A DNA stretch of 32,618 bases, from the NCBI GenBank assembly GCA_017960525.1, contig JAGCZA010000059.1, positions 1 to 32,618 on the forward strand, written 5' to 3'. Source of the stretch: Prevotella sp. Its GTDB lineage: Bacteria > Bacteroidota > Bacteroidia > Bacteroidales > Bacteroidaceae. The position numbers were made by a program, and so were the translations under genes. Below are positions 1 through 32,618 of the stretch, piece after piece (the first letter of the stretch is position 1; each line of letters begins with the position of its first letter). The notes below the pieces were generated by a model, which saw nothing but the letters and a program-made list of their open reading frames with translations, ran no database searches and was not told the origin of the DNA.

Positions 1-1136
1 ACGGCGAAAAGCCCGACTGGAACGGCCTTTCCAGGCTGCAGAAGCGCTTTATGAAGTGGTTCAACAAAGAGCGCACGAAGACGCTTCTCACATTCCCCGT
101 GGAAACGATGGCGCTGCTCACCGACAAGGACGGCAACTGCCTGGACAAGGAGTGGGGAGAGTTCACCGCTGAAATGTACAGCGAGGGCCACTCGTTCTTC
201 ACCTATATGAGCGACAACGCCGACTCGCTGTCCTCCTGCTGCCGCCTGCGCAACGAGATTACGGACAACGGCTTCTCATACACGCTTGGTGCCGGCGGCG
301 TCAGTACAGGCTCGAAGAGTGTGCTCACCATCAACCTGAACCGCTGCATACAGTATGCCGTGAACCACAAGATGCCCTATCTGCAATATCTTGGAAACGT
401 CATAGACTTGTGCCACAAGGTTCAGTTGGCCTACAACGAGAACCTCAAGGACTTGCAGCAGCACGGTATGCTGCCACTGTTCGACGCTGGCTACATCAAC
501 ATCAGCCGCCAGTACCTCACCATCGGCATCAACGGACTGGTGGAAGCCGCCGAGTTTATGGGCCTGAAGATTACGCCCAACGACGACTATCTGCACTTCG
601 TACAGGGCATCCTTGGACTTATTGAGAAGTACAACAAGCAGTACCGCACTAAAGACGTGATGTTCAACTGCGAGATGATTCCTGCAGAGAACGTTGGTGT
701 GAAGCACGCCAAGTGGGATCGTGAGGACGGCTACTTCGTGCCACGCGACTGCTACAACTCTTATTTCTATGTGGTGGAAGACGACTCGCTGACCATTCTC
801 GACAAGTTCAAACTGCACGGCGCCCCCTACATCGAGCACCTGACTGGCGGCTCTGCCTTGCATATGAACTTGGAGGAGCACCTGTCGAAGGAGCAGTACA
901 TGAAACTGCTGCAAGTGGCTGCAAAAGAGGGCTGTAACTACTTCACGTTCAATATTCCCAACACCGTCTGCAACGACTGCGGCCATATTGACAAACGCTA
1001 CCTGAAGGAGTGCCCCAAATGCCATTCGCACAACATCGACTATATGACTCGCATCATCGGCTACCTGAAGCGTGTCAGCAACTTCTCGCAAGCCCGCCAG
1101 GAGGAGGCTGCACGCCGCTACTACGCTATCGCGTGA
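1..1136 (+). CDS. nrdD: Anaerobic ribonucleoside-triphosphate reductase, C-terminal part (partial at left edge)
   Basis: This is the class III ribonucleotide reductase that makes dNTPs without oxygen through a glycyl radical. The frame is open from base 3 to the TGA at 1134-1136, so the N-terminal part lies outside the window; about 377 residues are visible, roughly half of a usual NrdD. Visible hallmarks are an SSCCRL segment near base 230, a four-cysteine zinc site (CNDC near 970 and CPKC near 1015), and the glycyl-radical motif RIIGYL, whose Gly codon is at 1059-1061, 25 residues from the end. The next gene, nrdG, starts one base after the stop, the usual pairing of reductase and activase. 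The ATG at 51 is internal, because the frame continues upstream of it. Confidence 0.96.
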   Translation, partial: GEKPDWNGLSRLQKRFMKWFNKERTKTLLTFPVETMALLTDKDGNCLDKEWGEFTAEMYSEGHSFFTYMSDNADSLSSCCRLRNEITDNGFSYTLGAGGVSTGSKSVLTINLNRCIQYAVNHKMPYLQYLGNVIDLCHKVQLAYNENLKDLQQHGMLPLFDAGYINISRQYLTIGINGLVEAAEFMGLKITPNDDYLHFVQGILGLIEKYNKQYRTKDVMFNCEMIPAENVGVKHAKWDREDGYFVPRDCYNSYFYVVEDDSLTILDKFKLHGAPYIEHLTGGSALHMNLEEHLSKEQYMKLLQVAAKEGCNYFTFNIPNTVCNDCGHIDKRYLKECPKCHSHNIDYMTRIIGYLKRVSNFSQARQEEAARRYYAIA

Positions 1137-1137
1137 T

Positions 1138-1629
1138 ATGCTGAAATATGTCAATACTGGCATAGTCTTCCAGGAGATTCCTGACGAGGTGACCCTGGCT
1201 ATCAACATCTCAGGATGCCCTTGCCGCTGTCCGGGATGCCATAGCCGTTACCTGTGGGAGGACATCGGATTGCCCTTGGACGCTGCCGCGCTGGATGATT
1301 TCGTCTGCGAATACGGACAAGACATCACCTGCATTGCCTTTATGGGCGGCGACAGCGATCCAAAGAGCATCAATCTGCTGGCCCAGTATCTGCACGAGGA
1401 GCATCCAGAGTTTCGTGTGGCCTGGTATAGTGGGCGGCTCCGTGTACCGTCTATGGTGTGCAAGACCGACTTTGACTATATAAAGATCGGTCCATACATC
1501 AGGCATCTGGGACCCCTCAACCAGCCCACGACCAACCAAAGACTCTACAGGAAAAAGGAAAGTGGTGGCTTTGAAGACATCACATTCAGGTTCTGGAGAA
1601 CACTTCCCGAAGAGGTTAAAAAATCATAA
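1138..1629 (+). CDS. nrdG: Anaerobic ribonucleotide reductase-activating protein (radical SAM)
   Basis: A 163-residue radical-SAM activase that generates the glycyl radical on NrdD using a 4Fe-4S cluster and S-adenosylmethionine. The cluster motif CxxxCxxC is seen as Cys27, Cys31 and Cys34 (GCPCRCPGC). A GGD segment follows near residue 77 (FMGGDS), as in this family. Length is close to the usual ~155 residues. I chose the ATG at 1138 over the in-frame ATG at 1072: the protein then begins MLKYVNTG as expected, and the longer version would overlap the nrdD end by 65 bases with an unrelated Arg/Ala-rich N-terminus. One base separates it from nrdD, so translational coupling is likely. Confidence 0.95.
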   Translation: MLKYVNTGIVFQEIPDEVTLAINISGCPCRCPGCHSRYLWEDIGLPLDAAALDDFVCEYGQDITCIAFMGGDSDPKSINLLAQYLHEEHPEFRVAWYSGRLRVPSMVCKTDFDYIKIGPYIRHLGPLNQPTTNQRLYRKKESGGFEDITFRFWRTLPEEVKKS

Positions 1630-1678
1630 ATAAAGGAATAAAAACCAAATCAAGTGGCCGAAACCTCCAGAAATGGGT

Positions 1679-1686
1679 TATCTTTG
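1679..1686 (+). promoter_or_regulatory. Probable -7 box upstream of rhaD
   Basis: TATCTTTG matches the Bacteroidota -7 consensus TAnnTTTG and lies 35 bases before the rhaD start. No convincing TTTG is visible about 19-20 bases upstream (GTGG at 1654-1657 is the nearest), so the -33 element is weak. It probably drives rhaD - kdgK - DUF4177 - eda separately from nrdDG. Confidence 0.6.
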
Positions 1687-1721
1687 CATTTGAATATCTG
1701 ATAAACCAATATTTTAAGACT

Positions 1722-2531
1722 ATGAAGAGTATTTTGGATGCACGCCCCGCCTTGAAGGCTGAAGTCGAGAAGATAGCCGAGGTGGCTGGGTATCTGTGGC
1801 AGAATGGTTGGGCCGAGCGCAATGGCGGCAATATCACAGTAAATGTTACGGAATTCGTTGACGATGAAATCAGACAAATGCCGGCCATCAGCGAGGTGAA
1901 GCAGATTGGCATTACACTTCCCAAGTTGAAAGGTTGTTATTTCTATTGCAAAGGCACAGGAAAACGTATGCGCGACCTGGCCCGTTGGCCTATGGACAAT
2001 GGTTCCATCATCCGCATCCTGGACGACTGCGCCAGTTATGTCATCATTGCCGACAATCCTGTGCTGCCTACCAGCGAACTGCCCAGTCATCTGATAGTGC
2101 ATGCTCGTCAGATTGAGACGGGTTGCGGCTACAAGGCAACCGTCCATACTCATCCCATAGAGTTGGTGGCCATGAGCCACAAGAGGGAGTTCCTGGGCAA
2201 GGATGTGCTCACACGCATACTTTGGTCGATGATCCCCGAGACAAAGGCTTTCTGCCCGTTAGGACTGGGAATCGTGCCTTACACCTTGCCAGGCTCCAAC
2301 GAGTTGGCCGAGGCAACGCTCAAGGAACTTGAGGACTACGATGTGGTAATGTGGGAGAAGCATGGCGTGTTTGCCAAGGGCAAGGACGTGATGGACGCCT
2401 TCGACCAGATTGATGTGCTCTCGAAGAGTGCGAAGATTTATATCGACGCCAAGTGCATGGGCTTTGAACCCGAAGGAATGAGCGACGAGCAGATGAAGGA
2501 AATGACACGTGCGTTCAATCTGCCACGTTGA
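1722..2531 (+). CDS. rhaD: Rhamnulose-1-phosphate aldolase
   Basis: A 269-residue class II, zinc-dependent aldolase that splits L-rhamnulose-1-phosphate into dihydroxyacetone phosphate and L-lactaldehyde in the cytoplasm. By recalled alignment to the E. coli enzyme (274 aa), the catalytic acid is Glu119 (PTSEL) and the zinc ligands are His142 and His144 (HTHP) and His214 (WEKHGVF). The GWAERNGGNIT segment near residues 29-39 and the GTGKRMR phosphate-binding segment near 78-84 also fit. It heads an operon with kdgK and eda, 43 bases before kdgK. Co-location of a rhamnose enzyme with ketodeoxygluconate enzymes suggests use of pectin-derived rhamnose and galacturonate; that role is inferred. 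No rhaA or rhaB is visible in the window. Confidence 0.93.
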   Translation: MKSILDARPALKAEVEKIAEVAGYLWQNGWAERNGGNITVNVTEFVDDEIRQMPAISEVKQIGITLPKLKGCYFYCKGTGKRMRDLARWPMDNGSIIRILDDCASYVIIADNPVLPTSELPSHLIVHARQIETGCGYKATVHTHPIELVAMSHKREFLGKDVLTRILWSMIPETKAFCPLGLGIVPYTLPGSNELAEATLKELEDYDVVMWEKHGVFAKGKDVMDAFDQIDVLSKSAKIYIDAKCMGFEPEGMSDEQMKEMTRAFNLPR

Positions 2532-2574
2532 TGAAAGACAATTACTAACTCATATAACCAAATACTTTTAAACA

Positions 2575-3597
2575 ATGGCAAAGATTGTAACATTAGGCGA
2601 AATCATGCTTCGCCTGTCGCCGCAAGGCAACGACCGTTTTATTCAGAGTGAGTCATTCCGCATCATCCCTGGTGGCGGCGAGGCCAATGTGGCTATCTCA
2701 GTAGCCAACTATGGCCATGAGGCTTACTTCGTGTCCAAACTGCCGAAGCACGAGATTGGACAGATTGCCGTAAACGCCCTGCGCCGCTATGGCGTGGACA
2801 CTCGCTTTATCGCCCGTGGTGGCGACCGCGTGGGTCTTTACTATGCAGAAACAGGTGCCTCGATGCGCCCTTCGAAAGTGATTTACGACCGCGCCCATAG
2901 TTCCATTGCCGAGGCCGATCCCCAGGATTTCGACTTCGATGCGATTATGGAGGGAGCCGCCTGGTTCCATTGGAGCGGCATCACCCCCGCCATCAGCGAC
3001 AAGGCTGCCGAACTGACCCGTCTGGCCTGCGAGGCTGCCAAGCGTCACGGCGTGACCGTCTCTGTCGACCTGAATTTCCGCAAGAAACTGTGGACTTCCG
3101 AGAAAGCCATCAGCATTATGCGCCCATTGATGAAATATGTGGATGTGTGCATTGGCAATGAGGAAGATGCAGAACTTTGCCTCGGCTTCAAGCCCGATGC
3201 CGACGTTGAGGGAGGCCAGACCGATGCTTCCGGCTACGAGGGCATCTTCAAGCAGATGATGCAGGAATTCGGCTTCAAGTATGTCGTTTCCACACTCCGT
3301 GAAAGTTACTCGGCTACGTTCAACGGCTGGAAGGCCCTCATCTACGACGGCAAGGATTTCTACCAGTCGAAGCGCTACGAAATCAATCCCATCATCGACC
3401 GCGTGGGAGGTGGCGACTCTTTCTCTGGTGGACTGATTCACGGTCTGCTCACTAAGGAGACACAGGGCGAGGCTCTTGAGTTTGCCGTGGCTGCCAGTGC
3501 TCTGAAGCACACCATCAATGGCGACTTCAACCTGGTGACTGTTGCCGAGGTGGAGGCTCTTGCTGGCGGTAGTGCCAACGGGCGTGTGCAACGCTGA
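2575..3597 (+). CDS. kdgK: 2-keto-3-deoxygluconate kinase, PfkB family
   Basis: A 340-residue PfkB/ribokinase-type sugar kinase. The predicted reaction is ATP-dependent phosphorylation of 2-keto-3-deoxygluconate to KDPG. The N-terminal substrate loop PGGGEANVA (residues 32-40) and the C-terminal PfkB signature DRVGGGDSFSGG (275-286, catalytic base Asp281) are intact. PfkB proteins can be hard to assign from sequence alone, but the eda aldolase two genes downstream uses exactly the product of this reaction, which makes KDG kinase the best call. It follows rhaD by 43 bases in the same operon. Confidence 0.9.
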   Translation: MAKIVTLGEIMLRLSPQGNDRFIQSESFRIIPGGGEANVAISVANYGHEAYFVSKLPKHEIGQIAVNALRRYGVDTRFIARGGDRVGLYYAETGASMRPSKVIYDRAHSSIAEADPQDFDFDAIMEGAAWFHWSGITPAISDKAAELTRLACEAAKRHGVTVSVDLNFRKKLWTSEKAISIMRPLMKYVDVCIGNEEDAELCLGFKPDADVEGGQTDASGYEGIFKQMMQEFGFKYVVSTLRESYSATFNGWKALIYDGKDFYQSKRYEINPIIDRVGGGDSFSGGLIHGLLTKETQGEALEFAVAASALKHTINGDFNLVTVAEVEALAGGSANGRVQR

Positions 3598-3616
3598 TAT
3601 ACTCGTGCAGTTGTTT

Positions 3617-3754
3617 ATGAAACATTTTGAATACAAGGTGGTAAATCGCCTCATTGGTGTAGAAAAAAGACTGAACGAGTTAGGCTTTGAAGGCTGGGAA
3701 TTGGTTGCAGCCGATCAGGGCAAATACATCTTCAAACGTGAATATAAGGAATAG
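3617..3754 (+). CDS. Small DUF4177-like protein
   Basis: A 45-residue protein starting at ATG 3617, between kdgK and eda and only 8 bases before eda. The sequence begins MKHFEYKVV and contains [12 protein letters not shown] followed by YIFKRE. This is the pattern I know from DUF4177 proteins: a short beta strand, a helix ending in GWELV, and a final strand ending in a KR-type tail. Function is unknown. An upstream in-frame ATG at 3542 would give 70 residues, but that extension lies inside kdgK in another frame and has no family similarity. The position inside a tight metabolic operon implies co-expression with the KDG pathway. Confidence 0.75.
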
Positions 3755-3762
3755 ACGAAAAC

Positions 3763-4431
3763 ATGGCAAAATTCGATAAATTAGCAGTAATGAAGAAGAT
3801 TGGCGATACTGGTATGGTGCCCGTCTTCTATCACAAAGACCTTGAAACTTGCAAGAACGTTGTCAAGGCATGTTATGAGGGAGGTGTCCGAGCATTCGAG
3901 TTTACTAACCGTGGCGACTTCGCCCACGAAATTTTCGGCGAACTGGTGAAGTGGGCCGACAAGGAGTGTCCCGAACTGGCTCTCGGTGTTGGCTCAGTGG
4001 TCGATGCCCCTACGGCATCCCTTTACATCCAACTGGGTGCCTGCTTTGTGGTGGGTCCCCTGTTCAACCCCGACATCGCCCCTGTGTGCAACCGCCGCTT
4101 GGTGCCCTACTGCCCGGGCTGTATGACTGTCAGCGAAATAGGCAAGGCACAGGAATTGGGATGCGACCTGACGAAGGTATTCCCCGGCGACGTGGTTGGC
4201 CCGAATATGGTGAAGGGCCTGAAGGCTCCGATGCCGTGGTCGAAGATAATGGTCACTGGCGGCGTGGCTCCTGAAGAGGAGAACCTGAAGTCGTGGTTTA
4301 AGGCCGGCGTGTTCTGCGTTGGCATGGGCTCAAAGTTGTTCCCCAGCGACAAGGTAAAGGCAGGCGACTGGCAGTATGTCACCGACAAGTGCCGCGAGGC
4401 CCTCGGTTATGTTGCCAAGGCCCGCGCATAG
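3763..4431 (+). CDS. eda: KDPG / KHG aldolase
   Basis: A 222-residue class I aldolase that cleaves 2-keto-3-deoxy-6-phosphogluconate to pyruvate and glyceraldehyde-3-phosphate. Expected active-site residues are visible: Glu46 in FEFTNR, and the Schiff-base Lys138 in LTKVFPGD. The PGCMTVSEI segment (118-126) and the phosphate-binding VTGGV (164-168) also match. It is the last gene of the rhaD - kdgK operon, and a hairpin follows 17 bases after its stop. Together with kdgK it feeds uronate-derived carbon into glycolysis. Confidence 0.95.
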
Positions 4432-4448
4432 CCAAGTGCTAATAAAGT

Positions 4449-4493
4449 GGGAAGCGTCCTTTGCACCTATTTAAAGGAGCAGGGACGCTTTCC
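4449..4493. terminator. Hairpin between convergent eda and asnB operons
   Basis: The arms at 4449-4459 and 4483-4493 pair over 11 bp (GGGAAGCGTCC with GGACGCTTTCC, one G-U pair). The loop is 23 nt. The plus strand continues with a weak T-rich tract (TGTTTGT). It sits between two converging genes and probably ends eda transcription, perhaps in both directions. Confidence 0.65.
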
Positions 4494-4601
4494 TGTTTGT
4501 ATGCTGGGCGTGCATTGCTATAGTCCTCCGGCTTCCTGCGGACTTTGGAATTGACGAATGTCGAGAGGATGTACAAGTACGATAGAGGTAGATATCAATA
4601 G

Positions 4602-4672
4602 ACTTTCATACACGTCTTTGAGGGTGCTTAATAGTCTTTGCCGTCAGTATGCACTTTCATGCACGCCTTTGA
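4602..4672. repeat. Direct repeat at the 3' end of asnB
   Basis: A 20-base sequence occurs at 4602-4621 and 4653-4672, 51 bases apart, with 18 of 20 positions identical (shared ACTTTCAT.CACG.CTTTGA). The second copy encodes the VKGVHES end of AsnB on the minus strand; the first lies just beyond its stop codon. It looks like a small local duplication. Confidence 0.55.
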
Positions 4673-6308
4673 CAGCACGGCCACTGGGGTCATTCAGGCC
4701 TTTGAAGGCGGCATCCCATTCGAGGGCAATGGCGGTGCTGCAGGCAACAGAGGCTTCGGAGGGGACGCTGCGAGCGGCCGAGTCGCTGGGAAAATGCTCG
4801 GCGAAGATGCTGCGATAGTAGTATTCCTCTTTGTTCTTTGGCGGGTTGATGGGGAAACGCTCGGCAGCATGAGCCATCTGTTCATCACTAACCGCAGCCG
4901 TCGTTACGGCCTTCAGGGTATCAATCCAGGAGTAGCCTACACCATCACTAAACTGCTCTTTCTGCCGCCAGGCCACTTCGGCTGGCAGCATGTCGGCAAA
5001 GGCTTCGCGAACAATCTTTTTTTCCATCGTCTGCCCCGGACACATCTTGGCCTCGGGATTGGTTCGCATGGCAACATCCAAAAAGTCCTTGTCGAGGAAT
5101 GGCACACGGCCCTCTACACCCCAGGCAGACAGACTCTTGTTGGCACGGAGGCAGTCGTAGAGATAGAGCTTGCCTAATTTGCGGACGGTCTCTTCGTGGA
5201 AGGCCTTGGCATCAGGGGCTTTGTGGAAGTAGAGGTAACCGCCGAAAATCTCGTCGGCACCCTCACCGCTGAGCACCATCTTGATACCCATCGACTTGAT
5301 GACACGAGCCAGCAGGTACATCGGCGTAGAGGCGCGGACAGTAGTTACATCATAGGTCTCGATGAAATAGATGACATCGCGGATGGCATCCAGTCCTTCC
5401 TGAATGGTGTAGTTGATTTCGTGGTGTACGGTGCCGATATGGTCGGCCACCATCTTGGCCTTAGCCAAATCGGGAGCACCTTTCAGCCCTACGGCAAAGG
5501 AATGTAAACGGGGCCAATAAGCCTTGGTCTTCGAATCGTCCTCGATGCGATGCTCCGAGAACTTTTCAGCGATGGCAGAGATGACTGAGGAATCGAGACC
5601 GCCAGAGAGTAGTACGCCGTATGGCACGTCGGACATCAGCTGACGCTTGACGGCAGCGGTCAGTCCGTCGCGGATGGCAGAGACAGAGGCCGCATTGTCC
5701 TTCACGGCATCGTACTGCATCCAGTCACGACGGTAGTACCACTTTATACCAGGCGACACGCTCCAATAATAATGGCCTGGCAGGAAAGGCTCATAGCGTT
5801 CACATTGTTCTTCGAGGGCTTTCAGTTCAGAGGCGACATACACGGTGCCGTCGCTATCAAAACCGATATAAAGAGGTATCACGCCGATGGGGTCGCGGGC
5901 TATCAGGAACTCGTCACGTTCCTCGTCGTAGAGGGCAAAGGCAAAGATGCCGTTAAGGTCTTCGAGGAAATTGATGCCCTTCTCACGATAGAGCGCAAGG
6001 ATAACTTCGCAGTCAGACCCTGTCTGAAACTCGTACTGTCCTGCGTAACGGCGACGAATTTCCTGGTGGTTATAGATCTCGCCATTCACAGCCAACACCT
6101 GCTTACGGTCTGGCGAATACAATGGTTGTCCGCCACTCTCGGGGTCGACGATGCTCAATCGTTCGTGAGCCAGGATGGCGCTACCACCACAGTATATTCC
6201 ACTCCAGTCAGGTCCGCGATGACGGATTTTCTGACTCATTTTTAACGCTTTCTGACGAAGAGCCTGTGTCTGCTCTTTAACATTCAATATTGCTACGATT
6301 CCACACAT
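4644..6308 (-). CDS. asnB: Asparagine synthetase B (glutamine-hydrolysing)
   Basis: A 554-residue cytoplasmic enzyme that makes asparagine from aspartate, ATP and glutamine. The N-terminal Ntn glutaminase domain begins MCGIVAIL, with Cys2 as nucleophile, and includes the RHRGPDWSG loop near residues 29-37. The C-terminal synthetase domain has the pyrophosphate loop SGGLDSS at 235-241. The end (DPSGRAVKGVHESAY) and the length match E. coli AsnB closely as I recall it. It lies 45 bases downstream of carA/carB on the same strand, separated only by AT-rich GTAAATCG-type repeats, so it is probably co-transcribed. Confidence 0.96.
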   Translation of the reverse strand: MCGIVAILNVKEQTQALRQKALKMSQKIRHRGPDWSGIYCGGSAILAHERLSIVDPESGGQPLYSPDRKQVLAVNGEIYNHQEIRRRYAGQYEFQTGSDCEVILALYREKGINFLEDLNGIFAFALYDEERDEFLIARDPIGVIPLYIGFDSDGTVYVASELKALEEQCERYEPFLPGHYYWSVSPGIKWYYRRDWMQYDAVKDNAASVSAIRDGLTAAVKRQLMSDVPYGVLLSGGLDSSVISAIAEKFSEHRIEDDSKTKAYWPRLHSFAVGLKGAPDLAKAKMVADHIGTVHHEINYTIQEGLDAIRDVIYFIETYDVTTVRASTPMYLLARVIKSMGIKMVLSGEGADEIFGGYLYFHKAPDAKAFHEETVRKLGKLYLYDCLRANKSLSAWGVEGRVPFLDKDFLDVAMRTNPEAKMCPGQTMEKKIVREAFADMLPAEVAWRQKEQFSDGVGYSWIDTLKAVTTAAVSDEQMAHAAERFPINPPKNKEEYYYRSIFAEHFPSDSAARSVPSEASVACSTAIALEWDAAFKGLNDPSGRAVKGVHESAY

Positions 6309-6353
6309 AACTTTATTTACGATTTACGGATTTTCGATTTACGGGTTTTCGAT
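6309..6353. repeat. AT-rich GTAAATCG-type spacer repeat between carA/carB and asnB
   Basis: The whole 45-base spacer consists of near-repeats of CGATTTAC and GATTTTCG. The same wording recurs between gltB and gltD and between dapF and dapL in this window, always in an intra-operon spacer just before a start codon. Confidence 0.6.
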
Positions 6354-9353
6354 TTATAGATACGAGAGGTAGAGGTAATTGGTTTGGGCAGGATATTCTG
6401 CAGCCAAGGTGTCTATCTGGTTGACGGTGGGGATGAGTCCCAGTTCTTTGCGCCATTTACGGACGGTGAGTCCTGCCTGTTCCATTTTCATCAGTTGTTC
6501 GAGGCCTATGGCGCGGGCTATCTGGAAGTCGGAGAAGCCGTAGACTTTTGCTGCTCGCAACAAGGGGTATGTGTCGGGCGACAGTAGATACTCTTTGAAC
6601 TCGCTGGGTTCCATAAACTGCGAGACTTCAGCAAGGAGGGTATGGCCCTTGAGTTGCTGGTCGATGTCGACAATGTGCTTGAGTTTCTGGAGGAACCAGC
6701 GGTCAATCATCGTCACCTGGTGAATCTGTTCGACGGTGTAACCGATTTGCAATGCTTTTGAAATAGCGAAGATGCGGGTGTCGGTCGGCGCAGCATATTG
6801 GTCAATGGTCAATGTCAAATGTTCAATGTCTTGATGGTTCTCCACAAAGCCGTGCATGCCTTGGCCAATCATACGCAAGCCCTTCTGCAGCGCTTCCTCA
6901 AAAGTGCGTCCAATGGCCATCACCTCGCCTACGCTCTTCATTGACGAGCCAAGTTCGCGTTTCACGCCGTGGAACTTGGTGAGGTCCCAGCGGGGAATCT
7001 TTACTACTACGTAATCAAGCGCAGGCTCGAAGAAGGCCGACGTGGTCTTAGTGACGCTGTTCTTCAGGTCGAAGAGTCCGTAGCCGAGCCCTAGCTTCGC
7101 AGCAACAAAGGCGAGCGGATAGCCCGTGGCTTTTGATGCCAAAGCCGACGAGCGCGACAGACGGGCGTTGACCTCGATGACGCGATAGTCCTCGCTATTG
7201 GGGTCGAGTGCATATTGCACGTTACACTCGCCCACGATGCCGATATGCCGGATAATCTTGATGGCCAGCGCACGCAGCTTATGGTACTCGCTGTTCGAGA
7301 GCGTCTGACTCGGCGCGACGACGATGCTCTCGCCCGTATGGATGCCTAACGGGTCGAAGTTCTCCATGTTGCACACGGTGATGCAGTTGTCGAAGCGGTC
7401 GCGCACCACCTCATACTCTATCTCCTTCCAGCCCTTCAGCGATTTCTCCACCAGCACCTGCGGGGAGAACGAAAAGGCCTCCTCGGCCTGTGCCAGCAGT
7501 TCCTCGTCGTTGTCGCAGAAACCGCTGCCGAGCCCGCCGAGGGCGTATGCGGCACGTAATATCACGGGGAAGCCCAGTTCGTGGGCCGCTCTTTGTACTT
7601 CCTCGATGGAAGAGCAAGCCTCACTCTTGATGGTCTTCACGCCAATCTCGTCGAGCCGTTTCACAAACAGGTCGCGGTCTTCTGTGTCGATGATGGCCTG
7701 CACAGGAGTCCCCAGCACCTCGACACCATATTTTTCTAAAACTCCCTTTTCGTAGAGTTCCACACCACAGTTCAGCGCCGTCTGTCCACCGAATGACAAC
7801 AGAATGCCGTCGGGGCGTTCCTTTTCGATGACCCGCTCCACAAACTCCGCTGTCACGGGTTGGAAATACACTGTATCAGCCACGTCTTTTGATGTCTGCA
7901 CCGTAGCGATGTTGGGATTGATGAGCACCGAGTGGATGCCTTCTTCCTTCAAGGCTTTCAGTGCCTGTGCACCCGAGTAGTCGAACTCACCGGCCTGACC
8001 AATCTTCAGGGCACCAGAGCCCAAGATGAGAACCTTCTTGAAAGCCTCCCCAAGCCCCTCCAAAGGAGGGGATGTTTGATTAGATATGTCAGAGGAATGA
8101 TGTGTCTCAACATTCCTCCCTTTGTAATTCAGCGTCGCTACAAATTCATCAAACATCCATTCAGTATCTGTCGGCCCTGAGCAGGCCTCTGGGTGAAACT
8201 GTGCCGACATCCAGGGATTCGACTTATGTCGGATACCCTCGTTCGAGCCGTCATTCATATTCACAAACAGCGGTTCCCAATCCGTAGGCAGCGTCGAGTC
8301 ATCTACCGCATAGCCGTGATTCTGACTGGTGATAAAGCAACGATTCGTACCCACCTCGCGCACCGGTTGGTTGAGCGAGCGATGGCCGTATTTCAGCTTG
8401 TACGTCTTAGCTCCAGCCGCACGAGCCAGCAGTTGGTTACCCAAGCAGATGCCCATACAAGGGCGGACAGCCTCACCCCCGGCTCCTCCCTGCGAGAGAT
8501 GGGAGCAGATAGTTTTCTTCGTCTCGTTCTCCAAGAAAGTCCTGATATGTCTCACCGTAACCTCGCATTGTTCCGGGTCGCCAGGACCGTTGGCCAAGAA
8601 AAGACCATCGAACTCCAACTGGTTGAAGTCATAATCCCATGGCACGCGTATCACCTCAATGCCGCGTTTGATTAGGCAACGGATGATGTTTGCCTTCACG
8701 CCACAGTCGACGAGAACGACCTTTTTCAGAGGTGAGGGGTGAGGGGTGAGAGGTGAGTGATTTGTATTGGGGCGATAGGTTATCACTTCCTTGCAGCTTA
8801 CCTTCTCTACCCAATTCACCGAACCGTAGTCCTCATGCACGGCTGTTCTTCTACATAGGCGGGGAGCGGCTGCACGTTCTATCTCAACGCGCCCCATCAT
8901 CACACCATGTTCGCGAAGCACTTTTGTCAGCCTGCGCGTGTCAATCCCCGTAATCGCGGGGATATGCTCCATCTTCAGCCAAGCCGCTAATGACTCCTTC
9001 ACATTCCAGTGCGAAAACTGCTCGCTATAGTCGGCCACTATCAAGCCCTTTACATGAATCCGCTCGCTCTCCATAAACACAGGGAGATTACTGATCCCGC
9101 CCCTGGCCCTCCTATCAAGGGGAAGGGTTGGGGGCTGTAATGCACCCGTTTCCGGCACCCCATAGTTCCCAATCAGCGGATAGGTCATCACCAGTATCTG
9201 CCCCGCATAGCTCGGGTCTGTCAGACTCTCAGGGTAGCCCGTCATTGCTGTGTTAAACACCACCTCGCCAGCAGTCTCACCGTCGTATCCAAACGACCAT
9301 CCGCAGAACTCCGAGCCGTCGCTGAGTATCAGTTTTGCTTGCTTTCTATCCAT
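6354..9353 (-). CDS. Carbamoyl-phosphate synthase: small chain fused to the N-terminal half of the large chain
   Basis: One 999-residue frame. Residues 1-410 are CarA, the glutamine amidotransferase chain, with Cys303 (GICLGNQ) and His387/Glu389 (QFHPE) intact. Residues 440-999 match the first half of CarB: the carboxyphosphate synthetase domain (start VLILGSGALKIGQAGEFDYS, GGQTALNCG, ENFDPLGIHTGES, SRSSALASKATG) and the oligomerisation domain, ending AAEYPAQTNYLYLSYL. In full CarB a second synthetase half and an allosteric domain follow at this exact point; here a stop comes and asnB begins. The CarB half resembles eukaryotic CAD type CPS. Start: ATG 9353 (MDRKQAK). ATG 9374 is rejected because a -7 box lies at 9363-9370. 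GC-rich in-frame segments occur near residues 69-93, 158-172, 196-209, 283-298 and at the junction 412-438. It supplies carbamoyl phosphate if functional; it could also be a second, decaying copy. Confidence 0.9.
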   Translation of the reverse strand: MDRKQAKLILSDGSEFCGWSFGYDGETAGEVVFNTAMTGYPESLTDPSYAGQILVMTYPLIGNYGVPETGALQPPTLPLDRRARGGISNLPVFMESERIHVKGLIVADYSEQFSHWNVKESLAAWLKMEHIPAITGIDTRRLTKVLREHGVMMGRVEIERAAAPRLCRRTAVHEDYGSVNWVEKVSCKEVITYRPNTNHSPLTPHPSPLKKVVLVDCGVKANIIRCLIKRGIEVIRVPWDYDFNQLEFDGLFLANGPGDPEQCEVTVRHIRTFLENETKKTICSHLSQGGAGGEAVRPCMGICLGNQLLARAAGAKTYKLKYGHRSLNQPVREVGTNRCFITSQNHGYAVDDSTLPTDWEPLFVNMNDGSNEGIRHKSNPWMSAQFHPEACSGPTDTEWMFDEFVATLNYKGRNVETHHSSDISNQTSPPLEGLGEAFKKVLILGSGALKIGQAGEFDYSGAQALKALKEEGIHSVLINPNIATVQTSKDVADTVYFQPVTAEFVERVIEKERPDGILLSFGGQTALNCGVELYEKGVLEKYGVEVLGTPVQAIIDTEDRDLFVKRLDEIGVKTIKSEACSSIEEVQRAAHELGFPVILRAAYALGGLGSGFCDNDEELLAQAEEAFSFSPQVLVEKSLKGWKEIEYEVVRDRFDNCITVCNMENFDPLGIHTGESIVVAPSQTLSNSEYHKLRALAIKIIRHIGIVGECNVQYALDPNSEDYRVIEVNARLSRSSALASKATGYPLAFVAAKLGLGYGLFDLKNSVTKTTSAFFEPALDYVVVKIPRWDLTKFHGVKRELGSSMKSVGEVMAIGRTFEEALQKGLRMIGQGMHGFVENHQDIEHLTLTIDQYAAPTDTRIFAISKALQIGYTVEQIHQVTMIDRWFLQKLKHIVDIDQQLKGHTLLAEVSQFMEPSEFKEYLLSPDTYPLLRAAKVYGFSDFQIARAIGLEQLMKMEQAGLTVRKWRKELGLIPTVNQIDTLAAEYPAQTNYLYLSYL
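8043..8127. repeat. Family B palindromic element at the carA-carB junction
   Basis: It begins GCCTCCCCAAG and contains the hairpin CCCCTCC-AAA-GGAGGGG, then a spacer, then a degraded inverted second unit (AACATTCCTCCCTTTG near 8109-8124). The gltD element has the same parts in the same order. It is translated in frame as a Ser/Pro-rich linker ([14 protein letters not shown]) between the CarA and CarB domains. Confidence 0.75.
8469..8507. repeat. GC-rich in-frame insertion in carA, just before the glutaminase nucleophile
   Basis: This stretch encodes a Ser/Gly-rich segment (CSHLSQGGAGGEAVR) between FLENETKK and PCMGICLG. As I recall Bacteroidota CarA, these two parts nearly abut. The DNA (CCCCCGGCTCCTCCCTGC then GAGAGATGGGAGC) has the same C-rich then G-rich pattern as the other elements here. 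Confidence 0.55.
8731..8758. repeat. Four tandem 7-mers inside carA
   Basis: GGTGAGG, GGTGAGG, GGTGAGA and GGTGAGT follow one another exactly at 8731-8758. On the minus strand they encode part of NHSPLTPHPSPL, a Pro-rich insert between ITYRP and KKVVLVDCG. The unit is not a multiple of three, so gain or loss of one copy would shift the frame. Confidence 0.75.
8851..8875. repeat. Truncated family A unit inside carA
   Basis: CTACATAGGCGGGGAGCGGC followed by TGCAC resembles the right end of the family A element seen in gltB (CTACAAGAGAGGGGAGCGGC, then TGCGC). It encodes RAAAPRLCR on the minus strand, at a point where CarA normally has no such segment. Confidence 0.55.
9094..9140. repeat. GC-rich in-frame insertion near the carA 5' end
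   Basis: A C-rich arm, TATCAAGG, a G-rich run (GGGGAAGGGTTGGGGG) and then CTGTAATG resemble the left half of family A elements. The translation ALQPPTLPLDRRARGGISN lies between NYGVPETG and LPVFMESE, which are much closer together in ordinary CarA. Confidence 0.55.
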
Positions 9354-9362
9354 AATTGGGCG

Positions 9363-9370
9363 CAAAATTA
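9363..9370 (-). promoter_or_regulatory. Probable -7 box for carA/carB
   Basis: On the minus strand this reads TAATTTTG, matching TAnnTTTG, and lies 9 bases before the ATG at 9353. A transcript from here has a very short leader and cannot include the in-frame ATG at 9374, so it decides the start codon. A clear -33 element is not visible. Confidence 0.55.
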
Positions 9371-9505
9371 TCAAATATTTACGACATAACTCCCTTCGCC
9401 GCCCAACTTTAAATCTACTTTTCCATTTAAAGTGACAATTTGCAATTATAATTAATATATTTAAAACAAATTGTTAACAAATATCGGCAATCTTATTTCA
9501 AAAGA

Positions 9506-9631
9506 TTACAAGTTGTCGGCGATTGCTTTCAAAAAAGCATTCTCACGAACACAAACAATCCCTTGGCTGACACCGCTGTAGGCCCCTATTATCTGGTGCA
9601 TAGTGACGGTGACCACCTTGGTCTGCGCCAT
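9506..9631 (-). CDS. Possible 41-residue ORF or gene remnant, unidentified
   Basis: The frame starts at ATG 9631 (MAQTKVVTVTMHQ) and stops at TAA 9506-9508, ending CVRENAFLKAIADNL. The upstream frame stays open to a TAG 27 bases before the ATG. The sequence looks protein-like and its GC is closer to coding DNA than its AT-rich flank, but I do not recognise a family. It could be the C-terminal stub of a lost gene. It lies between the purF hairpin and the carA promoter, and no promoter of its own is visible. Confidence 0.3.
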   Translation of the reverse strand: MAQTKVVTVTMHQIIGAYSGVSQGIVCVRENAFLKAIADNL

Positions 9632-9753
9632 CAAATCTTGCAGAACCAAAATTAGTAACTAAAAGCAGACTGATGCAAACGCATGTATATCAGCCCAACG
9701 CCATTTGTTTTTATTTGCTTCGTTTCGGGGATACCCACATTCCTTACTTAGAA

Positions 9754-9811
9754 AAAGAACCGTTCTTTCTTTTGAATTCTCTGGAGAATTTGGGAGAAAG
9801 AACGGTTCTTT
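9754..9811 (-). terminator. Long hairpin downstream of purF
   Basis: Perfect 17-bp arms at 9754-9770 and 9795-9811 (AAAGAACCGTTCTTTCT and its complement) enclose a second 7-bp stem, AATTCTC/GAGAATT (9775-9781 with 9784-9790). Each outer arm is itself nearly palindromic. On the minus strand it is followed by TTTTTC, so it can act as an intrinsic terminator for pyrG-purF, 67 bases past the purF stop. Confidence 0.75.
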
Positions 9812-9877
9812 CTTAGGGTATGGTTTACCCCCCTCTTTAGTCTGGAAGGATTAGAAATTCTACAATCTCACTTTCGC

Positions 9878-11707
9878 TCAACTTGCGAAATAGGGTTTCC
9901 AATTTGATCTGCCCAATAATTGCTTACTGGTGGGGGGATGAGTATGGCAGTTGTCTTCGTACCAACTGACGAATGCCTGGTTGACGAGCCGAGTGCCGCC
10001 AGGCGTGGGATAGTGGCCCGTGAAATACCAGTCGCCTGGGTGGTTGGGACACGCCTCGTGCAGTCCATCGATGCTTTGGAACACCAGTTCGATGGGGGCT
10101 TGCATGTCCTTTGGGCGCAACATCTCGACAATCTTCTGATTGATTTCCTCAACGGTGAAAGGCTCGTAGATGCGCCTGACGTGATTAGCCTCCAAAGGAC
10201 GATCCTTGCATGCGCGATAAACCTCTTGGATAAGTTCCCGCCCGCTAAGGTTCCCATTCCCCTCGCTCTTTGGAGAGGGGGTGGGGGTGAGGCTTAATGC
10301 CATCGTGGCACGGAAGGCGCAGAACTCCTCTAACCGGGCCATGTCGATGCCGTAATAATCTGGATAGCGGATCTGGGGCGAACTTGACACCATAACAATC
10401 TTCTTGGGATGCAGACGGTCGAGAATCTTGAAGATGCTTTCGCGTAGTGTCGTGCCGCGGACTATCGAGTCATCGATAATCACAAGATTATCCTCGTAGG
10501 GTCGCAACGAACCGTAGCTGATGTCATAGACGTGAGCCGCCAAATCGTTGCGCTCGGTGTTGGCAGAGATAAACGTGCGTAGCTTGATGTCCTTCCACAC
10601 CACCTTCTCCGTCCGCACGTTGTAGCCCTGTTGGCGGAATCCATCGGTCATTCCGTAGTAGGCCACCTCGGCGGTGTTGGGGATATATGAAAAGACCGTG
10701 TTCTCCACATCGCCATCGATGGCTTTCAGTATGGCGGGTGTCAGCTGTTCACCAAGGCGTTTGCGCTCCTGATAGATGTCACGGTCGGAACCTCGGCTGA
10801 AGTAGATGCGCTCAAACGAGCAGGCACTCAGCTTTTGTGCAGGCATAATCTGCTCCAGATGGCTCTCTCCGTTGCGACGCACAATAAGTGCCTCGCCAGG
10901 CTTCAACTCATGAATGTTCTCACACTGGAGGTTGAACGTAGTTTGCAGCACAGGGCGTTCGCTGGCAAGGGCGATGATCTCGTCGTCGCGATAATAGAAC
11001 GCAGGACGGATGCCCCAGGAGTCGCGCACGGCAAACATCTCGCCGCTGCCCGTCAGTCCCCCCATCACGTAGCCGCCGTCGAAGTGCTCCATCGTCTTCC
11101 GCAGCACGTTGGCCATCTCCACGTGGTCGTCGATATATCGTGTGATGTCGAGCCCTTCAAGCCCCTTCGCCTTAGCCTCTTCAAACAACCGTTCCACCTC
11201 ACGGTCCAGACGGTGGCCCATCAGTTCGAGCGTGATGTACGAGTCGCCAAAGATGCGCGGTGACTGTCCTTGCGATGTCAGGAACTGAAAGACCTCGTCG
11301 ATGTTGGTCATGTTGAAGTTGCCACACAGACAGAGGTTCTTGGCGCGCCAGTTGTTACGGCGCAGGAAGGGATGCACAAACGTCAGTCCGCTCTTGCCCG
11401 TCGTCGAATAGCGCAGATGACCCATCAGCAGTTCTCCTGCCATATCCTGAGTGACACGGCTGAAAATCTCCGTGATGGCATCCTTGCCTTCAGCCTTTTC
11501 GCGGAACATATATTCCATGCCAGGTTCGTTGTTCAGACTGACGGAAGCGATACCAGCACCTTCCTGACCGCGGTTGTGCTGCTTCTCCATCATCAGATAG
11601 AGTTTGTTGAATCCGTAGGCCCACGTGCCGAACTTTTTCTCGTAGTAGTCCAACGGCTTCAGAAGGCGAATCATCGCCACGCCACATTCATGCTTTAATT
11701 GTTCCAT
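9878..11707 (-). CDS. purF: Amidophosphoribosyltransferase (PurF type)
   Basis: A 609-residue enzyme for the first step of purine synthesis: PRPP plus glutamine to phosphoribosylamine. It begins MEQLKHECGVAMI; Cys8 would be exposed as the Ntn nucleophile after removal of a 7-residue propeptide. The glutaminase part runs to about residue 250 (NRGQEGAG near 45-52). The phosphoribosyltransferase part has the PRPP loop VIIDDSIVRGTT at 409-420. It is longer than E. coli PurF (~505), as usual for this Bacteroidota form. An odd Pro/Ser/Gly segment (LTPTPSPKSEGNGN, about 473-486) comes from a GC-rich repeat. It starts 16 bases after pyrG and ends before a strong hairpin. Confidence 0.9.
   Translation of the reverse strand: MEQLKHECGVAMIRLLKPLDYYEKKFGTWAYGFNKLYLMMEKQHNRGQEGAGIASVSLNNEPGMEYMFREKAEGKDAITEIFSRVTQDMAGELLMGHLRYSTTGKSGLTFVHPFLRRNNWRAKNLCLCGNFNMTNIDEVFQFLTSQGQSPRIFGDSYITLELMGHRLDREVERLFEEAKAKGLEGLDITRYIDDHVEMANVLRKTMEHFDGGYVMGGLTGSGEMFAVRDSWGIRPAFYYRDDEIIALASERPVLQTTFNLQCENIHELKPGEALIVRRNGESHLEQIMPAQKLSACSFERIYFSRGSDRDIYQERKRLGEQLTPAILKAIDGDVENTVFSYIPNTAEVAYYGMTDGFRQQGYNVRTEKVVWKDIKLRTFISANTERNDLAAHVYDISYGSLRPYEDNLVIIDDSIVRGTTLRESIFKILDRLHPKKIVMVSSSPQIRYPDYYGIDMARLEEFCAFRATMALSLTPTPSPKSEGNGNLSGRELIQEVYRACKDRPLEANHVRRIYEPFTVEEINQKIVEMLRPKDMQAPIELVFQSIDGLHEACPNHPGDWYFTGHYPTPGGTRLVNQAFVSWYEDNCHTHPPTSKQLLGRSNWKPYFAS
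10250..10292. repeat. GC-rich palindromic insertion inside purF
   Basis: On the minus strand the DNA runs CTCACCCCCACCCCCTCTCC, then AAAG, then AGCGAGGGGAATGGG: a C-rich arm facing a G-rich arm, like a family A half unit. It is translated in frame as LTPTPSPKSEGNGN between the conserved FRATMA and LIQEVYRAC segments. Confidence 0.6.
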
Positions 11708-11723
11708 TTTCTGACCACGAATT

Positions 11724-13322
11724 TCAGGAATTTGCTGCGCACTCCTTAATGAACGACATAAACAGCGGATGCGGATGCAGTACCGTAGAGGAGTATTCGG
11801 GGTGGAACTGGGTGCCGATGTACCAGCGTTTGTCGGGAATCTCTACGATTTCCACCAGGTCAGCGGCAGGATTGACACCCACACACCGCATCCCCTTCGC
11901 CTCGTACTCCTCTTTGTATTTATTGTTGAACTCGTAACGATGGCGGTGGCGCTCTTTTATAAGCGTCTCTTCACCATAAGCCTCACTCACACGACTGCCC
12001 TTCACCAGTTCGCACTCGTAGGCCCCCAGTCGCATCGTACCGCCCATATTCGTCACAGATTTCTGCTCTTCCATCAGGTCGATGACAGGATGCTTCGTGT
12101 CGGAAGACATCTCGCTGCTGTTGGCATCCTGGTATCCCAACACGTTCCGGGCAAATTCTACAACCATCATCTGCATGCCGAGACAGATGCCAAAGGTCGG
12201 GACATCATGTACACGCCCATATTCCGCAGCAATGATTTTGCCCTCGATGCCACGTTGGCCGAACCCTGGACAGATAAGCACTCCGGCCATGCCATCCAGT
12301 TTTTCAGCCACATTTAGGGCAGTCACCTCCTCGCTGTTCACGAAATGAATCTTAGCCTTCACGTCGTTGTAAATGCCTGCCAGATTGAGACTTTCACGGA
12401 TGCTCTTATAGGCATCCTGCAAATCGTACTTGCCCACCAGTCCAATGTGCACCTCGCGGGTGGCATTGCGCTGTTTGCACAGAAAGTCGTGCCACGGTTT
12501 CATAGCGGGAGTCTCGCCTACTGGTATGCCTATCTTGCGCAGGATTGCCGCATCGAGTCCCTGTTGCTGCATACTTACCGGCACCTCGTAAATGCTCGGC
12601 ATGTCCTCGCTCTGCACCACGCACTCCAAATCGACATTACAGAACGACGCCACCTTCATGCGCATGGCATCATCAAGGTGGCGTTCAGTGCGAAGCACAA
12701 GAATGTCGGGCTGTATGCCCATCGACTGCAATTCCTTCACGGAGTGTTGTGTGGGCTTGGTTTTCAACTCGTCAGCAGCCTTCAGATAAGGCACATACGT
12801 CAGGTGCACACAGACGGCATCACGGCCCAGTTGCCACCGCAGTTGTCGGATGGCCTCCATAAACGGCGCACTCTCGATGTCGCCAATAGTGCCGCCCACC
12901 TCGGTGATGACAAAGTCGAAAGCCTCGTTGAGGTCTCTTAGCATCCGCCGCTTAATCTCATCCGTAATATGCGGCACCACCTGAATGGTCTTGCCCAGAT
13001 AGTCGCCGTGCCGTTCTCTGTCGATGACCGTTTTGTAGATGCGGCCCGTCGTGATACTGTTGTTACGTGTGGTGTGGATGCCCGTAAACCGCTCGTAATG
13101 ACCCAAGTCCAGGTCGGTCTCGAAACCATCCTCCGTCACGTAGCACTCGCCGTGCTCGTAGGGGTTCAGCGTCCCCGGGTCGATGTTGATATACGGGTCG
13201 AACTTCTGTATGGTGACCTTGTAGCCGCGAGCCTGCAGCAGTTTACCGATGCTGGCAGCGATAATGCCCTTTCCCAACGAGGAAACAACACCGCCCGTGA
13301 CGAAGATATACTTTGTATCCAT
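11724..13322 (-). CDS. pyrG: CTP synthase
   Basis: A 532-residue glutamine-dependent CTP synthase (UTP + ATP + glutamine to CTP). The N-terminal amidoligase domain begins MDTKYIFVTGGVVSSLGKG with the nucleotide-binding loop at 9-20. The C-terminal class I glutaminase domain has Cys380 (FGICLGMQ), His507 and Glu509 (QFHPEYSS). Length is near the usual 535-545. The ATG at 13322 is chosen; the in-frame ATG at 13382 adds 20 unrelated residues and lies upstream of the -7 box at 13347-13354. It is the first gene of the pyrG-purF pair, with a 16-base gap. No inserted repeats are seen in it. Confidence 0.97.
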   Translation of the reverse strand: MDTKYIFVTGGVVSSLGKGIIAASIGKLLQARGYKVTIQKFDPYINIDPGTLNPYEHGECYVTEDGFETDLDLGHYERFTGIHTTRNNSITTGRIYKTVIDRERHGDYLGKTIQVVPHITDEIKRRMLRDLNEAFDFVITEVGGTIGDIESAPFMEAIRQLRWQLGRDAVCVHLTYVPYLKAADELKTKPTQHSVKELQSMGIQPDILVLRTERHLDDAMRMKVASFCNVDLECVVQSEDMPSIYEVPVSMQQQGLDAAILRKIGIPVGETPAMKPWHDFLCKQRNATREVHIGLVGKYDLQDAYKSIRESLNLAGIYNDVKAKIHFVNSEEVTALNVAEKLDGMAGVLICPGFGQRGIEGKIIAAEYGRVHDVPTFGICLGMQMMVVEFARNVLGYQDANSSEMSSDTKHPVIDLMEEQKSVTNMGGTMRLGAYECELVKGSRVSEAYGEETLIKERHRHRYEFNNKYKEEYEAKGMRCVGVNPAADLVEIVEIPDKRWYIGTQFHPEYSSTVLHPHPLFMSFIKECAANS

Positions 13323-13346
13323 AAAACGAATCTCTTTTTTAAAGTG

Positions 13347-13354
13347 CAAAGGTA
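13347..13354 (-). promoter_or_regulatory. Probable -7 box for pyrG-purF
   Basis: TACCTTTG on the minus strand, 24 bases before the pyrG ATG. A TTG lies about 14 bases further upstream, closer than the usual 19-20, so the -33 element is uncertain. Confidence 0.6.
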
Positions 13355-13574
13355 TTGCTTTACGACGACAATAGAGCCACACAACCTCACAAAACGAATG
13401 TTAAAAATGCGATTAACTGTTATTTTGCATCGTTTTGCGCTGCAAAAACGCCGTTATTCTTTCGCTTTGTTGATTTGCAAAGCAAATTGCTTGCATTTTG
13501 TCAATGCCGCATTTGGCAGAAAATATTGTTTGTCAGAGACACGAATCCCAATAAACAAATAATTCTGAGGCCAC

Positions 13575-14939
13575 TTATTTGGTTATCACATCCACGACCC
13601 TAATGCCTAATTCCCCCATCTTTTCTTCAGTAGTCACGTCGTAATAGAGGCTCTTGTCATCGAAGGCGACGGAAGTCAACCCCTCGAATCTCATGATGCC
13701 TGCGTTATCGTCAATCTGCACGTCGTAAAGCACATCGTTCAACGACTTGGGTATCTTGTAGTAACCGCCCTCGGAACGCTCCATATAGATATGCTCTGGC
13801 GTGATGGCAGCCAGACAGTTGGTGAAACTATAGTCAGTATCGGAGCACTCATTGACCCTCTTCCTGCTGTCATCATCTATTAACTTCTGCAGATATTCGG
13901 CGTGGCTGCTACGCCGCAGACGGCTCACGCTGAACCAATCGTTGCCATCATTTTGGGGAGTCAGGTTTATCTCGTCTTGTGTCAACTGGCAATACTGATA
14001 GGCAACCAGTATGATTGGGATAGGCTGGTTATTGACGATGTAGCGAATGGACTTTGGATGTACCACCACAGCCTCAACACTATCGTCATCATTCTTATAA
14101 AATGAAACAAAGTATTTCGTGTAGGCAAGTTCCCGCTGACCGTTGAGTTTGTAGTGATAGAGATAATAGCCGTTGCTGATTTTCTCGAAATACCAGAATG
14201 TGGTAAACGAGTCGTCCTCCGTCCAAATCCCCTCAACATTCGGTTCGATTCTTCTCTGAATCATTTCCCTGTTCGCTAAACTGAGCCTTTCCTGTGTCGA
14301 AATGGCCCCGTATGCGTTCAGGATGAAAGAAGTAACGTAAATCAGATGCAGGCGGTTCCACTTCTCAGGATTCGTCCTGACTCCGCTCTCCATTATCGAG
14401 ATGGCTGGGAGTTCCTGCAAAAAAAGGTTCTTGCATAAACCGCGCAGAAGCATGAAAGAACGCCTGAAGTCCTCCTGAATGTTCTGCACATCACCGCCTC
14501 TGGCAGACATCCTTGGCAGTCCCCCAGTAAGCATCAGGAAGAGTATGGGGATATGCTTTTCCTCAAGCCGCTTCTTCACGAAGGCCAACTCCTCAGGAAC
14601 GTCCCCGCTTCCATAGAAGATGTCCACCGTCTGAGACAGCACCTTCTCATCCCGAAGCAGGGTGGCGTATCGGTCGATGAAGTCGTCAACGTACTCGTAT
14701 GCCTCCACTATCTCCTGCAAGTCCAAGCCCGTCTGCTCCTTACAGATGTGGCATAGCTGATGGAATATCGCCTCTTTCATAAAAAGCGAGTTCCCGCCTT
14801 TGCGTGACAGCGAGTTGCGGCTGCTGACAGAGAAGCCAACCATCTGCCCCAGTTCATCCGCCGTATTGCAGAACAGGCGCGTACGTTCAATCAGCCTCAG
14901 CCACCGTTCCACCTGAATCATCCTTTCGTTGTCGTTCAT
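13575..14939 (-). CDS. Unrecognised 454-residue protein
   Basis: A long open frame with normal codon use and its own promoter, but I do not recognise the family. There is no signal peptide and no membrane segment. Residues ~20-75 (TADELGQMVGFSVSSRNSLSRKG...) could form a helix-turn-helix or other helical N-terminal domain; the C-terminal ~250 residues look like mixed alpha/beta with several aromatic strands. The start is taken as ATG 14939 (MNDNERMIQ). The earlier ATG at 14960 overlaps the -7 box at 14958-14965 and so is not in the transcript. It is transcribed alone, toward pyrG, and sits next to a restriction-modification region; a link to that region is only a guess. Confidence 0.8.
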   Translation of the reverse strand: MNDNERMIQVERWLRLIERTRLFCNTADELGQMVGFSVSSRNSLSRKGGNSLFMKEAIFHQLCHICKEQTGLDLQEIVEAYEYVDDFIDRYATLLRDEKVLSQTVDIFYGSGDVPEELAFVKKRLEEKHIPILFLMLTGGLPRMSARGGDVQNIQEDFRRSFMLLRGLCKNLFLQELPAISIMESGVRTNPEKWNRLHLIYVTSFILNAYGAISTQERLSLANREMIQRRIEPNVEGIWTEDDSFTTFWYFEKISNGYYLYHYKLNGQRELAYTKYFVSFYKNDDDSVEAVVVHPKSIRYIVNNQPIPIILVAYQYCQLTQDEINLTPQNDGNDWFSVSRLRRSSHAEYLQKLIDDDSRKRVNECSDTDYSFTNCLAAITPEHIYMERSEGGYYKIPKSLNDVLYDVQIDDNAGIMRFEGLTSVAFDDKSLYYDVTTEEKMGELGIRVVDVITK

Positions 14940-14957
14940 CTGCTTGTTTTTTTGTTG

Positions 14958-14989
14958 CAAAGGTAATACATTCTATTCTTTTTACAAAA
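14958..14989 (-). promoter_or_regulatory. Promoter of the 454-residue unknown gene
   Basis: On the minus strand TTTTG (14989-14985) is followed after 19 bases by TACCTTTG (14965-14958), an excellent match to the Bacteroidota primary promoter. The start codon used (14939) is 18 bases past the -7 box. Confidence 0.8.
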
Positions 14990-15024
14990 TGTCCCGCCCC
15001 TCAATCACCAATTTCCTAAGCTTT

Positions 15025-15055
15025 TTACTTTGCGTTTCGTAGTATTTTACGAAAC
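15025..15055 (+). promoter_or_regulatory. Promoter-like TTACTTTG with adjoining palindrome
   Basis: TTACTTTG (15025-15032, one mismatch to the -7 consensus) is followed at once by a perfect 8-bp inverted repeat GTTTCGTA / TACGAAAC (15034-15041 and 15048-15055, spacer 6). Its position over a likely transcription start would suit an operator for the ORF at 15118. Confidence 0.4.
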
Positions 15056-15117
15056 CGACCGCTTTCTTCACTTCTAACACATTTTTCTGTTGAGCGTCCT
15101 CTTCCGTTACGGGAATA

Positions 15118-15432
15118 ATGCCTAACTTTCATCCCTGCGATACGCAAGGTTTGGAAGTGATTAACCCTATGAGTTCCACAGGACGCGTCCAATTACTGCG
15201 CGACGGCACCTTCTTCTTTACGGCCAAGCGTAAGCGCGTGCGCAACGACAAGATGCTCATAGACCGTGCCCCTCACGGCCGCTTGAGTTTTACACGTGAT
15301 GCAGCTCGAAAGCTTACGCTGCGCATTCCTCTCACTGAGAGTGGCAACTGGGAACGCTGTTTCATTGGGGGACCCATTCAATTGCTCACACCGCTCATCG
15401 GACGTAAGAACATACGCATATTATTAACATAA
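15118..15432 (+). CDS. Small unknown protein, 104 residues
   Basis: An open frame from ATG 15118 to TAA 15430-15432, rich in Arg and Lys (KRKRVRND near residues 37-44), with alternating short hydrophobic strands. I do not recognise a family. Support for it being real: an intrinsic terminator with a T-run 73 bases past its stop and a promoter-like element plus palindrome about 85 bases before its start. Evidence against: short, no family match, no visible partner. The basic character would suit a nucleic-acid-binding protein, but that is only a suggestion. Confidence 0.5.
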   Translation: MPNFHPCDTQGLEVINPMSSTGRVQLLRDGTFFFTAKRKRVRNDKMLIDRAPHGRLSFTRDAARKLTLRIPLTESGNWERCFIGGPIQLLTPLIGRKNIRILLT

Positions 15433-15504
15433 TTGCTGAACGAATTATAGCATGTAGGAGAAAACAAATTGTGGTGAATCTAAGAGGAATCACACTTAGT
15501 GATA

Positions 15505-15529
15505 GCTGTCCATACGGGCGGCTTTTTTT
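15505..15529 (+). terminator. Intrinsic terminator after the 104-residue ORF
   Basis: A 7-bp stem GCTGTCC / GGGCGGC (two G-U pairs) with a 4-base loop ATAC, followed by seven T residues at 15523-15529. A textbook rho-independent terminator on the plus strand. Confidence 0.8.
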
Positions 15530-15601
15530 CATGTTTTTCCAAATTTTATTTAAGAAAAGCACTTTTTTTGTTATAGAACACTTTTTTCCATAACTTTTTC
15601 G

Positions 15602-15609
15602 TAACTTTG
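15602..15609 (+). promoter_or_regulatory. Probable -7 box of the restriction-modification operon
   Basis: TAACTTTG matches TAnnTTTG. The T-rich stretch upstream (from 15561) lacks a clear TTTG at the right distance. If used, it gives a leader of about 370 nt before the methylase gene. Confidence 0.5.
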
Positions 15610-15749
15610 CAACCGTATCTGCCCATGCTTACGGGCTTATGGGTGGAACAACAACATATTGAGAAGCGTCATTGATGCTTTGTTTTTGGCTTCTTGAACC
15701 TGAGAAATTCAAATAGCATACCAAAGACAAATGCGGAGGTGAATGCTAC

Positions 15750-15835
15750 GGGTGTAGTATATACTCCCGGAGTGTGCCGAGGGCTAACTGCCCTCACGCA
15801 CACTTTTCGGGGTGTATTATATACTGACCGGCGTG
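15750..15835. repeat. Direct repeat pair containing a TATA palindrome, flanking a hairpin
   Basis: GGGTGTAGTATATACT (from 15750) and GGGTGTATTATATACT (from 15810) differ at one of 16 bases and each continues into a CCGG.GTG-like segment. The first contains the perfect palindrome AGTATATACT (15756-15765). They bracket the hairpin at 15772-15803. They could be paired protein-binding sites or parts of one structured RNA. Confidence 0.6.
15772..15803 (+). promoter_or_regulatory. Attenuator-like hairpin in the restriction-modification leader
   Basis: Two stacked stems, GTGTGC/GCACAC (outer, 15772-15777 with 15798-15803) and GAGGGC/GCCCTC (inner, 15779-15784 with 15790-15795), close a 5-base loop TAACT. 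TTTT follows immediately. It lies inside the predicted leader, about 190 bases before the methylase gene, so it could act as an attenuator. Confidence 0.55.
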
Positions 15836-15898
15836 GGTATTCAGACTCTGTTCGTTTGTATGCGAGGTTTTCTCAGGACCTAAGAAGCGGACGAGCAG

Positions 15899-15997
15899 AT
15901 GAGGATACCCCGCTTTATATATGCTGTTCACAAGAAGTTAGGACATTCTGACGCTTGGGTATCAGTCAGACCATTTGCTCTGCTGAACGATGCCTGA
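15899..15997 (+). CDS. Possible 32-residue leader ORF overlapping the methylase start
   Basis: The frame begins at ATG 15899 (MRIPRFIYAVHKK), continues LGHSDAWVSVRPFALLNDA, and stops at TGA 15995-15997, 8 bases into the methylase gene (ATG 15990). The residue pattern looks protein-like and the overlap would allow translational coupling. I do not recognise a family. It may be a short coupling peptide, the end of a former upstream gene, or chance. Confidence 0.3.
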   Translation: MRIPRFIYAVHKKLGHSDAWVSVRPFALLNDA

Positions 15998-17858
15998 AAA
16001 CGTGGTGGACATATTGGAAAATGACTTTTCGCCTGAGATTCTGGCGCAACTGCTGTGTGACCATACCACGAGCAGAAACATACTGTGGTGTACTCACGAT
16101 TACGAATCGAAGGGCGAAGGTTATCAGTATGCCGATGAGATACGACAAGAATTGATTACGGGAGAGCATGGAAACATCATTCGACCACGTGTTCTGAAAT
16201 CGAAGACTGAGCAGTCAGACAGGGTCAAAGATATGGCCGAGGTGTTTACGCCTTCGTGGGTGGTGAAGATGATGGTGGACAATGTAGAGATTGACATCAA
16301 AACCCTCACTTTGGAACTCACCTGTGGCGAAGCTCCTTTCCTCGTTTCCCGCTACGATGCCACTACTAGCGAAGCTATTGCCATCGGTGAGCGTGTAGGA
16401 GTGCTTGACCGCAAGCTACGCACTATAAACGAACAAGAGCTAAACGATGAGGAATGGCTTAGTCAGGTACGGCAGGCTTTCCAGACGACCTACGGCTATG
16501 AGTGGCAGGGCGATAGTCTGCTGCTGGCCCGTGAGAATCTGCTCTACACTTTCGTTGATTACTATGAGGCACGATTCGGTTCTCCGCCAACAATCCCTAT
16601 GTTACAGGAGTTGGCTGAGATCATCTCCTGGAACCTTTGGCAGATGGACGGACTAACTTATTGCATCCCAAGAGAGAAGCGGGAAGAGACTCAGCAGGCT
16701 CAACTCGACCTCTTCAATGAAGCATCTAAAGAGGCTCCCGCTCCCTACTGCTTAATCATGGACTGGCAGAAGGAAAAGGCTATCAAAGTAATTGATATCA
16801 AAAAACGACAAACTAAAAACCCAGATATTATGAAGTTTGATGTAATAATTGGAAATCCTCCGTATCAGGAGGATGTTGAAGGGAATGAAAGAGATAATCC
16901 CATATACAATTACTTTATGGATGAGGCGTATAAGAATACTGAAAAAGCGATGTTTATAACCCCAGCGAGATTCTTATTTAACGCAGGCCAGACATCTAAA
17001 GCGTGGAACAAGAAGATGCTTCAAGATTCGCACTTCAAAGTAGTTTATTTCAATCAGGATGCATCAACTGTATTCCCTAATGTTATATTAAAAGGAGGCG
17101 TGTCTATTTCGTATCATGACACAAGTAAGCACTTTGAGCCAATAGAGGTTTTTGTACCATATGATGAACTTCGTTCTATTAAGGATAAAGTTCTAATCAA
17201 AGAACGTGGGAACAAGTTCTTACCAAGCATCATGGTCGGAGCTGTCCCCTACAAGTTTTCGGAAACATTTAGGAAGGAAAGACCCGAACTCGTCTCAAAG
17301 ACTGGGACTTCATTCGATCTTAGGACAAATGCAATTGACAATTTAATTGAAACTGCTTTTTTTATTGAGCGGCCAAAAGAATCACACGAATATGTTCAGA
17401 TATACGGTTTGTTGAACCTTAAAAGAGTCTTTGCGTGGATAAGACGCGACTACATTATTGAAGCTTCAAACTTCTCGTCATACAAAGTCCTCTTACCCAA
17501 GGTAAATGGCAATGGCACGTTTGGAGAATCTTTAAGTTCACCAATAGTAGCCCAACCACTTGTTGGATATACCCAATCCTTTATCGGTATTGGTAATGTT
17601 GAAACTGTGGGAGAAGCTGAAGCTATTCTGAAATATATAAAGACTCGATTTGTTCGTGCCCTCCTTGGCATATTAAAAGGAACTCAAGATAATCCGCCAG
17701 AACGTTGGAAGTACGTTCCTCTTCAGAACTTCACCCCCTCCTCAGACATCGACTGGAGCAGGAGCATTGCGGAGATAGACGAGCAACTATTCAACAAGTA
17801 TGGCTTAGATGAACAGGAGCGCAATTTCATTCGGACTAAAGTAAAGGAGATGGTATGA
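15990..17858 (+). CDS. Restriction-modification DNA methylase, Eco57I-like N6-adenine class
   Basis: A 622-residue DNA adenine methylase. Motif X is seen as EVFTPSWVV (84-92), motif I (SAM binding) as LELTCGEAPFL (108-118), and the catalytic motif IV as NPPY (289-292, in FDVIIGNPPYQED). The region after NPPY (300-570) is probably target recognition. Base composition changes within the gene: I count 33/60 G+C at 16321-16380, 20/60 at 17041-17100, 22/60 at 17101-17160, and 31/60 at 17701-17760. The recognition half is therefore AT-rich between normal ends, suggesting domain exchange. An in-frame TGA precedes the ATG at 15990 by one codon. The stop overlaps the next gene (ATGA), typical of a tightly coupled modification/restriction pair. 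Confidence 0.88.
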   Translation: MPENVVDILENDFSPEILAQLLCDHTTSRNILWCTHDYESKGEGYQYADEIRQELITGEHGNIIRPRVLKSKTEQSDRVKDMAEVFTPSWVVKMMVDNVEIDIKTLTLELTCGEAPFLVSRYDATTSEAIAIGERVGVLDRKLRTINEQELNDEEWLSQVRQAFQTTYGYEWQGDSLLLARENLLYTFVDYYEARFGSPPTIPMLQELAEIISWNLWQMDGLTYCIPREKREETQQAQLDLFNEASKEAPAPYCLIMDWQKEKAIKVIDIKKRQTKNPDIMKFDVIIGNPPYQEDVEGNERDNPIYNYFMDEAYKNTEKAMFITPARFLFNAGQTSKAWNKKMLQDSHFKVVYFNQDASTVFPNVILKGGVSISYHDTSKHFEPIEVFVPYDELRSIKDKVLIKERGNKFLPSIMVGAVPYKFSETFRKERPELVSKTGTSFDLRTNAIDNLIETAFFIERPKESHEYVQIYGLLNLKRVFAWIRRDYIIEASNFSSYKVLLPKVNGNGTFGESLSSPIVAQPLVGYTQSFIGIGNVETVGEAEAILKYIKTRFVRALLGILKGTQDNPPERWKYVPLQNFTPSSDIDWSRSIAEIDEQLFNKYGLDEQERNFIRTKVKEMV

Positions 17859-20800
17859 TGGACGCAACGAGGATTCACAGCTTCAATAGCTTTGTCAGGA
17901 TGATATATGCCTACAGAACACCTGAGATAGCACGTCACAACGGATGGCTGAAAATCGGTGATACGGAGCAGGGCGTACACAAGCGCATCAAGCAGCAGAC
18001 GCATACTGCCGATGTGCGCTTTGAACTGGAATGGAAGGACATCGCTATGTTTCGTGATGACTGTACATATTTCCGCGACCACGACTTCCATGACTACCTG
18101 ACGGAATATAAAGGCATTGAGCGCAACGATCATACAGAATGGTTCCGCATAGACGGTCAGGAACTAAGACGATGTTTCGAGGAGTTCGTTAGTCGTGACT
18201 ATCAACAAAAAGGGCTGCACTATAGCTATAAGTTGCGTGACGAACAACAACGAGCTGTGGATATGACGTTGGACTACCTTAAGGCCAACAACGTCGAAGG
18301 AAAGTTCTTGTGGAATGCAAAGCCACGCTTCGGTAAGACCCTCACGGCTTACGACCTGATAAAACAGATGAAGGCCAGGAAAGTGCTGATAGTCACCAAC
18401 CGCCCGTCGATAGCCAACTCATGGTACGATGACTATGAGAAATATTTGGCTGGACAGTCAGGCTACCGCTTTGTGAGCGACAACGAATCGTTGCGAGACC
18501 GGCAGGGTGTGATGACCAGGAATATGTATAGCGAATGGGTGCGCCATCGTGATGAGAACTTTGCAGGACAGATATGCTTTGAAAGCCTGCAAGGGCTGAA
18601 AGGCTCAGTCTATTTCGGTGGAAACTTCAACAAACTGGAGTGGATAAAGAACACCCGCTGGGATATGTTGATTGTGGACGAAAGCCACGAGGGTGTGGAC
18701 ACCATACGTACCGACCGTGCCTTTAACAATATCCAGCGCAAGTTTACACTCTATTTGAGCGGTACACCATTTAAGGCCATAGCTTCGGGAGAGTTCGGCA
18801 ATCGCCAGATATTTAACTGGAGTTATGCCGATGAGCAGGACGCTAAGGAGACCTGGGCAAGTGACAATCATAACCCTTACGAGAACATGCCTCGGCTGAA
18901 CCTCTTCACCTATCGCATGAGTGACATAGTGCGTGAGCAGGTGAAACAAGGCATGGATCTGGACGAGGAAGGAATGATAGACTATGCTTTCGATCTTAAT
19001 GAGTTTTTCAAGACCAAAGAGGATGGTAAGTTTGAGCATGAAGCAGATGTGCGCAAGTTCCTGAAGGCTCTGACCACACAAGAAAAGTTCCCCTTCTCGA
19101 CAGAGGAACTGAGAAAGGAGATGGCTCACACCTTCTGGCTGATGCCTAACAGGGTGGACTGCGCAAAAGCAATGGCCAAATTACTGAGAGAGCCCGGGAG
19201 TGGATTTGAAGACTACAAAGTGGTGCTTGCGGCTGGTGACGGAAAGATGGATGACAATGACGAGACCATTAAAGCCTATAATAAGGTAAAGGATGCCATC
19301 GCCCACCATTCCAAGACCATCACGCTGAGCATAGGCCAACTGGCCACAGGTGTCACTATTCCAGAATGGAGCGGCGTGCTAATGCTTAGCAATATGCAGA
19401 GTGCTCAGTTGTATATGCAGGCTGCTTTCAGAGCACAGAATCCTTACGAATACTTTGAAGGTGGAAAAATCGTGAGAAAGGAAAATGCCTATGTCTTTGA
19501 TTTCGACCCAGCAAGGACACTAATGCTCTACGACGAATTTGCAAACAACTTGAAAAGGAGCACAGCCAGTGGTAGGGGTACGACAGAAGAACGAAAGCAG
19601 AACATCAAACAGCTGTTGAACTTCTTCCCCGTTATAGCGGAAGACGAGGAAGGGCAGATGATGCAAATTGATGAACGTCAGGTACTCAGCATCCCAAGAA
19701 AGATTAAATGTGAGGAAGTAGTAAGGCGTGGCTTCATGAGCAACCTCCTATTCAGGAACATAGCCAACATATTCAGTGCCCCGTCGATAGTGGGTGAGAT
19801 TCTGAAGAAGTTGGATAAAGCGCACGAAGAGCGAGGACGCAACACGGGCACCAACCTCGATGAAGCGGGTAATATGAGTGTTGACGATAACGGTGAGGTG
19901 ATGATTCCTGAAGAGGTCATAATAGGTCAAGAACAGCAGATTTTTGGTGACAAGCTTTATCAGACCTTCGAAGAAATAGAAGATGAGATACCGATGGCGG
20001 CTGAAAGTGCCGACCAAGTGCTGACAGCCATCAATCGTGTGGGCGACAGCTTGAAAGCGGCTGTAGAGCAAAATATCATCAATCCAGCATCGGAGGAATA
20101 CGAGCTTACGCAGGTACAAACCAAGCTTATCGTCAGGGATTCACAGAAAGAGCTGGAAACTAAGATAGAGAAGATTAAGGGTGACTTCGAGCAGCAGCGT
20201 AAGATTGCCGAGGTGAAGCACAAAGAAGCCATTAAACATGCTTCCAACGAGAGGGAGTTGGAGGATGCTGAAAAGACCTTCCGCAAGGAGATGGAGTCGG
20301 CCTTAAAGGGTGTGAACGATGCAATCAAAGAGGCTACCAATGACATCATCACCAATAAGCCCAAGGAAGTCATCGAACGCATTGAGAAGGATAAAGAGGA
20401 ACGAAAGAAGGCCAGCGTGGAGGACGAGGTGAGAGCCCATCTGCGTGGATTTGCACGTACCATCCCAAGTTTCATTATGGCCTACGATGACGGGAATCTT
20501 ACGCTTGACAATTTCGACAAGAACATTGAGGACGAAGTTTTCAAGGAGGTCACCAGTATCACTCTCGAAGAATTCCGCTTCCTAAGAGACGGTGGAGATT
20601 ATGTCAATGTGGAGACTGGCAGGAAAGAGCATTTCAACGGACATCTATTTGACGAAGTTGTATTTGACGATGCTATAGCTGAATTCAGAAAGAAACGGCA
20701 GGAATTGGCCAACTATTTCGATGAATCGCAAACCGAGGATATCTTTGACTATATACCTCCACAGAAGACCAATCAAATATTTACTCCCAAATGGGTGGTA

Positions 20801-21163
20801 AAGAAGATGGTGGATTTACTGGAACAGGAGAATCCACATATCTTCGAAGATCCTAAGAAGACATTTGCCGACCTCTATATGAAATCTGGCCTATATATTA
20901 CAGAGATTGTGCGCCGACTATATAATAACGTAGAGATGTGCCGCCAGATTCCAGACAATCATGAGCGTATTCAGCACATACTAATGCATCAAGTCTATGG
21001 GTTTGCTCCCACGCGCATTATCTATCTAATCGCAACTCGCTACATCCTCGGCTTCGCCCCGTCATTCCAGCCAGAACAGAGCAATTTCCGACAGGTTGAC
21101 ACCGTTCCCTACTCCAAAGAAGGACGGATGGAAGAACTCATAGAAAAGGAGTTTGGACTTTAA
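17855..21163 (+). CDS. Restriction subunit: GIY-YIG nuclease, SF2 helicase and degenerate methylase tail
   Basis: A 1102-residue multidomain protein. Residues ~15-100 resemble a T5orf172-type GIY-YIG nuclease: IYAY (17-20), KIGDTE (33-38), KRI with Arg44, and TEWF with Glu95. Residues ~120-560 are a superfamily 2 DNA translocase: Walker A AKPRFGKT (155-162), DESH (275-278), a SGTP motif III, and QAAFRAQNP near 530. Residues ~760-855 are charged and heptad-rich, probably coiled coil. The C-terminus (~975-1080) repeats the opening of a DNA methylase: IFTPKWVVKKMV (motif X) and FADLYMKSGLYI (motif I position, with MKSG for the usual CGSG), but no NPPY. It probably cuts unmodified DNA with translocation, guided by the partner methylase. 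The start overlaps the methylase stop by 4 bases, or 1 if the second Met is used. Confidence 0.87.
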   Translation: MMDATRIHSFNSFVRMIYAYRTPEIARHNGWLKIGDTEQGVHKRIKQQTHTADVRFELEWKDIAMFRDDCTYFRDHDFHDYLTEYKGIERNDHTEWFRIDGQELRRCFEEFVSRDYQQKGLHYSYKLRDEQQRAVDMTLDYLKANNVEGKFLWNAKPRFGKTLTAYDLIKQMKARKVLIVTNRPSIANSWYDDYEKYLAGQSGYRFVSDNESLRDRQGVMTRNMYSEWVRHRDENFAGQICFESLQGLKGSVYFGGNFNKLEWIKNTRWDMLIVDESHEGVDTIRTDRAFNNIQRKFTLYLSGTPFKAIASGEFGNRQIFNWSYADEQDAKETWASDNHNPYENMPRLNLFTYRMSDIVREQVKQGMDLDEEGMIDYAFDLNEFFKTKEDGKFEHEADVRKFLKALTTQEKFPFSTEELRKEMAHTFWLMPNRVDCAKAMAKLLREPGSGFEDYKVVLAAGDGKMDDNDETIKAYNKVKDAIAHHSKTITLSIGQLATGVTIPEWSGVLMLSNMQSAQLYMQAAFRAQNPYEYFEGGKIVRKENAYVFDFDPARTLMLYDEFANNLKRSTASGRGTTEERKQNIKQLLNFFPVIAEDEEGQMMQIDERQVLSIPRKIKCEEVVRRGFMSNLLFRNIANIFSAPSIVGEILKKLDKAHEERGRNTGTNLDEAGNMSVDDNGEVMIPEEVIIGQEQQIFGDKLYQTFEEIEDEIPMAAESADQVLTAINRVGDSLKAAVEQNIINPASEEYELTQVQTKLIVRDSQKELETKIEKIKGDFEQQRKIAEVKHKEAIKHASNERELEDAEKTFRKEMESALKGVNDAIKEATNDIITNKPKEVIERIEKDKEERKKASVEDEVRAHLRGFARTIPSFIMAYDDGNLTLDNFDKNIEDEVFKEVTSITLEEFRFLRDGGDYVNVETGRKEHFNGHLFDEVVFDDAIAEFRKKRQELANYFDESQTEDIFDYIPPQKTNQIFTPKWVVKKMVDLLEQENPHIFEDPKKTFADLYMKSGLYITEIVRRLYNNVEMCRQIPDNHERIQHILMHQVYGFAPTRIIYLIATRYILGFAPSFQPEQSNFRQVDTVPYSKEGRMEELIEKEFGL

Positions 21164-21201
21164 GTGATATCCTCTATGAATAGTCCTCTGAGTACATCTT
21201 T

Positions 21202-21639
21202 ATGAATATGACAAAGGAAGAACTTGTAGAACATTTCAGAAAATCATCCGTATTGCCAGATGATTGGTATTTAATGGATGAAAGACTGGTACGGTCTGCA
21301 CTCTATACAGTTCTTCCAATGCGACAGGAAGAGGTCGTGGACTATGACGCTTTCCTGTCAGGTAAGAAAGCCATAGCCTATGGTTTCACGAATGAAAAGA
21401 GATGGCTGAAAAGGCACGTAGAACAGCATCACGGAAAGTTCAGGTTCACATACTGTGCTGGAATCGACATATATGTCATGTCCTCAGGATGTTGTATATA
21501 CGATTTGCACATGGCTTTGGAGGACTATCATAGAGGACATAACTTAGTTGTTGTAAGCTACGATTTATTTACTCGTATTTTTGAAGATTACTTTGATGAT
21601 GCCAAAGAAGAAGAAATAAAAGGCGCAGTGGGGATTTAA
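21202..21639 (+). CDS. Unknown 145-residue protein after the restriction gene
   Basis: It begins 38 bases after the restriction gene on the same strand, so it is probably in the same operon. The start is ATG 21202 (MNMTKEELVEHF), with ATG 21208 as an alternative. It is a mixed alpha/beta soluble protein with acidic termini, three cysteines near the middle (YCAG, SGCC) and an aromatic-rich segment; no signal peptide or membrane segment. I do not recognise the family. Position suggests an accessory role in the restriction-modification system, such as regulation, but nothing in the sequence proves it. Confidence 0.7.
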   Translation: MNMTKEELVEHFRKSSVLPDDWYLMDERLVRSALYTVLPMRQEEVVDYDAFLSGKKAIAYGFTNEKRWLKRHVEQHHGKFRFTYCAGIDIYVMSSGCCIYDLHMALEDYHRGHNLVVVSYDLFTRIFEDYFDDAKEEEIKGAVGI

Positions 21640-21765
21640 CACAATAATAAATCTTACATGTTTCTTTGGTCAGAGAATGGCAGGATGGGAACAAAGTTCC
21701 AGTCTTGCGCTTACTATAAGGAGAAGCGGTTAGGTCACGGGCCTTTTTAGGACTAACTTCAGAAT

Positions 21766-21805
21766 CCACTTTCCAGATAGAATTGCACTTCTATCTGGAA
21801 AGTGG
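21766..21805. terminator. Perfect 17-bp hairpin between the R-M operon and amtB
   Basis: The arms CCACTTTCCAGATAGAA (21766-21782) and its exact complement (21789-21805) enclose a 6-base loop TTGCAC. It lies 24 bases past the amtB stop on the minus strand, between converging genes. No strong T-run follows on either strand, so termination is likely but not certain. Confidence 0.65.
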
Positions 21806-21828
21806 GGGCGAAAACAGGGTGATGACTC

Positions 21829-23217
21829 CTATTTCTTCTCCTTCTCGCGGATATGTTCCTCGTATTCCGCCAGCTCTCGCTCACCGATGTGTGCCAGTCC
21901 GTAGTGCTCGTCGTGCTGTGAGAAGTCGAGGCCGACCTTTTCGCTATAGGCTGATACGCGTATGGGGATGAGACTGTCGATGAGTTTATAGCCCACCCAG
22001 CTCATAGCGAAGGTATAGACAAAAACGATGACGATGGCCAGCAGATGGTAGAGGAAAATGACAAAGCCTTCCCATGTGCCTGCGATAAGACCTTCCTGGA
22101 TGAAGATACCTGTCAGTACCGTGCCGAAGATACCGCCCGTGCCGTGTGTTGGGAACACGTCGAGGGCGTCGTCAATGCTGCTGCGTGAGCGCCAATAGAC
22201 TGCGACGTTACAGATGAGTGTGATGACAAACGCGATGAAAATGCTCTGGCCCACAGTGACATAGCCTGCCGACGGTGTGATGGCCACGAGACCAACAACA
22301 CAACCCACAGCGGCACCCATCGCCGACGGCTTACGACCGCGCAGGCAGTCGAAGAATATCCACGTCATCATTGCCGTTGCCGAGGCCGTATTCGTGTTGA
22401 GGAACGCCTTGATGGCCTGTCCGTCGGCATGCAGCGAAGAACCTGCATTGAAGCCGAACCAACCTAACCACAGCATGGCTGCACCCAGAAGTACAAAGGG
22501 GATGTTGGCGGGTTCGCTTTTACGGGTCTCCGCCTTGCGCCGTCCTAAATAGATGGCGCCGGCAAGGGCTGCCACGCCACTGGAGGCATGCACCACAATA
22601 CCACCGGCGAAGTCGATGACGCCCCACTTCATAAATAGTCCCTCAGGATGCCACGTCATGTGGGCCAGCGGACAATAGATGACGAAGAAGAAGAACATCA
22701 TGAAGAACATATAGGCCGAGAATCGCACGCGCTCGGCAAACGAGCCTGTAATCAGCGACGGCGTGATGATGGCGAACTTCATCTGGAACAGTGCGAACAG
22801 GGCCAGCGGTATCGTGGCTCCGCCCAGAATGTTCCCTGCCGGCGTCGTATAGACCTCGCTGCCCACACCGTGGAACATCAAGAATGTCAGCGGGTTACCG
22901 ATTATGCCGCCGACATCGTCGCCAAAGCACAGCGAGAAGCCGACCACCACCCACAGCACCGAAATCAGGCCCATAGCGATGAACGACTGCAACATGGTCG
23001 AGATGACGTTCTTGGCTCCCACCATGCCGCCGTAGAAGAACGACAGGCCGGGCGTCATCATCAACACAAAAATCGTGGCCGTGATGAGCCAAGCTACATC
23101 GGCAGCCGAAATCACAGACCAATCACACTCAAACGACGGTTCACCCACCGCCAGTCCTGCCACGGCTATCAGTGTCATCGCCGCCATCAGGATCTTCCAA
23201 CGTCTTTTTACCTTCAT
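21829..23217 (-). CDS. amtB: Ammonium transporter, Amt family
   Basis: A 462-residue inner-membrane ammonium channel. Residues 1-25 form a signal peptide (basic start, hydrophobic core, then GLAVGEPS), followed by about 11 membrane segments from residue ~38 to ~410. The twin pore histidines are His210 (GGIVVHASSG) and His358 (FPTHGTGG). The Amt signature DFAGG..VH at 202-210 is intact. A ~50-residue charged tail follows the last helix, where PII proteins act in other species. No glnK/PII gene is adjacent: the downstream side ends in a hairpin and the restriction-modification operon. It is divergent from gltB across a 319-base promoter region, with a strong promoter of its own. Confidence 0.96.
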   Translation of the reverse strand: MKVKRRWKILMAAMTLIAVAGLAVGEPSFECDWSVISAADVAWLITATIFVLMMTPGLSFFYGGMVGAKNVISTMLQSFIAMGLISVLWVVVGFSLCFGDDVGGIIGNPLTFLMFHGVGSEVYTTPAGNILGGATIPLALFALFQMKFAIITPSLITGSFAERVRFSAYMFFMMFFFFVIYCPLAHMTWHPEGLFMKWGVIDFAGGIVVHASSGVAALAGAIYLGRRKAETRKSEPANIPFVLLGAAMLWLGWFGFNAGSSLHADGQAIKAFLNTNTASATAMMTWIFFDCLRGRKPSAMGAAVGCVVGLVAITPSAGYVTVGQSIFIAFVITLICNVAVYWRSRSSIDDALDVFPTHGTGGIFGTVLTGIFIQEGLIAGTWEGFVIFLYHLLAIVIVFVYTFAMSWVGYKLIDSLIPIRVSAYSEKVGLDFSQHDEHYGLAHIGERELAEYEEHIREKEKK

Positions 23218-23268
23218 ACCTCTTTACCTAATTATAAATCACATATTACACTTTGCTATTTCAAGCCG

Positions 23269-23299
23269 CAAAGGTATAACGTTTTGGTGATTTTGCAAA
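23269..23299 (-). promoter_or_regulatory. amtB promoter
   Basis: On the minus strand TTTG (23299-23296), 19 bases, then TACCTTTG (23276-23269): a full match to the Bacteroidota promoter with ideal spacing. The leader to the amtB ATG at 23217 is about 45 nt. Confidence 0.8.
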
Positions 23300-23349
23300 T
23301 CAAACTCTTTCGTTTTGATTGTTAAAAACGCACACGGCTGTCACGTTGT

Positions 23350-23432
23350 AAAGTGTTAGTAGTCGTTGCACATTGTTTTGCTGACATTATGATTTAAAAT
23401 CAATACAATTTGCTACAAAGTGATAGTTGTCG
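23350..23432. promoter_or_regulatory. Candidate operator: 16-bp direct repeat between amtB and gltB promoters
   Basis: AAAGTGTTAGTAGTCG at 23350-23365 and AAAGTGATAGTTGTCG at 23417-23432 agree at 14 of 16 positions, in the same orientation and 67 bases apart. They lie upstream of both promoters, where an activator of nitrogen-assimilation genes would bind. The identity of any regulator is unknown. Confidence 0.5.
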
Positions 23433-23464
23433 CAAAATTAGACAATAAAAATGAAAGATTATTC

Positions 23465-23495
23465 TTGTATATTCAAACATTTTGATTTACCTTTG
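23465..23495 (+). promoter_or_regulatory. gltB promoter
   Basis: TTG (23465-23467), 20 bases, then TACCTTTG (23488-23495), followed by about 40 bases to the gltB ATG at 23537. A good Bacteroidota promoter, pointing away from amtB. Confidence 0.78.
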
Positions 23496-23536
23496 CAGCC
23501 GAAATCAAACAAAAGGATAGTAAAAGTAAGGATAAT

Positions 23537-26500
23537 ATGACAAAACGTAAACTTCAAACATCGAAAAGGTTGCAAACAGAAGCATATTCGCAGCAAGGGC
23601 TTTACCAGAGCCAGTACGAGCATGATGCTTGCGGCGTGGGAATGGTTGTTAACATTCACGGCGGCAAGAGTCACGAACTGGTTGACAATGCGCTGAGGGT
23701 GCTGGAAAACATGGAACATCGCGGTGCTGAGACTCGCGACAAGACGGGCGACGGCGCCGGTATCATGGTGCAGATTCCGCACGAGTTTATCCTTTTGCAG
23801 GGTATCCCCGTGCCTGAGAAGGGTAAGTACGGCACCGGTCTGGTATTCCTGCCGAAAGATGCCCAGGCCCAGCAGGAGATTCTGAGCGTGATGATTGAAG
23901 AGATAGAGCGTGAGGGACTGCTGCTTATGCACCTTAGGGCCGTGCCCACAAGCCCAGAAGTGCTGGGTGCTGCTGCACGCGAGGTGGAACCTGACATTAA
24001 GCAGGTGTTCGTGACTGGAATATCTGACGAACAGGTGCCAGTATTCGAGCGTATATTATATAAGGTGCGCAAAAGGATTGAAAACCGCATCGACAACGAG
24101 GACTTTTATATCTGCTCGTTGTCTAACAAAAATATCATCTATAAGGGTATGCTGACCAGCGGACAACTGCGTCGCTATTTCCCAGACCTGTCGAATGATT
24201 ACTTCACAAGCGGACTGGCGCTGGTGCACTCCCGTTTCAGCACAAACACATTCCCCAAATGGAAGCTGGCCCAGCCTTTCCGCTTGTTAGCCCACAACGG
24301 CGAGATCAACACCATTCGCGGTAATCGCGGTTGGATGAAGGCCCGTGAGAGTGTGCTGAACAGCGAGGCTTTGGGCGACATCAAGGATTTGCGCCCAATC
24401 GTGCAGGAGGGTATGAGCGACTCAGCATCGCTGGACAATGTGTTTGAGTTCCTGATGCTCAGTGGCCTCTCATTACCGCAGGCTATGGCTATCCTGGTGC
24501 CAGAGAGTTTTAACGACAAGAACCCCATCAGCGAGGATCTGAAGGCGTTCTATGAGTATCACTCCATCCTGATGGAGCCATGGGACGGCCCTGCTGCGCT
24601 GTTGTTTAGCGATGGTCGCTATGCCGGCGGTATGCTGGACAGAAACGGTCTGCGCCCTAGCCGTTATACGATTACGAAACAGGGTATGATGGTTGTGGCC
24701 AGCGAGGTGGGCGTGATGGACTTTGAGCCTGGCGATGTGGTGTCGAAGGGCCGTCTGCAGCCAGGCAAGATTCTGCTGATTGACACACAGGAAGGTAAGA
24801 TTTACTACGATGGCGAGATAAAGGAGCAGTTGGCCAAGGCACATCCCTACCGCGAGTGGCTTAATGAGAATCGCGTGCAGTTGGAGAAGCTGAAGAGCGG
24901 TCGCCACGTGGTTAACTCGGTGAGCAATTACGAGCAGAAACTCGTCACCTTCGGCTTTGGCCAGGAGGACATCGACAAGACCATTGTTCCTATGGCGACA
25001 GCAGGTCAAGAACCCGTGGCTGCGATGGGTAACGACACACCGTTAGCAGTCATCTCAGACCGTCCGCAGGTGCTGTTCAACTACTTCCGTCAGCAGTTTG
25101 CACAGGTGACGAATCCTGCCATTGACCCGATTCGCGAGGAACTGGTGATGAGTCTGACGGAGTATATCGGAGCTGTAGGTACTAACATTCTGACGCCCGA
25201 TGCATCAAACTGTAAGATGGTGCGACTGCCCCAGCCTGTGCTGACTAACACACAACTCGACATTTTATGTAACATACGCTATAAGGGATTCAACACCAAG
25301 AAACTCTCCATTCTCTTCGAAATGAGTAAGGGCGAGGAGGGCTTGCGTCAGGCTTTGGATGATCTGTGTCATCAGGCCGAGGCTAGTGTGGACGAAGGTG
25401 TGAATTACATCATCCTCTCTGACCGCGATCTCGACGACAAGCATGCTGCCGTCCCGTCGCTACTGGCTGTAAGTGCCGTTCACCATTATCTGATTAGCGT
25501 GGGCAAGCGCGTACAGACCGCCTTGATTGTGGAAAGCGGAGAGATTCGCGAGGTGATGCACGCAGCCCTGCTGCTGGGCTATGGTGCCAGTGCCCTCTGC
25601 CCATATATGACATTCGCCATCCTCGACAATCTGGTGAAGCAACACAAGATTCAGGAGGATTACGCAACAGCTGAGACCCACTATATCAAGGCAGTGGATA
25701 AAGGTCTGAAGAAGATTATGTCGAAGATGGGTATCTCGACTATCCGCAGCTATCGTGGCGCCAAGATTTTCGAGAGCATCGGACTAAGCGAAGACCTGCT
25801 GAGAAGGTACTTCGGAACAGAGGTGAGCACCATAGGAGGTGTTGGATTGAAGGAGATTGCTCGCGATGCTATTGCCTTTAGTCGTTTGGGGATGTCACAG
25901 ACAGCAATTGGTAATCTTCCTAAACGACCAAACGACCAAACGACCTATCTGCCAAATAATGGTCAGTTTGCTTGGCGCAAGGATGGCATCAAGCACGCCT
26001 GGAACCCAGAGACCATCGCCCAATTGCAGCTGGCCACCCGTCAGGGCAACTACGAGAAGTTCAAGCAGTGGTCGGCCATCGTCGACGAGAAGGAATCGCC
26101 AATCTTCATCCGTGACTTCTTCAAATTCAAGAAGGCAGCCAAGCCTACGCCTATCGACGAAGTGGAGCCAGTTGAGAGCATTGTGAAGCACTTCGTGACA
26201 GGTGCCATGAGTTTTGGTGCATTAAGCATCGAGGCCCACGAGGCGCTGGCACTGGCCATGAACAAACTGGGCACACGCAGTAATACTGGCGAGGGTGGTG
26301 AGGACAACGCCCGCTATCACTCAGAGGTGGATGGCGTCAGTCTGAGTTCAAAGACCAAGCAAATCGCTTCAGGACGTTTTGGCGTGACAGCCGAATATCT
26401 GGTGAATGCCGAGGAGATACAAATCAAGGTGGCACAGGGTGCCAAGCCTGGTGAGGGCGGACAGCTGCCCGGCTTCAAGGTCAACGAGATTATTGCCAAG

Positions 26501-28231
26501 ACGCGTAACGCCATCCCTGGCATCTCGCTCATCTCGCCGCCGCCTCATCACGACATCTACTCGATTGAGGACCTGGCGCAGCTCATCTTCGACCTGAAGA
26601 ATATCAATCCCACGGCTGCCGTCAGCGTGAAGCTTGTGGCCGAGAGCGGGGTGGGAACCATTGCCGCAGGTGTGGCAAAGGCCAAGGCCGACTTGATTGT
26701 TATCAGCGGTGCCGAGGGTGGTACGGGTGCCAGCCCTGCCTCAAGTATGCGATTCGCAGGTATCTCGCCTGAGATTGGACTCGCCGAGACGCAGCAGACG
26801 CTGGTGATCAACGGTCTGCGTAATCAGGTTCGCCTGCAGACCGACGGACAGCTTAAGACCGCCAAGGATGTGATTATTATGGCGATGTTGGGTGCCGACG
26901 AGTTCTCGTTTGGCACGCTGCCGCTGATTGTACTGGGCTGCGTGATGATGCGTAAGTGTAATACAAATACCTGTCCGATGGGTGTCGCTACCCAGAATCC
27001 CGAGCTGCGCAAGCATTTCGAGGGGCGTGCTGAGTACGTAGTGAACTTCTTCTCCTTCCTGGCAGAGCAGGTGCGCGAGTATCTGAGTGAGATAGGGGTG
27101 CACAGTCTCAAAGAAATCATTGGTCACACAGAGCTCATCAAGGTTAGTGTGCCCGACGGTTCCGCCGTCGAGAAATGGAAGACCATCGACTTCAGCCGTT
27201 TGCTTTTTAAACCCGACGTCGACCATCGCGCAGCCACTCCCCTCCCTTCAAGGGGAGGGACATGGGGTGGGGGCTGTGACTCCAACTCCACTACAGCGAA
27301 AGATACTGACCCCATCCCCAACCCCTCCCCTACAAGAGAGGGGAGCGGCTGCGCCCTCTATTGGGATTGTGGCACATTCACCAAGGTCAGCGGCGTAAAG
27401 GACGAAGAGATCATCCGCGCAGCGCAGAAAGCTATCGACAATCAAGAAGAGGTGACGCTCGACTACGCCATCAAGAATACAGACCGTGCTGTTACTACTA
27501 TGCTCTCTGGTGTCATCGCCAAGAAATACGGCGAAGCCGGCCTGCCCGACAATACGATTAACATCAAGTTCAAGGGTTCTGCAGGACAGAGTTTCGGAGC
27601 CTTTGCCGTTCACGGACTGAACCTGAAACTCGAGGGCGAGTGTAACGACTACTTTGGCAAGGGACTCTCAGGTGGTCGCATCTCGATTCTCCCTCCAGCC
27701 CGAAGCGGTGAGGACTTCCATGCCGAGGACAACATCATCGCTGGTAACACCGGCCTCTACGGTGCCACGAGCGGCGAAATCTACATCAACGGTAAGGTCG
27801 GCGAGCGCTTTGGTGTGCGTAATTCTGGAGCCATTGCCGTCATCGAGGGCGCAGGTGACCACTGCTGCGAGTATATGACTGGTGGACGTGTGGTGGTGCT
27901 GGGCGATACAGGTCGTAATTTCGCTGCCGGTATGAGTGGTGGTGTGGCCTACGTTTGGGATCGCAAGCACAACTTCGACTACTTCTGCAACATGGATATG
28001 GTTGAAATCAACCTGGTTGAGGACAGCGTATCGCGTAAGGAACTGCTCGAACTCATCCGTCAACACTATCTGCATACAGGTTCTGCCCTGGCAGGACGTA
28101 TGCTCGACAATTGGAACCGCTACTGCGAGGAGTTCGTACAGGTAGTGCCTATCGAGTACAAGCGTGTGCTGCAGGAAGAGCAGAACAAGAAGCTCCAGGA
28201 GAAGATTGCCAACATCCAGAGAGACTACTGA
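23537..28231 (+). CDS. gltB: Glutamate synthase, large subunit
   Basis: A 1564-residue GOGAT large chain that makes glutamate from glutamine and 2-oxoglutarate. The N-terminal Ntn glutaminase has Cys32 (EHDACGVGM) as nucleophile after a ~31-residue propeptide. The central and FMN-binding synthase domains follow, with the 3Fe-4S cysteines in CVMMRKCNTNTC (around 26938-26973). The C-terminal GXGXG beta-helix domain runs from about residue 1310. It is longer than the usual ~1500. Part of the excess is a GC-rich repeat translated at about residues 1231-1273 (ATPLPSRGGTWGGG... PNPSPTREGSG), between the synthase and beta-helix domains. A triplet of an 8-bp unit encodes residues 796-803. First gene of gltB-gltD-dapF-dapL. 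Confidence 0.95.
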   Translation: MTKRKLQTSKRLQTEAYSQQGLYQSQYEHDACGVGMVVNIHGGKSHELVDNALRVLENMEHRGAETRDKTGDGAGIMVQIPHEFILLQGIPVPEKGKYGTGLVFLPKDAQAQQEILSVMIEEIEREGLLLMHLRAVPTSPEVLGAAAREVEPDIKQVFVTGISDEQVPVFERILYKVRKRIENRIDNEDFYICSLSNKNIIYKGMLTSGQLRRYFPDLSNDYFTSGLALVHSRFSTNTFPKWKLAQPFRLLAHNGEINTIRGNRGWMKARESVLNSEALGDIKDLRPIVQEGMSDSASLDNVFEFLMLSGLSLPQAMAILVPESFNDKNPISEDLKAFYEYHSILMEPWDGPAALLFSDGRYAGGMLDRNGLRPSRYTITKQGMMVVASEVGVMDFEPGDVVSKGRLQPGKILLIDTQEGKIYYDGEIKEQLAKAHPYREWLNENRVQLEKLKSGRHVVNSVSNYEQKLVTFGFGQEDIDKTIVPMATAGQEPVAAMGNDTPLAVISDRPQVLFNYFRQQFAQVTNPAIDPIREELVMSLTEYIGAVGTNILTPDASNCKMVRLPQPVLTNTQLDILCNIRYKGFNTKKLSILFEMSKGEEGLRQALDDLCHQAEASVDEGVNYIILSDRDLDDKHAAVPSLLAVSAVHHYLISVGKRVQTALIVESGEIREVMHAALLLGYGASALCPYMTFAILDNLVKQHKIQEDYATAETHYIKAVDKGLKKIMSKMGISTIRSYRGAKIFESIGLSEDLLRRYFGTEVSTIGGVGLKEIARDAIAFSRLGMSQTAIGNLPKRPNDQTTYLPNNGQFAWRKDGIKHAWNPETIAQLQLATRQGNYEKFKQWSAIVDEKESPIFIRDFFKFKKAAKPTPIDEVEPVESIVKHFVTGAMSFGALSIEAHEALALAMNKLGTRSNTGEGGEDNARYHSEVDGVSLSSKTKQIASGRFGVTAEYLVNAEEIQIKVAQGAKPGEGGQLPGFKVNEIIAKTRNAIPGISLISPPPHHDIYSIEDLAQLIFDLKNINPTAAVSVKLVAESGVGTIAAGVAKAKADLIVISGAEGGTGASPASSMRFAGISPEIGLAETQQTLVINGLRNQVRLQTDGQLKTAKDVIIMAMLGADEFSFGTLPLIVLGCVMMRKCNTNTCPMGVATQNPELRKHFEGRAEYVVNFFSFLAEQVREYLSEIGVHSLKEIIGHTELIKVSVPDGSAVEKWKTIDFSRLLFKPDVDHRAATPLPSRGGTWGGGCDSNSTTAKDTDPIPNPSPTREGSGCALYWDCGTFTKVSGVKDEEIIRAAQKAIDNQEEVTLDYAIKNTDRAVTTMLSGVIAKKYGEAGLPDNTINIKFKGSAGQSFGAFAVHGLNLKLEGECNDYFGKGLSGGRISILPPARSGEDFHAEDNIIAGNTGLYGATSGEIYINGKVGERFGVRNSGAIAVIEGAGDHCCEYMTGGRVVVLGDTGRNFAAGMSGGVAYVWDRKHNFDYFCNMDMVEINLVEDSVSRKELLELIRQHYLHTGSALAGRMLDNWNRYCEEFVQVVPIEYKRVLQEEQNKKLQEKIANIQRDY
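25922..25945. repeat. Three tandem copies of an 8-bp unit inside gltB
   Basis: AAACGACC occurs three times without interruption. It encodes KRPNDQTT, using all three frames of the unit, just before LPNNGQFAWRKDG. Loss or gain of one unit would shift the gltB frame. Confidence 0.8.
27228..27354. repeat. Family A inverted-pair element inside gltB
   Basis: It starts GCGCAGCCACTCCCCTCC and ends GGGGAGCGGCTGCGC, so the ends are inverted copies. Each half contains its own small palindrome (CCCCTCCC...GGGGAGGG). A spacer with AGCGAAAGATACTGACCCC separates the halves. The intergenic copies at 32051 and 32261 have the same layout, including GAGAAAGATACT.ACCCCA. The element is open in the gltB frame. 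Confidence 0.85.
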
Positions 28232-28233
28232 TA

Positions 28234-28382
28234 TGGATTTACGGTTTGACGATGTACTATTTACGATTTATTTTTCAATTTAACTATTGTGTTATTTCGC
28301 GGATAGAATTCTGAAAATCGTCAAATCAATCAAATCGTAAATAAATTGTAAATCGAAAATTTGTAAATAGTAAATAACCGAG
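28234..28382. repeat. AT-rich GTAAATCG-type repeats between gltB and gltD
   Basis: ATTTACGATTTA near 28260 faces AAATCGTAAAT near 28335, and two further GTAAAT(C/A)G units follow before the gltD start. The inverted arrangement could fold into a hairpin between the two genes. The same words fill two other intra-operon spacers in the window. Confidence 0.55.
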
Positions 28383-29813
28383 ATGGGAAATCCAAAAGCA
28401 TTTTTAGAGATACATCGCCAGGAGGCGGGTTACCGTCCGATTCACGATAGAATCCACGACTTCGGCGAGGTAGAGCAGACACTTAGCACCCGCGAACGCA
28501 AACTGCAGGCCTCGCGCTGTATGGACTGCGGCGTGCCTTTCTGCCACTGGGCTTGTCCGCTGGGCAACAAAGCGCCCGAATGGAATGACGCGCTGTATAA
28601 AGGTGACTGGGAGTTGGCTTACCGCTTGCTGAATAGTACTAACCCCTTCCCAGAGTTCACCGGTCGTATCTGTCCTGCGCTCTGCGAGAAGGCCTGTGTG
28701 CTGAACCGCTTCAACCACGAGCCCACCACCAACCGCGAGGACGAGGCCGCTATCACCGAGGCTGCCTTCCGCGAGGGGTACATCCAGCCCCGCACCGACA
28801 TCAAGCGCAATGGTAAGAAGGTGGCTGTTATTGGTTCAGGCCCTGCCGGACTTGCCGCTGCCAACGACCTGAACTTGATGGGCTACAAGGTAACAGTATT
28901 CGAGAAAAATGAGGCCGCAGGCGGTCTTCTACGCTACGGCATCCCCAACTTCAAGCTGAACAAGGCCATCATCGACCGTCGCATCAAGTTGTTGGAGGCT
29001 GAGGGCATAGAGTTTAAGTATGGAGTAGAAGCCTCCCCAAGCTCCTCCAAAGGAGGGGGTGTTGAGATACACATATCGCCTAATTATTCTGTGTCATCAT
29101 CCAACCAAACATCCCCTCCTTTGGAGGGGCTTGGGGAGGCCTTCGACGCCGTCGTCCTCGCCACCGGCACCCCAACCGCCCGCGACCTTAAGGCCCCAGG
29201 CCGCGACCTGAAGGGCGTACACTTCGCCCTCGAGTTGCTCTCTCAGCAAAACCAAGTTCTCGCTGGTATGGAGTTTGGTAAGGACGAGCGCATCACAGCC
29301 AAAGGCAAGGACGTTCTCGTCATCGGCGGCGGTGACACCGGCTCCGACTGTATTGGTACTGCCCACAGACAGGGCTGCAAGAGTGTGACTCAGATTGAGA
29401 TTATGCCGAAGCCCGTTGAGGGACCTGAGGATCCGCAGAACCCCTGGCCCAACTGGCCTCGCACCCTCAAGACCACCTCAAGTCACGAGGAAGGTTGTAC
29501 CCGCCGTTGGAACATCAACACTCTGGAGTTCTTAGGCGAGCATGGCAAACTGACTGGTGTGAAGGTACAGGAAATAGACTGGAATCCGAATCCCAACGGT
29601 GGTCGCCCCATTATGGTTGAGAAAGGCAAACCTGAGATTATCAAGGCTGAACTCGTCCTCCTCGCTATGGGCTTCCTAAAGCCTGAACATCCTGAATACC
29701 CAGAGAACGTCTTTGTTTGCGGTGACTCTGCCAACGGTGCTTCGCTTGTAGTTCGTGCTATGGCCAGTGGCAAACAGACAGCAATTAAGGTAAACTATTA
29801 TCTTTCAAAATGA
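28383..29813 (+). CDS. gltD: Glutamate synthase, small subunit
   Basis: A 476-residue FAD/iron-sulfur subunit that passes electrons from NADPH to GltB. The N-terminal 4Fe-4S cysteines are at 46, 49, 54 and 58 ([13 protein letters not shown]) and 97, 101 and 105 (CPALCEKAC). The FAD site [14 protein letters not shown] is at 147-160 and the NADPH site [13 protein letters not shown] near 310-322. Residues ~217-253 are an extra segment (SPSSSKGGG ... [14 protein letters not shown]) encoded by a palindromic element of 37 codons, placed within the nucleotide-binding fold. The stop overlaps dapF by 4 bases. It is separated from gltB by 151 bases of repeat-rich DNA. Confidence 0.96.
29031..29141. repeat. 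Family B inverted-pair element inside gltD, 111 bp
   Basis: The ends are perfect 11-bp inverted repeats, GCCTCCCCAAG and CTTGGGGAGGC. Each half carries a small hairpin: CTCCTCC-AAA-GGAGGGG (left) and CCCCTCC-TTT-GGAGGGG (right). Between them is a ~50-base AT-richer spacer. The length is 111 bases, exactly 37 codons, so the gltD frame is kept. The carA-carB junction element is a relative. Confidence 0.85.
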
Positions 29814-30715
29814 GCAAGATCAGATTCACCAAGATGCACGGCTGCGGCAACGACTATATCTACGTCGATACCATGCAGTACCCCATCGCCGACCCCGTCC
29901 AGGCATCCATCCTTTGGAGCGACCGCCACAAGGGCATTGGCAGCGACGGACTGGTACTCATTGGCACGTCTCCCATCCCTGAGGCCGACTACAGCATGCG
30001 CATCTTTAATGCCGACGGCTCCGAGGCGATGATGTGCGGCAATGCCTCACGGTGTATCGGGAAGTATCTCTATGAGCGCGGAATCACAACACAAACACAA
30101 ATTCGCCTGCTGACCAAATCGGGAGTAAAAATTCTGAAGTTGAACATCGCGCAGCCGCTCCCCTCTGAACCCTGCCCTTACGGGGTGGGGGCGGAGGTGG
30201 GGGTTGTATCTTCCATCACCGTTGACATGGGCGAGCCTGTTCTGGTGGACGAGAAGCTCTTCCTGCCCAATCGTGGCCTCGACAAGGGAGTATTCGTATC
30301 AATGGGCAATCCCCACTACGTCATCTTCACAGACAATGTGGACCAGGTAGGAGAGACGGGACGTAAATTAGAGCTTCATCCAGCTTTTCCACGACGCTGT
30401 AATATCGAGTTCGCACAAGTTACTGACTCCACTCCCAACACCTTCCCTACAAGGGAGAGGAGCGGATGCAGCATTATTCGCACTCGCGTCTGGGAGCGTG
30501 GCAGCGGCGTCACTCAAGCTTGTGGTACAGGTGCCTGCGCAACAGCAGTTGCCGCTTTTATCACGGGTCGCGCTAGTCGTCAGTCACAGATTGTTATGGA
30601 TGGCGGTACACTCAACATCGAACTGCGTGAGAGTGACAATCACGTCTATATGACAGGCCCCGCTGAATTCGTCTTCGACGGTTTCATTGAACTGCCCGAC
30701 GCGCAGTCAAATTAG
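29810..30715 (+). CDS. dapF: Diaminopimelate epimerase
   Basis: A 301-residue cofactor-free epimerase that converts LL- to meso-diaminopimelate for lysine and peptidoglycan. The two catalytic cysteines are Cys76 (MMCGNASRC) and Cys238 (QACGTGACA); the N-terminal [12 protein letters not shown] is typical. It is longer than the usual ~275. Two extra segments, residues ~114-131 ([18 protein letters not shown]) and ~206-220 ([15 protein letters not shown]), are encoded by GC-rich half elements of family A. It overlaps gltD by 4 bases (ATGA) and is followed by dapL after 31 bases. Confidence 0.94.
30149..30208. repeat. Left half of a family A element inside dapF
   Basis: It starts GCGCAGCCGCTCCCCTC, as in the gltB and intergenic elements, and even shares the preceding CATC with the gltB copy. 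It then runs into G-rich sequence (GGGGTGGGGGCGGAGGTGGG). It is translated in frame near residues 114-131. Confidence 0.75.
30422..30472. repeat. Right half of a family A element inside dapF
   Basis: ACTGACTCCACTCCCAACAC, then CCTACAAGGGAGAGGAGCGG, then ATGCAGC, follows the right half of the gltB element (ACTGACCCCATCCCCAACCC ... GGGGAGCGGCTGCGC) with few changes. It lies 213 bases after the left-half copy, with normal dapF sequence between. Confidence 0.7.
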
Positions 30716-30746
30716 TAAATCGAAAATTCGTAAATCGTAAATAGAA
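30716..30746. repeat. AT-rich GTAAATCG-type spacer repeat between dapF and dapL
   Basis: The 31-base spacer is TAAATCG, AAAATTCG, TAAATCG, TAAATAG in series, ending just before the dapL ATG. It is the third spacer in the window built from these words. Confidence 0.6.
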
Positions 30747-31979
30747 ATGGCATTAGTAAATATCCACTTCCTGAACCTCCAGAACAACTACCTGTTCGCC
30801 GACATCGCCAAAAAGGTCAACGCCTTTAAGGTGATGCACCCGGGTGCCGACGTCATCAGTCTCGGCATTGGCGACGTCACCCAACCGCTGTGTCCTGCTG
30901 TCACCGAGGCTATGCACAAGGCTGTCGATGAGATGGCTACCGCCGGAGGTTTTCACGGCTATGGTCCTGAGCAGGGCTACGACTTCCTGCGCGAGGCCAT
31001 CCTGAAAAATGACTTCCTGCCACGTGGCATCCACCTTGACATCGACGAGGTCTTCATCAACGACGGTGCGAAGTCCGACACGGGCAATTTCCAGGAACTG
31101 CTACATTGGGACAACTTCATCGGCGTGACAGACCCCATCTATCCCGTCTATATCGACTCCAACGTGATGATAGGCCGCTGCGGCAGCTATCGCGACGGGC
31201 GATGGACCAATGTGCGCTATATGCCCACTAATGCAGAGAACGGCTTTGTGCCAGACCTTCCCAAGGGTCGTCCAGTCGATGTCATATACCTCTGCTATCC
31301 CAACAATCCCACGGGTACGGTCATCACCAAGCAGGAACTGCGCAAGTGGGTGAACTACGCCCTGAAAAACGACGCCCTCATCCTCTACGATGCCGCCTAC
31401 CAGGCCTATATCCAAGACCCGAAGATACCGCATTCCATCTACGAGATTCGAGGTGCCCGCAAGTGTGCCGTCGAGTTCCGCTCGTATTCTAAGACGGCCG
31501 GTTTTACGGGCGTCCGCTGCGGCTATACCATCGTACCGAAGGAGGTCACCGTCAGCACCTTCGAGGGCGAGCGTATATCGCTCAACCAGCTGTGGCTGCG
31601 TCGCCAGTGTACGAAGTTCAACGGCTGCAGCTATATCAGTCAGCGTGCCGCCGAGGCTATCTATACGCCAGGGGGCAAGCAACAGATCAAGGCCACCATC
31701 GACTATTACATGCAGAACGCCACGAAGATGCTCACTACGCTGCGCTCCCTCGGCTATGAGTGCTACGGCGGCGAGAATGCTCCCTACGTCTGGATGCGCT
31801 GCCCCGACGGTATGTCGTCCTGGCAGTTCTTCGAGGCCCTGCTCTACGGTGCCAACGTCGTCTGCACCCCCGGCGTCGGCTTTGGTCCCTCCGGCGAGGG
31901 CTACGTCCGCTTCACCGCCTTCGGCAGTCACGAGAAAACAGAAGAAGCATTACAACGCATCAAGGCTTGGAGCAAATAA
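30747..31979 (+). CDS. dapL: LL-diaminopimelate aminotransferase
   Basis: A 410-residue PLP enzyme that makes LL-diaminopimelate from tetrahydrodipicolinate using glutamate as amino donor, skipping the acylated steps of the succinylase route. The PLP lysine is Lys249 (RSYSKTAGFTGVRCGY); CYPNNPTG (183-190) and LYDAAY (213-218) supply cofactor contacts. GDVTQPL (42-48) and the GFHGYGPEQGY segment (68-78) are typical of DapL. Its product is the DapF substrate, and its amino donor is made by the GltBD encoded just upstream, so the operon is metabolically coherent. A terminator overlaps the stop codon. Confidence 0.95.
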   Translation: MALVNIHFLNLQNNYLFADIAKKVNAFKVMHPGADVISLGIGDVTQPLCPAVTEAMHKAVDEMATAGGFHGYGPEQGYDFLREAILKNDFLPRGIHLDIDEVFINDGAKSDTGNFQELLHWDNFIGVTDPIYPVYIDSNVMIGRCGSYRDGRWTNVRYMPTNAENGFVPDLPKGRPVDVIYLCYPNNPTGTVITKQELRKWVNYALKNDALILYDAAYQAYIQDPKIPHSIYEIRGARKCAVEFRSYSKTAGFTGVRCGYTIVPKEVTVSTFEGERISLNQLWLRRQCTKFNGCSYISQRAAEAIYTPGGKQQIKATIDYYMQNATKMLTTLRSLGYECYGGENAPYVWMRCPDGMSSWQFFEALLYGANVVCTPGVGFGPSGEGYVRFTAFGSHEKTEEALQRIKAWSK

Positions 31980-31999
31980 CATCCAAGCCTTTTTATTTT
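31962..31999 (+). terminator. Intrinsic terminator overlapping the dapL stop codon
   Basis: A perfect 10-bp stem, AAGGCTTGGA (31962-31971) and TCCAAGCCTT (31982-31991), with a 10-base loop that includes the TAA stop, followed by TTTATTTT. The left arm encodes the last residues of DapL. Confidence 0.88.
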
Positions 32000-32050
32000 C
32001 ACCTCGCGGCATTAATAAATTAAGGTAGTTCTATAAATTGAAAAAAACAA

Positions 32051-32215
32051 CGCGCAGCCGCTCCCCTCCCATCCGCTCGGCCCTTTGGGGAAGCTTGCTA
32101 CCAACGGGACGCAAGAAGGGGAGGGGGAGGGGGTGGGCCTGTATTATCCTGTTTCAGAGAAAGATACTGACCCCACCCCTAACCCCTCCCCTACAAGGGA
32201 TGGGAGTTGCTGCGC
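32051..32215. repeat. Family A inverted-pair element, intergenic copy 1
   Basis: It starts GCGCAGCCGCTCCCCTCCCA and ends GATGGGAGTTGCTGCGC. Spacer: CTGTATTATCCTGTTTCAG, then AGAAAGATACTGACCCC. The loop of the left half carries an extra ~45 bases (from GCTCGGCCC to GCAAGAAGG) not present in copy 2. The flanks TTCTATAAATTGAA and ACAATTTATCGAATTAA are shared with copy 2. Confidence 0.85.
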
Positions 32216-32260
32216 ACAATTTATCGAATTAAGGTATGTTCTATAAATTGAAGAAACAAC

Positions 32261-32431
32261 GCGCAGCCGCTCCCCTCCCATCCAAGGGGAGGGGTAGGGG
32301 TGGGGTCTGTATTATCCTCTTTCAGAGAAAGATACTAACCCCAACCCCAACCCCGGCTTCGCCCTACCTTTGCTTTGTTCCCCAATTGCTCCCTCCTCGC
32401 AATTGCCTACAAGGGAGGGGAGTTGCTGCGC
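32261..32431. repeat. Family A inverted-pair element, intergenic copy 2
   Basis: It has the same start (GCGCAGCCGCTCCCCTCCCA), the same spacer (CTGTATTATCCTCTTTCAG) and the same end (GGAGTTGCTGCGC) as copy 1. Here the extra sequence lies in the right-half loop (GGCTTCGCCC ... CGCAATTGC). Because the flanks are also duplicated, the two copies form a tandem repeat of about 210 bases. Confidence 0.85.
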
Positions 32432-32527
32432 ACAATTTATCGAATTAATAGTAATTATCTTAAAAAGGTGGGGAGAAAGAGAATATCTTTGGAAAAATTT
32501 TCGACCTGTAAGGTTGAAAAGTACGTT

Positions 32528-32618
32528 CTATGCCGCATTTGGGTATGTCATAAGCCTTTTTCCTCCCCTAAGCCAATAGTCAAGTTTGCGATTTACTTCC
32601 AGTGCTGTAATTGCAGCC
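32528..32618 (-). CDS. Possible C-terminal end of a gene running in from the right edge
   Basis: An open minus-strand frame of 29 codons from the window edge to TAG at 32528-32530, reading ALEVNRKLDYWLRGGKRL and ending MTYPNAA. It looks amphipathic and protein-like, but it is too short to identify and could be chance. Confidence 0.28.
   Translation of the reverse strand, partial: AAITALEVNRKLDYWLRGGKRLMTYPNAA

Follow-up and report, generated by a model that had tools for sequence, protein, structure and literature searches.

Triplex-type palindromic repeats in a Prevotella genome, in frame in glutamate synthase and likened in behaviour to Rickettsia palindromic elements

Introduction

To our knowledge, palindromic elements that stay in frame have been described mainly in Rickettsia and Wolbachia; BrickBuilt is a MITE of P. 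gingivalis. The RPE and WPE are described as palindromic repeats of 100-150 bp that occur between genes and also in frame in conserved proteins, with several kinds near one site (PMC2229807, PMC3767692), and RPE are said to lose their repeat identity with time (PMC6649704). PARCEL is described as a protein-coding palindromic repeat, spread between genes, that encodes tandem 25-residue amphipathic domains (PMC2996958). In REPINs, as reported, palindromes form an inverted pair around a spacer (PMC3116915). The TM/PIT elements of E. coli (TMECO) are described as a C-rich stem, a short loop, a G-rich stem, a short loop and a second G-rich stem; they have two subtypes, sometimes lie as close inverted pairs of unlike subtypes, and in E. 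coli MG1655 are reported as always intergenic and not found with transposons (PMC4666352).

Here we describe a repeat, built of two half-units in inverted orientation, in the genome of a Prevotella-like, probably ruminal, bacterium; the window is the whole stretch of 32,618 nucleotides that was analysed. Like RPE as described, the repeat is a multi-copy palindrome of 100-150 bp found in and between genes, and its copy in gltB is in frame in a conserved protein and absent from most orthologues. Unlike RPE, it has a host of another phylum and G/C-rich triplex-type arms, and its gltB arms stay similar; the two are likened by behaviour, not by sequence homology. With TM elements, as far as their published description goes, the half-units share stem-loop order, two subtypes and unlike inverted pairs, but the Prevotella pairs, in a genus of Bacteroidota, are placed within MITE-like elements and also inside a conserved gene, in frame, their stem is off the TMECO consensus and their subtypes are defined by another loop. 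The intergenic-only location reported for TMECO, a descriptive trait, does not extend to them, with in-frame copies in gltB and gltD. The spacer between inverted palindromes recalls REPINs as described, from which the repeat differs in that no RAYT partner was found in its own genome or the relatives searched, there is no GTAG foot and copies are not extragenic only. It is a coding palindrome like PARCEL; unlike the tandem domains described there, the encoded Prevotella inserts look, by inspection, single and Pro/Gly/Ser-rich. The element probably works as RPE do, although the known DNA class that it matches is another one.

A literature search, mostly at title and abstract level and with few subscription papers, found no in-frame triplex-type or palindromic inserts described in Prevotella or other Bacteroidota. 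Such inserts in glutamate synthase of a gut genus of another phylum would untie in-frame palindromes from reduced intracellular genomes, and would link two separate literatures, one on intrastrand triplex motifs (intergenic, with a route of spread that is not known) and one on mobile coding palindromes. With so many Prevotella species sequenced, it can be tested whether the inserts are neutral, mobile or under selection.

Results

The palindromic insert in gltB

23537..28231, + strand: gltB, glutamate synthase large chain
27228..27354, + strand: gltB copy, an inverted pair of half-units, in frame and translated as RAATPLPSRGGTWGGGCDSNSTTAKDTDPIPNPSPTREGSGC
32024..32228, + strand: intergenic type A composite, copy 1, its right end merged with copy 2 and a nested insert inside
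32233..32459, + strand: intergenic type A composite, copy 2, with TTAA at 32229-32232 and 32460-32463

The gltB copy is 127 bp long, with arms of 50 bp each (27228-27277 and 27305-27354, 78% complementary) on either side of a 27-bp spacer (27278-27304). Intergenic copies have outer arms, which the gltB copy lacks. An earlier note, made from the sequence alone, had reported the same composite at these three sites; all three copies are where it placed them, the intergenic ones being larger than it stated. Its description of an inverted pair around a spacer, present in many copies, intergenic as well as in frame in a conserved gene, was upheld.

The Glu_synthase and GXGXG domains flank the insert, which falls in the gap separating the two alignable parts of a solved glutamate synthase. 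GltB of the closest same-genus relatives aligns at 1-95 and again at 138/139-207, the two parts being separated by roughly one codon. At the DNA junction, relatives read GAC AAG GCC where the window reads GAC, 43 codons and GCC, a net gain of 126 bp in frame, and no target duplication could be made out there. The site could be parsed in 70 of 80 relatives' loci. Constant spacing of 18 residues, with the segment absent, was found in 65 of these, so most have no native equivalent, and the remaining five carry inserts of three kinds. The likeness to RPE that the earlier note had drawn is borne out as comparable behaviour. Since a hairpin-forming repeat leaves the gltB reading frame unbroken, what looks like mobile DNA is probably being translated by the cell. 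The notion that the element itself carries an open frame is weak: in five intact copies 2.2 of six frames are open, hardly above the 1.6 in shuffles, and a special open frame was rejected.

Carriers of the gltB insert number three among 398 genomes of the genus (E<=1e-50), namely the window, RUI320 and RGIG3782, with junction and orientation in common and related spacers. In a further genome, G034, the core and an identical 16-base stretch of spacer lie in frame at another gltB position. Among the own-genome matches listed, the spacer CTGTGACTCCAACTCC has an exact match only in gltB. A separate spacer subfamily elsewhere in the genome was considered and rejected, the listed matches to CTGTGACTCCAACTCC with at most three mismatches being at or below control.

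Copy number and intergenic composites

A search with GCGCAGCCRCTCCCC, allowing one mismatch, gave 41 matches against two for the reversed control. A half-unit model of 55 positions, built from 17 half-units, found at least 122 matches in the own genome (E<=1), a lower bound because 150 of 1290 candidates were scored. Among ten relatives searched (E<=1e-6), RUI320 has at least 72 matches and Tb.RUG.323 at least 137, many of the latter with identical scores, and five have none. As most relatives lack the segment at the GltB site and the genome holds many copies, neither a native equivalent nor a genome with just these few copies, the two outcomes that the earlier note had named as refuting it, occurred.

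Most copies are intergenic and a minority are in frame in genes. Fourteen of 75 half-unit clusters lie inside an open frame extending at least 25 codons to either side, few of them compared with relatives. A 400-kb sample beyond the window contained four strong in-frame hairpins, at least one apparently spurious.

Type A elements resemble MITEs in their flanking arms and matching flanks: six of eight copies have identical 4-bp flanks, as for a target-site duplication. Their ends give 16 matches with at most three mismatches. They differ from MITEs in that no autonomous partner was found, two further end-match sites showing no full element on inspection, and in that the core in gltB has no MITE ends. 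Another MITE-like type, with a 19-bp end, has 30 matches with at most two mismatches in RUI320 (control 0). No transposase was linked to any element type.

Triplex architecture of the half-unit

The layout tested was a pyrimidine stem, a purine stem and a mirror third strand joined by short loops. It was present in 72 of the 85 best half-units (those scoring at least 30 and covering the model middle) and in none of 1700 mononucleotide shuffles, the criteria being less strict than the pattern published for E. coli (stems of 7-12 nt, a second loop of 1-6, one mismatch). Judged by this layout, the half-unit belongs with a DNA class already described, the G/C-rich intrastrand triplex motif, and is predicted from its sequence to form a triplex. 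The right arm of the gltB insert passes weakly. Two half types, a and b, are distinguished by loop sequence; 19 of 25 classified pairs combine a with b and six are alike, with seven more unclassifiable. A G-quadruplex motif occurs in 66 of the 85 half-units and in 0.6% of shuffles. No known RNA family matched the window in Rfam at gathering scores. The triplex architecture and the MITE-like context were absent from the earlier note.

Proposed mode of spread

The reading that we favour, with fair confidence, is a non-autonomous triplex-motif pair that behaves like Rickettsia palindromic elements. Many intergenic copies would form the core of MITE-like elements, presumably moved in trans by a transposase, while a minority would have landed in frame in conserved enzymes and survived where a loop or inter-domain linker tolerates added residues. 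We infer a route of entry into genes for the bare core, and a near-neutral effect of the insert on the protein. The conservation of the gltB arms as DNA, which tolerance does not predict, is a point against pure tolerance.

GltB and GltD sites used by different inserts

28383..29813, + strand: gltD, glutamate synthase small chain
29031..29140, + strand: triplex-type palindrome in frame in gltD, with arms of 33 bp, 94% complementary

The GltB and GltD sites have been used repeatedly by different inserts. Of 23 long GltD loops, 17 surpass 99 or more of 100 dinucleotide shuffles in how well they fold; 13 do not qualify in the triplex test, and the loop also holds A/T-rich and simple-repeat palindromes.

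Whether the gltB insert arrived once, with vertical inheritance and loss in most lineages, or repeatedly at one site concerns its history and is separate from the other explanations. A single arrival is possible but somewhat doubtful. The shared junction and orientation and the related spacers of the three carriers speak for it, and their upstream third positions are mutually closer than to most rows, though this closeness extends to the non-carriers L151 and L153; against this stands the rarity of carriers in the genus. In three overlapping free trees, one of the whole region and one of each half, the carriers do not form a clade. For the whole region, in a tree of 46 of 78 usable rows (the 45 nearest and L149) that does not place L152, the AU test rejects a single clade (p 0.0046); for each half by itself it does not (p 0.083 and 0.10; 77 of 86 candidates). 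The whole-region rejection is weakened because upstream and downstream signals conflict. In the free GltD tree (73 of 75 rows), none of five insert groups is one side of a branch; the AU test rejects one clade for one group (p 0.0138) and does not for three (p 0.28-0.42), the family of L178, a row that was lost, being tested with two rows.

A bolder proposal, which we hold only tentatively, is that triplex-type palindromes are a coding class of mobile DNA in Prevotella that repeatedly enters the same loops in two enzymes of central nitrogen metabolism, GltB and GltD, at one position, in frame and in different lineages, after which the arms stay constant as DNA while the surrounding protein diverges. 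They would then be homing-like or functionally kept coding palindromes, not decaying selfish debris.

Conservation of the arms

In pairwise comparison of the three gltB inserts, 7, 9 and 5 of the 100 arm sites are different. Third codon positions of the arms have changed at 1, 3 and 2 of 33, whereas flanking gltB has changes at 58, 74 and 59 of 164 (Fisher p 5e-5, 6e-5 and 3.5e-4, from three pairs with data in common). Of the 27 spacer positions, 4, 12 and 11 are different, and a comparison of arms with spacer gives p 0.24, 7e-5 and 1e-5. Among the GltD inserts L163, L178 and L184, two to three base pairs have changed on both sides and are still Watson-Crick (permutation p 0.02-0.04, pairs sharing data).

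These conserved third positions and paired changes, together with the excess of G-quadruplex motifs, are what would be seen if selection acted on the arms at the level of DNA or RNA (as triplex, G-quadruplex or hairpin) and in-gene copies were kept for a function such as inter-domain pausing. We regard such selection as unlikely. There are three sequences per family, and the same pattern would result if the inserts had come recently from repeats whose arms are uniform and whose spacers vary. The two arms within one gltB copy are alike at just 39-44 of 50 positions, the gltD pair of the window and L218 shows no Watson-Crick double change (p 0.16), and the gltB insert is missing from most relatives.

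Local origin and REPINs

Hairpins might instead be born locally, replication template switching making palindromes in tolerant loops with no mobility. Such birth may account for the A/T-rich GltD inserts, and the simple-repeat palindromes in that loop and the paired changes in GltD arms agree with it. For the core family it is insufficient because copies are dispersed, the gltB insert belonging to a family of well over a hundred half-unit matches, and the same spacer stretch recurs at another gltB site in G034; as a general account it is very improbable.

The REPIN reading of the earlier note, a REP doublet mobilised by a RAYT (Y1/HUH) transposase, has the inverted pair around a spacer and the many copies in its favour, and among such transposases one class, rich in Bacteroidetes and atypical in structure, has been described (PMC6006769). 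The half-units start with GCGCAGCC and have no GTAG foot, GTAG occurring solely inside the loop of one half type. Single-strand transposition is not expected to give matching flanks such as those of type A. A search for RAYT genes in draft assemblies, which may hide genes, gave one weak Y1_Tnp match in the own genome (32 bits), the site at which flanking repeats were inspected; it lies beside another palindrome, without these repeats alongside. RUI320, rich in half-units, has no Y1_Tnp match (E<=0.001), RGIG6733 has a strong one yet a single half-unit match, and P. communis has three and no half-unit match. With no cognate RAYT found in the own genome or these relatives, the REPIN reading is disfavoured and the least likely of all.

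Further in-gene segments of the window

29810..30715, + strand: dapF, diaminopimelate epimerase
30149..30212, + strand: eroded half-unit in frame in dapF (half-unit model, 37 bits)
30417..30472, - strand: another eroded half-unit in dapF, in frame and inverted (half-unit model, 33 bits)
9081..9146, - strand: extra segment in carA, an eroded half-unit (GALQPPTLPLDRRARGGISNLP; 24 bits, E 0.016)
8823..8888, - strand: segment in carA, a weak half-unit (12 bits)
8460..8522, - strand: extra segment in carA (TKKTICSHLSQGGAGGEAVRP)
8040..8129, - strand: triplex-type segment in the carA-carB linker, with an arm resembling that of the gltD insert
10250..10294, - strand: triplex-type segment (SLTPTPSPKSEGNGN) in a PurF-like gene, from the window sequence only

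The dapF half-units pass the triplex test only with two mismatches, and most DapF loops fold no better than their shuffled versions, a level of 1 in 100 or less being reached by 0 of 3 and 3 of 13 loops. All three carA segments fail the triplex test, and the one at 8823..8888 is just about four codons longer than in three relatives. The half-unit model misses the gltD, carA-carB linker and PurF-like segments; the last lies in a gene that we take to be PurF-like from our own reading of its sequence, with no Pfam match. The length of the carA-carB linker differs among relatives. That the element caused the carA-carB fusion was rejected because relatives without the linker arm share the fused frame. 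The gltD palindrome, the dapF half-units and the carA, linker and PurF-like segments had all been missed by the earlier note.

Insertion in gltB and its empty site

Features of the window
27228-27354, in gltB: core, two arms of 50 bp with 27 bp between them, 78% complementary
32024-32228 and 32233-32459, intergenic: type A, a MITE-like composite around the core
in gltD: palindrome of 110 bp, arms of 33 bp
in dapF: two eroded half-units, 204 bp apart

The segment in gltB is an insertion. Its flanks align in the GltB of the closest same-genus relatives with about one codon between the aligned pieces. The empty site of relatives reads GAC AAG GCC CTC TAT TGG, and the window has GAC, 43 codons, then GCC CTC TAT TGG, for a net addition of 126 bp. 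The junctions show no visible target duplication. The GltB alignment proposed in the earlier note bears this out, as most relatives lack the segment: the site could be parsed in 70 of 80, and 65 of these have a uniform spacing of 18 residues. The other five carry a core of the window type (RUI320 and RGIG3782), a VAIER-type insert (L150 and L152) or a third kind (L155). A VAIER-type insert occurs at the same site in gltB of genome G020 too. In solved glutamate synthases the site falls between their two alignable parts.

A multi-copy family

The own genome, of a Prevotella-like species with Prevotella MAGs as its nearest named relatives, most of them apparently of ruminant origin, is a draft of 3.97 Mb in 146 contigs, the window being one entire contig; the genomes surveyed are drafts, with a number of element copies at contig ends. 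The genome-wide copy search put forward earlier shows a multi-copy element, with at least 122 matches at E<=1 to a covariance model of the half-unit. At one mismatch or fewer, the 15-base end is matched 41 times (control, 2). Among the loci examined, half-unit matches group into 75 distinct clusters, 15 with type A outer context, 17 with type B and 43 with other. In 14 of the 75, a minority of which were compared with relatives, an open frame extends 25 codons or more to either side.

Type A has ends GGTATGTTCTATAAATTGAAGAAACAAC ... ATTAATAGAAATCATC, and the 4-bp flanks match in six of the eight complete copies (TTAA in four, TGAA and TAGA in one each). These ends and flanks suggest that a cut-and-paste transposase acting in trans would move it; no such transposase was found. 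In type B copies L001, L005, L019, L028 and L030, arrays of GTTTGGACGAACCAAACT-like units come next. All ten outward-facing clusters examined, of 19, share a flank directly 3' of TTTGCAGC or a near form; it resembles CAACTTTTCGAATAAGACGAAAAC (L098, L105, L108, L113, L117, L121, L123, L124, L125, L130) and is possibly a 5' UTR element of outward-facing triplex-type pairs. TTTGC is a Bacteroidota promoter box. Two more short sequences are apparently nested in the window's intergenic copies, at 32075-32115 (GCTCGGCCC...CGCAAG, with a near copy in RGIG3782, L239) and 32355-32405.

At E<=1e-6, half-unit matches number at least 137 in Tb.RUG.323, 72 in RUI320, 4 in Tb.RUG.318, 3 in RGIG3782 (the gltB copy accounts for two) and 1 in RGIG6733, with none among candidates scored in five other relatives' genomes. 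RUI320 has a different composite, whose 19-bp end has 30 matches at two mismatches or fewer (control, 0).

Half-units as triplex-type motifs

The half-unit, laid out as CTCCCCTCCC-loop-GGGGAGGGG-loop-GGGGTGGGG, has by its sequence the same three-block build as a class II intrastrand triplex motif, called TMECO or PIT in E. coli (PMC4666352). By sequence-based prediction under criteria looser than the published E. coli ones, 72 of the 85 best half-units pass, against 0 of 1700 mononucleotide shuffles. Six triplex-type motifs with stems of at least 8 occur in a 400-kb sample, and none in its shuffle. A G-quadruplex motif is present in 66 of 85 half-units versus 0.6% of shuffles. Loop sequence distinguishes two half types, and partners are unlike in 19 of 25 classified pairs (7 more are unclassified), much as unlike-subtype pairing is reported for close E. 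coli pairs (PMC4666352).

The gltD insert, the carA-carB linker and the PurF-like segment pass the triplex test on at least one strand but go undetected by the half-unit model in the own genome; they are thus the same kind of DNA, family identity with the half-unit not being implied. The dapF halves pass only when two mismatches are allowed; the carA segments do not pass. Among long GltD loops, 10 of 23 pass on at least one strand and 13 fail.

The earlier note had invoked RAYT mobilisation; no RAYT could be tied to the element. The own genome's single weak Y1_Tnp gene (G000:C28, L079) adjoins a different palindrome, CCCAGGGCATCGCCCTGG. The note's comparison with Rickettsia palindromic elements holds for behaviour, in which they are the nearest system (PMC2229807, PMC3767692), although the core belongs to a different DNA class. 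The simplest explanation for the core's survival within genes is that loops and linkers tolerate it.

History of the gltB and GltD inserts

At E<=1e-50, the gltB insert with core occurs in 3 of 398 genus genomes, a count that may miss carriers in incomplete genomes: the own genome, G221 and G096, the latter two sharing coordinates with RUI320 and RGIG3782. Repeated arrival at the site is favoured over a single origin, though not proven. With the insert removed, the three carriers do not form a clade in the gltB tree (AU p 0.0046). The upstream part of the region differs from the downstream part in its nearest relatives, which makes recombination or paralogy likely there; in half-region trees a single carrier clade is not rejected (p 0.083, 0.10) and is absent from both free trees. 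Several Prevotella genomes have two gltB paralogues (L148/L160, L152/L153, G034:C35/C19). In a further genome, G034, gltB carries the core in frame about 450-480 residues upstream, with an identical 16-base stretch in its spacer; at that position the half-unit model finds no match in the window's gltB. Of five insert groups in the GltD tree, none equals one side of a branch, and just one group has a single clade rejected.

In pairwise comparisons of the three gltB copies, 7, 9 and 5 of the 100 arm sites differ. At third codon positions, 1, 3 and 2 of 33 changed in the arms versus 58, 74 and 59 of 164 in the gltB flanks (p 5e-5, 6e-5, 3.5e-4; the comparisons share data), so the likeness of the arms lies in the DNA and not in the protein. 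In the spacer, 4, 12 and 11 of 27 sites differ; arms versus spacer is significant except for window/RUI320 (p 0.24). Selection on the DNA or RNA of the arms would yield their similarity, and the same arm and spacer pattern would result if the inserts had come recently from repeats whose arms are uniform and whose spacers vary. Between GltD inserts L163, L178 and L184, two or three base pairs have changes in both partners and are still Watson-Crick (p 0.02-0.04; pairs share data); the window/L218 pair has no such double change.

Other inserts in the window

The GltD anchor-to-anchor span ranges from 26 to 54 residues in 75 proteins. Folding beats at least 99 of 100 dinucleotide shuffles in 17 of 23 long GltD loops; DapF loops mostly fold no better than shuffles (0 of 3 and 3 of 13 at the same cut-off). 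A/T-rich palindromic inserts (RMKSEE...SLFTLHSS) lie in the GltD loop of L158, L168 and L202, so that one site is used by unrelated palindromes. The carA-carB linker and the gltD insert have one arm in common, and, compared with the three relatives that allowed an alignment of carA, the window's gene has extra segments. Six strong in-frame hairpins, two of which fall in the window, were counted in the window and the 400-kb sample together, and 24 elsewhere; the window is richer than the sample.

At 6354-9374, minus strand, carA shares a single fused frame with what its domains mark as the N-terminal half of carB; relatives' carA-carB frames are fused likewise, and a carB-like frame of 1091 codons lies at G000:C24. 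At 15990-21163 an Eco57I-type methylase gene adjoins one that encodes ResIII and T5orf172 domains; the two may form a restriction or defence locus.
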